Part shown: piece after piece, positions 1-64,000 of the stretch
Numbering within the stretch: the first letter of the stretch is position 1
How the letters are laid out: each line of letters begins with the position of its first letter
NCBI RefSeq assembly: GCF_001681715.1
Contig: NZ_LNWY01000006.1
Span: forward strand, 186,001 to 250,000
Source of the DNA: Tritonibacter mobilis
GTDB taxonomy: Bacteria > Pseudomonadota > Alphaproteobacteria > Rhodobacterales > Rhodobacteraceae
DNA: 64,000 bases
Reading direction: 5' to 3'
Notes under the pieces: generated by a model
Databases searched by the model: none
Told to the model about the DNA's origin: nothing
The model's input: only the letters and a program-made list of their open reading frames with translations
Translations under genes and position numbers: made by a program

Positions 1-548
1 GCCTGATGGATGTCTCCGGCTCCATGCAGGAGCGCGAAAAGGATCTGGCGAAACGGTTTTTCCTCTTGCTGCATCTGTTCCTGACGCGCGGCTATGAGCA
101 CACCGAAATCGTATTTGTGCGCCATACCCATTATGCGCAGGAAGTGGATGAAGAGACGTTCTTTTACGCTCGCGAAACTGGCGGGACGATTGTCTCTACG
201 GCGCTGGAAAAGATGAAGGAAATCATCGACGAACGCTACCCACCGGATGAATGGAACATCTATGGCGCGCAGGCCTCGGACGGGGAGAATTTCGGCAATG
301 ACTCCGTGCGTTGTCGTAAAATCCTGACCGAGCAATTGCTGCCGATGTGCCAGTTCTACGCATATGTCGAGATTGTCGAAGAAAGCGCGCAGATGCTGTT
401 GGACAATACCGAGGCGGGCGAGGACCTGTGGCAGAACTACCGGCAAGTCAAAGAGGCCTGCAGGCATTTTGAGATGCAGCGCGTCTCTGAGCCGGGCCAC
501 ATTTACCCGATCTTCCGAGAGTTCTTCCTGCCCAAGGTGAAAGGCTGA
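1..548 (+). CDS. yeaH: YeaH/DUF444 family protein, 5'-truncated by window edge
   Basis: This is the C-terminal part (about 180 residues) of a YeaH-type DUF444 protein, and the open frame runs off the left edge. The first visible residues give a von Willebrand A MIDAS motif, DVSGSM, followed by the family-typical stretch around FVRHTHYAQEVDE and the tail ending FLPKVKG. YeaH is known to be co-transcribed with the PrkA/YeaG serine kinase and YcgB/SpoVR in stress and stationary-phase responses. That fits here, because spoVR starts 5 bp downstream. A prkA gene would be expected just left of the window, which cannot be checked here. The ATG at 6 lies inside the MIDAS region and is not the real start. 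Confidence 0.93.
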   Translation, partial: LMDVSGSMQEREKDLAKRFFLLLHLFLTRGYEHTEIVFVRHTHYAQEVDEETFFYARETGGTIVSTALEKMKEIIDERYPPDEWNIYGAQASDGENFGNDSVRCRKILTEQLLPMCQFYAYVEIVEESAQMLLDNTEAGEDLWQNYRQVKEACRHFEMQRVSEPGHIYPIFREFFLPKVKG

Positions 549-553
549 CCCGT

Positions 554-2071
554 ATGGAGACCGCAAAAACCACCACCACACCGCTGTTCGATGGGCCAGA
601 GTGGACGTTCGAGCTCTTGGAGAAAGCGCGCGATGCGATTGAGACAATCGCATTGGGTGATTTGGGATTGGACGTCTATCCCAACCAGATTGAGATCATC
701 TCGGCCGAGCAGATGCTGGATGCCTATTCCTGTGTCGGGTTGCCGTTGATGTATCAGCATTGGTCGTTCGGCAAACATTTTGCCCGCGACGAGGCGCTCT
801 ATCGCACGGGGCGTCAGGGCCTTGCCTATGAAATTGTCATCAACTCCAACCCCTGCATCAGCTACAATATGGAAGAGAACACCATGGCGATGCAGACGCT
901 GGTGATGGCGCATGCGGCCTTTGGGCATAACCACTTCTTCAAGAACAACTATCTGTTCCAGCAATGGACTGATGCGGATGGGATTCAGGATTATCTGGCC
1001 TTTTCCAAAAACTACATTGCCGCCTGCGAGGAGCGCTATGGCTTTGATGCGGTGGAGGAAATTCTAGACGCAGCCCATGCGCTACAGTCGCAGGGTGTTT
1101 TTCGCTATGGTCGCCCACCCAAACCGACGATTGAGGAACGCCGCGCCATGCAGCAGTTGCGCGAGGCTTACGAGAAGGGGCAAAGCGCGCTGGATATCTG
1201 GACGGATGCAACGCTGGGGCTGAAGCGTGATTCAGACGCGCAAGATGAGGATCTGGATCACTCTGAACGGCGCAAGCGCATGAACCTGCCGCAGGAAAAC
1301 ATCCTTTATTTCCTTGAGAAACACAGCCCTGTGTTGGAGCCGTGGCAGCGCGAAATTCTGCGCATCGTGCGGATGCTGGCGCAGTATTTCTATCCGCAAA
1401 AACAGACCAAGGTGATGAATGAAGGCTGCGCGACGTTTGTGCATTACTACATCATCAACGCGCTTTATGATCAGGGTCTTGTGACTCAGGGCGCCTTAAT
1501 GGAGATGATGCACAGCCATACAAATGTGGTGATGCAGCCAGAATATGACGACCCGCGCTACTCCGGTATCAACCCCTATGCGCTGGGCTTTGCGATGATG
1601 CAGGACATTCGCCGCATCTGCGAGGAGCCGACCGAGGAGGACCGCGAGTGGTTCCCGGATATTGCGGGCGATCCTGACTGGCGTGGGGTGCTGCGCAATG
1701 CCTGGGCCAACTACCGCGACGAGAGTTTTATTCAGCAGTATCTGTCGCCGCACCTGATCCGCAAGTTTAAGCTGTTCACGCTGACGGATGATGAGACGCA
1801 CCCAAAGCTGGTGATCAGCCAGATCCACAATCGCGCGGGCTATAAGGCCATTCGCCGCGACCTCGCGAAGCAATATGATCTGGCCTATATCGAACCCGAT
1901 ATTCAGGTGAGCGATGCGGATCTAAAAGGGGATCGCACGCTCAAGCTTACTCACAAAGTGCGCGACAATGTGCATCTGGCCGAGGCCGACCGGGATGAGG
2001 TTCTAAAACACCTGCGCCGGCTCTGGGGGTATGATGTGAAGCTTGACGCGGTTGCGGATGGACCACATTAG
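554..2071 (+). CDS. spoVR: SpoVR/YcgB family protein
   Basis: A 505-residue protein of the usual length for the SpoVR (YcgB) family. Recognisable family stretches include WSFGKHF near residue 72, INSNPCISYNMEENTM around residues 96-111, and ATFVHYYIIN near residue 290. SpoVR was named for a spore-cortex role in Bacillus, but in proteobacteria it accompanies PrkA and YeaH and its biochemical function is unknown. Start is the ATG 5 bp after the yeaH stop; no strong ribosome site is visible, so translation may be coupled to yeaH. A bidirectional hairpin terminator follows. The family call is firm; the molecular role is open. Confidence 0.93.
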   Translation: METAKTTTTPLFDGPEWTFELLEKARDAIETIALGDLGLDVYPNQIEIISAEQMLDAYSCVGLPLMYQHWSFGKHFARDEALYRTGRQGLAYEIVINSNPCISYNMEENTMAMQTLVMAHAAFGHNHFFKNNYLFQQWTDADGIQDYLAFSKNYIAACEERYGFDAVEEILDAAHALQSQGVFRYGRPPKPTIEERRAMQQLREAYEKGQSALDIWTDATLGLKRDSDAQDEDLDHSERRKRMNLPQENILYFLEKHSPVLEPWQREILRIVRMLAQYFYPQKQTKVMNEGCATFVHYYIINALYDQGLVTQGALMEMMHSHTNVVMQPEYDDPRYSGINPYALGFAMMQDIRRICEEPTEEDREWFPDIAGDPDWRGVLRNAWANYRDESFIQQYLSPHLIRKFKLFTLTDDETHPKLVISQIHNRAGYKAIRRDLAKQYDLAYIEPDIQVSDADLKGDRTLKLTHKVRDNVHLAEADRDEVLKHLRRLWGYDVKLDAVADGPH

Positions 2072-2093
2072 GCCCCGTAAGAGGTGACAAAGA

Positions 2094-2122
2094 AAAAGGC
2101 GGACTACCGGGGCCCGCCTTTT
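2094..2122. terminator. Bidirectional rho-independent terminator
   Basis: A perfect 9-bp inverted repeat (AAAAGGCGG at 2094-2102, CCGCCTTTT at 2114-2122) with an 11-nt loop lies between the convergent genes spoVR and frmA. The stem ends supply a T run on both strands, so it can end both transcripts. Confidence 0.8.
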
Positions 2123-2141
2123 GCGTTTCAGATCAGTATGA

Positions 2142-3260
2142 TCAGAATTCGACCACGGCGCGGATGGATTTGCCCTGATGCATCAGCTCGAACCCTTCGT
2201 TGATCTGGTCCAGCGTCAGCTTGTGGGTGATCATCGGGTCGATCTCGATTTTGCCGTCCATGTACCAATCCACGATCTTTGGGACGTCCGTGCGACCAGA
2301 GGCCCCACCAAAGGCCGTACCGCGCCACGAACGGCCGGTGACCAGCTGGAACGGACGGGTAGAAATCTCGGCGCCTGCGGGCGCAACACCGATGATGATG
2401 CTCTCGCCCCAGCCCTTGTGGGCAGCTTCAAGCGCGGTGCGCATGACATTGACGTTGCCAGTGGCGTCAAAGGTGTAATCGGCACCGCCGCCAGTGAGTT
2501 CAACCAGATGCGCCACCAAATCGCCCTCAACTTCGGAGGGGTTCACAAAGTCGGTCATACCGAATTTCTCGGCCATCTCGACCTTGCCGGGGTTGAGGTC
2601 AACGCCCACGATCTGATCCGCGCCAGCCAGACGTAGGCCCTGAATGACGTTCAGACCAATGCCGCCGAGGCCAAACACAATGGCGGTAGAGCCGATTTCG
2701 ACCTTGGCCGTGTTGATCACCGCACCGATGCCGGTGGTGACGCCGCAGCCGATGTAGCAAACCTTGTCAAAAGGGGCGTCCTCACGGATCTTGGCCAGCG
2801 CGATTTCGGGCACCACAGTGTGGTTGGCGAAGGTGGAACAGCCCATGTAGTGGTGGATCGGCGTCCCGTCAGGAAGCGAGAAACGGGTTGTGCCATCAGG
2901 CAGGAGACCCTGACCCTGCGTGGAGCGGATCGCCTGACACAGGTTGGTCTTGGGGTTGAGGCAGTAATCACACTCGCGGCACTCGGGCGTATAAAGCGGG
3001 ATCACGTGATCGCCGGGTTTCAGGCTTTTGACGCCTTCGCCCACCTCGATCACCACACCTGCGCCCTCATGGCCCAGGATCGCCGGGAAGATACCTTCGG
3101 GGTCATCGCCAGAACGGGTGAACTCGTCCGTATGGCACAGGCCGGTGGCCTTGATCTCTACCAGAACCTCACCCGCTTTTGGGCCTTCGAGGTTCACTTC
3201 CATGATTTCCAGCGGCTTGCCTGCTTCGAGGGCCACTGCGGCGCGGGTCTTGATCATCAC
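2142..3260 (-). CDS. frmA: S-(hydroxymethyl)glutathione dehydrogenase / class III alcohol dehydrogenase
   Basis: A zinc-dependent medium-chain dehydrogenase of 372 residues, the standard class III length. It oxidises S-hydroxymethylglutathione (formaldehyde plus glutathione) with NAD, the first step of glutathione-linked formaldehyde detoxification, and can also act as S-nitrosoglutathione reductase. Visible catalytic-zinc ligands are in GLCHTDEF and GHEGAGVV. The four-cysteine structural-zinc loop is [15 protein letters not shown], and the nucleotide-binding glycines are in [12 protein letters not shown]. The C-terminus ([10 protein letters not shown]) is typical. The S-formylglutathione hydrolase gene that often follows is absent. 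A CueR-type regulator is divergent, 409 bp away, but nothing shows that it controls this gene. Confidence 0.96.
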
Positions 3261-3669
3261 TTTGTCCTTCTTCTCAGACTTTTCAGACCGTTACGCCCGC
3301 GTTTGGAATGGCAGGGCAGGCGTAAACAAACGGGTCTTGGCTCTTGAGATCGCGGTTGCGACCGTATTTTGCGGGGCCGTTGGGCGCTGCACCAGTGGGT
3401 TCAGGGGTACATCACGCCAAGGGGCGTGCGCAACCATCGAAAACCACGGCAGGCGGCGCGTGATAGCGGTCCTCATACCTATAGCGGGCGCATGAGAGGG
3501 GAGAGGTGCTCAAAACCGACGCAAGCATAGTGTGCTGCGTCACAAGCACGCCTGCGCTCAAGTTTCCGTGGAGTGGCTTGAGATTGCTTGCAGTCATGTC
3601 CATCTTGGGGGAGACGCAGGATAACGCTATAGGCTGTTTCTGCAGCAAGGTTGTGGGAGGCACAGACAG
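3261..3669. other. Divergent intergenic region frmA / cueR
   Basis: 409 bp with no convincing gene; short frames here look like noise. It must carry both divergent promoters. One inverted repeat is visible, CTCAAG (3557-3562) with CTTGAG (3577-3582), separated by 14 nt. A ribosome site GGGAGG at 3655-3660 precedes the cueR ATG by 9 nt. No clear -35/-10 pair was recognised. Confidence 0.5.
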
Positions 3670-4071
3670 ATGAACATCGGTGATGTTGCGGCCAGGTCGG
3701 GTCTCCCGGCCAAGACAATCCGCTACTATGAGGACATCGGTCTGATTTGCCCAAATCGCAGCGCCAATGGCTACCGCTGCTTTGAAGAGCGGGATCTGCA
3801 CAAACTGGCGTTTCTGGGTCGCGCACGCGCGCTTGGCTTTTCGATTGAGGACTGCCGCCTGCTGCTGGGTCTCTACGAGGACGACAGCCGTGCGAGCGCG
3901 GACGTAAAGCAGTTGGCGCAGGCGCATCTGAGCAAGATCGAGGAAAAGATCAATGATCTGGAGGCGATGCGCGCCACCTTGAGTGAGTTGATCACCTGCT
4001 GTTCTGGCGATAATCGCCCCGACTGTCCCATCCTGAAGGACCTGTCGGGCGAATGTGAAGACGCGGGCTAA
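3670..4071 (+). CDS. cueR: CueR/HmrR-type MerR family copper-responsive regulator
   Basis: A 133-residue MerR regulator. The N-terminal winged helix begins MNIGDVAARSGLPAKTIRYY, followed by the dimerisation helix. The metal loop has Cys111 and Cys119 (CSGDNRPDC), the same 8-residue spacing as Cys112/Cys120 of E. coli CueR. A Ser at 76 (RASADVK) matches the Ser that marks monovalent Cu(I)/Ag(I) sensors. It is therefore best read as a copper-responsive activator of genes such as copA. No copper ATPase or chaperone lies nearby, so its targets are probably elsewhere. An extra Cys110 adjoins the loop. GGGAGG ribosome site 9 nt upstream. Confidence 0.9.
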   Translation: MNIGDVAARSGLPAKTIRYYEDIGLICPNRSANGYRCFEERDLHKLAFLGRARALGFSIEDCRLLLGLYEDDSRASADVKQLAQAHLSKIEEKINDLEAMRATLSELITCCSGDNRPDCPILKDLSGECEDAG

Positions 4072-4085
4072 GGCCGCCCGCGTTT
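4062..4085 (+). terminator. Terminator of cueR
   Basis: Stem CGCGGGC (4062-4068) pairs with GCCCGCG (4076-4082) across a 7-nt loop that contains the cueR stop codon, followed by a short TTT. The stem is GC-rich but the T run is weak. Confidence 0.55.
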
Positions 4086-4111
4086 GATACTCTAAGGTTC
4101 TGTTGCATTTA

Positions 4112-4138
4112 CCCCCTGAGGCGTCGCGCAGCAGGGGG
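4112..4138. terminator. Hairpin between convergent cueR and PHP gene
   Basis: Perfect 7-bp inverted repeat CCCCCTG (4112-4118) and CAGGGGG (4132-4138) with a 13-nt loop, just past the 3' end of the minus-strand PHP gene. On the plus strand it is followed by a GTTTTA stretch. It could end either transcript. Confidence 0.5.
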
Positions 4139-4143
4139 CCGTT

Positions 4144-5073
4144 TTACAATCCGCTGGGCCAGAAGGGATTTGACCAAGCACGCTGGCCTGCTCGATCAAT
4201 CACCGTGACCCGCAGCCACGGGCTGTCTTGCAAGCGCCCAAGTTCGACGGTCGTGTCCGTCAGGCTTTCACCGCATACATCCATCGTGGCGTTGTTGTCG
4301 CCCTGAACGATTACGGTGCTTGCGGCGGAGCTTTTTACGCGGACCTTGTCGCCTTCATACCAGATGCCGTGGATTTCGGGGCCTTGTGAGGCGTAGAATT
4401 GCCCGGCTTTTAACGCAGCGAGAAGGTTCTCGGGAGTGTTGGCCGCGGCCTTGACCATGACCCAGCCGCCAAAGGCATCGGGGCCCTTGAAATGGGCATC
4501 GTCCGTTGCGATCAGGTTCAATTTGCGCCCTTCGCTCAGCAGCAGTTCGAGTATGGGCATGCCGGTGCCGCGATCCGACAGGGTGTGACAGCCGTGGTTG
4601 TAGACCTCCACGGCATGGGCCGCTTCGATGCTGCGGGCGTCGTGCTCGGTCAGGCCAGACCATTGGGGGTGAGCGATGGCGACAAACGCTCCGGCCTCGC
4701 GTGCGCGCTGGGCGATTTCGGGGCCGGTTTCCTGCCCATCTACGGGCTGAAAGTCAGGCGTGTGTGAGGGGGCGAAATTTGCGGGTACGCCAACCGCGAG
4801 AAGGTGCCACAGCTCGCCATTATCCTGCGCGCCAGAGTGCATTTCGATCCCCAGAAGCGTTGTAAATTGCGCGTCGCGGTAAGGGGTGGTGTCTGTGATC
4901 GGATAGTCCCATCGCCCCACGAAGTGATCGGTCAGAGAGATAAAGTCATATCCTTGCGCCTTGTATCGGCGACACACCTCAGCCGGCGGCAGTGCACCAT
5001 CAGAGACATCGGAATGCGTATGGAGATTGCCACGGTAGAAATTGCCCGGAGCATTGAAGGGAGGAAGCAGCAT
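4144..5073 (-). CDS. PHP-domain phosphoesterase-like protein
   Basis: A 309-residue protein with an N-terminal PHP (polymerase and histidinol phosphatase) metal-dependent phosphoesterase domain. Metal-site motifs are visible in order: NLHTHSDVSDG near residue 16, TDHF near residue 49, AHPQWSGL in the middle and TDDAHF near residue 190. The last third carries a beta-rich extension (for example VKSSAASTVIVQGDN) like that of other stand-alone PHP hydrolases. The substrate cannot be told. There is no signal peptide, so it is probably cytoplasmic. It is monocistronic, with convergent cueR on one side and a divergent regulator on the other. Confidence 0.85.
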   Translation of the reverse strand: MLLPPFNAPGNFYRGNLHTHSDVSDGALPPAEVCRRYKAQGYDFISLTDHFVGRWDYPITDTTPYRDAQFTTLLGIEMHSGAQDNGELWHLLAVGVPANFAPSHTPDFQPVDGQETGPEIAQRAREAGAFVAIAHPQWSGLTEHDARSIEAAHAVEVYNHGCHTLSDRGTGMPILELLLSEGRKLNLIATDDAHFKGPDAFGGWVMVKAAANTPENLLAALKAGQFYASQGPEIHGIWYEGDKVRVKSSAASTVIVQGDNNATMDVCGESLTDTTVELGRLQDSPWLRVTVIDRAGQRAWSNPFWPSGL

Positions 5074-5716
5074 GGAGTTTTCATCTTTTTAAAACTGTAT
5101 GCGCCACCGCCTAGCATCACATTGCTACAAGCAGATGACTTTCAGATGACACTGGCGCGGAGAATCGCGGAGCGTCGTTCTCAATATGTTCAAGCGCTGC
5201 TGTGACGCCCTGTCCTGAGGGCGCGCGCGTTTAGCGATATTTTTGTGGTGAAAGTTCGAGCAGTCGCCGGTGCAGGGCTGATATCCTGCGCACCGGTTGC
5301 CCGACGGCTACTCAAAGTGGTGATGGCGGCGTGTGGTTCTCGACGAAATCGAAGGGGGGACGAAGCGGATATCCTTCACGAGATTAGGGTAGGAGGGGCG
5401 TGACTCTTCACCGCAAAATGCATGCAAAAACCCGCATGTTATCAAGGCTTTCCCGTGCCGCGATCCCTCTCTGATTGCATATGAATCATTTTGTTTAGCT
5501 ACCATAGGTTGTGCGCAATTTACCTTCGTTAAATTCATGATTTACCTGTTTGCACTTTGTTAACTCGTTGCGTTGATGGGGTTTTCTCAAAGGAATTATT
5601 TTTTGTTTGTCGGTTTGGGTATTTGCTGTTTTAATGGTTACCGTAAGGCTGCAGGCGCTTATTTATCTGTTTTTTTGCTCTTGTGGTTCGCGTAACTTGT
5701 ATGGCGAGAGTATCCA
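5074..5716. other. AT-rich divergent intergenic region
   Basis: About 640 bp between the PHP gene and the winged-helix regulator, with no supported gene. The right half (about 5480-5700) is clearly more AT-rich than its surroundings, with runs of T such as ATTATTTTTTG near 5600. That would suit a promoter or binding region for the regulator at 5717. No clear promoter pair, operator or RNA was recognised. Confidence 0.4.
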
Positions 5717-7381
5717 ATGGTTGTAGTTTTGAAAGTTCGTCAATATGGCGCGTTTGGTGTTTACCGGCCAGACGGAGAACCAATTCAACTTGGCGCAAAA
5801 CATCAGGCGCTTATGGCTCTGATGATTACCGCCGAAGAAGGCATTCGAACTCGGGCGTTTCTTGAGCATACGCTGTGGAGTTTTGCTCAGCCGGAGCAGG
5901 CCAAAGCAAGCCTGCGTACGGCATTGTCTACCCTGCGAAAACACATCGGACCCTCCGCGTCGGCTGCGTTGCGCGCCAACCGGGAACGGGTGACGCTTGA
6001 TCTCAGCATGATCGAGGTGGAGCAGGACACATCGCGCGGAGAATTCATGGAAGGCTTTGAACTTCCACATGAACATGCCTTTGCCGACTGGTTGTCAGAG
6101 ATGCGATCGCAGAGTGCAAACACCGCAACATCTGTGCAAGAGCAGCCTTGGGCACCGCGCGACAGAAGCCGCGTCATATTGGACGAATTGCTGCCGTCGA
6201 TTGCAGTATTGCCTTTTGCCCAGCGCTCGCCGGGTGGGGCGAGTGCGCCACTTGGTGCGATCTTGTCCGAAGAATTGTCACGGCAGCTATCGCGTAGTCA
6301 GGCGTTTTCCGTCACATCCTACATGGCGTCCCGGCAATTCAGCATCGAAGAGGTCCGCCCCGCAGAAGTTTCCTCAATTGCCGGGGTCAGTTACCTCGTT
6401 TCTGGCTCTGTTTTTGTGAGCGGTCATGATTTCATTTCGCAAATTGATTTGCATGACGCGCATCGTGAAAAAGTCATTTGGTCTCGGGAGTTTCGCGGGA
6501 GTCTTTCAGATCTCTTAATGGGGCAGAGCGGGTCTTTGCGTGATGCCACCAGCCAAATTGGCCAAACTGTTGTTGGAGAGGCCGTGCGATTGGTCAGTTT
6601 TCGACCGCTTTCCAATCTCGCCAATCATACATTGCTGATGGCTGCAATCGTGATGATGCAGAGCAAACATCACGATCAGTTTGAGAAGTCGAACGAGATC
6701 CTCGACACGCTGATGGAACGCGAGATGCACCACCCTGTCGTTCTGACATGGGCAGGCATTTGGCAGGTGATGCGGGTTCAAAAGGGGCTGTCGGACGATC
6801 GTCGCAAAAGCACCCTGATGGCGGAGAATCTCGCCAATGCAGCGCTGGCGCAGGACCCGGCGTTCTCTCTGGCTCATACGCTCAAGGGCATGATCGCGAG
6901 CTATCTGACGTTTGACTTCGACAATGCGCAATACTCCTACGACAAGGCGTTGCAGGACAACCCAAACGAGGCTCTGGCGCTGTTGTTGAAGGGGGCGACC
7001 CGCGCCATGCAGAATCGCCCGGATGAGGGGGTGTTGCTGACAGAGGCGGCGCGCAAACTTACCCCGCTGGGGCCGCAGCGGTACTATTTTGATTCACTCG
7101 CAGCCTCTGTGAGTCTTGCGGCACGCGATTACAATCGTGCGATAGAACTGGCAGATCAGTCGCTGCAGGAGAATGACAGCTATCCGTCGACCTTACGTAC
7201 CAAAGCGATCGCTCTGCAGATGTCGGGCCGCGCACAGGAGGCGCGTGATGTGGTCGAGTGCCTGATGAAGGTCACGCCGGATTTTTCACTGTCGCGCTAC
7301 ATGCAGGAACATGCTGCCGCCTTCACCCCGTCCGGCCCTGATTGGGCCAGCGCGTTGCGGGAGGCAGGTGTTCCAGAATAA
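5717..7381 (+). CDS. Winged-helix (OmpR/SARP-like) regulator with TolB-like and TPR regions
   Basis: A 554-residue protein. Residues 1 to about 100 look like an OmpR/PhoB- or SARP-type DNA-binding winged helix (LGAKHQALMALMI, then SLRTALSTLRKHIG). A middle region (about 158-280) begins SIAVLPFAQRS and runs through YLVSGSVFVSG, like the TolB-like/FlgO-type segment in many alphaproteobacterial proteins mislabelled as adenylate cyclase. The C-terminal half (about 340-530) is helical with TPR-like repeats. No transmembrane segment is seen, so it is probably a cytoplasmic regulator. It is followed by a strong terminator and stands alone. Its targets are unknown; control of the nearby envelope/T6SS block is only a positional guess. 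Confidence 0.75.
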   Translation: MVVVLKVRQYGAFGVYRPDGEPIQLGAKHQALMALMITAEEGIRTRAFLEHTLWSFAQPEQAKASLRTALSTLRKHIGPSASAALRANRERVTLDLSMIEVEQDTSRGEFMEGFELPHEHAFADWLSEMRSQSANTATSVQEQPWAPRDRSRVILDELLPSIAVLPFAQRSPGGASAPLGAILSEELSRQLSRSQAFSVTSYMASRQFSIEEVRPAEVSSIAGVSYLVSGSVFVSGHDFISQIDLHDAHREKVIWSREFRGSLSDLLMGQSGSLRDATSQIGQTVVGEAVRLVSFRPLSNLANHTLLMAAIVMMQSKHHDQFEKSNEILDTLMEREMHHPVVLTWAGIWQVMRVQKGLSDDRRKSTLMAENLANAALAQDPAFSLAHTLKGMIASYLTFDFDNAQYSYDKALQDNPNEALALLLKGATRAMQNRPDEGVLLTEAARKLTPLGPQRYYFDSLAASVSLAARDYNRAIELADQSLQENDSYPSTLRTKAIALQMSGRAQEARDVVECLMKVTPDFSLSRYMQEHAAAFTPSGPDWASALREAGVPE

Positions 7382-7408
7382 CGCCTACCCGCCACCACTC
7401 AGGCAATG

Positions 7409-7445
7409 CCCCTTTGGAACCGCATGGTTTTGAAGGGGTTTTTTT
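7409..7445 (+). terminator. Strong rho-independent terminator
   Basis: A 13-bp stem (including three G-U pairs) at 7409-7421 and 7426-7438 with a GCAT tetraloop, followed by seven T residues at 7439-7445. It lies 28 nt after the stop of the winged-helix/TPR regulator and is a textbook intrinsic terminator. Confidence 0.9.
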
Positions 7446-7609
7446 GGTGAATATGCGCCCTGCAGGGCCCGAAGTTGTCGGGCGTATGAGCTGGTAACTA
7501 TGTGTTCTCAAAGAATATCTGAGCATTTTTTGAGAGAGGTGGCATTTTTTCGGAAAAACCCCTTGCAGCCCCTCCAAACTGTCATTAGAAGGCCCCTCAC
7601 AGACAGTGT

Positions 7610-7684
7610 TGGGATGTAGCCAAGTGGTAAGGCAACTGTTTTTGGTACAGTGTACCGTAGGTTCGAATCCTACCATCCCAGCCA
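7610..7684 (+). tRNA. tRNA-Gln (anticodon TTG)
   Basis: The sequence folds as a complete tRNA. The 7-bp acceptor pairs TGGGATG with CATCCCA; the D arm is GCC/GGC. The anticodon stem ACTGT/ACAGT encloses TTTTGGT, giving anticodon TTG. The T arm GTAGG/CCTAC has loop TTCGAAT. Discriminator G and CCA (7682-7684) are encoded. Anticodon TTG reads the glutamine codon CAA. Confidence 0.97.
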
Positions 7685-7819
7685 TTTTCTTCCTGAACTA
7701 AAAGCGCTTGAGCACCGGATCATCCGGAATATGGCCGCGTTCAAACTCAATACAATCGGCGTTGAATGAGTTGATCTGGCGTTAGATCTGTTCGCAACGG
7801 GCTGTGTGTGCCTGCTGCT

Positions 7820-9157
7820 TTAGCGCACGTCGAACGTCGTGATGGCCAGCGCCGCCTGACCTGAGAGGCTTCCTTGCAGCCCTGCAAAGACATCCTCTGC
7901 CAGACGACCATTCCGGTCCCGGATCTGTTGCATGGGACTGCGGCTGGCGATGGCGATGAGCATCTGGGCTGTGTCCCGGCGCGGGCCGGATCGGGTGACG
8001 GGGACGTCAAACCGGGTGAAATTACCGGATTGAGACAAAAAGCGCTGCAGATCCTGCACGACGCCATTGTTATCCACCAACAACAACGCCACGTATTTGC
8101 CGGCCGTGCCGCGCAATACGCCAGTCAGGCGCGTCCCGCTGGCGACACTGCTCGCATCAAGCCGCAGGCCCAGCCGGGTGGCTGGATAGTCCCGATTGTC
8201 CTTGATGTATTCCACTGCCGGGCATTGCCGCGGGTCAAGCAGGGTGCGGGTTTGCCGCAAATCGCTATCCGACTGGGTGAGAACGGTCTCGGAAAAGCGC
8301 GAGAACGCGGTGTCCTGAGCAGCCATCATATCGAGGCCGACGCCATCCTCTCCGTCACGACGGGGCAGGGTGAGCAGACATTCCTCCCCGGCGTTGGAGC
8401 GAATTTTGCGGATGAGATCACCCACCGCGAGATCCTGCGCACTGGCGGGCGGGCGGGCGGTCGTGGAACCTGTGGAGCGCCCCGGATCGGTGGCACCGCT
8501 AACGGGTGAGGGTAGGGCGGTAACAGGCTCCACACTCGCGATCTGGCTGATCACAACGGGTGCAGCCACCGCCGCGCCCGATGTGATCGGAGCGACCGCC
8601 ACCTGATCGCCAGTTGACGACGAAAGTGCTGTGACAGTTTCCGGGATCAGCGGGCTGGTGTCCTCGGGAATAAGGGGCGAAAGCGGGGCCGTCGGCGAGG
8701 TTGGCACCTCTTCAGGGGGAAGTGTTGTGGCGTCTGTCGCTGATGGTTCGGCATCGGGTGAGACCGGATCGGCAATGACCGGAGGGAGCGCTTCGACGGG
8801 GAGTGCCGCTGTCGGAGCGGGAGTGAGGGCGGTGAGTTTCTCCACCTCGCTCTCTTCCGGAGAGAGGCGTTCTGCCTCGCCTTCCAGGGCTGCAAGCTGC
8901 TCTGGTGTGCTGCTTTCGGTTACAGCTTCAGCGCCAGCCATGCCCTCGCGAAGTTCAAGCCCCGCGAGGGTGTCGGAATCCAGTGGTTGCAGGGTCACGC
9001 TGTATCGTGGCTGGTCGGGTGCCACTCCCGGTCCGGTCAGGAAGGGATGTAACCCGCCCAGAAGCAAAGCGCCAACTGCGACATGTGTCACTAATGAGCC
9101 GCTACCGGCAAGGAGCCAGTTGGGCGTGTCGGATTGGCCATAGGGGAGGATGCTCAC
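7820..9157 (-). CDS. TonB-like membrane anchor with periplasmic domain shared with PpkA
   Basis: A 445-residue protein at the end of an ExbB-ExbD-ExbD operon, in the place a TonB or TolA gene usually holds. A single N-terminal membrane span (GSLVTHVAVGALLLGGL, about residues 18-36) is followed by a long Pro/Ala/Thr/Glu-rich linker (about 45-240). It ends in a folded domain of roughly 190 residues, not a TonB C-terminal domain. That domain (QCPAVEYIKD, then LGLRLDASSVASGTRLTGVL) is similar by eye to the C-terminus of PpkA at 47274-49367 (QCSALDFVRT, then IGLSLSADEVESGAALQARI), with matching cysteines. It may belong to a DUF4384-like group. Start ATG overlaps the exbD stop by 4 bp. The partner of the motor is unknown. 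Confidence 0.72.
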   Translation of the reverse strand: MSILPYGQSDTPNWLLAGSGSLVTHVAVGALLLGGLHPFLTGPGVAPDQPRYSVTLQPLDSDTLAGLELREGMAGAEAVTESSTPEQLAALEGEAERLSPEESEVEKLTALTPAPTAALPVEALPPVIADPVSPDAEPSATDATTLPPEEVPTSPTAPLSPLIPEDTSPLIPETVTALSSSTGDQVAVAPITSGAAVAAPVVISQIASVEPVTALPSPVSGATDPGRSTGSTTARPPASAQDLAVGDLIRKIRSNAGEECLLTLPRRDGEDGVGLDMMAAQDTAFSRFSETVLTQSDSDLRQTRTLLDPRQCPAVEYIKDNRDYPATRLGLRLDASSVASGTRLTGVLRGTAGKYVALLLVDNNGVVQDLQRFLSQSGNFTRFDVPVTRSGPRRDTAQMLIAIASRSPMQQIRDRNGRLAEDVFAGLQGSLSGQAALAITTFDVR

Positions 9158-9558
9158 GTGTCTGCCTGCTCGTGGATTGTGACCAATGTGACATTGAGCG
9201 TCCCAAAGGGGGGCTGCGCCAGCAGTTCAAGCAAATCGAGCGCCGGTGCCGTGCGTTCCATCAGCACATAGAGTGACTGCCCGCCCTCCAGCATGTCATC
9301 AAGCTGAGAGAGCGCTACAGGCTCGCCGTCCAGTAACAGGCTGCCGTCGAGGCGCACCTCCAAGAGCGGGCTGGGCAGTTGTTCTGGCAAAAGCTCCTGT
9401 GTCGTCGGAAGGTCTATATCAGTATCCTGCGCAGATATCAGCGACCCGCTGGCGAGAAAGAACAAAAGCAGCAGCAGAACCACATTCACGATGGCCAGCG
9501 AGGTGTCGGTCTGCACCCGCTGTGCGCGCGGCGGCAAGAGGGGAGTACGGCGCACCAT
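9154..9558 (-). CDS. ExbD/TolR-family protein (second copy)
   Basis: A 134-residue protein with a short basic N-terminus, one membrane span (TSLAIVNVVLLLLLFFLASG, about residues 19-38) and a small periplasmic domain, as in ExbD/TolR. The Asp usual at the start of the ExbD membrane helix is not obvious: a Thr-Ser precedes the Leu-rich helix and Asp18 lies just outside it, so its proton-path residue may be displaced. It follows another ExbD-like gene and precedes the TonB-like anchor with an ATGA overlap. Two different ExbD-type subunits beside one ExbB-type subunit is seen in some Tol/Agl-like motors. Confidence 0.75.
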   Translation of the reverse strand: MVRRTPLLPPRAQRVQTDTSLAIVNVVLLLLLFFLASGSLISAQDTDIDLPTTQELLPEQLPSPLLEVRLDGSLLLDGEPVALSQLDDMLEGGQSLYVLMERTAPALDLLELLAQPPFGTLNVTLVTIHEQADT

Positions 9559-9560
9559 GG

Positions 9561-10016
9561 CTATAGCCCCCCAGCGCTGATCTGTACGGCTGTGACCTCG
9601 GCAGCCTGTAGATGCGCAAGCACAGTAGCGAGATCCTGCACACGGGCCGATGATTTGACGATCAAGATCACCGACGCAGGGGCGAGATCATCGCCCAATG
9701 CGGCAACAAGATCGGGGAGTGTTTCAAACCCGAAAGTTTGCCCTTGGATGACCATGCCATCTGCCCCGATGTTCCAGAGAGGCGCGGAAACGGCGGCGCC
9801 ACTGGGCAGAGGGGTGTCGGGGCTGGAACCCGCGCCGGAACCGACCCGCTGATCCGAGGCCGCATCGGTTCGGTTCAGTGTCAAAAGCGCGTAGGGTGTG
9901 AGGCTCGACGATAGCATAAAAAAGACCAGAAGCTGGAACATCACATCCGCAAGCGACGTCAGCGTGAAGGTCACGCGCCGCTTTCGGACAGGAAGATCAA
10001 GCCGGTTGATGTGCAT
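9561..10016 (-). CDS. exbD: ExbD/TolR-family protein (first copy)
   Basis: A 151-residue biopolymer-transport protein. The N-terminus is basic (PVRKRRVTFTLTSLADVMFQLLVFF), with the conserved membrane-helix aspartate in SLADVMFQLLVFFML (Asp24) that carries protons in ExbD/TolR/MotB relatives. The periplasmic part ends SSARVQDLATVLAHLQAAEVTAVQIS, typical of the ExbD fold. It lies 6 bp from exbB and 2 bp from the second exbD-like gene, so all are one operon. Expected to form the inner-membrane ion-driven motor with the ExbB-like protein and to act on the TonB-like anchor. Confidence 0.87.
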   Translation of the reverse strand: MHINRLDLPVRKRRVTFTLTSLADVMFQLLVFFMLSSSLTPYALLTLNRTDAASDQRVGSGAGSSPDTPLPSGAAVSAPLWNIGADGMVIQGQTFGFETLPDLVAALGDDLAPASVILIVKSSARVQDLATVLAHLQAAEVTAVQISAGGL

Positions 10017-10022
10017 TAGGTC

Positions 10023-10670
10023 TTAGCCTTGCTGGCGGGCGGACTGATCAACACGCCCGTGAATAGCAGCAGAGATCAGCACTTCGATCAGATTGCGTTC
10101 ACGCTCAATCCGTGCATCCAGCCAACTGGTCAGAAAATATGCAACAAGTGCGACCGCAAGCCCGGCCGCCGTTGTGGTCAGCGCGGTCCAGATCCCCCCC
10201 GCGAGTGCGGCAGGGTCCGCCGCGGCCTGTGTCTGGGCCAGTACCGAAAACGCATCGATCATGCCGATCACGGTGCCCAAGAGGCCCAACATGGGGGCCG
10301 CATGCACGGCGATTTCCAGCAGGCGAATACGATCAGACAGGGTTGCAAGCTCTGAGATCGCGGTCTGGCGACCCAGTTCCTCGGCATAGGCTGTTTCACC
10401 CGGGCGGGCACGCAGCCCGGTAAAGACTGCGTGCAGGATGCGCGAGAGCACGGATTTGCGCGCTGCCGCCTGTTGCATCGCGGCTTCGGCCTGACCGGAG
10501 AGCCATGTGTTGATGATCTGTTCGGCCATCTGCCGTTTGCCAACCCCAAGGCGCGAGAACTGGAGCAGTTTGAAGATAAAGACCGACAGTACGGTGAGGG
10601 ACATCACGCCCAGCGCTGCAAAAACGACCAGTGTCAGCGGATCAAACATGTCCGCCCGAAAATTACTCAT
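10023..10670 (-). CDS. exbB: ExbB/TolQ/MotA-family proton-channel protein
   Basis: A 215-residue inner-membrane protein with three spans: LTLVVFAALGVMSLTVLSVF near the N-terminus, then the paired helices around APMLGLLGTVIGMIDAFSVL and IWTALTTTAAGLAVALVAYF. These last two carry the ExbB/TolQ signature Gly, Thr and Thr residues lining the proton path. The ATG at 10670 is preferred over an in-frame GTG at 10694 because GGAG sits about 8 nt before it. It is the first motor gene of the ExbB-ExbD-ExbD-anchor set. The family is certain; whether it serves TonB-type uptake, Tol-like envelope maintenance or something tied to the T6SS is not. Confidence 0.9.
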   Translation of the reverse strand: MSNFRADMFDPLTLVVFAALGVMSLTVLSVFIFKLLQFSRLGVGKRQMAEQIINTWLSGQAEAAMQQAAARKSVLSRILHAVFTGLRARPGETAYAEELGRQTAISELATLSDRIRLLEIAVHAAPMLGLLGTVIGMIDAFSVLAQTQAAADPAALAGGIWTALTTTAAGLAVALVAYFLTSWLDARIERERNLIEVLISAAIHGRVDQSARQQG

Positions 10671-10733
10671 GGGGTTACTCCACAGCGCGGTCACGTCAGG
10701 CGGGACCGCGCGTCAATGCAAAAAGGGCGTGGT

Positions 10734-11186
10734 TTAAATACCGAACTGGATTGGGGTGCGCGAGCTTGCGACAAGCCCATTCATGCACAAGTCGCTGGGA
10801 TTTCCATCGCCTGCGATACAGGCGGGGGAATCATTGACCACGATGCGGGAGATCGACCCGCATTCCGTTTCGGCCAAGTCGAATTGCAGAACCTTTGTTT
10901 TGCCTTCGCTGAGGGCACCGAATTCAAGCACCAGCAGGCGTGTGACAACACCTTGGCCATCAAACAGAGCAATCTGATAGGAGGCGCGATCGAGAGCCGT
11001 TGAGGACTGATTTGCCGCCACATAGGTCAGGCGGCAGCTGCCTTCTGTCGTTTCTGTCACGGAGTTGAGGTCGAGCTGAAATGCCTCGGCGTCCTGCGTT
11101 GCATCCTGAGACCAGAGCGCAGTTGCCTGTAGTGTCAGCAGCGCGGTAGCCAGAACCGTTGTCTTGGCCGCAGTCATAATGCCCAT
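10734..11186 (-). CDS. Secreted hypothetical protein upstream of exbB
   Basis: About 150 residues with a clear Sec-type signal peptide (MTAAKTTVLATALLTLQATALWSQ). The mature part has four Cys (SCRLTY, ETECGS, SPACIAG, DLCMNG) that could form two disulfides, and a beta-strand-rich pattern such as YQIALFDGQGVVTRLLVLEF. I do not recognise the family. The ATG at 11186 is chosen because GGGGG precedes it closely; the frame is open further up to 11246. It lies 63 bp upstream of exbB in the same direction and probably shares its transcript, which suggests a periplasmic partner of the motor. Confidence 0.65.
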   Translation of the reverse strand: MGIMTAAKTTVLATALLTLQATALWSQDATQDAEAFQLDLNSVTETTEGSCRLTYVAANQSSTALDRASYQIALFDGQGVVTRLLVLEFGALSEGKTKVLQFDLAETECGSISRIVVNDSPACIAGDGNPSDLCMNGLVASSRTPIQFGI

Positions 11187-11292
11187 GATACCCCCAATGA
11201 GTCTGAATAAAGAAATCGCGGCCATTTGGGCGATAATCCAGCGCACAGGTCAACCGGGAATTTGGGGATTTATTTCTCCCAGAGGGAGAGAA

Positions 11293-11910
11293 TCAGCGGA
11301 AAACGCCGATGAAGAAACTGGGGCTGGGGGAGGTGCTGCTGCGGCGCGACAACTGCGGCGGCAGCGAAACCAGCTGCTGTTCCGGCTGAGGCTCACTTTG
11401 ATACAGCGGCGCAGGCGCCACAGATGCGGTGCGCTCATAGGTCTGTGGCAGAGGTGTTGCCACATAGCGGTCTTCTGCAGTGGTCGAAACAGGGCGTTTC
11501 AGCGGCCGTACATCCAGCGTACGCGTGACCTCATGCGATGCATCAGCGGATGCCGGTGTCACTGCCGGTGAGGGGGGTGGGGTGCTTAAGCCAATCACCG
11601 GCAAAGCTGCATCAGCCTGCGTGGGGCTGGCGTTTGGCAACAGCCGTGCCGGAGTGTCAAAGGATGCCACACGCGCAAGGTCCGCGCGTGTATCAAATGC
11701 AGGCGAGGTATGCGATTCGACGCGTGGGGTTTGTAGGCTCGGCTCTGCACGCAATTCAGGAACCGGTGCTTGCAGGCGCGTCAATGAACTCAGCCGTGCG
11801 CTGCTGCCTTCATCAGATCCGGACAAAGCATTGTGACTGAGCGCAAGGCCGAGCCCTGCGGTGATAGAAAGGCAGGCCGTGCCTGCTATGATCACAATGT
11901 ACCGAACCAT
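11293..11910 (-). CDS. Membrane-anchored Pro-rich hypothetical protein
   Basis: About 205 residues. An N-terminal hydrophobic segment (MVRYIVIIAGTACLSITAGL) acts as anchor or signal, and the rest is low-complexity, rich in Ser, Pro, Ala and Thr, with no recognised fold. The last residues are FFIGVFR; the neighbouring caspase-like protein at 12555-13943 also ends GVFR. ATG at 11910 preferred (GGAAG just upstream); a TTG at 11919 is possible. It may be the first gene of the ExbB operon. Function unknown. Confidence 0.55.
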   Translation of the reverse strand: MVRYIVIIAGTACLSITAGLGLALSHNALSGSDEGSSARLSSLTRLQAPVPELRAEPSLQTPRVESHTSPAFDTRADLARVASFDTPARLLPNASPTQADAALPVIGLSTPPPSPAVTPASADASHEVTRTLDVRPLKRPVSTTAEDRYVATPLPQTYERTASVAPAPLYQSEPQPEQQLVSLPPQLSRRSSTSPSPSFFIGVFR

Positions 11911-11997
11911 GTCTTCCAATGTAGATCTCTGGTTGGCAAATGCCAGCCCTTTCAGTCATTGTTTGCACGCAGGCTAATATGATTGTTGCGAATTTCG

Positions 11998-12010
11998 CAC
12001 GTATTACGTG
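11998..12010. promoter_or_regulatory. Palindrome between divergent genes, possible operator
   Basis: CACGTA-T-TACGTG is a perfect 6-bp inverted repeat with a single central base, in the 152-bp divergent space between the minus-strand envelope genes and the DUF1036 gene. The short, compact form fits a regulator binding site better than an RNA hairpin. The regulator is not identified. Confidence 0.4.
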
Positions 12011-12062
12011 TGTGCGTGCAGTCGAGTAGCTGAATTATCGATGTGAAAAGAGTATGTAAAAC

Positions 12063-12476
12063 ATGAAGCTAAGCGTTTTGTCTGGGGTCGTTGCTGCTTT
12101 GACAACGCTTGTGCCCAATGCGGGGCAGGCGAAGTTCACTTTTTGCAACCAGACGTTGGATGTTGCGAATGTTGCGATCTCTGCTTTCAACGACGGTGCA
12201 TTTGAAAGCTCTGGGTGGTGGGTGGTCGGCCCCAACCAATGCGCGGAGGTCATTAGTCAGAGTTTGCGATCTCGTTTTGTCTATGTGTTTGCCAAGGATG
12301 TCTTTGGGCGTGCGCTGCTGGATGGTGTTGCGTCCATGTGTGTGGATACCGGGCGGTTTCAGATCCGGGGAGAAGAAGAGTGCCTGACTCGCGGCTATAT
12401 TGATGCCCGTTTTCATGAGGTAGACACGCAGCAGTCCGACAGCTGGACATTTTTTCTGCGGTCTGCTGCGGATTAA
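12063..12476 (+). CDS. DUF1036 family secreted protein
   Basis: 137 residues with a Sec signal peptide (MKLSVLSGVVAALTTLVPNAGQA) and a mature domain matching the DUF1036 pattern. It opens KFTFCNQT, then SSGWWVVGPNQCAEV, then YVFAKD, and has four Cys likely to pair as disulfides. DUF1036 proteins are small periplasmic or secreted proteins common in alphaproteobacteria, function unknown. It leads the plus-strand set with the caspase-like and peptidoglycan-hydrolase genes, so it may act in the cell envelope. Confidence 0.82.
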   Translation: MKLSVLSGVVAALTTLVPNAGQAKFTFCNQTLDVANVAISAFNDGAFESSGWWVVGPNQCAEVISQSLRSRFVYVFAKDVFGRALLDGVASMCVDTGRFQIRGEEECLTRGYIDARFHEVDTQQSDSWTFFLRSAAD

Positions 12477-12554
12477 AGGCATCTTGCGGTCGCTTCTCGC
12501 AACGCTGCAAGGTAAGGTTGCAGCAATAAGGATGCTCCTTCTTTTCAAGATGCA

Positions 12555-13943
12555 TTGAGGCTGGTTTTGTCGTTTTCCTCTCGTTGGTTTGCTTATGTGC
12601 TGGGGGCGTGCGGATGCCTGTGGAGTGACGTCGCCGCCGCGCAGGATTGGTCTGCCTTGGTGGTCGGCGACACAGGCCAGGGTGCGGGGCGCGCCTTTGC
12701 TGACAGTTATTACGCCGCACGCGCCCTAGAAGACTTTGGCGGGGCGCCCGTAACTTTGCTGCGAAATGCCAGCTATGACGCCGTCTCCGCTGATTTTGAC
12801 GACTTAAGCGGAAAGACGCAGGTTGCGTTCTATTTTGCAGGCCCGTTGGAGGGCGGAATGCAGGTCGACGGGCGCAGATTTGAGATAGGCTCCGGCATTG
12901 CACGTTTGCAGAGTGCGGGTTTGAAACATGTATTGTTGATGTTCGAAAACTGCGCAGGAGATGCGCGGACCGCCGCGCCACTACCCGAGATTGGTGAGGG
13001 GATATCTGATCTGAGTGTCGTGGTGCTGGCCAGTGCGGGGGCGGCGCAGGCCTGTCCGCCCGCTGGAGAGCGTCTGAGTGATACCCTGAAACAGGTCGGG
13101 AAGGCCGAGGCGCTGATGGTGCCGGAACTTGCAGCTTATGTGCAGCAGGGCGAACTTGATGATTTGCCGGATCAACCGCAGCCACAAAGCGATGCGGTCG
13201 CGTCCACACCGGCGCGACGAGATCAGGTGCTGATTACCGATGTGGTGCGGGTGATCCCCGCCAGCGCACCGGCAGGATTGACGCCGGTAAGCGTGCCTGC
13301 GGCCTCTACCCAGCGCAGACCGAAACGGTCGGATGCATCAGCTCCGGTTGTGATTTTCTCTCCGGTTTCCAATCAGCAGCTCGCGGCGCTACCACAGGCG
13401 GATGGGCTGCCGGAACCTTCGATTATCGTGGGCCTTATTGAAGGCGCGGATCAGAACTTTGATGCGGCCCTTGATCCGTCTGATCTGTCTGGCAATGAGA
13501 TCAGCTATGACAATGTCGAGGCGCGCCGAAGATTGATGCGGCAAGATCCGGATCTTTATGCGGGATTGCTGGCAAGTGGTGCTTTTGATCCACCGGGTCC
13601 ATTGCTGGTGCGGGCATTGCAGCAGGAATTGGCGCGTATGGGCTGTTATACCAGTCGCGTTGATGGTGCTTGGGGGGCAGGGTCGCAACGCGCGGTGGTG
13701 CGCTATTATGACGAAGCGGGTGTGCAGGTGGCGACGCAGGCGGCGGAGGTCTCGCTTTATCGGGATATTATTGGCCGTGAAGATGTGACCTGTACGGCCC
13801 CCGTGGCTGCCGTGCCGCAGCCTCGGCGCAATACCAGCCCGGCGCCGACAACGCGCGGTCCAGCCGCCCAACCGGCTGCACCGCGCACCCCCGCGCAGAC
13901 CCAGATCGCTCCCGGTGCGGCACTGGGTGGTGTGTTTCGCTAG
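12555..13943 (+). CDS. Caspase-like (C14-type) protein with C-terminal peptidoglycan-binding-like domain; catalytic His apparently lost
   Basis: About 460 residues with a signal peptide (cut after VAAAQ). Residues about 32-200 read like a bacterial caspase-like domain: the first strand ALVVGDTGQGAG replaces the usual ALVIGN, YFAGPL (93-98) sits where the family has YFSGHG, and FENCAGD (Cys133) sits where the nucleophile motif lies. Pro97 replaces the catalytic His, so it is probably a pseudo-protease. A Pro-rich linker leads to a PG_binding_1-like domain (LQQELARMGCYTSRVDGAWG, about 353-425), and the end is GVFR. Start is uncertain: TTG at 12555, or TTG at 12567, which has GAGG 6 nt upstream. 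It precedes the M23/transglycosylase gene by 11 bp. Confidence 0.72.
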   Translation: MRLVLSFSSRWFAYVLGACGCLWSDVAAAQDWSALVVGDTGQGAGRAFADSYYAARALEDFGGAPVTLLRNASYDAVSADFDDLSGKTQVAFYFAGPLEGGMQVDGRRFEIGSGIARLQSAGLKHVLLMFENCAGDARTAAPLPEIGEGISDLSVVVLASAGAAQACPPAGERLSDTLKQVGKAEALMVPELAAYVQQGELDDLPDQPQPQSDAVASTPARRDQVLITDVVRVIPASAPAGLTPVSVPAASTQRRPKRSDASAPVVIFSPVSNQQLAALPQADGLPEPSIIVGLIEGADQNFDAALDPSDLSGNEISYDNVEARRRLMRQDPDLYAGLLASGAFDPPGPLLVRALQQELARMGCYTSRVDGAWGAGSQRAVVRYYDEAGVQVATQAAEVSLYRDIIGREDVTCTAPVAAVPQPRRNTSPAPTTRGPAAQPAAPRTPAQTQIAPGAALGGVFR

Positions 13944-13954
13944 GCTGAGACCGG

Positions 13955-16102
13955 ATGGCATATACCATCAATCCAGCCTTTCGTAAGGCGAAAACGCAAG
14001 CCCGCAAGCGTCGGCGGCGCCGCCTCTTTCTGCGGCTTGGTGGTGCGACGGCGGTTCTTGCGGCGCTGTCCGGCGTTGGTCTTTGGTGGATAGGGCGCAG
14101 TGGCGCGGATCTTGATGCAGAACTGGCGATGGTGCCGACGGAGACGGCGGTGCCTGATCCTTCGGTGCAGCAGGCGCGGGTGCGGGCAATGCTCAATCTG
14201 CGCCGTGCGCCCATGATGCTGCATGTGGAAGAGACCGGCGATCAGGCGATGCGAGAATTGGCCTTACCCGCAGGCCAGCCATTGATCCGCGACGGCCGGC
14301 CAGAGCCTTTGCCGATTTCGTTGTTGCAGGATGATCTGTTGACGGCGGGGCGCAATCTGGTCCTGCAACTGCCGTCGGGACGCGATGATTTTGCGCTGTT
14401 TCAGGCGCAACGACGCGATGCGCTGGAGGCGGCGCAAGAAGAGGGGCGCAATACCTTGCTGGCGCGTGACGCCAGCGTGGCGCTGACGATCCCATCGACT
14501 CGCCGCTCTGCATTGTTCAACGACGAGATCATTGTCCTAAACACCGACAGGTCGCTGCGCGATGTGCTGGTGGACAGTGGCATTGATGCCGCGCAGGCCG
14601 AGAGTATTGCCTCCGCCACCATTCGGATCGGCGAGTTGGGTGAGACCCTTGTTGCAGGAAGCGTGGTCGCGCTGCGCTCTCGTAACCGGACGGGACAGGC
14701 GGATACGCCGTTGCTTTTACAGCTGTCGCTTTATGGCCCGGACAGGTTCTTGGTCAGCCTTGCCCAAAACGGGCCGGGTCGTTTTGCCAGCGCTGCTGAC
14801 CCGTGGGCGGAAAAAGACTTGCTGCAACGCTCTGGCCAGCTGGTCAGTACTGAGATGCCGGGGCGCAATGTGCGCTTGATGGATGCGCTATACTCCACTG
14901 CGCTGCGCAACGGTGTGCCCACTGGTATCGTGGGTGAGTTGATCGTGATGATGTCGCGCCGATTTGATCTGGAACGTCTGGCGGAGCAGGGGGATCGGAT
15001 CACCCTGCTGTTTTCAGGCCAGCCTGACACCGGAAGTGCCGGGCAAATCCTCTATGCGGGGATTGAGGGGCCTTCGGGAGAGATGCGCTGCTATGTGACG
15101 GCGCTACCGGGGCCGGAAGGGGGCTTTGGCTGCTTTGACGCGGGAGAAGCGGGCGTCAGTGGGATGCGGCTTGGGGCCGGGCTGGCAATCCCTGTGCGAG
15201 GGGTGAAGACCAGCGGGTTTGGAATGCGCATGCACCCGATCCTCAAGAAAATGAAGCCGCACAATGGGGTGGATTGGGCAGCCCCCGAGGGCACGCCGAT
15301 CTTTGCTGCACGGGCGGGCACGATCCGCGCCGCCGGGGACAGTGGCGGCTACGGCAACCTCGTGGCAATCACGCATGAGGGCAACATGGAGACGCGCTAT
15401 GCCCACATGCAACGCTTTGCGGACGGGATTGCACCGGGTGTCACCGTCGCGGCGGGTCAACAGATTGGCTATGTGGGGACCACAGGACGTTCGACCGGCC
15501 CGCATCTGCATTTCGAGCTTTGGGTGGATGGTCGCCCGACCGACCCCGCACAATATGGCAGCAGTGCGGTCGCGTCGCTTGTGGATCGTATTATCCATGT
15601 CGAAAGCGGTGGCAATGCCACGGCGCAAAACCCGCTATCCTCGGCCACCGGTGCTGGGCAGTTCATCTCCAGCACCTGGGTGCGCATGATGAATACCTAT
15701 CGCCCCGATCTGGTTGAGCAGCTGACCCGGGAGGAACTGCTGGATCTGCGCAACGATCCGGTACTAAGCCGCGACATGGTGCAACGTCTGGCGCAGGAAA
15801 GTGAAAGCTATCTGCGCGCACGTGGGCATCAGGTCACTGCAGGGCGGCTGTATCTGGCGCATTTCCTTGGCGCGGCCGGGGCCAATCAGGCGCTTTCCAG
15901 TGACCCGAATCTGAGTGTGGAAGAGGTGATGGGGGCCGGAGTGGTCTCTGCCAACCCGTTCTTGCGCGGTAAGAACATCTCGGACCTTCTTACGTGGGCC
16001 GATCGCAAGATGCAATCGCGGGGGCAGCGTGTCGCAGTGGTGATCCCACCACAGGTGAAGGCGTATATGACCCGGATTGATGCTTTGCTGGCAGATCTCT
16101 GA
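13955..16102 (+). CDS. Bifunctional peptidoglycan hydrolase: M23 endopeptidase fused to lytic transglycosylase-like domain
   Basis: A 715-residue protein. A very basic N-terminus (KRRRRR) precedes one membrane span (about 28-50), so the rest faces the periplasm. After a region of about 350 residues (likely helical/LysM-like OapA-type), an M23 LytM domain spans about 415-530. Its zinc residues are His436 and Asp440 (HNGVDW), a His in RYAHM, and His517/His519 (PHLHFEL). A lysozyme-like transglycosylase domain follows (about 540-660) with Glu550 in HVESGG and GAGQFISSTW. It would cut both peptide crosslinks and glycan strands. Starts 11 bp after the caspase-like gene, probably the same transcript. 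The location beside the T6SS suggests local wall opening for a trans-envelope machine. Confidence 0.88.
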   Translation: MAYTINPAFRKAKTQARKRRRRRLFLRLGGATAVLAALSGVGLWWIGRSGADLDAELAMVPTETAVPDPSVQQARVRAMLNLRRAPMMLHVEETGDQAMRELALPAGQPLIRDGRPEPLPISLLQDDLLTAGRNLVLQLPSGRDDFALFQAQRRDALEAAQEEGRNTLLARDASVALTIPSTRRSALFNDEIIVLNTDRSLRDVLVDSGIDAAQAESIASATIRIGELGETLVAGSVVALRSRNRTGQADTPLLLQLSLYGPDRFLVSLAQNGPGRFASAADPWAEKDLLQRSGQLVSTEMPGRNVRLMDALYSTALRNGVPTGIVGELIVMMSRRFDLERLAEQGDRITLLFSGQPDTGSAGQILYAGIEGPSGEMRCYVTALPGPEGGFGCFDAGEAGVSGMRLGAGLAIPVRGVKTSGFGMRMHPILKKMKPHNGVDWAAPEGTPIFAARAGTIRAAGDSGGYGNLVAITHEGNMETRYAHMQRFADGIAPGVTVAAGQQIGYVGTTGRSTGPHLHFELWVDGRPTDPAQYGSSAVASLVDRIIHVESGGNATAQNPLSSATGAGQFISSTWVRMMNTYRPDLVEQLTREELLDLRNDPVLSRDMVQRLAQESESYLRARGHQVTAGRLYLAHFLGAAGANQALSSDPNLSVEEVMGAGVVSANPFLRGKNISDLLTWADRKMQSRGQRVAVVIPPQVKAYMTRIDALLADL

Positions 16103-16117
16103 GGAGGCAGCCTGCGC

Positions 16118-16498
16118 TCAGGGCCTACAGCTCTGCGCGGGCGTTGCGGAGGTCTCTTGCAAAGAAAAGAGCGCCAGTTCCGGGGCGAATACGTAACCTT
16201 GCGCATCAGAGCTGCGTTTGAGCACCCAAAAACCAGCGGCTGGAAGAAGAAAGGCCAATGCCACAATCCCAGCCAACAGGCGGGCGTGATGGCGCTTTGA
16301 CAACGGTGCAAGCAACAGGAACAACGGCAATACAGCGAGCGCGAGGAACCAGAAACTGCTGGTGTCAAAATACACGCGTTCTGCACATGCAGACAGAGCG
16401 TTCAGGGCTGCGGAAATATCCCACAGCCCCCAAATAGCCACCGCAATCCCCAGCGAGGAGAACGCGGCGAGTATGCAAATCGCAACACTGCGGGACAT
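16118..16498 (-). CDS. Small multi-span membrane protein, candidate immunity protein
   Basis: 126 residues with about three membrane spans: SVAICILAAFSSLGIAVAIW, then FWFLALAVLPLFLLL, then LLAGIVALAFLLPAAGFWVL. The ATG at 16498 overlaps the TGA of the upstream gene (TGATG), so translation is coupled; a longer in-frame start exists but would overlap 50 bp. No family recognised. Small polytopic proteins immediately behind membrane-acting toxins are a common form of immunity protein, which is why this role is proposed. It is an inference from position and topology. Confidence 0.65.
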   Translation of the reverse strand: MSRSVAICILAAFSSLGIAVAIWGLWDISAALNALSACAERVYFDTSSFWFLALAVLPLFLLLAPLSKRHHARLLAGIVALAFLLPAAGFWVLKRSSDAQGYVFAPELALFSLQETSATPAQSCRP

Positions 16499-17256
16499 CA
16501 ATAGGGTCCGGTGTGTTTCAGCGCCTGATTGATCAGATGCTGCTCCCACGCGCGGATCTGACGGGCGAGCACGCGGAAGGGATTTTCAAAGGAATCCACG
16601 GTATCCTCGATGGCGCGTACAAGTGTTTCGGTGAGGCCAAACTTACGATCCACGCGATCCAGCAGGATCGACACGCCAATCCCAACGATGACGGCTGCGA
16701 TCACCGGACCAGCGGCGATTGTCGTCAAAGCGCCCACTGCCATCCCAGCAAGGAAACCCGCCCCGGCGGAAACCGCGAATTTGCCAACATCTGACGCAAT
16801 TGTTCCCAGCAACTGGGTCAGACGCGGATCATTGTCTGACAGCACGTGTTCAACCACGCGCAACGCAGCAAAGGCGACCACTGCGATACCAGTCATGCGC
16901 ACCGCGCCTTTGGCCAGTTGTTTGGAGCCAAGCACGAGTTTGGCAACCTTGGGGTTTGAACTCAGATAGCGTGTGCCGGTCAATGTGGCGCGCTGGCCGG
17001 GGTAGCCTTTGATGATCACGTATTCTTTGCCGTTGACGGATTTGATGTAGGCGCGACCGCTGAGGCCAAGGGTTTGCACAAGTTTCGCAGCGCCTGCGCT
17101 GTCGATCCCTGCGGTGGCCGCCGTAACAAGGTCGATTCCGCTGGCCTCGGCCATATCGTTGTTGATCTCGACAACATAAAGCAGCGTCTCTTCTAACGTG
17201 ATATCGCGGCTGTCGGTTTTAATGGTGCAGTTACCAGTCTGAAGCGTTTCGGGCAT
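16498..17256 (-). CDS. Candidate pore-forming / membrane-acting T6SS effector
   Basis: 252 residues with no signal peptide. A soluble N-terminal part of about 110 residues (including KSVNGKEYVIIKGYPGQR) is followed by Gly/Ala-rich hydrophobic stretches able to insert in membranes: ALRVVEHVL preceded by GIAVVAF (about 120-135), and a long run VSAGAGFLAGMAVGALTT to IVGIGVSILL (about 163-203). The C-terminal helix is amphipathic. The soluble-plus-hidden-hairpin design resembles ion-selective pore-forming T6SS effectors such as Ssp6, but homology was not tested. It sits 50 bp after tssH in the core T6SS operon and is followed by a coupled small membrane protein. Alternative: a structural accessory membrane protein. 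Confidence 0.6.
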   Translation of the reverse strand: MPETLQTGNCTIKTDSRDITLEETLLYVVEINNDMAEASGIDLVTAATAGIDSAGAAKLVQTLGLSGRAYIKSVNGKEYVIIKGYPGQRATLTGTRYLSSNPKVAKLVLGSKQLAKGAVRMTGIAVVAFAALRVVEHVLSDNDPRLTQLLGTIASDVGKFAVSAGAGFLAGMAVGALTTIAAGPVIAAVIVGIGVSILLDRVDRKFGLTETLVRAIEDTVDSFENPFRVLARQIRAWEQHLINQALKHTGPY

Positions 17257-17306
17257 GGGAACTCTCTTGAGGAATAAAGTGGATTGAAAGACCAGTGGGA
17301 AAAAGG

Positions 17307-20030
<2,724 letters not shown>

Positions 20031-20062
20031 GAAACAGGGGCCTCGATTGGGCCGCACACCTG

Positions 20063-21184
20063 TCAGGCGGCGGAGGACTTCAATTCATCTTGGTCAAAGG
20101 GTTCGGGAAGCAGCGGATAGCGGCTCACTTGCAGGTATCCATCGGCGCTGCGTGGTAGGGGGCTGGTCGCGGTCGGGAGGTCGGGCGTGCTGATCGAACC
20201 GACACAGGCGAGCCAACCTACTTGTGTGCTTTTTCCCAGCACGGCGGTCGATATTTGCGGGCGCGGCAGCCATAGCGCGGTTTCAATGTCAAAGGCCTGT
20301 CCGAGATACCAGAACACAATATCCTGAAGCGCCGCGTGATCGGGGCCGCCGGGAAGGAAACGCTGATATTGGGCCAGATCACTGAGCATCACGTGAAGGC
20401 GGATCTTGGCACTGAGGGATTGCACATACCCGCCCAGAACACTGTTCTCACCGAGGGTGCAGCCTTGGGCCCCCAAGAGGCAATGCGCATCTGGTTCGAG
20501 TTCGAGCCAGCAGGGAACGTGCTCTTCGATCCGAAAACGGGCGCGACCGTTGAAATGCAGCTCCAGCATTTGGCGCAGGCGTACGGGGCTTTTGACGCGC
20601 CCGGTTGCCAGTGGTGCCAGATGTAGCTTGGTCATGTCATCGGGGCGCGCCCCGGACCGGTTGGCTGCGGTGCCACAGCCAAGAAGCGATAGAATATAAG
20701 CCTGAAACCGGTCACTATCGGCGTGGTCGAACTGGCTTATTGCCCGGGCATCGGACCATGCGCGGAAAAACAGCTCCTGAAACCGTGCGGTGAAGATGTC
20801 GCAAAAGGCGACGAAGCTCTCGTCCCCGGCAGAGAACCACGACTCAACCTCTTCGGTCCAGTTGAGCGGTAGCGCGCCGAATGCGCCGAACAACCCCATG
20901 AACTGCGCCCGCAGGCGTGGGGTGCTTTGGGTCAGGTCAACACGCGCCACATCGCGGGTGGGAAAGGCAAGGGCCGGGTCTTGACCCAGATGCACGATGG
21001 CATCGCGCAGCCGCTTGTTCTGGCCAATGGCTGGTTTGTGACCTGCACGTCGCTCAAGTTCTCGCAGGAGCGAAAACAGACCAACACCGCTGGCGGCTTT
21101 TTCCTGGTGCTCGCGGCGTTCCAGCGTCTCGCTGACGCGGGTTGCGGCCGGCGAGGCCGCAGCTGAGACGACGTCACCACTCAC
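20063..21184 (-). CDS. tssG: T6SS baseplate protein TssG
   Basis: 373 residues matching TssG (ImpH/VasB). Recognisable parts are the N-terminal GVGLFSLLRELERRAG, the central DIFTARFQELFFRAW, and the C-terminal GKSTQVGWLACVG. TssG forms the baseplate wedge with TssE, TssF and TssK. Start is a GTG whose last bases overlap the tssF stop (GTGA), indicating translational coupling. The first 30 or so residues are Ala/Ser-rich and atypical, so a downstream start cannot be excluded. Confidence 0.93.
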   Translation of the reverse strand: MSGDVVSAAASPAATRVSETLERREHQEKAASGVGLFSLLRELERRAGHKPAIGQNKRLRDAIVHLGQDPALAFPTRDVARVDLTQSTPRLRAQFMGLFGAFGALPLNWTEEVESWFSAGDESFVAFCDIFTARFQELFFRAWSDARAISQFDHADSDRFQAYILSLLGCGTAANRSGARPDDMTKLHLAPLATGRVKSPVRLRQMLELHFNGRARFRIEEHVPCWLELEPDAHCLLGAQGCTLGENSVLGGYVQSLSAKIRLHVMLSDLAQYQRFLPGGPDHAALQDIVFWYLGQAFDIETALWLPRPQISTAVLGKSTQVGWLACVGSISTPDLPTATSPLPRSADGYLQVSRYPLLPEPFDQDELKSSAA

Positions 21185-23109
21185 AACAACGGCCCTGTAC
21201 CAGAGCGGGGCGCAAAGCGCGTGATTTCGCCCCGTTGCAAGCTGTGTATCACCGTTTGGGTGAAGCTGTTGACCGCCGCATATTCGGCAAAGAAATGATC
21301 CAGCACCGCGCCTAAGGGAACGATGCCGGTGCTTTCAAATTCGGTTTCGTCAAAAGTCACGCGGATCAGCAGCCCGCGCGCGGTGTGATATCCGTCTGGT
21401 GCGGCAATGGTGCGGGTCACCGGGGTGCATTCCAGATTGCGCACACCGCTAATTTGCGCCTCGCTGACGCTGTCGGAGAGATCGGCAAAGAGAGAGAGCA
21501 TTTCCCGCAAAGACGCCGCGGACATGCCGCCATCAGGGCTTTGGACGCCAGAGGTGCCGAGCGACAGATAGGACAACAGGCGCCAATAGGTATCCCCAGC
21601 AGTTGTGCGGTGGTTGGCGGTGGTTTCACGGTTTGCAAGGCTGTCACGCGGTGGGGACGGTCCGGCAAGACATTTCAATGCCACGGTCTGGTCGTCGCAT
21701 AGGTGAAAACTCTCGGCGCTGTCCGCGATCGGCAAATATTCCGGCAGATGGCGGTTGGAGCACAAGAGTTTGACCTGCAGCCGATTGGCTGGTTCTTGCT
21801 CCGGTGGCTCGTAGAGGCTGATCAGGGTCTCGGTGCCACGGTAGAGATTGCGCGGGATGCCGTTGCGCTGTTCTGCCAGCGTGCGTCGGCGGGGCTTGCG
21901 CCGCGTGGTGTAATAAAGCGCCTGACGGGCACTGCGCCCCTCGGGTGGCAAGGCATAGAGCGGATGCACCTCGGATTTGCTTTGCCGATCAGTATAATGC
22001 GCCCAGACCTCGGTGATGTGATGCACCTCGTAATGGGTGATCGGCGAGGAATTGGGCGTGATGGTGTATTCGTGGCGCTTGCGGTCCAGATGCAGGTGGC
22101 TCGACATTTCTTCGAACAGATTGACCGCAGGCGCGGCATTGACCGCAAGATCCTGCGGGTCGAGATTTGCCGCCAGCCGTTGCCGTGGGCTGGAAAATTC
22201 AAAAACCAATTGAACCGTGTTGCTGCGCACATGCGGCAGCACATCGCGCAGGCCGGTGAGCCGTAAACCCAGAAACTTGCGCGGGAACACAAAGAACTCG
22301 CGCAGCCGTGCAAACCCATCAAACAAGCGCTTTTGGTGCGGAAAGAGCTGCTCACCTTCGTCAAAGCCAATCTTGTGCAGCTGGTTCGGGGCGAGACGGG
22401 CAAAGACCGGATCACCCTGCGCATTGAGCCAGCGCAGTGAGACCCGCGTACAATCGCAGAAAATCTGCTCGTAGAGAATGGCCGCCTCGTCCATCGGCGC
22501 GGTGAAGTTCAGCGTCAGGCTGTCCATCTCCAGCGTATTTAGCGTCTCGGTGGGGTTTGGTTGGCCGTCGTTGTCGAGGCGCGCCACATCAACCACAAGG
22601 CCCGCTTTGGTGCTGGCGGCGATTTCCTGCCCCAAGGCGCTGATCGGTCCTGCACTGGCATGATAGGTGGCCTGTGTTACGCCAATCGGCCAAACTGTCA
22701 GCGGGGAAGCCAGCGCAAAGCGGCACGACACCCTTTGTTGCGCATCGAGGAAACGGGCGTCCATATACTCGCCTGCCGCAAACGAAAGACCGGATTCGAT
22801 TTCCGGACTGTCGGCCGGGGCCTGCGCCCGGACAAGCATGACGCTGGGGGTCGGAGCGAGTGCATCGGGAAAGATCTGTTCCAGCAACTCGCGGGTGAAG
22901 GTCTGGTATTCCTCATCCATCTTGACCTTCACTTGGGCGGAGAGAAAGGCAGAGCCTTCCAGAAGCCCTGCCACTGCAGGGTCCATATTCTCCTCAAGGA
23001 GGCCACCAAGCCGATCAGCAAGGCCCGGATATTCGCCAGCAAACTCCGCTGCGCGTTCCTTCAGAAGGCCAAGTTCCTGATTATAGGCGTCTCTTAATGC
23101 GCGTCTCAT
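21181..23109 (-). CDS. tssF: T6SS baseplate protein TssF
   Basis: 642 residues, typical of TssF (ImpG/VasA). The N-terminus ALRDAYNQELGLLKERAAEF is the family hallmark, followed by FAGEYPGLADRLGG and DPAVAGLLEGSAFL. TssF is the major wedge subunit of the T6SS baseplate, paired with TssG. Its ATG overlaps the tssE stop (ATGA) and its stop overlaps the tssG start, so tssE-F-G are translated in tandem. Confidence 0.96.
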   Translation of the reverse strand: MRRALRDAYNQELGLLKERAAEFAGEYPGLADRLGGLLEENMDPAVAGLLEGSAFLSAQVKVKMDEEYQTFTRELLEQIFPDALAPTPSVMLVRAQAPADSPEIESGLSFAAGEYMDARFLDAQQRVSCRFALASPLTVWPIGVTQATYHASAGPISALGQEIAASTKAGLVVDVARLDNDGQPNPTETLNTLEMDSLTLNFTAPMDEAAILYEQIFCDCTRVSLRWLNAQGDPVFARLAPNQLHKIGFDEGEQLFPHQKRLFDGFARLREFFVFPRKFLGLRLTGLRDVLPHVRSNTVQLVFEFSSPRQRLAANLDPQDLAVNAAPAVNLFEEMSSHLHLDRKRHEYTITPNSSPITHYEVHHITEVWAHYTDRQSKSEVHPLYALPPEGRSARQALYYTTRRKPRRRTLAEQRNGIPRNLYRGTETLISLYEPPEQEPANRLQVKLLCSNRHLPEYLPIADSAESFHLCDDQTVALKCLAGPSPPRDSLANRETTANHRTTAGDTYWRLLSYLSLGTSGVQSPDGGMSAASLREMLSLFADLSDSVSEAQISGVRNLECTPVTRTIAAPDGYHTARGLLIRVTFDETEFESTGIVPLGAVLDHFFAEYAAVNSFTQTVIHSLQRGEITRFAPRSGTGPLL

Positions 23110-23699
23110 GCGTTCACCCGCAGGTGAGAGAGGGACATTTTGCCCGCGCCGAGGTCGATTTCAGCGTCAAAATCCAGAGATACATCGACGGGGTCGCCGA
23201 GCATTTCAGCGGTCACAAACACTGCAAGGTGATGCGTCTTACCATTGCTGGTATCGCGGATCTGGACGTCCAGACTCTCTGCGATCAATCGCGGTTCGAA
23301 CCGGATCAGAGACTCGCGCAGCGTTGCCACCACTGCAGGCGTATTAAGAGCGACTTTGCCAAGTCCGCTGAGATCGCGAAACCCGTAGTTGACGATAGAG
23401 TCGGCCACATGCGGTGCATCGTCCAATGGACAGATCGCCTCAAGGTGGATGGTATTGAGAAGGGCCGCCAGATCAGCCTCAAGATGCTGTCGCAACTCTG
23501 TTTCCGAGACGCCAAAGCGGCGTTGTTTGCGCGCAGAGGTCAGCTTTGTGATGCCATCACCGGATATTTCGCGACGGTGATGCGCGTCCTTTTCATTGTG
23601 AGACGCCCGAAAGACCTGCAGGATCGACGTCTTTGCCTTGCGGCCCGTTTGCCAGCGGGGATCATCGGTTTCAGAATTGTCCGCATCGCCGCGCCGCAT
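23106..23699 (-). CDS. tssE: T6SS baseplate protein TssE (gp25-like)
   Basis: 197 residues with the gp25-like lysozyme-fold domain: LRQHLEADLAALLNTIHLEA, YGFRDLSGLG, and the end VDVSLDFDAEIDLGAGK. The internal ATG at 23699 (MRRGDADN) is preferred because AGAAGG lies about 8 nt upstream; the frame is open to 23768. TssE links the baseplate to the sheath and starts its polymerisation. It lies downstream of hcp, separated by a very stable hairpin, and overlaps tssF by 4 bp. Confidence 0.93.
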   Translation of the reverse strand: MRRGDADNSETDDPRWQTGRKAKTSILQVFRASHNEKDAHHRREISGDGITKLTSARKQRRFGVSETELRQHLEADLAALLNTIHLEAICPLDDAPHVADSIVNYGFRDLSGLGKVALNTPAVVATLRESLIRFEPRLIAESLDVQIRDTSNGKTHHLAVFVTAEMLGDPVDVSLDFDAEIDLGAGKMSLSHLRVNA

Positions 23700-23780
23700 G
23701 TTTGTACCTTCTGCACCGGGACTAAAAATAACGTGGAGCGTCGGGTCCGTTGCAATAACACGGGCCAATCTGCTCGAAAG

Positions 23781-23807
23781 GGGAGGGCCGCAGGACGCGG
23801 CCCTCCC
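23781..23807 (-). terminator. Very stable hairpin between hcp and tssE (partial terminator / mRNA stabiliser)
   Basis: A perfect 11-bp GC-rich stem (GGGAGGGCCGC at 23781-23791, GCGGCCCTCCC at 23797-23807) with a 5-nt loop, 31 bp past the hcp stop. On the minus-strand transcript it is not followed by a U run, so it is more likely an attenuator or 3'-end-protecting structure than a full terminator. Confidence 0.7.
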
Positions 23808-23837
23808 GAAAATCCGTAGAACCGAAAGAGGGCGGTC

Positions 23838-24335
23838 TTACTTGCCCCATTCCTTGTTCTCGGCGATTTCCCAACCTGCGAGGCTCTCGGGGCCAGCGGC
23901 ACCGGACTGCTCTTGGAAGGTGTAGGTCACCTGGAAGCGGCGGAAGTTCAGGGTCAGGGTTTCCTGAACGCGGTCCAGGCCATCCTTGCTGCCACCGGTC
24001 TGGTAGTTGGTGATCATCACGTCTTCGAAGTCGATTTTGAGGTAATCGACAGGAGCGGTGCCGCCAGATTTGCGAACCACCAGCTGGCCGGACTTAATAT
24101 GTTCGCCCGAGCAGCAGCGCTTGATCAGGTCATGCGTCGCTTTATCGACGTATTTGGTGACCTGAATGTCCTGCACGTCGACTTTACCGCCGCCGCCGCC
24201 GCCGCCCATGTGGGTGGTGCCGGACTGAGACATGGACCAGCCCCAGGACAGGATGTCGATCCAGTCTTTATGTTTGTCATCCTGGCATTCGCCAACGATG
24301 CCGTTGTCAAGTTTCAAAAAACAATCAATCGCCAT
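23838..24335 (-). CDS. hcp: T6SS inner-tube protein Hcp (TssD)
   Basis: 165 residues, the standard Hcp size. It begins MAIDCFLKLDNGIVGECQD, contains DWIDILSWGWSMSQSG and VQDIQVTKYVDKAT, and ends with the TYTFQEQ strand. Hcp hexamers stack into the secreted inner tube. An unusually strong ribosome site AAGGAG (24343-24348) lies 7 nt upstream, in line with the high Hcp demand, and a stable hairpin follows. A run of seven Gly codons (24186-24206) sits in the loop after the first strands. It is the only hcp in the window. Confidence 0.97.
   Translation of the reverse strand: MAIDCFLKLDNGIVGECQDDKHKDWIDILSWGWSMSQSGTTHMGGGGGGGKVDVQDIQVTKYVDKATHDLIKRCCSGEHIKSGQLVVRKSGGTAPVDYLKIDFEDVMITNYQTGGSKDGLDRVQETLTLNFRRFQVTYTFQEQSGAAGPESLAGWEIAENKEWGK
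24186..24206 (-). repeat. Trinucleotide (GGC) run inside hcp
   Basis: Six GGC and one GGT codon in a row encode seven consecutive glycines. Triplet runs can change length by slippage without a frameshift. Confidence 0.85.
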
Positions 24336-24385
24336 GAAATAACTCCTTTAGGCGCTACATATCGCTCTCCAGGGGGGAAAACGAA

Positions 24386-25879
24386 TTACTTCCCAGATGG
24401 CAGTTTCGACACAAGGCTCATGCCGATATCCATACCTTCCATCTGGAAATGAGGTTTGAGGAAAAACTTGCCCTGATAGTAGCCGGGGTTCAGTTCGTCC
24501 TCGACAACTTCTACTTTGGCTCCGGCCAGTGGCTTTTTGGCCTTTTCCATCTCGCTTGCGCTTTCCGGGTTGCCGGAGACGTATTTATTCACCCATGCCT
24601 GCAGGTCACGCTGAAGCTGCGAGACATCCGGGCTTTGACCGATTTTGTCGCGCACCATCGCCTTCAGATAGTGGCTGAAGCGCGATACGGCAAAGATGTA
24701 GGGAATGCGCGAGGACATGTTGTCCGACGCGGTCGCCTGATCGTCGACGTAGGTCTTGGGTCGATAGAGGCTCTGAGCGCCGATGAAGGCAGCCTTATCG
24801 GTGTGCTGGCGGTGGATCAGGCCAATCAGGCCCGCCTTGCTCAACTCGCCTTCGCGACGGTCGGTGATCGACACTTCGGTGGGGCACTTCAGATCCTTGG
24901 CACCATCGCCGGTATCGAACACATGGGTCGGCAGGTTCGCCACTTCACCACCGGAGGTGACGCCGCGGATGCGGACAGTCCAGCCGTGTTCCTTGAATGC
25001 GCGGTTGATGTTGGCCGCCATCGCATGGGCGGAGTTCATCCACGCATATTGCGTGCCTGCGTGACCGTCGGTTTCTTCTTCGAAGTTGAACTCTTCAACC
25101 ACGGAATTGGAGTTCTGGCTGTAGGGTTCACGCGACAGGACGCGGGGCAGGGTCAGCGCAACGAAACGAGAGTTCTCGCTGTCGCGCAGGCTGTTCCACT
25201 GGGCGTATTCCGGTGTCTCGAAGATTTCAGAAAGATCCGGCGGAGCAGAAATTTCGTTCCAGTCGTCAAGCCCGAGAAGATTGGGCGAGGCACCAGAAAT
25301 GAAGGGCGCAAGCGCGGCCTCGGAAATCTTGCCGATGGAGTTCAGAAGGTTCACATCCGGCGAGGAGTGATCGAAGTGATAATCGCCGACCAAGCAGCCG
25401 AAAGGTTTACCGCCGAGCGTGCCGAGGTTTTGCTCGTACACAATGTTGAACAGCGGAGATTTGTCCCATTTGGCACCGGGGAAACGACGCATCATTCCCT
25501 GCAGTTCCTTTTTGGAGACGTTCAGTACCTTCACACGCAACGTCGCATCGGTCTCAGCGTTGTTGAGCGTATAGGCAAGCCCGCGCCAGCTGGCTTCGAA
25601 CTGCTGGAATTCTTCGTTGTGGATGATCGCGTTCATCTGGTCGGACAGCTTTTTGTCCAGTTTCGCCAGCATTGCGTCCACGGTATCGATCATATCTTCG
25701 GCGACCACGGATTGATCGTCGAGCGCTTCACGCACCAATGCCACAACCGCGTTATCGACTTCTTGTGCGGCGATATCGGTGCGCGGTTTGATCGTCTGTT
25801 TCAGAATGTCGGAGAACTCCGACAGTTCATCCAGTTCTGCGGCGCCTTCGCCAGCCTGTACCTGTGCTTCGTTGTCCAT
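24386..25879 (-). CDS. tssC: T6SS sheath large subunit TssC (VipB)
   Basis: About 497 residues. Family marks: FQQFEASWRGLAYTLNNAE, LFNIVYEQNLGTLGGKPFG, LGDY-type VGDYHFDH, and the end GMDIGMSLVSKLPSGK. TssC pairs with TssB to form the contractile sheath. ATG at 25879 chosen; an in-frame GTG at 25888 is possible. It lies between tssB and hcp in the conserved tssB-tssC-hcp order. Confidence 0.97.
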   Translation of the reverse strand: MDNEAQVQAGEGAAELDELSEFSDILKQTIKPRTDIAAQEVDNAVVALVREALDDQSVVAEDMIDTVDAMLAKLDKKLSDQMNAIIHNEEFQQFEASWRGLAYTLNNAETDATLRVKVLNVSKKELQGMMRRFPGAKWDKSPLFNIVYEQNLGTLGGKPFGCLVGDYHFDHSSPDVNLLNSIGKISEAALAPFISGASPNLLGLDDWNEISAPPDLSEIFETPEYAQWNSLRDSENSRFVALTLPRVLSREPYSQNSNSVVEEFNFEEETDGHAGTQYAWMNSAHAMAANINRAFKEHGWTVRIRGVTSGGEVANLPTHVFDTGDGAKDLKCPTEVSITDRREGELSKAGLIGLIHRQHTDKAAFIGAQSLYRPKTYVDDQATASDNMSSRIPYIFAVSRFSHYLKAMVRDKIGQSPDVSQLQRDLQAWVNKYVSGNPESASEMEKAKKPLAGAKVEVVEDELNPGYYQGKFFLKPHFQMEGMDIGMSLVSKLPSGK

Positions 25880-25915
25880 ATGTGTCACCTGTCCCTGTCC
25901 GAACGCTCAGTGCGC

Positions 25916-26440
25916 TCAGGCGTCCTCGCCATCGGTTTCTTCTTTTGCGGCACGTTCCGCCAGCGCTGCCATCAGCTCTGGGTCTTCCAACAATTTCTTG
26001 AGGTGGTCCTGCGCCTTGGGCTTGGACGCCATGTAGCGCTGCAGGTTTGCAAGCTGTTCACGCGCTTCCAGCAGTTTTTTCAGCGCCGGAACCTGACGCG
26101 CGATGGCCGCAGGCTCAAGATCAGCAAGGCTTTCGAATTTAAGCTCAACGCCCAGCTTTTCACCGCCATCACCGCTCAGGCGGTTTTCGGCCATGAAGGT
26201 CATGCCCGGCTGCAGTGACGCCATGTAGTCATCTACGGTGTCTTTGGTCACATCCGCAAAGGTGCGCTCTTCGACGGGCGCTTTTTCGACGCCGGGGGTG
26301 TTGCCGGACAGATCCGACATGACACCCATGACGAAGGGCAACTCGACCATTTGTTCGCTGTCGAAAGGATCCTCATATTGGATCTGCACGCGTGGCGGAC
26401 GGTTGCGTTTGATGAAGCTGGAACCTGAATCTGAGGCCAT
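25916..26440 (-). CDS. tssB: T6SS sheath small subunit TssB (VipA)
   Basis: 174 residues. Family marks: SGSSFIKRNRPPRVQIQYE near the N-terminus, ELPFVMGVMSDLSG (about 34-47), and RQVPALKKLLEAREQL. TssB binds TssC in the sheath. Good ribosome site GGGAG 9 nt before the ATG. A 108-bp leader containing a palindrome separates it from tssA. Confidence 0.97.
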   Translation of the reverse strand: MASDSGSSFIKRNRPPRVQIQYEDPFDSEQMVELPFVMGVMSDLSGNTPGVEKAPVEERTFADVTKDTVDDYMASLQPGMTFMAENRLSGDGGEKLGVELKFESLADLEPAAIARQVPALKKLLEAREQLANLQRYMASKPKAQDHLKKLLEDPELMAALAERAAKEETDGEDA

Positions 26441-26461
26441 GCTGGCTACTCCCGTTAGGTG

Positions 26462-26478
26462 CGGTTCATGCTGAACCG
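26462..26478. promoter_or_regulatory. Palindrome in the tssA-tssB intergenic leader
   Basis: CGGTTCA-TGC-TGAACCG is a perfect 7-bp inverted repeat with a 3-nt centre, 22 bp upstream of the tssB start. It could be an operator or a short RNA hairpin in the tssB leader. Confidence 0.4.
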
Positions 26479-26548
26479 GAAGATTGTTGTGTGCCCCGCG
26501 AGGGCTAATGTGCGTCGCAATGACGAGGATCTATATGCTTTTGCCATC

Positions 26549-27907
26549 TCAGGCTGTGTTCTCCTGAGGTATAAGTTCTTCAATCAGAGATTGAAAGTCC
26601 ATATCCAGATAGCTTTGAGCACGTTTCAGAAGAACCGGGACCGGGCTGGAGCGTTCGGTCTGGCGGAAATACACTTCGACCGATTGCAAGGCCTGAGCGG
26701 CCTGAGCAGCAGAGGCGATTTTTGGATCAGGGCCGGGATCTTGCGGCAATTCAGTCGCCGCATCCGAGGTATCGGGCAGCGCGCCGCTCAGTTCCGCCAA
26801 GCGATCCGCGCCCAGCAAAAATCCTGTTGGTGCACCAAAATCTACAACTGCCGCGGATGCTTGTGACGGCAACAAAGCTTGCAGCGCCTCAACCAGAGGT
26901 TTGCCGATCAGCAGGCGCGCCTGTGTCACCAAGAGCAAAGCCGCAGAGGAGGGCTCGTTCTTGCGATAGTAGATTTCGCAGGATTCCAGCACTCTTCGCG
27001 CGTGCAGTTGGCTGACGATTTGCACCGGTGTGCGCAGCGGCTCAACATTGGCCGTGCGGGCCGTGGCGAGTGCAGGCGGGGCCTGCAGATCAGGTTTTTC
27101 AGCGGCGATTTCTGCGGGCGCAGGCGCGGGTGCTGCGCTTGTGGCCAAGTCGGGGCGCGCGGTGGTCAGCACGTCCAAGATTTCATCGAGAACTGCAAAA
27201 AGCTGCTCGAAATTCGGCTGAAACGGTGTCGCTGGATGAGTCGTACAGGCGGACTTTATCCGCGACGCGGCCGAGCGGATTGTCGTGAAATCCTGATGGG
27301 CATCTTCCACCTGCTTCTTGTTGCCCGGATTGGTCAATGCATCCAGCAGGGGCTTGAGCTCGATTTCGGATTCATGCTCGAGCGGCGCATTTTCACCTTT
27401 GGCCACGCGGATTTTTCGCAGAGTAACCTCGGTGGTGCCAGTGAGCCCCATGAACATCAATGGCTGCACCACTGTGACCGTCTGGTTCAGGTCATTGATC
27501 GCATCACGACGCTCGGCGGGACCATCTTCAAGAGACGGGTGGACCGCATCTGGCAAGGTTTCCAGCAAGGTCGCCATGGCCTCGACGGTATCGCGCAACG
27601 CGCTGCGATTACCCGCCAACGCATCCCACTGGGCCTGCAAGGACAGCAAACGAAGATCGCGCGTGCGGTCTAGCAGCGCATCGATTTCGCGTGTCTCTGC
27701 CCGGTGATCGACGTCCTTGGGATCAAACAGGCGATCAGGGGAGCGACTGCCATCAGGGCGCTCCACGCCCGGTTGCATGTAGAAACCGGGTAGCCGTCCG
27801 ACCGCACCAAAGTAATACTCCTCGTATGCCGGATCAAAACTTGCGTTGAGGTCCGGCCCGCAGGGCAAATCGTCTGAGAGAGGTGTGGCGCGCGCGCTGG
27901 TGCGCAT
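26549..27907 (-). CDS. tssA: T6SS protein TssA with ImpA_N domain
   Basis: About 452 residues. The N-terminal ImpA-type domain shows CGPDLNASFDPAYEE, then LSLQAQWDALAG-type helices (DLRLLSLQAQWDALAG) and GLTGTTEVTLRKIRVAKG. TssA proteins prime and cap the growing tube and sheath. The C-terminal half has two similar segments (VLESCEIYYRKNEPSSAALL and ALQSVEVYFRQTERSSPVPV), an internal repeat. ATG at 27907 preferred to TTG at 27910. It lies between tagH and tssB. Confidence 0.9.
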   Translation of the reverse strand: MRTSARATPLSDDLPCGPDLNASFDPAYEEYYFGAVGRLPGFYMQPGVERPDGSRSPDRLFDPKDVDHRAETREIDALLDRTRDLRLLSLQAQWDALAGNRSALRDTVEAMATLLETLPDAVHPSLEDGPAERRDAINDLNQTVTVVQPLMFMGLTGTTEVTLRKIRVAKGENAPLEHESEIELKPLLDALTNPGNKKQVEDAHQDFTTIRSAASRIKSACTTHPATPFQPNFEQLFAVLDEILDVLTTARPDLATSAAPAPAPAEIAAEKPDLQAPPALATARTANVEPLRTPVQIVSQLHARRVLESCEIYYRKNEPSSAALLLVTQARLLIGKPLVEALQALLPSQASAAVVDFGAPTGFLLGADRLAELSGALPDTSDAATELPQDPGPDPKIASAAQAAQALQSVEVYFRQTERSSPVPVLLKRAQSYLDMDFQSLIEELIPQENTA

Positions 27908-28000
27908 CAATCAATCCTATTTTTTTGTAACCCAGAGTTTTCACTTCGAAATTCTTGGGGTGAAGTTAATCAACTATGGAGTGTCGTCAAGGGTGACGGT

Positions 28001-29314
28001 TCAGTCAAATTTCCCATGTTTGGCGGCAGCGTCCGCGTATGCTTGTGCAAATGCCTTCAGGAAGACGTCCAACATGCCGTGCTCTGCCTCAGAGGCCTTC
28101 TTGTCCCAACGCGCGACATAGCTGTCCCATAGTTTACTGCGACGGCTGCCGCCCAGAAGCGCGCGCCCCTCTTCGGATGATTCGATTTCCTCGGGCGATA
28201 ACCCCATGAGAACCGCAGCAAGCGCAGGTTGCAGCGCGGCAAAAACGGCCTGCTGATGCCCGCGCAAGTCTGCAAGCGCCGAGGCAAAGCTCTCGGGCCC
28301 CTCCATGAAGCCTTCGCGCGGGGTCAGAAACATGGTGTCCATGGCTTGATGAGGATCGGGCAGGAATTTCAAAGGGTTGTTGCCATGGGCGTTGCGCATG
28401 GTGCGCTCGCCACCTTTGGTGAACTGTTTGACGCTGGCACGATCTTGCAACATGCGCATGATCTCTCCCGTGGCCGAGGACACCGCCTGTCCAAGCGCAT
28501 GAGCGAGCTTTTCAGGATCAGCGCTGCCTGCGAGTTGCGGATCAAGCCCCGCGCCTTCGCAAAATGCACGTAAAACAGCCGCGCCACTGTCGGCTGCGGG
28601 CGCCTGCGCCGGTTGGGCGGCGGCTTGCATCGCCTGACTGGGAGGCGTCGCCGGGGTGGCTTGCGGCGGATGAGCGGGGGAGGCTGGCGAGGGCATCGGC
28701 ATCGGCGCAATGGGCGCTTGTCCTGCCGCAGGTTCGGCGGGCGGCACATAAGGCGATGGGGTCGTTGGTGGCGGTGACGGGATGGGTGGTGGTGTGGCAG
28801 GTGCGGCCTGCGCCGGTGGCATTTGTGGCGTGAGTTGCAGGAACTCTTGTGCCACGTCATCAAAAGCGTGCGCACTGGCAGGTGCACGTGGCAATGGGTT
28901 GACCGGATCTTGCGGCTGCAGCCCCAAATCCCATGGGTCAACCTCTTCGTCGCTCGTCCCATAGCCGGGCTGTGGTATTGCAGCAGGCTGCGCGCCAGCG
29001 GCCCCGCTCTCCACCGCGATGATATAATGCCCGACGACCAGCCGCTCACCGCCACGTAGCTGAACCGCTCCTTGGATGCGGTGATGCTGCCCCTGCATAA
29101 AGGTCCCGTTGGTCGACACATCTGTCAGCCAATAGGCACCATCATGAAAGCTCACATCAAAGTGATGCCCGGAGACGTGCCGTGACGGATCGGGTAGCAC
29201 CCAATCCATGGCACGGTTGCGCCCGACGTTGATGCTGTTTTCCTGTAGCGTGATCCAGGCTGGGCTGCCGTCCTGCAGCAATTCAAAATTTTCCAGTCGC
29301 AGGGTCAGTGTCAT
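28001..29314 (-). CDS. tagH: T6SS-associated FHA-domain protein TagH (Fha)
   Basis: 437 residues. The N-terminal FHA domain (about 25-105) carries the phosphothreonine-binding marks GRN and HVSGHHFDV, then STNGTFMQG. A long Pro/Ala-rich linker (about 125-245) is followed by the conserved C-terminal domain of TagH-type proteins (RAFCEGAGLDP through GEIMRMLQDR and NPLKFLPD). Fha proteins read PpkA-dependent Thr phosphorylation and promote T6SS assembly; in Agrobacterium Fha binds phosphorylated TssL. ppkA, pppA and a candidate TssL target are all in this window. Confidence 0.93.
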   Translation of the reverse strand: MTLTLRLENFELLQDGSPAWITLQENSINVGRNRAMDWVLPDPSRHVSGHHFDVSFHDGAYWLTDVSTNGTFMQGQHHRIQGAVQLRGGERLVVGHYIIAVESGAAGAQPAAIPQPGYGTSDEEVDPWDLGLQPQDPVNPLPRAPASAHAFDDVAQEFLQLTPQMPPAQAAPATPPPIPSPPPTTPSPYVPPAEPAAGQAPIAPMPMPSPASPAHPPQATPATPPSQAMQAAAQPAQAPAADSGAAVLRAFCEGAGLDPQLAGSADPEKLAHALGQAVSSATGEIMRMLQDRASVKQFTKGGERTMRNAHGNNPLKFLPDPHQAMDTMFLTPREGFMEGPESFASALADLRGHQQAVFAALQPALAAVLMGLSPEEIESSEEGRALLGGSRRSKLWDSYVARWDKKASEAEHGMLDVFLKAFAQAYADAAAKHGKFD

Positions 29315-29370
29315 AGTCGAATTTGGTCTCGTGTCACGTTTGGGCTACCCCGAATGTGTGGTTGGGGTGA

Positions 29371-30087
29371 TTAGAAGGAGCGAAAGAGCGGGGCTGCAAG
29401 GTCAATAAAACGGGCGAGCTGGATGGGCCGATTGTTCAGCGCCGCGCCGCTCAGGCACGATAACACGGCAGAGTTGATTGCACGAGGTGCCCGGTGTTCG
29501 GGAACCTGTGCGGGGTCGTTGGGGGCAATGCTGCCGCCAGACCATGTGACCGCCAGCCCCAAAAAGACTGCAGGGCTACGTACCGGTGCATAAAGAGCCT
29601 CACGCGCGGTGCGAAAGCGGTTCTCGTCGTCGGGGTAGGTGGTCCATGTTGCAACAAGCTCCATCATGTGCCGATCATTGGCGCTCAGTTCGCTGGCCGC
29701 ATGCCGCAGGCATTCATAGCCCCACCAGATCGCCATCTTTGGTTTTGCCGCAAATGCCGTAAAGGTTACCGCATCCTCTGGCGTCGTTGATGCACGCAGG
29801 CGCATCAAAAACGTCAAACCGTCCTCATTGTCGCGCGGGTGGTTTTGCGTGAGCCGCCCAAGTTGCGGCATCTGGCGGTATAGCCCTGTCGGGATTTCGT
29901 GACGCAGGGCCGACAGCGGCGGCTGCGTTTTATCAAAGTCATCGTTATCCGAGGACGGCTGCCCGGCGGGAGAGTTTATTTCATTTAGGTCTGAGGTCAC
30001 GGCGGTCGTTGTCCAAAAAGCTAGGGGCCGGGGATCTGCAAAATACAGGGGCGATGACAAGGGCGATGAAAAGAGCTGTGGCGACAT
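29371..30087 (-). CDS. T6SS-associated conserved protein, DUF6931-like
   Basis: Up to 238 residues and the first gene of the minus-strand T6SS operon. The C-terminal two thirds has a helical, Trp-rich pattern (AAKPKMAIWWGYECLRH, then VATWTTYPDDENRF, then GLAVTWSGGS). I recall this pattern from proteins annotated DUF6931 beside T6SS genes, but this is from memory and was not checked. The start is uncertain: ATG at 30087 gives a variable, Pro/Ser-rich N-terminus, and a GTG at 30000 is also possible. Probably cytoplasmic; role unknown. Confidence 0.65.
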   Translation of the reverse strand: MSPQLFSSPLSSPLYFADPRPLAFWTTTAVTSDLNEINSPAGQPSSDNDDFDKTQPPLSALRHEIPTGLYRQMPQLGRLTQNHPRDNEDGLTFLMRLRASTTPEDAVTFTAFAAKPKMAIWWGYECLRHAASELSANDRHMMELVATWTTYPDDENRFRTAREALYAPVRSPAVFLGLAVTWSGGSIAPNDPAQVPEHRAPRAINSAVLSCLSGAALNNRPIQLARFIDLAAPLFRSF

Positions 30088-30500
30088 GCGCTTGGCTGAG
30101 AATGCTGCTCAATTTGTATCGTTTGTACTCGAACACGCAAGGGGGAGAGAACGGCGGACGGTCTCCTCTACGTTGTGTTACTGTCAGAAGGTCCGATCTG
30201 CAGACAACTGGTGGCGCTCCGGCATCACGCGCACTGCTAGGTTGCTTGGTTTTGGAGGTCTGCGACCATAAGTTGCTGACGTGGGGTCAGCTATGATCAT
30301 GAATATCAATATATAACAATGAACTAACGGTCATATTGGGATTTGATGCGCAGCCCGCGATGGTGTCGCAAGGGTAAATAATTGGTTAAGTTTCACCGTT
30401 GTTTTATTGACATATCTCCTTAACTTGCTTTTTTGCTCGCTATTGGTGCGGCGCGAGCCGCCTTCTCGCCTTTGCATAGTTTCTAACGTCTGGTATTTTA
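30088..30500. other. Divergent intergenic region between the two T6SS arms
   Basis: 413 bp without a supported gene. It must drive both the minus-strand T6SS operon and the plus-strand autotransporter/tssK arm. About 30295-30450 is markedly AT-rich (for example ATATATAAC near 30310). A TTGACA hexamer at 30407-30412 faces the autotransporter, but no matching -10 is convincing. No terminator or RNA seen. Confidence 0.45.
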
Positions 30501-33500
30501 ATGCGCATTCTTCTGCTCGGAACCACCGCAATTTATGCTGGCCTCACGGCCCAACCTCTTGGATCTCAGACTTGGACCAACGGTGACGGCACCGCTTTGT
30601 GGGGGGATGCCGGGAACTGGGACGGAGGTGACGTTCCCGATGACGCCAGCAGTGGCGTCGTCTTTGATGACCCGGGTGTGGATAGTGCAGTCGGCCTTGC
30701 AGATACGGGTGGAACTCAGGATACTTTCACCGTCAACTCGCTCGACATCCAGACCGGGACGCAGTTGTCGGGTGGCACCCTTGTACTCGATGGAGTGGAT
30801 CCCACCGTAAACGTCGCAGCAACTGCCACAGGATCTGCCTTTGCCTCTGATATGAGCCTGCGCCTGCGCGCCAACGCGGTCTTCACCATGTTGGCTGATT
30901 TCGTCTCTAACGCGACAATTACTGCCGAGGGGGACCAGCTATTAGAGGTGAAGGCCGGAGCAGACACTACGACGCGGCTTGCCGGGGCACTTGAGCAAAC
31001 AGGCGGCGCGCTTGGGGTGGAGGTGAGCGGCGGCGGGACCGTCGTGATGGAGGCCGAGAACACCTACACGGGCGCAACGGAAGTGACGTCTGGCAAGCTT
31101 TCGGTGACGGGGGCTGGAACCTTGGCGTCAACGGATGTGAGTGTTGAGGAAAACGGCACGCTGACGACGGATGGCGGCGCGCTGGCTGCTGGCACGGAAC
31201 TGGAAAATGCCGGTGCCGTGACGCTGGGTGGTTCGGAGACGATCGCGAGCCTGAACGGGTCTGGTACCACTGAGGTGACCTCGGGCACGTTGACGCTGAC
31301 GTCGAGACCATCAACTGTGGGTGGAGAGATCTCCGGGGCCGGCGGTCTCACGGTGAATGGTGCGACAGCGGAAGTCACTCTCACTGGCGAGAACACCTAC
31401 ACGGGCGCAACGGAAGTGACGTCCGGCACGCTGTCGGTGACGGGGTCTGGAACCTTGGCGTCGACGGATGTGAATGTCGCCTCGGGCGGCACGCTGACGA
31501 CGGATGGCGGCGCGCTGGCTGCTGGCACGGAACTGGAAAATGCCGGTGCCGTGACGCTGGGTGGTTCGGAGACGATCGCGAGCTTGAACGGGGTGGGCAC
31601 CACTGAGGTGACCTCTGGCACGTTGACGCTGACGTCGGGACCATCAGCTGTGGGTGGAGAGATCTCCGGGGCCGGCGGTCTCACGGTGAATGGTGCGACA
31701 GCGGAAGTCACTCTCACTGGCGAAAACAGTTACACGGGTGCGACGGAAGTGACGTCTGGTGAGCTGTCGGTGACGGGGAGTATCGCCTCCTCAGCAGTAA
31801 CTGTCGGGGTCGATGGAAAGCTGGATTTCGATAGTGCCACTCAGTCGACGATTGGCGCATTGGACAATGCTTCTGCAGCCCCAGACAAAGGCGTTAATCT
31901 AGCGGCAAACACACATGTGACCGTGAGCACGACCGCTGGCTCGGGCGAATTGAATAACAGCGGGACGATTTCACTTGGAGACGGCGCCACGCTTGAGGCT
32001 GAGACGATCGACAATGAAGACGGCGGATCGATTTCGCTGGGCGAAGATGCGACGCTGAGCGGGACAGGCAACACACTGGACAACGGCGGTATTATCACCG
32101 TTGGTGACGGTGGTATCGTGCAGGATGCGGGGGATATCAATAACGAGGCAACCGGGACGATTACCTTCACCGGTTCGGGCACGCTCAACGCCGATACAAA
32201 CAATGATGGCGATGGTCTGACGAACTCCGGCACGATCTCGACCACTGCTGGTGGCAATGACACGCTGACGTTGGGCGATGGCAGCAACGATACCTTCACC
32301 AATGCGGCTGGCGGCACGTTTGCGATTGGTGACAGCGATTCTGTGAATGGCTCTGGCACAACCATGGTGAACAGCGGTGCGGCGGGTTCGAACGCGACGA
32401 TCACGCTGGGCGCCGGTTCCTCGCTGAGCGTCGCGGGTCTGACCAACGGCGCCCATGGGGAGATCGCCAACGCAGGGACGATCTCCACCTCTGGCGGAGC
32501 GCTGATGAATGAGGCCGATGCTGTGCTGACCAACACGGCCACCGGGACGATCCAGAACGGGGTCCAGAGCGCCGGCACCTTCTCGAACGCGGGTCAGGTG
32601 AATGGCGCGGTCGAGGTGACGGGCGGCGAGACCACCAATACAGGCGTATTCGGCGGCACCACCTCCATCTCCGGCGGCACGCTGAACAACGACGGCGGCA
32701 CCTTGACCGGAGATGTGACGGTTGGGACCAACGGCACGCTGACTACAAGTGGTGATGTGCAGGGCACGATCGCAAACGACAGCATCACCACTGTGACAGA
32801 TGGAAGTGTTGCGGATCTGGAGAACACGGGCAATGCCACCGTGAGTGGCGGTGTTGTTACGGATCTCGACAACTCCGGCAGAGGCGATCTGACGATTGGG
32901 GCTGGCGGCACGGTCACCACGCTGAGCAACTCAAGCACCGCGAGCAATGCGGGTGAGGTCGGCACGCTTACCAACTCGGGTGGTACATTCACGAATACGG
33001 GGAACGTTACCGGTACCAGCTCTGTGACGGGCGGCACGCTGAACAACGACGGCGGTACGCTGACCGGAGATATGACGGTTGGGACCAACGGCACGCTGAC
33101 CACGAGTGGTGATGTGCAGGGCACGATCGCAAACGACGGCATAACCACTGTGACGGATGGAAGTGTTGCGCATCTGGACAACGCGGGCAATGCCACCGTA
33201 AGTGGCGGTGAGGTTACGGATCTCGACAATACGGGCAATGTTACGGTAAGTGGCGGTGAGGTTGCAGATCTCGATAACACGGGCAACGCCACCGTGAGTG
33301 GCGGTGTTGTTGCGGATCTGGACAACTCTGGCAGCGGCGATCTGACGATTGGGGCTGGCGGCACGGTCACCACGCTGAGCAACTCAAGCACCGCGAGCAA
33401 TGCAGGTGAGGTCGGCACGCTCACCAACTCGGGTGGTACATTCACGAATACCGGCACGGTTTCCGGTAGCACCACCATCACCGACGGGACCGTCACAAAC

Positions 33501-36500
33501 AACGGCGGCAGCTTTGGCGGTGATGTCACCATTGAGGGTGGTGCAAATGCCACGCTGTCTCTTGAGACCGACACAGCGATCAATGGCAATGTGGTCAATA
33601 ACGGCACCATTGAAGCGAACGGCAGCGGCTCGATTTCTCTTGATGTGACGGGTGGTCACAGTCTGACCAATACGGGCACCCTGAATGGGGGCACGCATGG
33701 CCTGGATATCACGGCGGATGAGATCTATCTGAGCGAGACCTCGATTGTCGGCACCGGTGTGAACCTCATTGGTGATACGACAAATGAAGGCGTCTTGACT
33801 CTAGATACCGATCTCGTCGGTGATCTGACCACGATTGACGGGTCCCAGTCGGATATCGTGGGGGACGTTGCGGGCAACGGCAATGATGTGAATGTCGAAG
33901 GTGGTTCTCTCGGGGTTGCGGATGGGGTTGCCTTTACGGGCATAGGTGCCCTTACCAACGAGAGTGACATCACCGTTGGAACGGGCGCCACGCTTGAGGC
34001 TGAGACGATCGACAATGAAGACGGCGGATCGATTTCGCTGGGCGGCAATGCGACGCTGAGCGGGACAGGTAACACGCTGAACAACGGCGGTATTATCACC
34101 GTTGGTGACGGTGGCACCGTGCAGGATGCGGGCGATATCAATAACGAGGCAACCGGGACGATTACCTTCACCGGTTCGGGCACGCTCAACGCCGATACAG
34201 ACAATGATGGCGATGGTCTGACGAACTCCGGCACGATCTCGACCGCTGATGGTGGCAATGACACGCTGACGTTGGGTGATGGCACAGATGATACCTTCAC
34301 CAATGCGGCTGGCGGCATGCTTGCGATTGGTGACAGTGATATTGTGACTGGCTCTGGCACAACCATGGTGAACAGCGGTGTGGCGGGGTCGAACGCCACG
34401 ATCACGCTTGGCACCGGTTCATCGCTGAGCGTCGCTAGCCTGACCAACGGCGCCCATGGGGAGATCACTAACGCAGGGACGATCTCCACCTCTGGCGGAG
34501 CGCTGATGAACGAGGCCGATGCTGTGCTGACCAACACGGCCACCGGGACGATCCAGAACGGGGTCCAGAGTGCCGGCACATTCTCGAACGTGGGTCAGGT
34601 GAATGGCGCGGTCGAGGTGACGGGCGGCGCGACCACCAACACAGGTGTGTTCGGCGGCACCACCTCCGTCTCCGGGGGCGCGCTGAACAACGACGGCGGC
34701 ACCCTGACCGGGGCGGTTGATATTACCGGCGGTGCGGTGACGAACTCTGGAACCTTTGCCGATACGACCACGGTGACGGATGGGTCTTTGAACAATGACG
34801 GCGGCACTTTGACGGGGGCTGTGACAGTCGGAGCGGATGGTGATCTCACCACCAGCGGCATTGTCACGGGCACGCTGACGAACGCCGGGACCACCACTGT
34901 GACGGATGGAAGTGTTGCGGATCTGGACAACACGGGCAATGCCACCGTGAGTGGCGGTGTTGTTGCGGATCTCGACAACTCCGGCAGCGGTGATCTGACG
35001 ATTGGGTCCGGCGGCACGGTCACCACGCTGAGCAATGCGGGCACCGCGAGCAATGCAGGTGAGGTTGGTACGCTCACCAACACGGGTGGAACATTCACGA
35101 ATACGGGGAACGTTACCGGTACCAGCTCTGTGACGGGCGGTACGTTGGACAACGACGGTGGTACGCTGACCGGAGATGTGACGGTTGGGACCAACGGCAC
35201 CCTCACCACAAGTGGCACTGTCGGAGATGTCACCAACGCCGGTACCACAAACGTAACTGGCGGCACCGTTGCCTCGGTAGCTGGCTCGGGTACAGCGAAT
35301 GTGTCCGGTGGTACCGTTGCGGTACTGACAAGCAATAGCGGTACGGTCAATGTGTCTGGCGGCACGGTTAACGATTTGAATGGTAACGGCAGCAGCGTGA
35401 TTACCATTTCTGGCGGTACCGTAGATGATCTGGCTGGTGCGGGCACGTTTAACGTGCAATCTGGTGGCACCGTAACGGAAATGACCGTCAACAATGGCTC
35501 TGCAACAAATGCGGGAACTGTTGGGTCGGTTGGGGTGAACGGGAATGGCACACTTGCCAACTCCGTCGGCGGTCAGGTCACGGGAACTGTCAGTCTTACC
35601 GGTACATCATCGCTGACCAATAGCGGAACCATCGGTGGGGCGATTACAACCAGCGGCACCACCAATATTACCAATGCCGCCACCGGCGTGATGCAGGGCA
35701 CCGTAGGTGTGGGTGCCGACGCTAGCCTCACGACAAGCGGCACTATTTCAGGGACCGTTTCCAACGCGGGCACCACTACGGTAGAGGGCGGCACGGTTGC
35801 CGATCTGGACAACAGCGGTACGGTGACGGTGAACGATGGCGTGGTTGCTGATCTCGATAACAGCACGGCGGGGCAGCTCACGATTGGCGCAGATGGTGAG
35901 GTTACAGTTCTTACCAATGCGGGCACTGCGAGCAATGCGGGTGAGGTGGGTACGCTGACCAATAGCGATGGCACCTTCACCAACACGGGCACGGTCACGG
36001 GCACCAGCACGATCACCGGTGGAGATCTGGTGAACAGCGGTACTCTAGGGGGCAATGTCTCCGTTGCAAGCGGTGCTGAATTGTCGACCAGTGGCACCAT
36101 CAATGGAACAGTGTCCAACAGCGGCGTGACCACCGTAACCAGCGGGACGGTGGCTGGGCTGGACAACAGTGGCACCGCGACGGTCACGGGGGGCAGCGTT
36201 TCTGACTTCGACAATAGCGGTACCGCGACAATAAGTGATGGTGTGGTCGCGGATCTTGACAATGGCGGCTCTGGTCAGCTGACAATTGAGGCCGATGGCG
36301 AAGTCACAGTATTGGCGAACGCTGGTACTGCAAGCAATGCGGGCGAAATCGGGACACTCACCAATACCGATGGGACACTCACCAACACCGGAACCGTGAC
36401 GGGGGTAAGTACCGTCAGTGGCGGTACCGTTGAGAATAGCGGCACACTGACTGGAAATGTCGACGTTGCCGCTGCCGGGACATTGAACACCAATGGTACG

Positions 36501-39188
36501 GTTGGTGGCACGATTGACAACGATGGCACGGTGACCGTCGGCGGTGGCACTGTTGCGGGGTTGAACAACACAAACACGGCAACTGTGAATGATGGGGTCG
36601 TGGCTGCGCTGACCAACAGCGGCACGGGCCAATTGGTGATCAATACCAATGGTAGCGTCACAGCGCTGAGCAACGCAGGCACTGCCAGCAACGCGGGCAC
36701 GGTTGGGGCGCTGACCAATAGCGATGGTACCTTCACCAACACGGGATCGGTCACTGGTGATGCGACCATCAGCGGTGGGTCTGTCACCAACAGCAATACC
36801 ATTGCAGGGACCACAGTGCTGAGCGGCGGTAGTCTGGACAACTCCGGCACGCTTGGTGGTGCGGTCACCAACAATGCTACGCTGGTATCGACCGGAACGA
36901 TCAATGGCGATCTGACCAATCAGGGCAATGCCACTGCAAACCTGAGCGGCACAGTGAGTGGCGCGATCACCACCCAAGACAGCGCCAGCGTCACGGTTAA
37001 TGGTGATTTGGACAGCGTGACCTCGATCACCCATGGTGGCAGCGGAACATTTGCCATCAACTCTGGTACAACGACGCTTGCGGGTGCGGGCACAGTTACA
37101 AACTCCGGCAGCTTCACGCTGACCTCTGCGACCTTGGATGCAACCGGGGATGCGGTTTTTGCCAACACTGGTTTCGCGAACCTGAGCGTTGGCGCTGGCG
37201 GCAATCTCGATATGGATCTGAACAACGACGGAACTGTTCAGATCGCAGATGGGGGCTCTGTCGGGGGGACGTTGCAAAACGGCTCTGGCGGTTCGGTCAA
37301 TCTGGACGGCGCTGTTGGTGGCAATCTATCAAACGCGGGTACCTTGGATCTGAGTGGCAGCGTGGCGGGAACCCTCGGCAATACTGGCATGCTTATGGTT
37401 GACGGCGCTTCGACCGTGACCGGGACGCTGACGAATGCGGGAAGCATGTTCGTCAATGATACGCTTGCACATGGCAATCTGACCAACTCCGCGAGCGGAC
37501 CCGCGTGGTCTGATACGATGCTTGTAACGGATGCCGTGCTGCGGGTCTCTGGCAGTGGTGCCCTTACATCGGGGACCCTGACCAACAGCTCTTCGATTGG
37601 TCTGAGTGATGGTGCGACCATCACATCTGCGGTCATCAACAGCGGGACGATTATTGCCGACGGGAGTGTAACGGGGGCGGGCGACTTCACCCATCAAACG
37701 GGCGCAATTCTCGATCTGGGTGATGACACCGGAGACGATGTGTTTATGATCGCTGGCGATGCGGTGCTGAATGGGACGATCGAACTCGACATCACCCTCG
37801 AAGGCGAGGAACTGGTTGGCGACCAAATCCAGGTGGCAGGTGCGGTATCCGGTAACGCGACCTTCAACTTCAATTTGACGGATGCAGATGCGGTCGATCT
37901 TTTGGGCACCGTGAACGTGCTGAGCTACGGCTCTGGCCAGTTGGACAGCTATTCCGTGAACGGCCTGCCCAATTCTGGGGCTGCGGTCTTTGCGTTGGTC
38001 AACAATACTGACGCCGATGCCTATCAGTTGCAAAGTGGTGCCAACCCGGCGGTTGGCGGTCTCGCCACGGGGCTGGCGCTGACGCAATCGTTGATCGGCA
38101 GCGTTGTGAACCGCCCGACAAGCCCGTTTGTAACAGGGCTTGCGGTGCCGGGGGATGAGCCTTGCGGATTTGGCACATGGAGCCGGGCGACCGGTGGTCG
38201 CGCGACAGCGTCCGGCTCGTCCGAAACGGCGCTTGGGACTTACAACAGTGAGCTGACCGCGAATTATCACGGGATGCAGATCGGTGCGGATTACTCTTGC
38301 TTTGGCGGGGCCTTCAACGGTTGGGACCTGAGCTTTGGTGGTGTTGCCGGTTACAACGGCGGTACCACGACGCAGCCGGTCTATTTCTTTGACGCAAATA
38401 CCGGACAAGTGAACACCGACGTGCTGACCAGCACCAACCGGACCAGCTTCTCGCAAAGCTATGGCAGCGCCTACATCGCGGCCTCGCGCAGCTTTGCCAA
38501 CAGCGGCCGGGTGCTCTTTGCAGATGTTCAGGTCCGGGGTGACAAGACCGCGTTTGATCTCGACAATAGTGTGAATGCAGCGGCCTTGGATGCTGTGCGG
38601 ACGCTGACCGGCGATGCGACGCTCACTGCCGAAGACCTGAGCTTTGGCGTGAAAGATCAATCTTACGACAGCAAGGGCGTCACCATCGGGGCCTCTGCGG
38701 GTCTGTCTATCCCTCTGAATGAGGCAAAAGATCTGCGTCTGGTGCCTACACTGGGCTTCTCTTTGGCAAATATTGAGACAGATACGCTCTATTTTTCCAA
38801 TGGTGAGCTGGAGATCGAAGATATCGAGAGCCGCGTGGGCTTTGCCGGGCTGACACTTGCGAAAACAAAGATCGCACCCTCCGGAACGGCAGCCTTCAAC
38901 TACTTTGCCACGGCCACGGTCTATCACGATTTTGGGTCGCCTGCGGTGTCGAACTTCTACCTCTATGAGTCCGGTACCACAGACCGCAGCGGTGATGTGT
39001 TGAGCAGCTCCAGCAGCAATCTGGGTACGTACGGCGAACTTAGTCTTGGGATGAACTTTACCAAAATTTTGCAGCCGGGGAGCGCGATGCCGGGGCGTCA
39101 GCTGGACACGTCCGTCCGACTGGACAGCCGCTTTAGTGACAAGCTTGATAGTTGGGGGCTGACGGCGCAGTTCCGTATTCAGTTCTAG
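30501..39188 (+). CDS. Giant autotransporter adhesin (type Va-like)
   Basis: A 2895-residue outer-membrane autotransporter. A short signal peptide (MRILLLGTTAIYAGLTAQPLG) precedes an N-terminal part typical of beta-helix passengers (TWTNGDGTALWGDAGNWDGG). The passenger (about 30-2550) consists of Gly/Thr/Asn/Ser-rich repeats: PATR-type units (NTYTGATEVTSG) near the start, then many NTGTVTG/SGGTL-type units. It is almost free of Lys and Cys. The C-terminal translocator barrel (about 2553-2895, from CGFGTWSR) ends in the outer-membrane signature RIQF. It stands between the two T6SS arms, upstream of tssK. No subtilisin or other enzymatic domain is visible, so surface adhesion or aggregation is the likely role. 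Confidence 0.9.
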   Translation: MRILLLGTTAIYAGLTAQPLGSQTWTNGDGTALWGDAGNWDGGDVPDDASSGVVFDDPGVDSAVGLADTGGTQDTFTVNSLDIQTGTQLSGGTLVLDGVDPTVNVAATATGSAFASDMSLRLRANAVFTMLADFVSNATITAEGDQLLEVKAGADTTTRLAGALEQTGGALGVEVSGGGTVVMEAENTYTGATEVTSGKLSVTGAGTLASTDVSVEENGTLTTDGGALAAGTELENAGAVTLGGSETIASLNGSGTTEVTSGTLTLTSRPSTVGGEISGAGGLTVNGATAEVTLTGENTYTGATEVTSGTLSVTGSGTLASTDVNVASGGTLTTDGGALAAGTELENAGAVTLGGSETIASLNGVGTTEVTSGTLTLTSGPSAVGGEISGAGGLTVNGATAEVTLTGENSYTGATEVTSGELSVTGSIASSAVTVGVDGKLDFDSATQSTIGALDNASAAPDKGVNLAANTHVTVSTTAGSGELNNSGTISLGDGATLEAETIDNEDGGSISLGEDATLSGTGNTLDNGGIITVGDGGIVQDAGDINNEATGTITFTGSGTLNADTNNDGDGLTNSGTISTTAGGNDTLTLGDGSNDTFTNAAGGTFAIGDSDSVNGSGTTMVNSGAAGSNATITLGAGSSLSVAGLTNGAHGEIANAGTISTSGGALMNEADAVLTNTATGTIQNGVQSAGTFSNAGQVNGAVEVTGGETTNTGVFGGTTSISGGTLNNDGGTLTGDVTVGTNGTLTTSGDVQGTIANDSITTVTDGSVADLENTGNATVSGGVVTDLDNSGRGDLTIGAGGTVTTLSNSSTASNAGEVGTLTNSGGTFTNTGNVTGTSSVTGGTLNNDGGTLTGDMTVGTNGTLTTSGDVQGTIANDGITTVTDGSVAHLDNAGNATVSGGEVTDLDNTGNVTVSGGEVADLDNTGNATVSGGVVADLDNSGSGDLTIGAGGTVTTLSNSSTASNAGEVGTLTNSGGTFTNTGTVSGSTTITDGTVTNNGGSFGGDVTIEGGANATLSLETDTAINGNVVNNGTIEANGSGSISLDVTGGHSLTNTGTLNGGTHGLDITADEIYLSETSIVGTGVNLIGDTTNEGVLTLDTDLVGDLTTIDGSQSDIVGDVAGNGNDVNVEGGSLGVADGVAFTGIGALTNESDITVGTGATLEAETIDNEDGGSISLGGNATLSGTGNTLNNGGIITVGDGGTVQDAGDINNEATGTITFTGSGTLNADTDNDGDGLTNSGTISTADGGNDTLTLGDGTDDTFTNAAGGMLAIGDSDIVTGSGTTMVNSGVAGSNATITLGTGSSLSVASLTNGAHGEITNAGTISTSGGALMNEADAVLTNTATGTIQNGVQSAGTFSNVGQVNGAVEVTGGATTNTGVFGGTTSVSGGALNNDGGTLTGAVDITGGAVTNSGTFADTTTVTDGSLNNDGGTLTGAVTVGADGDLTTSGIVTGTLTNAGTTTVTDGSVADLDNTGNATVSGGVVADLDNSGSGDLTIGSGGTVTTLSNAGTASNAGEVGTLTNTGGTFTNTGNVTGTSSVTGGTLDNDGGTLTGDVTVGTNGTLTTSGTVGDVTNAGTTNVTGGTVASVAGSGTANVSGGTVAVLTSNSGTVNVSGGTVNDLNGNGSSVITISGGTVDDLAGAGTFNVQSGGTVTEMTVNNGSATNAGTVGSVGVNGNGTLANSVGGQVTGTVSLTGTSSLTNSGTIGGAITTSGTTNITNAATGVMQGTVGVGADASLTTSGTISGTVSNAGTTTVEGGTVADLDNSGTVTVNDGVVADLDNSTAGQLTIGADGEVTVLTNAGTASNAGEVGTLTNSDGTFTNTGTVTGTSTITGGDLVNSGTLGGNVSVASGAELSTSGTINGTVSNSGVTTVTSGTVAGLDNSGTATVTGGSVSDFDNSGTATISDGVVADLDNGGSGQLTIEADGEVTVLANAGTASNAGEIGTLTNTDGTLTNTGTVTGVSTVSGGTVENSGTLTGNVDVAAAGTLNTNGTVGGTIDNDGTVTVGGGTVAGLNNTNTATVNDGVVAALTNSGTGQLVINTNGSVTALSNAGTASNAGTVGALTNSDGTFTNTGSVTGDATISGGSVTNSNTIAGTTVLSGGSLDNSGTLGGAVTNNATLVSTGTINGDLTNQGNATANLSGTVSGAITTQDSASVTVNGDLDSVTSITHGGSGTFAINSGTTTLAGAGTVTNSGSFTLTSATLDATGDAVFANTGFANLSVGAGGNLDMDLNNDGTVQIADGGSVGGTLQNGSGGSVNLDGAVGGNLSNAGTLDLSGSVAGTLGNTGMLMVDGASTVTGTLTNAGSMFVNDTLAHGNLTNSASGPAWSDTMLVTDAVLRVSGSGALTSGTLTNSSSIGLSDGATITSAVINSGTIIADGSVTGAGDFTHQTGAILDLGDDTGDDVFMIAGDAVLNGTIELDITLEGEELVGDQIQVAGAVSGNATFNFNLTDADAVDLLGTVNVLSYGSGQLDSYSVNGLPNSGAAVFALVNNTDADAYQLQSGANPAVGGLATGLALTQSLIGSVVNRPTSPFVTGLAVPGDEPCGFGTWSRATGGRATASGSSETALGTYNSELTANYHGMQIGADYSCFGGAFNGWDLSFGGVAGYNGGTTTQPVYFFDANTGQVNTDVLTSTNRTSFSQSYGSAYIAASRSFANSGRVLFADVQVRGDKTAFDLDNSVNAAALDAVRTLTGDATLTAEDLSFGVKDQSYDSKGVTIGASAGLSIPLNEAKDLRLVPTLGFSLANIETDTLYFSNGELEIEDIESRVGFAGLTLAKTKIAPSGTAAFNYFATATVYHDFGSPAVSNFYLYESGTTDRSGDVLSSSSSNLGTYGELSLGMNFTKILQPGSAMPGRQLDTSVRLDSRFSDKLDSWGLTAQFRIQF
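31056..31790 (+). repeat. 333-bp tandem repeat in the passenger
   Basis: Two full near-identical 333-bp (111-codon) units at 31056-31388 and 31389-31721, plus the start of a third from 31722. Each unit opens with ENTYTGATEVTSG and contains GGALAAGTELENAGAVTLGG. Spacing measured from the repeated GAGAACACC/GAAAACAGT starts. Confidence 0.88.
31983..32710 (+). repeat. 728-bp internal duplication, copy 1
   Basis: Matches 33984-34711 along its whole length with no visible insertion or deletion, offset exactly 2001 bp (667 codons). It encodes the segment from GATLEAETIDNEDGGSISLG to NNDGGTLTG. Confidence 0.87.
33984..34711 (+). repeat. 728-bp internal duplication, copy 2
   Basis: Second copy of 31983-32710. 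Differences are scattered point changes (for example GEDATL to GGNATL and GETTN to GATTN). Confidence 0.87.
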
Positions 39189-39293
39189 AATATTCCACTG
39201 GGACGTGTTGACCGCAGGGAGGGAGGCCTTAAAGGTTGTTTCGTTTCCGCACGGGACTAGGGTCCTTGTTAAACAGAAGCGATTGAACAGCAC

Positions 39294-40628
39294 ATGTCGA
39301 ATTTCAGTAAAGTCGCGTGGAAAGAGGGGCTCTTCCTTCAACCACATCATCTACAGCAAGCAGACCGCTATCTGGAACACCAGTTGCGGGAACGCACGGC
39401 GACCATCACGCCCTATCCTTGGGGCGTGAGCGAATTACGGTTTGATCGGGATTTGGCGCAGCAGGGAAAGATCGGCCTGCGCGCAGTGGCCGGGATAATG
39501 CCCGATGGGATCGCCTTTGACGCGCCCGGTTCGGTGCCGTTACCGGTTCCGGTATCGGTGCCCGAAGATGAAGCGCAGGGGCTGGACGTGTGGCTGACTT
39601 TGCCAGATGCAAGCGTCAGTGGGCAGGATGTTTCCCCCGCTGCTGCCGATGCGGCAACACGCTACGTTTTGGATGCGGAGACGGTGGTCAACAACGCCTC
39701 CAACAGCCGTTCAGAGCATCTGGTGGAAATTGCGCAACCCCGGCTGGAACTGGTGCTGCGCAAAACGCCGCGACCCGGATACCAGAACATCCGCCTTGGC
39801 CGTATCATCGAGATGCGCGATGGCATCGTGACGTTGGATGATACTGTTCCACCCGTTGGGTTGGTGACGCGCGTGCATCCGGCCTATGAGGGGTATCTTA
39901 GCCGTGTGATTGGCTGGATCGAAGCAAAACTGGACACGCTTGCCCGGTTTGCTGCTGATCCGACCTCTGGCGGTGGTATGCAGGCGACGGACTATCTAAT
40001 GCTGATGGTGCTGAACCGGGAATTGCCGGTGCTGCGGCATATGCAGGGGCTCGCCAATCTCCACCCAGAGCGGCTCTATGAGAAACTTCTGGCACTGGCT
40101 GGCGAGCTTTCGACCTTTGATCATGGGGCGCGCAAGGCACCGGATTATGCGCGCTACGACCACCAGGCCAGCCGCAGCGGCTTCACAGCGCTTGTGCAGG
40201 ATATCCAGCAATTGCTGGCCCGTGACGTAGGGCGTGCGGTGCGCCTGCCGCTCAACGAGGTGCGTGCGAATTCTTATGCGGCGCTGGTCAACGACCGCAG
40301 CCTGTTTGCCAAGGCTACATTTGTGATTGAGGTCTCGTCCGGGCTGCCGCTGACACAGGTACAGCAGGAATTCCCGCGCTTGTGCAAGGTGGGACCATCG
40401 ACGGCGATGAAACAGATCGTCAGCAACAACTTGCCGGGGATTGGATTGGTGCATCTGCCCAACCCACCGCGTCAGATCCGTGTGGTGTCGACCAGTGTCT
40501 ACTTCCTGTTGGATAAATCCTCAGATCTGTGGCGCGAGTTCTCCACCGCACCGGCCATCGGCATGCATTTTGCGGGCAATTGGCCTGATATGAAACTGGA
40601 ATGCTGGGCAGTGCCAGAGGGGGCGTAA
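39294..40628 (+). CDS. tssK: T6SS baseplate-membrane linker TssK
   Basis: 444 residues, usual TssK (ImpJ/VasE) length. The N-terminus KVAWKEGLFLQPHHLQQADRY is the family signature; later marks include LPVLRHMQGLANLHPERLY and PGIGLVHLPNPPRQIRV. TssK trimers dock the baseplate onto the TssL/TssM membrane complex. Starts 105 bp after the autotransporter; no terminator was seen between them. Its TAA overlaps the tssL ATG (TAATG). Confidence 0.96.
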   Translation: MSNFSKVAWKEGLFLQPHHLQQADRYLEHQLRERTATITPYPWGVSELRFDRDLAQQGKIGLRAVAGIMPDGIAFDAPGSVPLPVPVSVPEDEAQGLDVWLTLPDASVSGQDVSPAAADAATRYVLDAETVVNNASNSRSEHLVEIAQPRLELVLRKTPRPGYQNIRLGRIIEMRDGIVTLDDTVPPVGLVTRVHPAYEGYLSRVIGWIEAKLDTLARFAADPTSGGGMQATDYLMLMVLNRELPVLRHMQGLANLHPERLYEKLLALAGELSTFDHGARKAPDYARYDHQASRSGFTALVQDIQQLLARDVGRAVRLPLNEVRANSYAALVNDRSLFAKATFVIEVSSGLPLTQVQQEFPRLCKVGPSTAMKQIVSNNLPGIGLVHLPNPPRQIRVVSTSVYFLLDKSSDLWREFSTAPAIGMHFAGNWPDMKLECWAVPEGA

Positions 40629-42187
40629 TGTCGGACGACGACGACAAGACGGTATTTGGTCAGCCGATCTCACCTGTGTCTCCGCCGCGATCTGCGCCGG
40701 AAAAAACCGTTTTCGGGCAACCCAAACCTCCGCCAGCGCCGGGCGGGGGCTATGCCCCTCCGTCACCGGATGACACGTGGCATCGTGGGCCGCTTGCGCC
40801 GCAACCCCAGCCTGCGCCAATGCCCTCGGCGCAACCGCCGCGCCCGGCACCACAGCAGCCCTATTACACGCCGGGCACCGGCCAGGCAGCAGCCGGGAAC
40901 GGGATTTTCCCCGAAATCGGACAAGCACCGCAGCACCAGCACGCCCAACAACAGCCTCGGATCTCACTTGCCGATGCGTTGAACGCCAAGGGCAGCGGTG
41001 CCGGCAAGTCTTCTAACCCCCTGATCGCGGCATCTGCGGATCTCTTGGTGTTGCTGGGACGTTTGCGGACCGGATTGGTCGAAATGCAGGCGGGACCACT
41101 GATTGACCACGTCACCCGCGAGATTGACGGGTTTGAACGCCGTGCACAGGCCGAGGGGCTGCCGTCGCAGGATGTGCTTGACGCGAAATATGCGCTGTCG
41201 GCAACCGCAGATGACATCGTGCAGAACCTGCCCGGAGCCAATCGCGGCATGTGGCAGGAATACTCGATGGCGGCGCGGTTCTTTGGTGATCGCTCGTCCG
41301 GCGTGGGGTTCTTCCAGAAAATGGATGAGGCCATGCGCGCGCCCGGCCAACGGTTCCATCTGTTGGAACTGATGCTCACCTGTCTGTCGCTCGGGTTTGA
41401 GGGACAATACAGAGCGATGCCCAATGGCACGGTAGAAAGCGCCCGCATTCGTAACGCGATTTACGAAACCCTGCGCCGTGTGCAGCCTCGTCCCGATGAT
41501 GATATTTCGCCGCGTTGGAGTGCGGTTCCCATGGGAGGGCGTCGCAATCAGGGCAAACTGCCGCTTTGGATCGCATTGAGCCTGTCGGCGGTGGTGGTGA
41601 CTGGGCTTTTTGCAACGCTGTCGACCGTGCTGACCCAACAAAGCGCTGAGGTACGAGACGGCATCTTGGCGCTGCACCGTGGTCAGCCAAGCATTGCAAT
41701 CGAACGCACGCAACCCGTTGTGCGCCCCTATGAAGCACCACCGAGCACGCAGATGGAGCGTCTGTCGGCCGCGCTGGAGAGCGAGCTGGAAACCGGTCAG
41801 ATTGAACTTGATCGGACCAACGATTGGGTGCTGATCCGGGTGAGCGAGGCGCTGCGGTTCCGCTCCGGCTCCGAAGATCTGACCAGCGATATCGACTCTT
41901 TGATCGCATCGGCTGCCAAGGCGCTCAATGCAGAGCAAGGGCCGATCCGCGTCGTGGGTCACACCGACAGTGTGCCGATGTCCGGTCGGGGGCGGTTCAA
42001 ATCAAACGAGCAGCTTTCAAAGGCGCGGGCACAGACCGTTGCTGACCTTTTGGCGGCACAGCTTGAGGCCCCTGATCGCATCACGGTCGAGGGCAAAGGC
42101 CCGGTTGATCCGATCGCAGACAATGGCACCCGTGAAGGCCGCGCCCGCAATCGGCGCGTCGAAATTCTGATCCCGAGAGAGAACTGA
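40628..42187 (+). CDS. tssL: T6SS membrane protein TssL with C-terminal OmpA-like domain
   Basis: 519 residues. The cytoplasmic N-terminus has the motif KTVFGQP twice (Thr8 and Thr27) in a Pro-rich stretch. Then comes the DotU/TssL domain (about 125-300; NPLIAASADLLVLLGRLR, GFEGQYRAM), one membrane span (LPLWIALSLSAVVVTGLFA, about 310-328) and a periplasmic OmpA-type peptidoglycan-binding domain (GHTDSVPM, LSKARAQTVADLL, RARNRRVEI). The ATG at 40628 overlaps the tssK stop. In Agrobacterium, TssL is phosphorylated on an N-terminal Thr by PpkA and then bound by Fha; the duplicated KTVFGQP motif is a candidate equivalent. Confidence 0.95.
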   Translation: MSDDDDKTVFGQPISPVSPPRSAPEKTVFGQPKPPPAPGGGYAPPSPDDTWHRGPLAPQPQPAPMPSAQPPRPAPQQPYYTPGTGQAAAGNGIFPEIGQAPQHQHAQQQPRISLADALNAKGSGAGKSSNPLIAASADLLVLLGRLRTGLVEMQAGPLIDHVTREIDGFERRAQAEGLPSQDVLDAKYALSATADDIVQNLPGANRGMWQEYSMAARFFGDRSSGVGFFQKMDEAMRAPGQRFHLLELMLTCLSLGFEGQYRAMPNGTVESARIRNAIYETLRRVQPRPDDDISPRWSAVPMGGRRNQGKLPLWIALSLSAVVVTGLFATLSTVLTQQSAEVRDGILALHRGQPSIAIERTQPVVRPYEAPPSTQMERLSAALESELETGQIELDRTNDWVLIRVSEALRFRSGSEDLTSDIDSLIASAAKALNAEQGPIRVVGHTDSVPMSGRGRFKSNEQLSKARAQTVADLLAAQLEAPDRITVEGKGPVDPIADNGTREGRARNRRVEILIPREN

Positions 42188-42188
42188 T

Positions 42189-45100
42189 ATGCGCTGGTTC
42201 TTCAACCTCTTTAGCCAGATGTTTCGCTGGATGAAAAAGCCTTGGGCGCGGGTGGCATTTGCCATCCTTGGCGTGCTGGCATTGATCGCCGCGATCTGGT
42301 TTGGCTTTCCGATGACGGGCTTTGCGCTGGCCGCATCGATCTGGTTCCGCGCCATGGTTATTGGCATCTTCCTTGCCATTCTTGCGCTGGTTTATGGTAT
42401 CCGCTGGCGCCGTCGTCGCCGCCGCGCGCAGGAACTCGAAGACAGCTTGTTGCACGAACCCGTGGGGGATGCCTCCGTCCTGACGGAACGTATGCAAGAG
42501 GCGATGGCGAAGCTGAAAAAAGCGGGCGGTAAGAACTATCTCTACGATCTTCCGTGGTATGTGATCATCGGTCCTCCGGCAGCCGGGAAAACCACGGCGC
42601 TGACCAACGCCGGGATCGAGTTTCCCGGCCAAGAGGCACTCCCAGACAAGGCGCAGGGTTTTGGCGGGACGCGTAATTGCGATTTCTGGTTTGCCGAAGA
42701 TGCGGTGCTGATTGATACGGCCGGTCGCTATACGATGCACGACAGTGACGCCGCAGCGGACAAGGCCAGCTGGGATGCGTTCCTTGGTTTGTTGAAAAAG
42801 GGCCGCCCGGATCAGCCAGTCAATGGCGTGATCCTTGCGTTTTCAATCGAAGACATGATGTCGGGTTCCAGCGAGACAATCGCGGCGCATGCGGCAACGG
42901 TGCGGGCGCGTCTGGCGGAAATCCACGAGGTGCTGCGCATCGATTTCCCGGTCTACGTGTTGTTTACCAAAGCGGATCTGGTTGCAGGATTTAGGGAGTA
43001 TTTCTCCAGTTTCAGCCTGAGCAGACGCAAAGCAGCTTGGGGTGTGACCTTTCAGACCAAGGACCGCCAGCTTGATACCTACAAACAAGCGGGCACGGAA
43101 TTCGATCTGCTCCTGAGCCGTCTCTCTGATGAGGTCATCGACCGCATGAATGAAGAGCCTGACGGTGCCAGCCGTATCGCGATCTTTGGTCTGCCCGGTC
43201 AGATGGGCATGCTGCGCGACAATATCTGCGAATTCCTGCGGGTGGTGTTCGAACCAACCCGCTACAAGACCAATGCCATCCTGCGCGGGTTCTATTTCAC
43301 CTCCGGCACACAAGAGGGCACGCCCGTCGATCAGGTACTGGGCGAGATGTCGCGCAACAGTGACAGCAGCGACATGTTCCAGCCCGCCTTCATGTCGGGT
43401 AAGGGCAAATCCTACTTCCTGCACGACCTCGTCAAAAAGGTGATTTTTGAGGAACGTGATTGGGTCGGGTATGATCGCATCGCGATGCGTCGCACCGCTG
43501 TTTTGCGCAGTGCTGCGTTGATCTCCATTGTGCTTGTCACGCTCGGCACCGTCGGGGCTTTTGGCTATAGCTACTGGCAGAACGCGACCCTTACCCGTAG
43601 TGCGGAAAAGGATGCGGTGGCGTTCTTTGATGCGGCTCGCAACGAGCTGTCCCGTTCAGTGATAGATGACAGTGATCCCTCTGTGGTGATGCCATATCTG
43701 CAGGATTTGCGAGATATGACCACCGGTTACGGAGACACGCGCGAGCCCAGTTTCTGGGAGGGTATGGGGCTTTCGCGGTATCAGGAATTGTCTGGTGCGA
43801 CAGAGCGGGCATACTCCGACGGGCTGGAGCGTATGTTGCGCCCGCGCCTGATCCTGCACATGGAAAACGCTATTCCGCAGCTCATCGCGGATGAGGAAAC
43901 GGCGGAAGTCTACCGCGCGCTCAAGGTTTATTTGCTGCTTGGCGGTGAAGGGCAGGGCGACGTAGAAGCCAATGATGCGGCTGTGGTGAACTACTTTGAA
44001 ACGCTGTGGCGCGCGCAGTTCAATTCCACCGGGCAGTATGATGAGCGCGAGCAGTTGAAGGCGCACCTTACTGCTATGTTGGCGCTGGATGGTGACCGCA
44101 GGCCCGAAATTGGGATCGACCCGGAAATTCTGCGTAAAGCCCGAGAATCTATCGTGAATTTGCCGCTTGCCGATCAGGCTTATGCCTCGATCAAGGAACG
44201 CGTGGCGACCTCCGGTATTGCCGACTTCAACTTGGTGGAGCGCTTGCAAGGAAATGTGCAACAGGTTCTGGACACCACCGATGGCGCGCCGCTGAATACG
44301 GTTGGGGTACCTGCGCTTTATACCTTTGAGGGGTATTGGGGCTATTTTCTGGAAGAGCTGACCTCTGCGCGCAGCCGCCTGCGCGAGGATCAATGGGTGT
44401 TGGGAGAGGCTGCAACGCGGGTCGGCTATGACACCCAGCTTGCGGGTCTTGAGGGCGAGCTGCACCGGATGTACCGGCTGGAATTCACGGCAGCGTGGAA
44501 AGAAATGTTGGCGCGGATCGGCCTGAAAAGCATGTCCGAAGATGCACCGCAATATGCGGCCCTTGCGGCGGCGTCTTCGCCAGTGGGGTCACCGCTCCTC
44601 AACCTCGTGCAGGCCATCGAGAGCGAAACCCGTCTGGTGCGTCTCTATGAGCAACTCGACAACCTTGATCCAGCTGCGGTTGCTGCCTCTGGCGGTGATC
44701 TGAGCGCCAGCATGGGGGATGCGGTCTTTAGCCGGATTTACAGCCAGTCCGGCGTGTTCCAGCGGGTCGCAATGGACAGCTTCCGCAACAGCAGCAAGGT
44801 GCAGGCGCAGGCCGGGGCCGCTGGTCAGGCGGGCGCTGAGGATCTGCAACGCCGTCAGGTGGAGCGGATTTCTAACGATTTCGCCCAATGGCATAGCCTG
44901 CTTAAAGGTGAACCGGGGCAGCGTCCTATCGATATCGTCCTCTCGTCACTGGGGGATCTGCGCGAAAATCGCCGTCAGGCGGCAGTCGCGCCGACGCCCG
45001 CAGATGAGGTGATGTTGAACGAGACGCTTCTTGCACTCACCATGAACAACACCGCCTTGCCCGCACCGCTGGCTCGTCTGCTCAATGAGGCCGAAACGGA

Positions 45101-45821
45101 GTTCCGTTCTGAGGCGCAGGATGCATCGATGGCGCAGCTCAACCGGGCGCTTAACGATGATGTTAGCCAGTTCTGCCGTGATTTCATCGCTCCATTGTTC
45201 CCGTTCGGGGGTGGTCGGCATGTGTCGCCTGCGGTGTTCGGTCAGTTCTTCGGCCCGGGTGGGCGCATGGATCGCTATTACAGCTCCTATCTGCAGCCAC
45301 ATGTGATCCGCACGCCGGATGGGTTGCGTCCCGCACCCGGTAGTGCCATTGGACAACGACTGTCCCCACAGACCTTGCGCCAATTTGATAATGCGCAGGC
45401 GATCCAACTGGCTTTCTTTGCCACGGGGGCGCCGGAACCCGAAGTGGGGATGTCTGTGATCCATACGGATTCATCGCCCTCGGTCGAGCTCGCCGTGTTG
45501 TCCGTGAACGGTGCCTCTGTGCGTACCCAGCCCGGCAGCAGCCCGGCCGCGCTCTCTTGGCCGGGGCAATCCTCTGGTGTCTCGGTCCAGCTGTTCCCTG
45601 AAAAACGCAATCGCGATTCCACCCTTAGTTTTGCGGATGGGCGTTGGGACATTGTGAACTTCTTGCGCGGTGGGCGCGCCAAGGTGACGGGCAATGTTGT
45701 GGACGTGCGTCACGAAATCGGCGGGCGTTCCATCAACTACCGGATCGAGTTTGACAGTACCACGGTGCCCTTCCTGATGCCGGAACTGACGAATTTTTCC
45801 TGCCCGATTTCGCTGGAGTAA
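42189..45821 (+). CDS. tssM: T6SS membrane protein TssM (IcmF)
   Basis: 1210 residues, full length. Two N-terminal membrane spans (about 17-60), a cytoplasmic NTPase domain with an intact Walker A GPPAAGKTTALTNAG (about 128-142) and DTAGRY, a third span near 440-460 (ISIVLVTLGTVGAFGYSYW), and a long periplasmic region with the usual IcmF C-terminal domain (FAATGAPEP-type FFATGAPEPEVGMSV). TssM forms the trans-envelope channel with TssL. It starts 1 bp after tssL. TssJ, its usual outer-membrane lipoprotein partner, is not encoded here. Confidence 0.97.
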   Translation: MRWFFNLFSQMFRWMKKPWARVAFAILGVLALIAAIWFGFPMTGFALAASIWFRAMVIGIFLAILALVYGIRWRRRRRRAQELEDSLLHEPVGDASVLTERMQEAMAKLKKAGGKNYLYDLPWYVIIGPPAAGKTTALTNAGIEFPGQEALPDKAQGFGGTRNCDFWFAEDAVLIDTAGRYTMHDSDAAADKASWDAFLGLLKKGRPDQPVNGVILAFSIEDMMSGSSETIAAHAATVRARLAEIHEVLRIDFPVYVLFTKADLVAGFREYFSSFSLSRRKAAWGVTFQTKDRQLDTYKQAGTEFDLLLSRLSDEVIDRMNEEPDGASRIAIFGLPGQMGMLRDNICEFLRVVFEPTRYKTNAILRGFYFTSGTQEGTPVDQVLGEMSRNSDSSDMFQPAFMSGKGKSYFLHDLVKKVIFEERDWVGYDRIAMRRTAVLRSAALISIVLVTLGTVGAFGYSYWQNATLTRSAEKDAVAFFDAARNELSRSVIDDSDPSVVMPYLQDLRDMTTGYGDTREPSFWEGMGLSRYQELSGATERAYSDGLERMLRPRLILHMENAIPQLIADEETAEVYRALKVYLLLGGEGQGDVEANDAAVVNYFETLWRAQFNSTGQYDEREQLKAHLTAMLALDGDRRPEIGIDPEILRKARESIVNLPLADQAYASIKERVATSGIADFNLVERLQGNVQQVLDTTDGAPLNTVGVPALYTFEGYWGYFLEELTSARSRLREDQWVLGEAATRVGYDTQLAGLEGELHRMYRLEFTAAWKEMLARIGLKSMSEDAPQYAALAAASSPVGSPLLNLVQAIESETRLVRLYEQLDNLDPAAVAASGGDLSASMGDAVFSRIYSQSGVFQRVAMDSFRNSSKVQAQAGAAGQAGAEDLQRRQVERISNDFAQWHSLLKGEPGQRPIDIVLSSLGDLRENRRQAAVAPTPADEVMLNETLLALTMNNTALPAPLARLLNEAETEFRSEAQDASMAQLNRALNDDVSQFCRDFIAPLFPFGGGRHVSPAVFGQFFGPGGRMDRYYSSYLQPHVIRTPDGLRPAPGSAIGQRLSPQTLRQFDNAQAIQLAFFATGAPEPEVGMSVIHTDSSPSVELAVLSVNGASVRTQPGSSPAALSWPGQSSGVSVQLFPEKRNRDSTLSFADGRWDIVNFLRGGRAKVTGNVVDVRHEIGGRSINYRIEFDSTTVPFLMPELTNFSCPISLE

Positions 45822-45826
45822 CGCCT

Positions 45827-46492
45827 ATGACAGCCCAAATTGGACTATTGGGAAAACACCCGGGGTATGGGGACTTCCTGCGCGCCAATGTCGAGACATC
45901 TGTCATTGAGCATTTGGAGACGTGGTTAGAACAGGCTCTTGCAGAGATCCGCGACCAGCAAGGGCAGGCGTGGCCTGCGTTCTGGCAACAGGCTCAGGAT
46001 TTGAGGTTCTGGATCGGGCGCGCTGTGCTTGGGCGCAGTTTGATGGGGGTGATGCGGTGCTCTCAGGATCGGGCCGGGCGGCGCTACCCGTTGATTTTGA
46101 TCGCTCAGGGCGCGGCGGTCGCAGCCCCGATCAAGGATGGCGACCAGTCTGCTTATGAGGCGCTTTCGGCACATTTCTCGGCGATGCAGCCGGGGCAGGG
46201 TGGGTCTGCCTTGCTGGATGGGTTGCAATTGCAACTCCCTGAGGAGGATGAGGAAACCGCCCGCACCGGAGACACTCTTTGGGCGCATCAGCCCAATGGC
46301 GATCTGGCGGCGCTGTTAGATGCTGCGGGCGGGGCAGATGCAGAACGCGCATTGCTCAACCGCAGTTACTGGTGGTCTCCTGCGACGGAAACAAAGGCCG
46401 CAGTCTGGCTTGGCTGTGCCGGTCTTCCGTCTGCTGCGGCACTGCATTGGCTATTGGCCGGAGCACCTCATGCGCGCGAAGGGGCCGAGTGA
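45827..46492 (+). CDS. tagF: T6SS-associated protein TagF
   Basis: 221 residues of the TagF (DUF2094/ImpM) family. The N-terminus IGLLGKHPGYGDFLRAN is diagnostic, followed by RFWIGRAVLGRSLMGVM and RRYPLILIA. TagF represses T6SS activity post-translationally, in some species through Fha. In several alphaproteobacteria TagF and PppA are fused; here they are separate genes joined by a TGATG overlap. GGAG in the end of tssM serves as ribosome site. Confidence 0.94.
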   Translation: MTAQIGLLGKHPGYGDFLRANVETSVIEHLETWLEQALAEIRDQQGQAWPAFWQQAQDLRFWIGRAVLGRSLMGVMRCSQDRAGRRYPLILIAQGAAVAAPIKDGDQSAYEALSAHFSAMQPGQGGSALLDGLQLQLPEEDEETARTGDTLWAHQPNGDLAALLDAAGGADAERALLNRSYWWSPATETKAAVWLGCAGLPSAAALHWLLAGAPHAREGAE

Positions 46493-47277
46493 TGACAAAT
46501 GCGCTGCAGTTCGGGTTTGAGACAGGCCTTGCAACGGATGTTGGATGTCGCCGCGAAATCAACGAAGATTCACTGCTCGCCCGTCCTGACCTTGGCTTGT
46601 GGGTCGTCGCGGATGGCATGGGCGGTCACGCTGCCGGAGATTTCGCAAGCCAGACCATTGTGCGGTATCTCGACACGGTGGGCTGCGCTGTCTCACCAGA
46701 AGATCTGGTCGCGCGAACGATGGAGCGGCTGCATCGGGCCAATGATGTGATCCGGGCGCGCAGTGCAGAGCTTGGTGGCAGCACCATTGGCGCAACTGTT
46801 GTGATCGTGCTGGCGCATGGGCCGGCGTTTTCGTGTATCTGGGCGGGCGACAGTCGCGTGTATTTGCATCGCGCGGGGCAATTGGTGCAGCAAACGCGCG
46901 ATCACACTGAAGTCAACGCATTGCTGGCGGCGGGAACCATCTCGGAAACAGAGGCCGAAAACTGGCCGCGCAAGAATGTGATCACCCGCGCTGTAGGGGT
47001 CGATGACACTGTGAAATGCGACCAGATTCAGGGGCAGTTGCAGTCGGGAGATGTGTTGCTGTTATGCTCGGACGGCCTGACAGAACATATGAAAGACCAC
47101 GAGATTGCACAGTGCCTTGCCGCTCTGCCGCCGCAACAGGCCTGTGATGAATTGATCCGCGAAACGCTCGCAAGAGGTGCGAAGGACAATGTCACCGTGG
47201 TTGCACTCCGCTGTACTCAGACCCCAATTGGTGAGGGCGATGCATTGGATGAAGATGTCCTGGATGACCTCGCATGA
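46492..47277 (+). CDS. pppA: T6SS protein phosphatase PppA (PP2C type)
   Basis: 261 residues of the PPM/PP2C family. Metal-site motifs are in order: GCRREINEDS, VVADGMGGHAAGD, WAGDSRVYL, LCSDGLTEH and AKDNVTVV. PppA reverses PpkA phosphorylation and so opposes Fha-dependent activation. ATG at 46492 overlaps the tagF stop; a GTG one codon earlier is possible. Its stop overlaps the ppkA start (ATGA). The acidic tail (DALDEDVLDDLA) is unusual. Confidence 0.95.
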   Translation: MTNALQFGFETGLATDVGCRREINEDSLLARPDLGLWVVADGMGGHAAGDFASQTIVRYLDTVGCAVSPEDLVARTMERLHRANDVIRARSAELGGSTIGATVVIVLAHGPAFSCIWAGDSRVYLHRAGQLVQQTRDHTEVNALLAAGTISETEAENWPRKNVITRAVGVDDTVKCDQIQGQLQSGDVLLLCSDGLTEHMKDHEIAQCLAALPPQQACDELIRETLARGAKDNVTVVALRCTQTPIGEGDALDEDVLDDLA

Positions 47278-49367
47278 GTGATGCAGATAAACCCGAAGAC
47301 GGCCTCACGCCCGAGGTCCACGACGAGGATGATGAGCGAACGCGCCTGATCGCTGCTGATCCGTCTATCGAGGTAGCGCCTGCTGATCCTTCATCGCCTC
47401 CGGTACCGATGCCCTCGTCGCCGTCCGTCCCAGAGGGGAGTGAGGCAACCGAGTTGCAACCGATCCCTGCGCCGACGTCAACTGAGATAAAAGATCCGGC
47501 ACAGATCACGCTGGCTCCGGGGACGGTCATCAACAATAACTACCGAATCCAAGCGGCGCTCAAGAGTGGCGGCATGGGCGAGGTTTATCGCGGCGTTGAG
47601 GTTGGGACCGAAGATCCCGTGGCGATCAAGGCGATCCGTCCGGATCTGATCCGGGATGCACAAGCCAGCGAGATGTTTCGCCGCGAGGCGCGTACCCTGC
47701 GTCTGCTGCACGACGATGCGATCGTGCGCTATTACAACTATGTTCATGATCGTGATCTGGACCGTTATTTTCTGGTGATGGAGTTCATCGACGGCATTCC
47801 GCTGTCCGATCACATACACCAATACGGTGCGTTACCTGCTGCGGCAGGGCAGACGCTGATTGAGCGTATCGCCAACGGGCTTGCCAAGGCGCATGCCAAG
47901 GGGGTGGTGCACCGAGATCTTTCTCCCGACAACGTTATGCTCGCCAGCGGTATCATTAGCGAGGCGCGCCTGATCGATTTTGGCATCGCCAAGGCGCAAA
48001 CCCTCTCGGAAGGGACCATCGCCGGGCAATTTGCCGGAAAATTCAAATATGTCGCGCCGGAACAGCTGGGCCACTTTGGGGGACAGATGGGTGCGGCGGT
48101 GGATGTCTACGGATTGGGTCTGCTTGCTGCGGCTGCGTTGCGGGGCAAGCCGCTGGATATGGGCAGCTCCATCGTTGAGGCCGTCGAAGCGCGCCGCAAG
48201 ATCCCTGATCTCAGTGATGTTCCGGCGCAGTTTCGCCCGCTCTTGTCTCATATGCTGGAGCCAGAGCCCACCCATCGCCCGGCCACGATGCGTGATGTGC
48301 TGAATTATCTGGAAAACCCCTCAGCAATTCCTGCGCATTATTTTCAAGATGGTTTCACTCCGCACAATATCGGACAGGCTGGCGCAACAACGGCGTCACA
48401 TTTGTCGCTGCCACCGCAAGGGACTATGACCGGGCTACAGGTGCCAACACCTGCCCATACATCACATGTCTCTGCTTACCCTACGGCGCAGGCTATTGCC
48501 CCGAACCCATTTCAGGAGGAGCCACCCAAACGCCGAAATGGGGTGTTGTGGGCGGGGTTGCTTTGTGTGGTGACTGCCGGTGGCGGCTGGTACGCGTGGC
48601 AATCCGGGGTACTCAATGTAGGTGCAGAGCAACAAACTGCGGCGCAGGAGGAGAACACATCGGCTGCCTCCAATGGTGATCTCCCTTCGGTTGCGGGTGA
48701 TACCAGAGAGGGGTTCTTGGCATTGCTCGACACCGGAGCGTGTAGTTTCAGCACACGGCTGTCTACAGGTCAGAATGCGGGTCGGATAGAAACATATTCG
48801 ACCACCGATGGCGGCTTTGAGGGGTTACCTGCGGCCTATGAGGAACGGTTTGGCGCAAGGCCATCGGTGTTGCCCCGCGAGGTCAATTCTGAGCAATGCA
48901 GTGCGTTGGACTTTGTGCGCACTTTGCAAGGGCGTTGGCCGCACCCGATTGGCCTGTCACTCTCGGCCGACGAGGTTGAAAGCGGCGCGGCTTTGCAGGC
49001 GCGGATAAACAGTCAGGTGGGGCGGCCTGTTTGGGTGGCGCTCGTTAGTCCCAATGGAAATCTCTACAATCTGACACAGCGTCTCAGCAGCACTGGTTCT
49101 GGAGGCTATACGCTGGACTTTGGGCTGACACTGGCACAGGGAGCCGAGGCTGCACCACAGCTGATCCTTGCCGTGTCCAGCAGCGCGCCTCTTACCCGCG
49201 CGGCCTTGTTGCGAGACGGCAGTTCGAGCGCGCGCGTCTTGCCAGAGATTCTCGATGAAATCCGCAGTAAAAACCTCGAAGCCAGCGCGGCCCTTACCTA
49301 TGTGCGCCTCAACCCGGTTTCCGAAGCGTCGCCGGAAGATACGGGTGAGGTTCCAGATCAGGAATAG
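47274..49367 (+). CDS. ppkA: T6SS Ser/Thr protein kinase PpkA
   Basis: 697 residues. An acidic N-terminal extension (1-85) includes DDERTRLIA. The Hanks-type kinase domain (about 88-350) has the Gly loop SGGMGEVYRG, Lys in VAIKAIR, catalytic loop HRDLSPDN (Asp215) and DFG. Ser replaces the usual Lys in HRDLKPDN, as in many bacterial kinases. A membrane span (VLWAGLLCVVTAGGGWYAW, about 424-442) leads to a periplasmic domain (about 475-690) similar by eye to the end of the TonB-like protein at 7820-9157. PpkA phosphorylates T6SS targets recognised by Fha. Last gene of the plus-strand T6SS arm. Confidence 0.93.
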   Translation: MSDADKPEDGLTPEVHDEDDERTRLIAADPSIEVAPADPSSPPVPMPSSPSVPEGSEATELQPIPAPTSTEIKDPAQITLAPGTVINNNYRIQAALKSGGMGEVYRGVEVGTEDPVAIKAIRPDLIRDAQASEMFRREARTLRLLHDDAIVRYYNYVHDRDLDRYFLVMEFIDGIPLSDHIHQYGALPAAAGQTLIERIANGLAKAHAKGVVHRDLSPDNVMLASGIISEARLIDFGIAKAQTLSEGTIAGQFAGKFKYVAPEQLGHFGGQMGAAVDVYGLGLLAAAALRGKPLDMGSSIVEAVEARRKIPDLSDVPAQFRPLLSHMLEPEPTHRPATMRDVLNYLENPSAIPAHYFQDGFTPHNIGQAGATTASHLSLPPQGTMTGLQVPTPAHTSHVSAYPTAQAIAPNPFQEEPPKRRNGVLWAGLLCVVTAGGGWYAWQSGVLNVGAEQQTAAQEENTSAASNGDLPSVAGDTREGFLALLDTGACSFSTRLSTGQNAGRIETYSTTDGGFEGLPAAYEERFGARPSVLPREVNSEQCSALDFVRTLQGRWPHPIGLSLSADEVESGAALQARINSQVGRPVWVALVSPNGNLYNLTQRLSSTGSGGYTLDFGLTLAQGAEAAPQLILAVSSSAPLTRAALLRDGSSSARVLPEILDEIRSKNLEASAALTYVRLNPVSEASPEDTGEVPDQE

Positions 49368-49389
49368 CAGGCACTGTGCTGCGCCTGCT
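49366..49389 (+). terminator. Terminator of the tssK-ppkA arm
   Basis: AGCAGGC (49366-49372) pairs with GCCTGCT (49383-49389) over a 10-nt loop, overlapping the ppkA stop and followed by the pyrimidine-rich TCCTATTT. Moderate strength. Confidence 0.55.
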
Positions 49390-49428
49390 TCCTATTTGTC
49401 AGTTGGGGCCATGCTAAGGCGCGATGGA

Positions 49429-51198
49429 TCATGAGTGCTCACTCTTTGAGAATGTCGCGTCGATCCACTCATTTAGGCCGTCGTCAAGAGTGAGCGGTTC
49501 CAACCCTCGGCCTCGAACCTCCAGATAGGTGGTCCGCTCGGCATTGTCTTCCAAGAGCTTTTGATAAAACTCTGAGAGTGGAGATTTTCGTTCCAACAGG
49601 TGGATTTCCCATTTGCATTGATGCTGAGAGACAAGCGTCTTCAGGCGGTCCGTCGCGGCATCACAGACAATGCAGAGGGCCAAGTCCCTGACCTTAGGTT
49701 TCAAAGCGCTCAGTGCCGAGATGATGTTGTCATCTTTTTCAAGAGACAGCACGATGGTAGGCACGCGATCCTCAGAGGATGCAAGAGAGAGCGGCGGGAT
49801 AGTCCTCAGCGCTCCCTTGTCGGTTTTGCCCGCAGTCCTGCGCTCGGTCTTGAGGGTTTGCAACCACGCCGCTGGTCTGGGGATCACATAGCGTGAGATA
49901 TTATGCGTCTCCGCGTAAGTGGCAATCTGTGCATCTGCAGGGATGCCCGGATCGCACTCTGCAAAAGAGACTGGAACAGTTTTGGTGTGAAAGGCGCAGG
50001 CCGTTGTCGCAGGGATATGTACGCGTCTGCGGCGGATCAGTTCTCGCTCCAATGCAAAGCTGCTGCTGGCGGGCTGCGACTGGGCATCCCCGCTCACTTG
50101 CACCAAGAGTGTGCCTTCGACACAGGCCATGCCCACGCCTTTGGTTTGCGCCAGTTCGGCAACCATGCGCGCAGTAAAATCAGTGGGATAGATGATCTCG
50201 TCACTACATGTGATAAAGACCGCATCTTCAACCTGACCCAAACCCCAAAAGCGCCCAACCTCACTGAAGTCCGCAGTTTCTTTGCTGACGGTATATTTGA
50301 TTTTGTCAAACTTATTCAGGAAGTTTGGTGCTTCGGAATATCCTGCGAGGTAGACGAATAAACCGTCTACCTGCGGCAAAAGAGACATGACGCTTGCGCG
50401 CAACGCGACTTCATTTCCCGGCGTTGTCGAAAGACCTGCATAAATGCCGGTGGTTTGCGGGAGGTTTTGTTTGACGCTCTCTAAAAGTTGCTGGGTATAC
50501 GAACCTTGATCCGCACTTGCTTTCAACCCTTTTTCAAACAGGAAGACAGGTGCGTCGCCATATCTGCGAGTTTTCCGATACCCAAAAGGACGCAGCAGCG
50601 CCTCAATCTCGGCAAGCGCATCAAGTGATGCGGGTTGTACAGCAACCATCGGATGGCTGCGTTCCAGAACGGCGGTGGCACCACGCAATACGTCCGCTTC
50701 TGTTCCGCTTGGGGCGAGGCGGATCAAATCGACATGTTGATCAGCCAGACATGTATCAAGGGTCGCAATATGTTCGCTAGTGCCGGACGCAGGTTCCGCG
50801 CCCAGTGAGACCTCGTGCGGTTCGACTGGGGTTACCATGTCATTCAGCGCGATGTTTTGCTCAAGCGTGCTGAAGACCTGCGGGTCTGCCTCAAAACAGA
50901 GGGTGCGCGCGCCTGCGATAAGGGCGAAAAACAGGCTGTAATTGCCAATACCGGCCCCCACATCCACGATGCAGGGGGACTCGGGCAAAAGTGCGGACAG
51001 CTCTGCGAGCATTTGCTGCTCATAAAATACGCCGTTCTCGCGAATGGTGCGTTGGACATGATCGGTTGTCGTGGGCAGGCTCAGCGCAATATCCACATTA
51101 AATGCGGTAAAGCGCTTTATCGACTTAGTGGCGGGGGTATTCACGCGGCCGCCTTTGGCATGTTTTGATATCGCCTGCGAAGAGGTCATAAGGCCCAT
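49429..51198 (-). CDS. FkbM-type methyltransferase fused to a glycosyltransferase-like domain
   Basis: 589 residues in two parts. Residues about 50-225 form an FkbM-type SAM-dependent methyltransferase, with motif I IVDVGAGIGNYSLFF and the acidic ligand region CFEADPQ. Residues about 240-470 resemble a retaining-type sugar-transferase segment (GIYAGLSTTPGNEVALRASV, then FITCSDEIIYPTDF, similar to DxD-containing GT2-like proteins). The tail is unassigned. Together with the next gene it suggests modification of a surface polysaccharide or glycan. It lies 6 bp downstream of the GT2 fusion gene on the same strand. Substrate unknown. Confidence 0.75.
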   Translation of the reverse strand: MGLMTSSQAISKHAKGGRVNTPATKSIKRFTAFNVDIALSLPTTTDHVQRTIRENGVFYEQQMLAELSALLPESPCIVDVGAGIGNYSLFFALIAGARTLCFEADPQVFSTLEQNIALNDMVTPVEPHEVSLGAEPASGTSEHIATLDTCLADQHVDLIRLAPSGTEADVLRGATAVLERSHPMVAVQPASLDALAEIEALLRPFGYRKTRRYGDAPVFLFEKGLKASADQGSYTQQLLESVKQNLPQTTGIYAGLSTTPGNEVALRASVMSLLPQVDGLFVYLAGYSEAPNFLNKFDKIKYTVSKETADFSEVGRFWGLGQVEDAVFITCSDEIIYPTDFTARMVAELAQTKGVGMACVEGTLLVQVSGDAQSQPASSSFALERELIRRRRVHIPATTACAFHTKTVPVSFAECDPGIPADAQIATYAETHNISRYVIPRPAAWLQTLKTERRTAGKTDKGALRTIPPLSLASSEDRVPTIVLSLEKDDNIISALSALKPKVRDLALCIVCDAATDRLKTLVSQHQCKWEIHLLERKSPLSEFYQKLLEDNAERTTYLEVRGRGLEPLTLDDGLNEWIDATFSKSEHS

Positions 51199-51204
51199 TG
51201 GTCG

Positions 51205-52740
51205 TTACTCCTGATTTGCAGGAAAACACACAAGACCCGTCCCGCCGAGCGCGCCGGTGCAAAATTCCAGACCAACCGTGAGTTGCCCCAAGCTGGTCGC
51301 AACCTTTTGTGCTGTGGAAACTTCACCCGTCAGCGCACAGAAGTGGAAGGATCGTTCTGCGAGGTGCTCCGAGACCGCGGGAAGCGCAATCGCTGTATAA
51401 ATTTCCTCATTCTCGGAGGCGCGTCCATCGACCACGATCAAGGAAAGCGGTGAAAGCCCCTCCAGTTCGGTACATGCGGGGAAAGAACAGCTCTGCTGGT
51501 TCATTTCTACCTTGGCATGAGGGCCTGAGATCACCTTGGTTTGCTCTGACAGCCCCAACAATGCAAGGCGTGCCTGCAAGTGCGGCGCGTCCTCTTTCTC
51601 TTCGACGAGGCAGGTCAGGTGGATCTTTGGCGTGTCTTTCGCGAGTGCGGTCAAAATCAGCGCAGTATCCGGGGCGCCGATAAAAAGGCATTCGCCACTG
51701 GCTGATTGCAACAACTCGCTGATGGACCAAAGTTGCAGGGCAGAGAGATGATCTGCACCACAGATTGCTTGTGCGTTCAGTAGCGTGGGATGGCGCGCGA
51801 TTAGCAGTTGCGCGGCTTTCTCGCTCCAGATGTTGGTGGAGAGCGGGGCGGCAGAATGCGTGGCTGTGGTGTCTGGCGGGTGCATGGAAACGGATTCCTC
51901 AACCTTGGCATTGGTGAAAAGGGGAAGGGGTGGTTTTGCAAAAACTTGGTTTGAGTTTTGCAACTGGATCTTTGACGTGATCGCATTCACCTTTGGGGTG
52001 CTGTTGTGCAACGACAGGTGATTGCTGGACGTATACCGATAGGCCGGTGTGGGGATGAATTCGTAGTTGCGCGTCTGATCCAGAATAGGAAGCGCCAAGG
52101 CCACATCGCATGCGCCCTGAAACCAATTTCCTTCCTGATCTTTATAGTAGCTTTCGGGAATGTTCTTCAGCAACGCGGCGCGGAAGCTGAAGAAATGGCT
52201 GGTGCTCCATCTCTGCTTGCGCGGAGAGAGTTCCGGATCCAGCGCCGCGTTCATGCCGCGATGCCCGTTATCCATAAAATAGTTGGTCCAAACCACGTCC
52301 TTGCCGGCACCGTATCTTTGCGCGAGTTTGTCCAAGATGGTCATATCTGCAAGCTGGTCGTCGGCATCCAAAATTCCGATGAATTCGGCCTCATCCGCTC
52401 GCGGTCGCAAGTGTTTCCAGATGTTATGAGACTTCCCAATGCGCGTGTCATTGCGGATATACGCATGCCGACCTGGAAAGAGCTCTTTCAGGTAATGCTG
52501 CGCGATCTCGCCTGTTTGGTCTTCTGATGCGTCGTCGACGTAGAGAATGAAGACATCATCCATAGTCTGACGTGACACACTCCTGATGGCTTCTGCCGCG
52601 AACAATTCACAGTTTCGCGCGGGCATAAAAATCAGGCAGCTTGAGTTGTCTGATAGGGTCGAATCTAGCACGGTTTCCTCCGCCGTTCCGTTGGGGGAAG
52701 GCTGAACGTCGGTTGGTATGGAATACCTGTTCGATGGCAT
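51205..52740 (-). CDS. Family 2 glycosyltransferase with C-terminal methyltransferase-like domain
   Basis: 511 residues. The N-terminal GT-A domain (about 33-240) shows FMPARNCELFAAEAIRSV, YVDDASEDQTGEIA and the metal-binding GILDADDQLAD. The C-terminal region (about 310-505) looks like a Rossmann methyltransferase-type fold (GECLFIGAPDTALILTAL), but the SAM glycine motif is weak. An unstructured linker joins them. Forms a probable two-gene operon with the FkbM fusion. Likely sugar transfer to a surface glycan. Confidence 0.8.
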   Translation of the reverse strand: MPSNRYSIPTDVQPSPNGTAEETVLDSTLSDNSSCLIFMPARNCELFAAEAIRSVSRQTMDDVFILYVDDASEDQTGEIAQHYLKELFPGRHAYIRNDTRIGKSHNIWKHLRPRADEAEFIGILDADDQLADMTILDKLAQRYGAGKDVVWTNYFMDNGHRGMNAALDPELSPRKQRWSTSHFFSFRAALLKNIPESYYKDQEGNWFQGACDVALALPILDQTRNYEFIPTPAYRYTSSNHLSLHNSTPKVNAITSKIQLQNSNQVFAKPPLPLFTNAKVEESVSMHPPDTTATHSAAPLSTNIWSEKAAQLLIARHPTLLNAQAICGADHLSALQLWSISELLQSASGECLFIGAPDTALILTALAKDTPKIHLTCLVEEKEDAPHLQARLALLGLSEQTKVISGPHAKVEMNQQSCSFPACTELEGLSPLSLIVVDGRASENEEIYTAIALPAVSEHLAERSFHFCALTGEVSTAQKVATSLGQLTVGLEFCTGALGGTGLVCFPANQE

Positions 52741-52865
52741 CCATGATTGGGTCCGTTTGGATGCTAGAAGAGAAAAATTAACAAAATATCTCTCAAATTG
52801 ATCTAAATAGCCGTAGAGGCAGGTGCCGGGACCCCGAGCGCGTAGAGCGAACTCCTTGGGGGAAT

Positions 52866-53417
52866 TTAATCAAGGGGTGTTTCTGCGTGGTGTCCGTCGC
52901 GATAGTCGAACAGGATTGGCCGTGCATTGTCGGGGCGTATCCCCACACCCTCTTGTTTTGCGAGCAAACGCGTTGCGCGTATGACGCCCGAGTGGCAGAC
53001 GAGCACTGGAAGACTGTCAACGGCGATTGAGCAAACTTCGGTGATTGCGGCATGGACGCGTAGCACCATGTCTCGCCAGCCTTCTCCGTCCTTGGGGGTG
53101 CGCTCACGTGGTGGAAGCTCCGAGAGCGGCTGGCCTTCGAATATGCCCCAATCCCGTTCATGCAGACCAGAAATGACTGTCGGCTTTGACATTGGGAAAC
53201 CAAGATGCGCTGTTTCGCACGCGCGTTCCATCGGGCTGCAAAAAACCGTGATAGGCTCTGGCCAATGGGTCTGAGCTAACGCGCGCGCTTGGTTGCGCCC
53301 CTGTTCTGTCAGCGAGACGTTGAGCCGCCCGGCGATGATCGCGTCACGGTTGGCGGTGGTTTCACCATGTCGGATCAAACATAGGCTGCGCGGGGGCAGG
53401 GGCGGGAGGTTCTTCAT
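52866..53417 (-). CDS. Histidine phosphatase (phosphoglycerate-mutase-like) family protein
   Basis: 183 residues. Catalytic marks: LIRHGETTANRD (phospho-His), HERDWGIFEG, and VCHSGVIR for the second His. The family covers small-molecule phosphatases. Its ATG overlaps the stop of the MBL gene (TAATG), so it is the last gene of the importer operon. Removal of phosphate from an imported compound is a reasonable inference. Confidence 0.88.
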   Translation of the reverse strand: MKNLPPLPPRSLCLIRHGETTANRDAIIAGRLNVSLTEQGRNQARALAQTHWPEPITVFCSPMERACETAHLGFPMSKPTVISGLHERDWGIFEGQPLSELPPRERTPKDGEGWRDMVLRVHAAITEVCSIAVDSLPVLVCHSGVIRATRLLAKQEGVGIRPDNARPILFDYRDGHHAETPLD

Positions 53418-54487
53418 TATAAGTCCAACGTGTCATGCATAAAAACCTGTGCACCAAACCCTGCTTCCACCAGATAGTCCTCTGGCATCGTGCAGAATGC
53501 AGGTGCAAATCGTTTTGCACCAAGGCGGTGTATCATAGCGATTTGATCTGAAAGGGGGGGGTGGACATTCCAGCGGCGGAAGTACCCGCCTTCAACGGCC
53601 TCGATCCCACGTGCATGGGCCGTCATATGGCCTGTGAAAATCACATGTGCGTCACGTCCCAAGCGACCGCTCTCACGCCAGGCACGTACATATGCCCAGG
53701 CGGCTCCGCCATCTGCGTTGGGGGTATCACATATCAGAAAACGCGCTTCATCCAACGGGCCTCGGTCCAGCAGCGGCGCGATTTCATCTGCGCTGGGCGC
53801 AACACCGCCCGAGGTCAATGCGGCGCGTAGGGTGTGGCAACATTCCGGATCAAGCAGAACAGCTGTGGGTCCAAAGCGGCGCATGAGGTGCAAGGCAAGC
53901 TCACCCGCGCGTCCCGAGGGAGGCACGGGGAATAAGATCTGACCGGGCAGAGTGTCGATCAGCGCATCAAGATCCTCGAGACGCCGGGACTGCGGCACGT
54001 CGCTGAGATGATATGAGCAGTCGATGATGGCGGTGGCAGCTTGCGGCGGTGCGTCAAAAGCGAACCAGTCGCTTTCTTCCGACCAATCGCCGGAGTAGAA
54101 CAGGCCCTCTCCAAGATTAAAGTGGAACCAGACGCCGCCAAGCGCGTGGCCGTTGCGGCCAGTGGTCAGGCGGATGCCATCGATCAGGGTTTCCCCGCGT
54201 TCTGGCAGTTCCCTTACCTGTGCGGAGGGGGGCAGGGCCTGTGATGTGCGGCGTGTGGCGTAGATCGGCAGGCCTGCCTCGACTGCGTAAGCCGCACCGC
54301 CGATGTGGTCGATATGGTCGTGAGTCACAAAGACCGCATCGACCCCGTCGAGCCACTTGGGGTCGAAATTGGCGTTGGCCTCCGGGCCGAAGCCACAATC
54401 CAGCAACCAGCGGTGACGCCCGGTATCAAGGCGCATGGCGGCAGGGCCCTTGTCTCCGATGCCGGAGAGAACGGTAATGGTGCTCAT
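53417..54487 (-). CDS. Metallo-beta-lactamase-fold hydrolase
   Basis: 356 residues. The metal motif THDHIDHIGG (HxHxDH) is intact near residue 53; a further His sits in GHALGG, and Asp in YSGDWSEESDWF. The C-terminal part contains TGHMTAHARG and resembles beta-CASP-type or RNase-J-like hydrolases (GRAGELALHLMRRFGPTAV). ATG at 54487 chosen (AGGA upstream). It lies in one operon with the ABC importer and the histidine phosphatase, so it may be a phosphodiesterase acting on the imported substrate. Confidence 0.85.
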   Translation of the reverse strand: MSTITVLSGIGDKGPAAMRLDTGRHRWLLDCGFGPEANANFDPKWLDGVDAVFVTHDHIDHIGGAAYAVEAGLPIYATRRTSQALPPSAQVRELPERGETLIDGIRLTTGRNGHALGGVWFHFNLGEGLFYSGDWSEESDWFAFDAPPQAATAIIDCSYHLSDVPQSRRLEDLDALIDTLPGQILFPVPPSGRAGELALHLMRRFGPTAVLLDPECCHTLRAALTSGGVAPSADEIAPLLDRGPLDEARFLICDTPNADGGAAWAYVRAWRESGRLGRDAHVIFTGHMTAHARGIEAVEGGYFRRWNVHPPLSDQIAMIHRLGAKRFAPAFCTMPEDYLVEAGFGAQVFMHDTLDL

Positions 54488-54500
54488 GAGTGGGATCCTG

Positions 54501-55544
54501 TCAGGCGGCGGCAAAGGCCCAAGGCGCGCTAAGCGCAAGGCCGATTTGGTCGCCGGGTTGGAGCCGTGTGGCGGATTGCGTGACCAGCGCGTCTCCACTC
54601 GCTGCGGTAAGATCGAGGCGATAGCGACCGCCAAGGTAGGTGACGCGCTCAACACGGGCGCGGATATCGCCGGTTTCCGTAATGCGCAGGTTTTCTGGGC
54701 GCAGGCAGGCGAGAGCCGGGTGCTCTGTGTCCGTTTCCACCCTCAGGCGCATGCCGAGCAACGTGGCCTCTGCACCTGCGTCACCGTGCGTCGCGCCGGT
54801 CAATGGTACCACTGCGCCTTCGCCAATGAACTCGGCAACAAAACGGCTGCGCGGGCGGGTATAGAGTGCCTCGGGCGTATCAAGTTGTACGATCACACCT
54901 TGGTTCATCACCGCGATGCGGTCGGCCATGGCCATTGCCTCGGCCTGATCATGGGTGACATAGACCATAGTGGCGCTGGTTCGACGGTGAAAATCGCTGA
55001 ACACCTCTTGCATAGATGCACGCAAAGCCACGTCGAGATTTGCGAGTGGCTCATCCAGCAGGACGGCCGTTGGATCAGAAACCAGGCATCGGGCCAACGC
55101 CACACGCTGACGCTGCCCGCCAGAGAGATCAGAAGGCATGCGGTCCCCATAGGGGGTGAGTTCCGTGGCACTAAGCGCAGCATCGATACGGGCGTCGCGA
55201 TCTGCTTTGGACAGTTTGCGGATTTCCAGCGGATACCCCACATTGCGGCGCACGTTCATATGAGGCCAGAGTGCGTAGGATTGGAACACAAAGCCAATAT
55301 TGCGATCCTCGGGTGGCACGTTGAGGCGGCTGGCGGCATTGGCAACCTCGCGTTGGCCAATGTGGATGCGGCCTTCTGTAGGTTGCTCGAAACCCGCCAA
55401 AAGACGCAGCAGGGTCGACTTGCCGCAGCCTGACGGGCCAAGCAGCGCAAGAAATTCGCCATCGCGTACGGTGGTGGAGACGGATTTGAGCGCGGCGGCA
55501 TCACCGAAATGCTTGGCCACATGGGACAGGGTCAGCTCTGCCAT
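54501..55544 (-). CDS. ABC importer ATP-binding protein
   Basis: 347 residues. Walker A GPSGCGKST, Q loop FVFQSYALWPHMNV, signature LSGGQRQRVALAR, Walker B VLLDEPLANLD, and the H loop VYVTHDQAEAM. The C-terminal TOBE-like region (ALACLRPENLRI) marks it as a CUT1/FbpC/PotA-type ATPase. The ATG at 55544 lies 13 bp inside the permease gene, indicating coupling. It energises the fused permease upstream. Confidence 0.94.
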   Translation of the reverse strand: MAELTLSHVAKHFGDAAALKSVSTTVRDGEFLALLGPSGCGKSTLLRLLAGFEQPTEGRIHIGQREVANAASRLNVPPEDRNIGFVFQSYALWPHMNVRRNVGYPLEIRKLSKADRDARIDAALSATELTPYGDRMPSDLSGGQRQRVALARCLVSDPTAVLLDEPLANLDVALRASMQEVFSDFHRRTSATMVYVTHDQAEAMAMADRIAVMNQGVIVQLDTPEALYTRPRSRFVAEFIGEGAVVPLTGATHGDAGAEATLLGMRLRVETDTEHPALACLRPENLRITETGDIRARVERVTYLGGRYRLDLTAASGDALVTQSATRLQPGDQIGLALSAPWAFAAA

Positions 55545-57238
55545 GGCACTACTCCTTTGGGCAGGCGGCGGGAGGTTGCTTGGATCACCGCCATCAGGAA
55601 CATCACGACAAAGACGATCGTCATGGCGACGGCGGAGGCCATCACCGTCTCGCCGCTGTCGTCGAGATTGAAGATCACCACACCGAGCGTCTCTGTGCCC
55701 GATGACCACAAGAGGGCAGACACGGTCAGTTCGTTGAACGCGGTGAGGAAAACGAGGATCGCCCCCGCCGCCGCGGAAGGTGCGGACAGCGGCAGGATAA
55801 TGTCCTTGAGCCGTCGTGACAGCGATGCCCCAACCGATTGCGCGGCCTCATCCATGGCGGGGTCAAGTTGTCGCAAGCTCGATTGCACGGGGCGGAACAT
55901 GACCGCAAAGAAGCGCGCCAGATAGGCAAGGAAAATGATCCAGATGGTGCCGTAGAGTGTGAGCTCAGTGAAAGGCAGATTGATCAACAGCAAGATCATC
56001 GCGATCGCCAGTACCACGCCGGGCAGGGCATATGGCAGGTCTAACAGGCTATCAAAGACCCGGCCCAGCGGCGTCTTGTGGCGATCCATCAGCCACGCAA
56101 GCGGCAGGCAAAGCGCCATCAGTAGCGCTGCCGCACTCACCGAGAGTACAAAGGAATTGAGGAAGGCTCGCCGTGTGACGGGCTGACGGAAAAGCGCCTC
56201 ATGCCAGCCATCAAGTGAGATGGTATCGAACCTGAGCGGCACACCATAAGCAGGCACCAGAGACGTCGCCAGTAGTCCGGCCATAGGCAGTACCAAAATG
56301 GCAGCAATCACTGTCCAAAGCGCGATTTCAACCGGCAGTCTGGCGTGCCCCAATGGGATAGAAAGGGGGCGGCCAGTGCTGCCCACCAGGTGCACGCGTT
56401 GGCGTTGTTGGAAAAATCGTTGCAGCAAGATGCCGCAGATGGCGACCACGCCAATCAGGATCGCAAGCACCGCGACTTCGGCCAGCACAGTTGTGCCCAT
56501 GCCTGCAAGCCGTTGATAAATCAGCGTTGGCAGGGTGGCATAACCTGCGGGGATGCCCAGCATGGCAGGAATGCCGAAATTTCCCAATGCAGTTACAAAC
56601 GTGATCGCGATACCGGCCAAGAGGCTCGGCAGGGTCAATGGCAATACGATTTGCCCCCAGATGCGCAGACCGCTTGCGCCAGAGATGCGAGCCGCTTCGA
56701 CAACCTCCTGAGGGATCGCACGCAGACCGGCGCGCAGGGTGAGGAAAATGATCGATGTGTGCTGAATGCCCATGAGCAGGATGATGCCCCCGGCAGAGTA
56801 TAAAGGCTGCGGCGCGCCAAGCGGTGGCGCAAGGCCAAGTGTCTTTAGGAACACTGACGAAGGCCCCATGATCTGCGTCCAGGACAAGGCTGTGATCTGC
56901 GGCGGGATCATCATCGGTATCATCAGGCAAAAGACCAGCGCGCCCTTACGGCGCAGATCCGTGAGCGCCACGAGAAAGGCGAAAGTGCCGCCGATCAACA
57001 CCGAAATCACTGTACCGAAACCTGCGGTGATCAGCGAATGGCGCAGGGCAGAGAGGGTCGCAGGTTTGGCAAGAACCTCGGTAAAGAACCCGAGATTGAG
57101 GTTGCCTCCTGCCGTGATGCCTTCGAAAAACAGTCGTGCGACGGGTGCGAGTGTGATCAGCACCGCCACGGCAAGAATGAGCGACAGCAGCCGGCCCTCG
57201 GACCGGCTGCTGCTGGAGTTTGTGGCGACGAGGCTCAT
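55532..57238 (-). CDS. ABC importer permease, two fused transmembrane halves (FbpB/ThiP type)
   Basis: 568 residues with about 12 spans in two homologous halves, the FbpB/AfuB/ThiP layout where one protein replaces a permease dimer. Each half contains an EAA-type ATPase-contact loop (VVEAARISGASGLRIWGQIVLP; MDEAAQSVGASLSRRLKDIILP). Overlaps the binding-protein gene by 4 bp (ATGA). Substrate specificity cannot be read from the sequence. Confidence 0.93.
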   Translation of the reverse strand: MSLVATNSSSSRSEGRLLSLILAVAVLITLAPVARLFFEGITAGGNLNLGFFTEVLAKPATLSALRHSLITAGFGTVISVLIGGTFAFLVALTDLRRKGALVFCLMIPMMIPPQITALSWTQIMGPSSVFLKTLGLAPPLGAPQPLYSAGGIILLMGIQHTSIIFLTLRAGLRAIPQEVVEAARISGASGLRIWGQIVLPLTLPSLLAGIAITFVTALGNFGIPAMLGIPAGYATLPTLIYQRLAGMGTTVLAEVAVLAILIGVVAICGILLQRFFQQRQRVHLVGSTGRPLSIPLGHARLPVEIALWTVIAAILVLPMAGLLATSLVPAYGVPLRFDTISLDGWHEALFRQPVTRRAFLNSFVLSVSAAALLMALCLPLAWLMDRHKTPLGRVFDSLLDLPYALPGVVLAIAMILLLINLPFTELTLYGTIWIIFLAYLARFFAVMFRPVQSSLRQLDPAMDEAAQSVGASLSRRLKDIILPLSAPSAAAGAILVFLTAFNELTVSALLWSSGTETLGVVIFNLDDSGETVMASAVAMTIVFVVMFLMAVIQATSRRLPKGVVPWQS

Positions 57239-58203
57239 TCCGCGCCAAAAAGCTCTGCAAATTTCGCTTTGTTGGCATCGGCATCTGCCAGCGCCTGAGC
57301 GGGATCAAAGGACATCAGCTTGATATCTGCGCGCGCCGGGAAACCTGCGGGAACATCCATGTCATTGCGGGCCGGGATATAGCCCATGTCCAGAACCAGA
57401 TCCTGACCCTTTTGGGACAGTACGAAATCAACGAATTTCTGCGCAGCATCCACGTTTTTGGCGCTTTCAAGGATTGCAACTGGCTCAGTCACATAAGAGA
57501 CGCCCTCTTTGGGGAACACAAACTCAACCGGAGAGCCGTCAGCCTTGTTACGGATGGCGAGGAAATCGACAACGACACCGTAGGGTTTCTCACCCGAGGC
57601 GACGGCCTTGAATGTCCCGCCGTTGCCACCTTGGGCGCGAGCGTCGTTGGTGGCGAGGTCGGTGTAGTAATCCCAGCCCAGGTTTTTGTCACCTGTCAGG
57701 GTGGCAAGGTGAATAAGGGCAGCACCGGAGTAAAGCGGCGAAGGCATGGCGATCTGACCCTTCAACGCCGGATCGGCGAGATCGGCCCAAGAGCTTGGCT
57801 GCATCTCGGCGCCGGTGTTGTAAACGATGCCAGTGGTGATCAGCTTGGTCGAATAGTAATAGCCATCCGCCGAATAAAGCGCGGGATCGTAGGCGTCGGC
57901 TTCGGGGGATTTATAGGCCTGCAACTGACCGTTCTGGGCCATGCCCTCAAGGGTTACGGTGTCTGCGATCAGCAGAACGTCAGGCTGCGGGTTCCCAGCT
58001 TCGATCTCGGCCATAAGGCGCGCCATCAGTTTGGTGGTGCCGTCGCGAACCCACTCCACCTCGATGTCGGGGTTGGCCTCCATAAAGGCATCGACGGTCA
58101 TTTGCGCATCGGCATTGGGTTGCGATGTATAGAGGGTCAGCGTCTCGGCAAAGGAGGCCGAGGCGGTCAGAGCGAGAAGGGCAGCGGGCAGAAGGGGTTT
58201 CAT
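57235..58203 (-). CDS. ABC importer periplasmic binding protein (FbpA/AfuA/PhnS-like)
   Basis: 322 residues with a Sec signal peptide (MKPLLPAALLALTASASFA) and a type II binding fold beginning TLTLYTSQPNADAQMTVDAF. The family includes iron(III) (FbpA), phosphonate (PhnS-like) and sugar-phosphate (AfuA) binders. The neighbouring phosphatase, MBL hydrolase and DeoR regulator favour a phosphorylated organic compound over iron. ATG at 58203. First gene of the importer operon. Confidence 0.88.
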   Translation of the reverse strand: MKPLLPAALLALTASASFAETLTLYTSQPNADAQMTVDAFMEANPDIEVEWVRDGTTKLMARLMAEIEAGNPQPDVLLIADTVTLEGMAQNGQLQAYKSPEADAYDPALYSADGYYYSTKLITTGIVYNTGAEMQPSSWADLADPALKGQIAMPSPLYSGAALIHLATLTGDKNLGWDYYTDLATNDARAQGGNGGTFKAVASGEKPYGVVVDFLAIRNKADGSPVEFVFPKEGVSYVTEPVAILESAKNVDAAQKFVDFVLSQKGQDLVLDMGYIPARNDMDVPAGFPARADIKLMSFDPAQALADADANKAKFAELFGAE

Positions 58204-58220
58204 CCGGAATCTCCGTTTGG

Positions 58221-58234
58221 CTTTCGTTCGAAAG
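58221..58234. promoter_or_regulatory. Probable DeoR/GlpR-type operator
   Basis: CTTTCGTTCGAAAG is a 6-bp inverted repeat (CTTTCG/CGAAAG) containing TTCG...CGAA, the core seen in GlpR/DeoR-type operators. It lies 18 bp upstream of the binding-protein start, in the divergent space with the DeoR gene. Confidence 0.6.
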
Positions 58235-58349
58235 TTATGACGCCGCCCGTATCGCCTGAGTCTGAAACGGTTTTGTGACAGTTTCCTAAATCTAATATTA
58301 TCTTGCCCGGCCACGTCCGTGGTTGTTACTGCTGATGTGTTGAAGTTCA

Positions 58350-58363
58350 CTTTCAAAGGAAAG
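58350..58363. promoter_or_regulatory. Second inverted repeat over the DeoR ribosome site
   Basis: CTTTC-AAAG-GAAAG overlaps the ribosome site just before the DeoR-family ATG at 58367. It may be an autoregulatory half of the operator system; it lacks the TTCG core, so support is weaker. Confidence 0.35.
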
Positions 58364-58366
58364 CGA

Positions 58367-59164
58367 ATGCGAAGAGGCGAGCTAAATCGGCGTCGTGATG
58401 CGATCATCAGGCTGCTGTGCGAGCAAGGCGAGATGTCTGCGACGGATCTGGCCACGCGGCTGGGGGTATCGGTTCAGACAATCCGAACCGATTTGCGAGA
58501 GCTTGATGAGGCCGCACTTGTTCAGCGCCGCCACGGCAATGCCCGGCTTCGGCAACAGTCTGAGAACATTGGCTATGCGCCCAGAATGTCTGTTGCGCGC
58601 AGCGAGAAACAGCAAATCGCCATTGCGGTTAAATCGCTTGTTGGCGACGGCAGTCGTGTGGCGCTGGGCACTGGTACGACAGTCGAAGCCTGTGCGCGGA
58701 TTTTGGCGGCCACCTGTAAGGATTTGTTCGTTGCAACCAACAACATCCATGCGGTGATTGCCATGCAAGGCGCCGAGGGAGCCTCGGTATCACTTGCCGG
58801 AGGAGCGGTGCGATTGCGGGATCTGGATCTGATCGGAACCGCGAGCCGGGATTTCTTTGCTGACTATCTGGTCGACATTGCGATTTTCAGCTGTGGAGGC
58901 ATCTCTCTGGCTGGCGAGGTTTTGGACTACAACACCGATGAGATCGCAGCACGGGTGGCGGTTGCAGGCTGCGCTGTGCGCAAGGTTCTGGTGGTGGATC
59001 AGGCCAAACTGGGCCGAGAGTTGCCCTGCCGTAAGCATGTGCTTTGGGACTACGATGTGGTGGTGTCGGCGGCTGCGTTTTCCAAAGAGATATTGGACAA
59101 ATGTGCGGATGCGGGGTGTGAGGTTATTCAGGTGAACACGCTCCACGCAGCTCGTCTTGCATAA
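58367..59164 (+). CDS. DeoR/GlpR family transcriptional regulator
   Basis: 265 residues. N-terminal DeoR helix-turn-helix (RRDAIIRLLCEQGEMSATDL, then LGVSVQTIRTDLRELDE) and the C-terminal sugar-phosphate sensor domain of the ribose-isomerase-like fold (LGTGTTVEACARIL, VVDQAKLGRE). Family members repress until a phosphorylated sugar binds. ATG at 58367 preferred (AAAGGA just upstream) over the frame start at 58319. Divergent from the importer operon, with a TTCG-type palindrome between them, so it most likely controls that operon. Confidence 0.92.
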   Translation: MRRGELNRRRDAIIRLLCEQGEMSATDLATRLGVSVQTIRTDLRELDEAALVQRRHGNARLRQQSENIGYAPRMSVARSEKQQIAIAVKSLVGDGSRVALGTGTTVEACARILAATCKDLFVATNNIHAVIAMQGAEGASVSLAGGAVRLRDLDLIGTASRDFFADYLVDIAIFSCGGISLAGEVLDYNTDEIAARVAVAGCAVRKVLVVDQAKLGRELPCRKHVLWDYDVVVSAAAFSKEILDKCADAGCEVIQVNTLHAARLA

Positions 59165-59356
59165 GGCCGCAGCATATTGGAAGCCAAGTAGACTGTTCAA
59201 ATTTGAACTAAATTAATGGAAATATTTATAATCCTTTCAATTTGTTAGAGGTGTATTTGTTAGGGTTTCGTCAACACCTATGACCCACCTTCTGAGGTAA
59301 CTTCGGTGTGAGGATCTCACTGCAGCCGGAGTGTTTCTGTTCAGTAGGATGGTCTC

Positions 59357-59986
59357 ATGACAAGTGTATCTCTCAAGGCTGTCGCGGCAGCCGCGTTAAC
59401 GATTGCCCTTTCCGCATGTGGTGACAATGTGCGCACCGACTACCATGAATTCAGCAGTGTGAGCACACGGCTTAATGTAGACAATGACCTGTCTGGTCTG
59501 ACCCGTGTTGCAATCGCGCCCGATCAAGAGCAAAGCATGAACGTATTTCTAACTGGCTATAGCTGGTGGGATAATACGCCGCGTGGATCGGCTCAGATTG
59601 CCCGGCCTGTGATTCACCGCACCGCTGGTGGAGTCGGAACCTATGAAGACCCTATCACGCTTGCTGTCGGCCACAAGAAAACAGGCGGGCGTAGCGTGAT
59701 GGACTACCGACCCGGAACGCGTTTCTACATCGAGAAACTGCAGAAATACGCAATCGTCGAGGATATGTGCGGCGACGGTCCGCGCCCTCAGGATGGGCCC
59801 TGTCACACCGGGCATCGCGGGCATGACTGGATCGACATCTATGTCGGTGGTCGCCGTATGGATGAGGCTTCGGTTGATGCCTGCATGCGTCATATTACGG
59901 GCATTCAATCGGTGGTCCTGAACCCACGTCCGGGATACCCGGTTACGCCCGGCGAAATTGCGGCAACCGGATGCCGCACCTTCTGA
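59357..59986 (+). CDS. Barwin/double-psi-barrel-like lipoprotein
   Basis: 209 residues with a lipobox signal (LTIALSAC, Cys21), so a lipoprotein. The mature part has GYSWWDNTPRGS, GGVGTYEDPITLAVG, PGTRFYIEKLQKYAIVED and HDWIDIYVGG. This pattern resembles the double-psi beta-barrel (barwin/RlpA-like) secreted proteins of actinobacteria and fungi. Function unknown; carbohydrate or cell-wall binding is a guess. Stands alone, convergent with the DUF3131 gene. Confidence 0.65.
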   Translation: MTSVSLKAVAAAALTIALSACGDNVRTDYHEFSSVSTRLNVDNDLSGLTRVAIAPDQEQSMNVFLTGYSWWDNTPRGSAQIARPVIHRTAGGVGTYEDPITLAVGHKKTGGRSVMDYRPGTRFYIEKLQKYAIVEDMCGDGPRPQDGPCHTGHRGHDWIDIYVGGRRMDEASVDACMRHITGIQSVVLNPRPGYPVTPGEIAATGCRTF

Positions 59987-60007
59987 TATGGCGCTCAGCG
60001 TCGCGCG

Positions 60008-62551
60008 TCAGCCGGAGGTTTCCAGCTGATGCGCGATTGCTTGCAAGATGATGCTGTTGGTATTGAGGTCGGTGTAGTCTCGTGTAGGGCGCCCGGATTT
60101 CACAAATATGCTTGAGGAAAAGCCGTTCTCTGTTTTGGCGGTGTTGCGGACGTATTCGCGCAAAGTGTCCGAATAGGAATGGGGCTGCATCGCCGACCAA
60201 AGATAGGCGGCTTTGCTGCTCACCGCGAGATATTCATCCCGGAACTCTGGCGTGCGATATTCGGGTTCACTGCCAACCGTATCCATCGCCCATGTGCGGG
60301 TCTCGGCATCCAGTTGCAGCCCCTGATAGAGGAACCACGGGCTGGTATCGATCGGCCCTTCGGAGACGCAGATCAAGCGGCCGGTTTCGCGAAAGTCCTC
60401 AAGTTGGGTGGTGAACAATACATCCGCAAGATAAGCGCTCTGGCGCGACATGCCCAACTCCAGCCCTTCCAACAGCAGCGGCTCGGCCCCGATTGGGCCA
60501 ATCCGTGCCACCGCTTCAAGCAGGGCCATCTGTCCGTCGGGTTCTGATTTACCCGCATAGACCTCGTAGGGGGAGCGGGCGGCATGGCCCCAGCGCCGAA
60601 AGGCCAACGCCGAGTAGTGTGCGCTGTGTGAGACGTAAGAGCTATGTAGCTCACCTTCGGTTACAGAATGGATTTCGCCGTCGATGATAATCTTATCGAG
60701 GTCGTATGATCCAACCAGCTCCACCAACTGCTCGCCAAAGCCACTATGGCGGCGCAGATTGTCGAGTGAAGCGAGGAGGCGCCCTGCGTCGCTGCCGTCA
60801 AAGTTTTTATTGCCCCAGCGCGCGCGATCGGTGCGAATCCAGCCTTGCGGCAGGCGACGGTCTTGCGAGACGCGACCCGCGATATTGGGTAGAATCTTCT
60901 TAATCGCGGTCTCGAAACCTTTTTCGTCGAGCAGGCCAATTTGTATTGCCGCAACAAGCCCGTTAATGTGACTACCGACATCCCACATGGTGACGGCTTC
61001 ATGCAGCCGCCCACCCGGAGAGGAGTCTACCGTTGAAGGGCAAAGACCCGTTTTAGGATTTGTGAACTGCTCCAGATAACGCCATGCTGCCCTTGCATCT
61101 TCCATCAATTCCGCACGTTGTTGATCTGGCAGCTTCTCGCGCTGAGAGATCAGCTCTGGCTGCGCGGCTGCAACACGGCGATAGCGATATGGCAGCGGCC
61201 CGTTTGGGACCAGACACTCAATCTGGCGGGTAAGCGTCGTGAACTGCGTGACAGGTGCGCGAAGGGTGTTGATGAGTTGCCGTTCCAGCAATGTGAGGGT
61301 GACGTCATCGGTGAAATCACGGTCACGCAAGACGATCACCATATCCTGCAGCCCTGCAAAGTCGGTTTGTAGGCTTTCGGCGGTGATGGGGCGGGTCAAG
61401 TCGCGACGGCGGAGCGTTAAAACGCCGTCTTCGCCGATGCCACGCCGCGCCGTAGCCCCCCCGCTCAGGCGAACCGCGATGCCTGCACTCAGGGGACGGG
61501 TGGTACTGATGGTGGGAGTGCCATTCGCGGAAACTCCTGTGATCTCAATAGTGTGCGGCTGAGGGTTTGCATCATTTTCGGATGTTGGTATCTCGGTCGG
61601 CACCCAGATCGCCAGTTCGTCTTCAGGGCCTGCGTCCACGCCTGACGAATAAGGTAATTTGAGCCGGTCCAGAAGGTTAGCGAGGGCCGATGGAGTATCA
61701 GACAGAGTTTCACTCGCCCCTTCCAGCAGGTGGAGGCAAAGATTGCGTTTGAAATCATAAGCGTCGCGCAACTGCAGATCAGACACAGGTAACAGCGAGG
61801 CTCTCCCGTCAACCTCTTGCTGCACCAGGCTTTCGGCAAACAGCTCTGCCGCTGCTGTCAGATCTTCGATCGAGAAATCTGAGAACGCATTGGCTGACAG
61901 ATAGGCCACGTTCTGTGTTGGCGTCCGCGCGTCAGCTGCGAGCGTGACTGGGTTGGCCAAGTCCACAAGCGTGCCGCCAAACAGCCGCGCAACACCGTTT
62001 TCCCATGTTTCAGAAACGACAGCTGCGGTTTTCTGAGGGAGGCTCAGAATATTGAAGACCCCGGCCGAGCGCACCGCCGTGGGGGAGGCGGGGCGCGTCA
62101 CGTCGTGACAGGCCAGGGTCTGAACTCGGATGGGGATTCCGAGTGTTCTTTCTACCGGGTTCAACATTTCACGAAGCGCGTTGAGCACGTTATGTGCAGC
62201 GCGCGCCTGAAAATGCTGGGATAGGGTTGCCAGATCGGCCTGAAACGGTGCCACCTCGATGCCGCTGCCACCCAGTAGATATCCCGCGAGCACACGCGCT
62301 ACAGGGTGTTGGGGTGACAACACCTGACCTTCGGCATCGAACGGCGAGACCACACAGGTCACAGGGATATTGCGCTCCCACAGGGTATCAAGCACGGCAA
62401 TCAGATGTGGCACGGAGGTTGACGCGTCTATTCCCGTGATCACCGGATAGGTTTGCGGAGTCACTGCGCCGATAAAGTCAGCGGCAAAGGTTTTTACCGG
62501 GATCAACGCAGCGCCGACACCGAGAGCTTTGAGGAAGGTTCTGCGTTTCAT
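60008..62551 (-). CDS. Tat-exported DUF3131-domain protein
   Basis: 847 residues. The N-terminus MKRRTFLKALGVGAALIP is a Tat-type signal. A first domain (about 30-330) resembles a polysaccharide-deacetylase-like fold (YPVITGIDASTSVPHLIAVL), apparently without the usual metal-binding Asp-Asp. The C-terminal region from FTNPKTGLCPSTVDSSPGG (about residue 495) to the end is DUF3131, a glucoamylase-like alpha-barrel. Overlaps the GT2 fusion gene by 4 bp, so it probably trims or exports the glycan made by that enzyme. Confidence 0.82.
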   Translation of the reverse strand: MKRRTFLKALGVGAALIPVKTFAADFIGAVTPQTYPVITGIDASTSVPHLIAVLDTLWERNIPVTCVVSPFDAEGQVLSPQHPVARVLAGYLLGGSGIEVAPFQADLATLSQHFQARAAHNVLNALREMLNPVERTLGIPIRVQTLACHDVTRPASPTAVRSAGVFNILSLPQKTAAVVSETWENGVARLFGGTLVDLANPVTLAADARTPTQNVAYLSANAFSDFSIEDLTAAAELFAESLVQQEVDGRASLLPVSDLQLRDAYDFKRNLCLHLLEGASETLSDTPSALANLLDRLKLPYSSGVDAGPEDELAIWVPTEIPTSENDANPQPHTIEITGVSANGTPTISTTRPLSAGIAVRLSGGATARRGIGEDGVLTLRRRDLTRPITAESLQTDFAGLQDMVIVLRDRDFTDDVTLTLLERQLINTLRAPVTQFTTLTRQIECLVPNGPLPYRYRRVAAAQPELISQREKLPDQQRAELMEDARAAWRYLEQFTNPKTGLCPSTVDSSPGGRLHEAVTMWDVGSHINGLVAAIQIGLLDEKGFETAIKKILPNIAGRVSQDRRLPQGWIRTDRARWGNKNFDGSDAGRLLASLDNLRRHSGFGEQLVELVGSYDLDKIIIDGEIHSVTEGELHSSYVSHSAHYSALAFRRWGHAARSPYEVYAGKSEPDGQMALLEAVARIGPIGAEPLLLEGLELGMSRQSAYLADVLFTTQLEDFRETGRLICVSEGPIDTSPWFLYQGLQLDAETRTWAMDTVGSEPEYRTPEFRDEYLAVSSKAAYLWSAMQPHSYSDTLREYVRNTAKTENGFSSSIFVKSGRPTRDYTDLNTNSIILQAIAHQLETSG

Positions 62552-64000
62552 GTGCCGCTCGTCGCCAAACTATAATCACGCCCCAACCGTTTTTGAGTGC
62601 CCCAGCTGAACAGACGGCCGGTGAGTGCACGCAGGATGGCGCGAATGACGGAATAGTAAAGGATTGGGCGGTAAAACACCCGCTGGATCGGGAACAACAA
62701 CAGCGACCACATGCTTTCGTCTTTGTCCCGTGCAAGGGCAAAGGCCGCGATCAGGAACTCCAGCGCAGGCAATGTGAGATAGGCCAGAAGATACTGCATA
62801 TCCTGCGAACTGGCGGCGCTGCCATCCCAGCCACCGCTGACCAAACGGTATAGCAAAAGCGCGACAAAGAGATCAGCAATCGGAGCAAGCAGCGGGAAGA
62901 GGTAGCCAAAGATAAACATGTCAGGAATGGAGACAAGTCCGACAGAGCGTCCCTCAAACACTGCTTTCTTGTGCTTCCATGCGCTTTGGAACATGCCAAA
63001 GGACCAACGCAGACGTTGTTTTAAAAGTTGCCCGATCCGCTCGGGGACCTCGGTATAGCCGCGCGCATTTGCCTCGTAGATAATGCGGTAGCCGGCTCGA
63101 TTGACCTGAATGGTCAAATCGGTGTCTTCGGTCATGGTTTCGTCGCTGAAGTGCCCCGTTTTTCGAAGCGCAGCCACACGCCATGCACCCAAGGCACCCG
63201 GTACCACGAGCATGCCGTTGATGAGGTCAAAAGCTTTGCGTTCGACGTTTTGCGCCGTGGTATATTCAAGTGCCTGCAGGCAGGTCAGCAGATTGACTTT
63301 GTTACCCGCCATGATTTTGCCCGCAACCGCGCCGATCTTGGGGTTGTCAAAATGTCTGACCATATGACTGATCGCACTCTTCTCGACCTGAGTATCCGCA
63401 TCAATACAGACCACGATATCGGCTGAAGTGTTGAGGAGGGCACGGTTCAAGGCGCTCCATTTGCCCTGATTGGGCTGCGAGATAACGCGCACTTCTTGGT
63501 TGTGCGAGAATGTAAAGACTTCGTTCAACGTGTTGTCGCTGGACCCATCATCCACGACGATGATCTCGATGTTCTTGTAGTCGCTCGCCCGCACACTTTG
63601 GATGCAGCTGCGGATCACTTTTTCCTCGTTATGTGCGGGGATGATCACCGCAACCTTAGGATTGGTGAGGGAAACGGTGCGATGGCCCCGCCAGTTGAGC
63701 AGAGCAAGAAGCAAGATGGCGAGCGAGCGGATCACGCCGATTGCCAGTGCGAGCCAGAAGAGGGTCACGATGGCATCCTGTCCCCATGCAACCAGAGAGA
63801 AAGAGACACGGTCAAAGGTTTGATAGCCGCCTTCGGCAACCGGCATCAGTGCTGCGCGTGTGCTGCCGGTCAGATCGGCAATGGTTGTGAATTCATAGCC
63901 CAAGGCGCCAAGCTCTGAGATGATAAAACGTGTCGCTTCCACCGATGCCGTCCGGTCTTCACCGCCGTCGTGCAACAGGATGACGTTGCCAGCGCCGCGT
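62548..64000 (-). CDS. Polysaccharide deacetylase fused to GT2 synthase, truncated by window edge
   Basis: The 3' part (about 484 residues) of a gene running off the right edge. The first visible residues (GNVILLHDGGEDR) are the closing motif of a NodB deacetylase domain. Then come membrane spans and a processive GT2 synthase: VVDDGSSDNT, VVCIDADTQ, EDTDLTIQV, QRLRWSFG (QxxRW), and C-terminal spans. Fusions of this kind make and edit beta-linked glycans of PNAG- or cellulose-like type. The real start is outside the window. Confidence 0.88.
   Translation of the reverse strand, partial: RGAGNVILLHDGGEDRTASVEATRFIISELGALGYEFTTIADLTGSTRAALMPVAEGGYQTFDRVSFSLVAWGQDAIVTLFWLALAIGVIRSLAILLLALLNWRGHRTVSLTNPKVAVIIPAHNEEKVIRSCIQSVRASDYKNIEIIVVDDGSSDNTLNEVFTFSHNQEVRVISQPNQGKWSALNRALLNTSADIVVCIDADTQVEKSAISHMVRHFDNPKIGAVAGKIMAGNKVNLLTCLQALEYTTAQNVERKAFDLINGMLVVPGALGAWRVAALRKTGHFSDETMTEDTDLTIQVNRAGYRIIYEANARGYTEVPERIGQLLKQRLRWSFGMFQSAWKHKKAVFEGRSVGLVSIPDMFIFGYLFPLLAPIADLFVALLLYRLVSGGWDGSAASSQDMQYLLAYLTLPALEFLIAAFALARDKDESMWSLLLFPIQRVFYRPILYYSVIRAILRALTGRLFSWGTQKRLGRDYSLATSGT

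What the first reader, a model, noticed from the sequence alone, without database searches (positions are those of the whole stretch)
7820..10670. ExbB-ExbD-ExbD motor ending in a TonB-like anchor without a TonB domain
The gene order is that of a TonB/Tol motor, but the anchor's C-terminal domain is not TonB or TolA, and there are two different ExbD-type subunits. No TonB-dependent receptor is nearby. This suggests a dedicated envelope motor with an unknown load.
Basis: partly seen in the sequence, partly recalled or inferred. Interest (0 to 1): 0.7.

Follow-up and report, generated by a model that had tools for sequence, protein, structure and literature searches.

The report
TonB-type motor built into T6SS
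A proton-powered motor of the kind that usually drives nutrient uptake sits inside the gene cluster of a bacterial protein-injection weapon, and the tip of its lever is a copy of the sensor domain of the enzyme thought to switch that weapon on, which suggests that the weapon may be controlled or placed by membrane energy.

Summary
In detail: hyp170-ExbB-ExbD1-ExbD2-anchor form one closely spaced block (7820-11246, minus strand) at the edge of a T6SS cluster. The load is not wholly unknown. The anchor's periplasmic C-terminus matches the periplasmic C-terminus of the cluster's own Ser/Thr kinase (profile-profile E about 5e-24; control pairs 0.015-0.64), and no TonB model matches it (0 of 61 homologues). 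The anchor keeps the TonB/TolA-type transmembrane S-x3-H motif (motif recalled) and ExbD1 the proton-carrying Asp. In a 295-genome family sample the set occurs in 51 of 72 TssG-positive and 0 of 223 TssG-negative genomes. A second T6SS lineage carries a parallel set whose different anchor domain again matches its own kinase (E 1.3e-13). The same genome holds a sister cassette, hyp170-ExbB-ExbD-ExbD with a classical TonB beside a TonB-dependent receptor. I read this as a TonB energiser repurposed for T6SS, its receptor-binding domain exchanged for the kinase's sensor domain. Most likely mechanism, not shown: the motor works on the kinase's periplasmic partner and so gates T6SS assembly. Nothing listed by 10 library searches (several lists capped) describes it. 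New variant of a known kind.

The parts
7820..9157 (-). Anchor protein (445 aa): N-terminal TM with S-x3-H, Pro-rich linker, periplasmic C-terminal domain (about aa 240-445) homologous to the kinase's C-terminus
9154..9558 (-). ExbD2; transmembrane Asp replaced by Asn
9561..10016 (-). ExbD1; transmembrane Asp kept
10023..10694 (-). ExbB/TolQ-type proton channel subunit
10734..11246 (-). hyp170: presumably secreted Ig-like protein, four invariant Cys in the family, usual partner of the motor; true start probably lies inside this ORF
12063..12476 (+). DUF1036 protein, divergent neighbour (58 of 78 related loci)
12555..13943 (+). Protein with a weak peptidoglycan-binding match (below Pfam's cut-off), relative in 66 of 78 loci; in lineage B (G005) a caspase-domain (C14) gene lies next to the motor
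13955..16102 (+). M23 peptidoglycan endopeptidase (51 of 78 loci); a second, transglycosylase-like match is below cut-off
17307..20057 (-). TssH/ClpV-type AAA protein, nearest T6SS core gene
28001..29314 (-). FHA-domain protein (TagH/Fha-like), presumed kinase substrate
46279..47277 (+). PP2C phosphatase (counterpart of the kinase); the true start probably lies inside this ORF
47274..49367 (+). T6SS Ser/Thr kinase; its periplasmic C-terminus (about aa 480-690) is homologous to the anchor's

Best explanation
It is a proton-motive-force motor of the TonB class, repurposed as an accessory of a Rhodobacterales type VI secretion system. Shown by sequence: ExbB with two ExbDs (one with, one without the proton-carrying Asp), an anchor with a TonB/TolA-type transmembrane motif, near-exclusive linkage to T6SS, and a C-terminal domain that is a paralogue of the periplasmic domain of the T6SS Ser/Thr kinase. 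Inferred: the stator moves the anchor; its C-terminal domain engages the same periplasmic partner as the kinase (or the kinase itself), and force on that partner changes the kinase's activity and so the phosphorylation of the FHA protein and T6SS assembly. It would play the part that TagQRST plays for PpkA in Pseudomonas aeruginosa, but powered by the proton gradient. hyp170 is a periplasmic helper inherited from the TonB cassette.
For: Anchor versus kinase C-terminus: 28% over 105 aa, E 7e-8; profile-profile E 4.7e-24 with 25 and 16 sequences and 5.6e-24 with 78 and 56; control pairs 0.015-0.64. A Cys and a Gln-Cys pair are invariant in both alignments. Same rule in a second T6SS lineage: B anchor versus B kinase E 1.3e-13 (controls 0.11 and 0.18). 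Occurrence: 51 of 72 TssG-positive genomes, 0 of 223 TssG-negative ones (recounted). In 78 public loci, 64 have a T6SS gene within the stretch at E<1e-20 and 56 the kinase. S-x3-H in the anchor TM: A 60 of 81 (8.8 expected by shuffling), B 32 of 36 (2.5 expected); near-copies and repeated genomes are among them. ExbD1 Asp 81/81 A and 14/14 B. Anchor-kinase distance correlation r 0.80, the highest of the pairs that could be computed; partial r 0.42 given ExbB and TssM, p 0.001.
Against: No expression or functional data. The set is not needed for keeping a T6SS: 21 of 72 TssG-positive genomes lack it by these searches, among them an A-like cluster whose kinase keeps the domain by eye (G121) and B-like clusters (G197, G219, G226). 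A shared domain shows a shared kind of ligand at most. The domain is also fused to a murein endopeptidase in G004, so it may be a general envelope-binding module rather than a signalling one. In lineage B the anchor scanned matches DUF4384 but two B kinases scanned (G005, G293) do not, so that link rests on the profile comparison. In the distance test anchor-TagF and anchor-ExbD1 also gave partial r 0.38.
Confidence: 0.5

Rival explanations
1. Envelope placement or opening: the motor pulls on a cell-wall or outer-membrane element to position the T6SS membrane complex or to let it through the wall, together with the neighbouring M23 endopeptidase, in T6SSs that lack the outer-membrane lipoprotein TssJ. 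The kinase shares the domain because it is targeted to the same site.
For: In the 78 A loci an M23 relative is found in 51, the possible peptidoglycan-binding protein in 66 and DUF1036 in 58. The domain is fused to MepA in G004. TssJ was found in 1 of 51 motor-positive and 13 of 21 motor-negative T6SS genomes (Fisher 3.5e-8, which ignores relatedness). In Acidovorax citrulli the kinase PpkA binds an outer-membrane anchor, TssW, that places the T6SS (PMC12607579, passages).
Against: 8 genomes have neither TssJ nor a motor that I found, and G031 has both, so TssJ loss may simply be older and lineage-wide. In lineage B no relative of the window's M23 protein was found in the stretches read.
Confidence: 0.27
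2. Outer-membrane upkeep: a Tol-Pal-like motor that stabilises or repairs the envelope around the firing apparatus.
For: Tol/TonB-class motor, wall enzyme nearby, Ig-like periplasmic parts.
Against: No TolB or Pal match among the cluster proteins scanned with Pfam; the genome has another TolR-type ExbD elsewhere on the contig with an OmpA-type protein nearby. Does not explain the kinase domain.
Confidence: 0.1
3. A TonB system for uptake through an outer-membrane protein, linked to T6SS as a metal-acquisition weapon.
For: Sister cassette in the same genome is hyp170-ExbB-ExbD-ExbD-TonB beside a receptor. A very large ORF of unknown kind in the cluster (30501-39188) has a relative annotated as an outer-membrane autotransporter in Rhodovulum.
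Against: No receptor in 84 stretches, no TonB_C in 61 homologues, and the C-terminal domain is that of the kinase. A relative of the large ORF is seen in only 13 of 78 loci, as far as the stretches reach.
Confidence: 0.06
4. Linkage without function: the cassette is a passenger of the T6SS island.
For: Found on plasmids in 15 records; beside a tRNA in this window; clusters without it persist.
Against: The gene set is conserved in 77 of 78 loci, in two T6SS lineages, with a domain shared with the kinase in each, and 0 of 223 genomes without TssG have it.
Confidence: 0.05

Closest known systems
TonB-ExbB-ExbD energiser (here the sister cassette hyp170-ExbB-ExbD-ExbD-TonB, G000:C28)
   Same: Gene order, hyp170, two ExbDs with D/N split; lineage A motor genes group with the TBDR-type cassette genes (100/98) in the four-gene tree, which is unrooted
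   Different: TonB C-terminal domain not detected and kinase-type domain in its place; no receptor; T6SS linkage
TagQRST-PpkA-Fha-PppA threonine phosphorylation pathway of T6SS
   Same: Kinase with periplasmic domain, PP2C phosphatase and FHA protein in the cluster
   Different: Here an ExbB/ExbD motor carries the kinase's periplasmic domain; I did not search for TagQRST
Tol-Pal (TolQRA)
   Same: MotA/TolQ/ExbB and TolR/ExbD families; TolA-type anchor TM motif (recalled)
   Different: No TolB/Pal match among the cluster proteins scanned with Pfam; no TolA C-terminal match
AglRQS gliding motor of Myxococcus and ZorAB of Zorya (recalled from general knowledge)
   Same: TolQ/MotA-type subunits put to non-uptake work; Agl uses one TolQ-type and two TolR-type subunits
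   Different: Different anchors and loads; ZorA matched ExbB only at E 0.016
TssW-PpkA-Fha axis of Acidovorax citrulli (PMC12607579, passages)
   Same: Accessory envelope factor acting through the T6SS kinase
   Different: [quoted passage not shown] 'ExbB' and 'proton motive' occur 0 times in the main text

Membership tests
TonB system | ExbB-type channel subunit | tested here: met
   PF01618 1.2e-25
TonB system | ExbD with a transmembrane Asp | tested here: met
   ExbD1 D in 81/81 A rows; ExbD2 N in 79/81
TonB system | Anchor TM with S-x3-H (motif recalled for TonB/TolA) | tested here: met
   SLVTH in the window; 60/81 A, 32/36 B
TonB system | TonB C-terminal domain (sequence model) | tested here: not met
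   0 of 61 homologues at E up to 0.1; sister TonB matches TonB_2 at 1.3e-11
TonB system | TonB fold of the anchor's C-terminus | tested here: inconclusive
   Second half Ig-like; first half (alpha-beta-beta-alpha-beta-alpha) hardly tested because Ig chains fill the list
TonB system | TonB-dependent receptor nearby | tested here: not met
   None on the contig; none in 84 stretches
T6SS accessory module | Encoded within T6SS clusters | tested here: met
   64 of 78 loci have a T6SS gene at E<1e-20; 8 of the other 14 are cut by contig ends
T6SS accessory module | Co-occurs with T6SS across genomes | tested here: met
   51/72 versus 0/223
T6SS accessory module | Affects T6SS activity | not testable with these tools
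   needs mutants
TagQRST module | TagQ, TagR, TagS, TagT proteins | not tested
   no search made
Tol-Pal | TolA C-terminal domain | tested here: not met
   0 of 61 anchors match TolA at E up to 0.1
Tol-Pal | TolB and Pal beside the motor | tested here: not met
   no such Pfam family among the neighbouring proteins scanned; the regulator at 5717-7381 has a weak TolB-propeller match (19 bits, cut-off 343), far below the cut-off
DUF4384 (PF14326) | Pfam match of the anchor C-terminus | tested here: not met
   Lineage A 0 of 61; lineage B example L042 1.7e-8. A versus B profiles E 0.14, so a distant tie is open

The most novel reading that the evidence does not exclude
T6SS firing in these bacteria is directly gated by the proton motive force: an ExbB/ExbD stator drives a mimic of the kinase's sensor domain against the kinase's periplasmic partner. 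TonB-type motors were recruited to this task twice, each time by grafting the local kinase's sensor domain onto the lever.
Probability: 0.25. Interest if true: 0.9.

Novelty: new variant of a known kind. Interest (0 to 1): 0.72.

Why it matters
How T6SS kinases sense the envelope is open outside the TagQRST model; the mBio 2025 paper says that in species without TagQRST PpkA activates the T6SS constitutively (PMC12607579, passages). Here a defined motor carries the kinase's own sensor domain, in 51 of 72 T6SS-positive genomes of the sample, so the idea that membrane energy gates or places the T6SS can be tested with one point mutation. It also gives a clear case of a TonB motor being turned to a new load by exchange of one domain, with the unmodified sister cassette in the same genome.

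Tried and rejected
Considered and rejected: plain TonB uptake system (no TonB_C in 61 homologues; no receptor in 84 stretches). Two ExbDs as a peculiarity: the TBDR-type cassettes have them too. Assignment of the window's C-terminus to DUF4384: 0 of 61 anchors and 0 of 16 kinases.

Inconclusive: whether lineages A and B are one or two recruitments. The concatenated hyp170-ExbB-ExbD-ExbD tree puts A with the TBDR-type cassettes (100/98) and B apart, and a B plus TBDR-type clade is rejected (p 0.005), but A plus B as one clade is not (p-AU 0.193). For A only every third locus plus the window was used in the trees (27 rows). The TolQ row of the ExbB-only tree was filled in only 40% of the columns, so its root is not usable.

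Inconclusive: TssJ exclusion. TssJ (PF12790) was found in 14 of 72 genomes, but motor-free, TssJ-free clusters exist (G121, G131, G197, G219, G221, G226, G247 and the incomplete G273) and one cluster has both (G031), so lineage can explain it.

Rows dropped before counting: of 22 genomes, G004 (endopeptidase fusion), G028 and G273 (kinase only) were not counted as motors, and G159 was added after its ExbB was found, giving 20 A. Of 32, G122 was a kinase, giving 31 B. G028 lacks TssG but holds other cluster genes and a hyp170 beside DUF1036, so it may be a T6SS genome with gaps. For the B anchor of G272, at a contig end, ExbB and ExbD were not seen. The TssG-negative genomes were searched with the two anchor queries only, and the first look scored a few candidates a genome, so counts of motors are lower bounds.

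The class-wide anchor search found 6 of 385 genomes, all outside the family; none of the six stretches read held an ExbB match. Class-wide hyp170 found 38 of 385. Of 20 loci looked at, 16 lie outside the family and 6 of these show ExbB beside hyp170 within the 3 kb held, so outside the family hyp170 is often seen without it. The 12 stretches then fetched showed no match to T6SS genes, and the gene after ExbD in the 4 that I read looks like classical TonB, judged by eye. PDB sequence searches gave nothing usable. TonB or TolA folds are not among the 50 VIA rows, which is not evidence of absence. The kinase N-domain control failed (nan). Papers: ten searches were answered. I saw listings (for instance 25 of 96, 20 of 79 and 15 of 197 papers), passages of PMC11837500 and PMC12607579, a term search of PMC2660368 (no hits) and the abstract of PMC11881912. 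None of what was listed or shown describes an ExbB-ExbD set as part of a T6SS; unlisted papers and subscription papers were not seen.
Full report
Anatomy. On the minus strand the window carries hyp170 (10734-11246), ExbB (10023-10694), ExbD1 (9561-10016), ExbD2 (9154-9558) and the anchor (7820-9157), closely spaced. On the other side of a divergent gap lie DUF1036, a protein with a weak peptidoglycan-binding match and an M23 endopeptidase; then a ClpB-type AAA protein (TssH by homology to annotated tssH), TssG and TssF, a gp25-like protein (TssE by homology), Hcp, TssC, TssB, TssA, the FHA protein and a DUF6931 protein, a 2895-aa ORF without Pfam match, TssK, TssL, TssM, TagF and PP2C phosphatase and a Ser/Thr kinase. 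VgrG was not searched for, and TssJ was not found in the genome.

The anchor. It has no Pfam or NCBIfam match. A search of its own genome gave a second place, inside the T6SS kinase. BLASTP gives 28% identity over 105 aa, E 7e-8. Alignments of 25 anchors and 16 kinases compare at probability 99.6 and E 4.7e-24 over 198 columns; a Cys and a Gln-Cys pair are invariant in both. A larger set (78 and 56 rows) gives 5.6e-24, while profiles of hyp170, ExbD1 and ExbB give 0.032-0.64 against the anchor. The AlphaFold model of the domain is confident (pLDDT 90.5) with an alpha-beta-beta-alpha-beta-alpha part followed by a beta part; the best VIA match is 4kh9_B, a DUF4785 protein, Z 9.2, 3.4 A over 98 residues, and many antibody domains follow at Z about 8, so only a common Ig-like arrangement is claimed for the second part.

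Motor chemistry. The transmembrane Asp of ExbD is kept in ExbD1 of all 81 lineage A rows and replaced by Asn in ExbD2 in 79 of 81 (one Ser, one gap); the TBDR-type cassettes show the same split (22/22), lineage B has Asp in both (14/14). The anchor's TM carries S-x3-H in 60 of 81 A and 32 of 36 B anchors, against 8.8 and 2.5 expected from shuffling; near-copies and repeated genomes are among them. That S-x3-H is the TonB/TolA motif, and that this Asp carries the proton, is recalled.

Distribution. Among 295 genomes of the family, 72 have TssG. After removing four hits that are not motors and adding one found through ExbB, 20 lineage A and 31 lineage B sets remain, all in TssG-positive genomes: 51 of 72 versus 0 of 223 (recounted). 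A scan of one genome for each of 84,980 species found 78 loci; by the names in their record titles they belong to Rhodobacterales (not checked in the taxonomy). 77 have ExbB, both ExbDs and the anchor, 73 hyp170; 64 have a T6SS gene at E<1e-20 within the stretch and 56 the kinase, and 8 of the 14 without are cut by contig ends. The scan relied on one short pattern, so it reaches only relatives of this lineage. Fifteen plasmid records match; the six that I opened, of Leisingera, Sagittula, Thioclava, Paracoccus, Tritonibacter and Rhodovulum, show the set among annotated T6SS genes.

A second lineage. G005 and G293 carry hyp170-ExbB-ExbD-ExbD-anchor beside another T6SS. The G005 anchor's C-terminus is DUF4384 (1.7e-8). 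The anchors of this lineage match its kinases at E 1.3e-13 (30 anchors, 7 kinases), although the two kinases scanned with Pfam (G005, G293) do not reach DUF4384. Across lineages the domains are hardly recognisable (A anchor versus B anchor 0.14, A kinase versus B kinase 0.0028). So in each lineage the anchor carries the domain of its own kinase. This is the main reason for thinking that anchor and kinase work on one partner. It fits two graftings or one with joint divergence; the four-gene tree does not decide.

Origin. The same genome holds, on C28, receptor - hyp170 - ExbB - ExbD - ExbD - TonB, the last with a TonB C-terminal match of 1.3e-11. Loci with hyp170-ExbB-ExbD-ExbD of this type were found in other genomes of the family; a receptor is visible beside 11 of the 23 read, with only 1.5 kb held on each side, and their last gene was not examined. 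The T6SS set therefore looks like this energiser with TonB's receptor-binding domain exchanged.

Mechanism. Shown: composition, conserved motor residues, T6SS linkage, domain shared with the kinase. Inferred from the families: a proton-driven stator moves the anchor. Inferred: the anchor acts on the kinase's periplasmic partner. Conjecture: this gates kinase activity. Literature used: TagQRST activates PpkA, which phosphorylates Fha1, and PpkA interacts with an outer-membrane anchor in A. citrulli (PMC12607579, passages); P. aeruginosa H1-T6SS answers outer-membrane breach (PMC11881912, abstract). A distance-matrix test agrees modestly: anchor versus kinase C-termini r 0.80, partial r 0.42 given ExbB and TssM, p 0.001, 33 non-redundant loci; but anchor-TagF and anchor-ExbD1 reach 0.38, and one planned control (kinase N-domain) failed.

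Against. T6SS clusters without the motor exist: G121 has hyp170 but no ExbB, ExbD or anchor after it, and its kinase keeps the domain by eye. The domain also occurs fused to a murein endopeptidase (G004), which favours an envelope-binding role. TssJ was found in 1 of 51 motor-positive and 13 of 21 motor-negative T6SS genomes, which could mean replacement of an outer-membrane link or only lineage history.

Verdict. New variant of a known kind: a TonB-class motor wired to the T6SS kinase pathway. None of the papers listed by ten literature searches, several of them capped lists, describes it as far as titles, abstract openings and the passages seen show.

Noticed in passing
window 7610-7684: A tRNA-Gln gene lies just beyond the anchor's stop codon, at the edge of the T6SS cluster.
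   Followed up: no
L061:8142-10289: A MepA-type (M74) murein endopeptidase is fused to the same C-terminal domain as anchor and kinase (anchor match 7e-9).
   Followed up: partly
window 10734-11246; L206:11091-11534; L311-L314: hyp170 is an Ig-like family without Pfam match, with four invariant Cys in the lineage A alignment; 38 of 385 genomes of the class have it. Outside the family 6 of 16 loci show ExbB beside it within 3 kb.
   Followed up: partly
window 30501-39188: A 2895-aa ORF next to tssK has no Pfam match; its relative in Rhodovulum is annotated as an outer-membrane autotransporter.
   Followed up: no
L032:34842-41221: A type III secretion gene cluster lies about 13 kb from the motor on a Leisingera plasmid.
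   Followed up: no
window 5717-7381: A regulator-like protein with TPR repeats lies next to the motor (Trans_reg_C match below Pfam's cut-off).
   Followed up: no
L286:3718-4203: In G121 hyp170 is present while the motor genes are not, perhaps a natural loss.
   Followed up: partly
L040:3475-7371 and L043:2511-6689: In lineage B clusters a 1299- to 1393-aa ORF matches both TssB and TssC, as if a fused or duplicated sheath protein.
   Followed up: no
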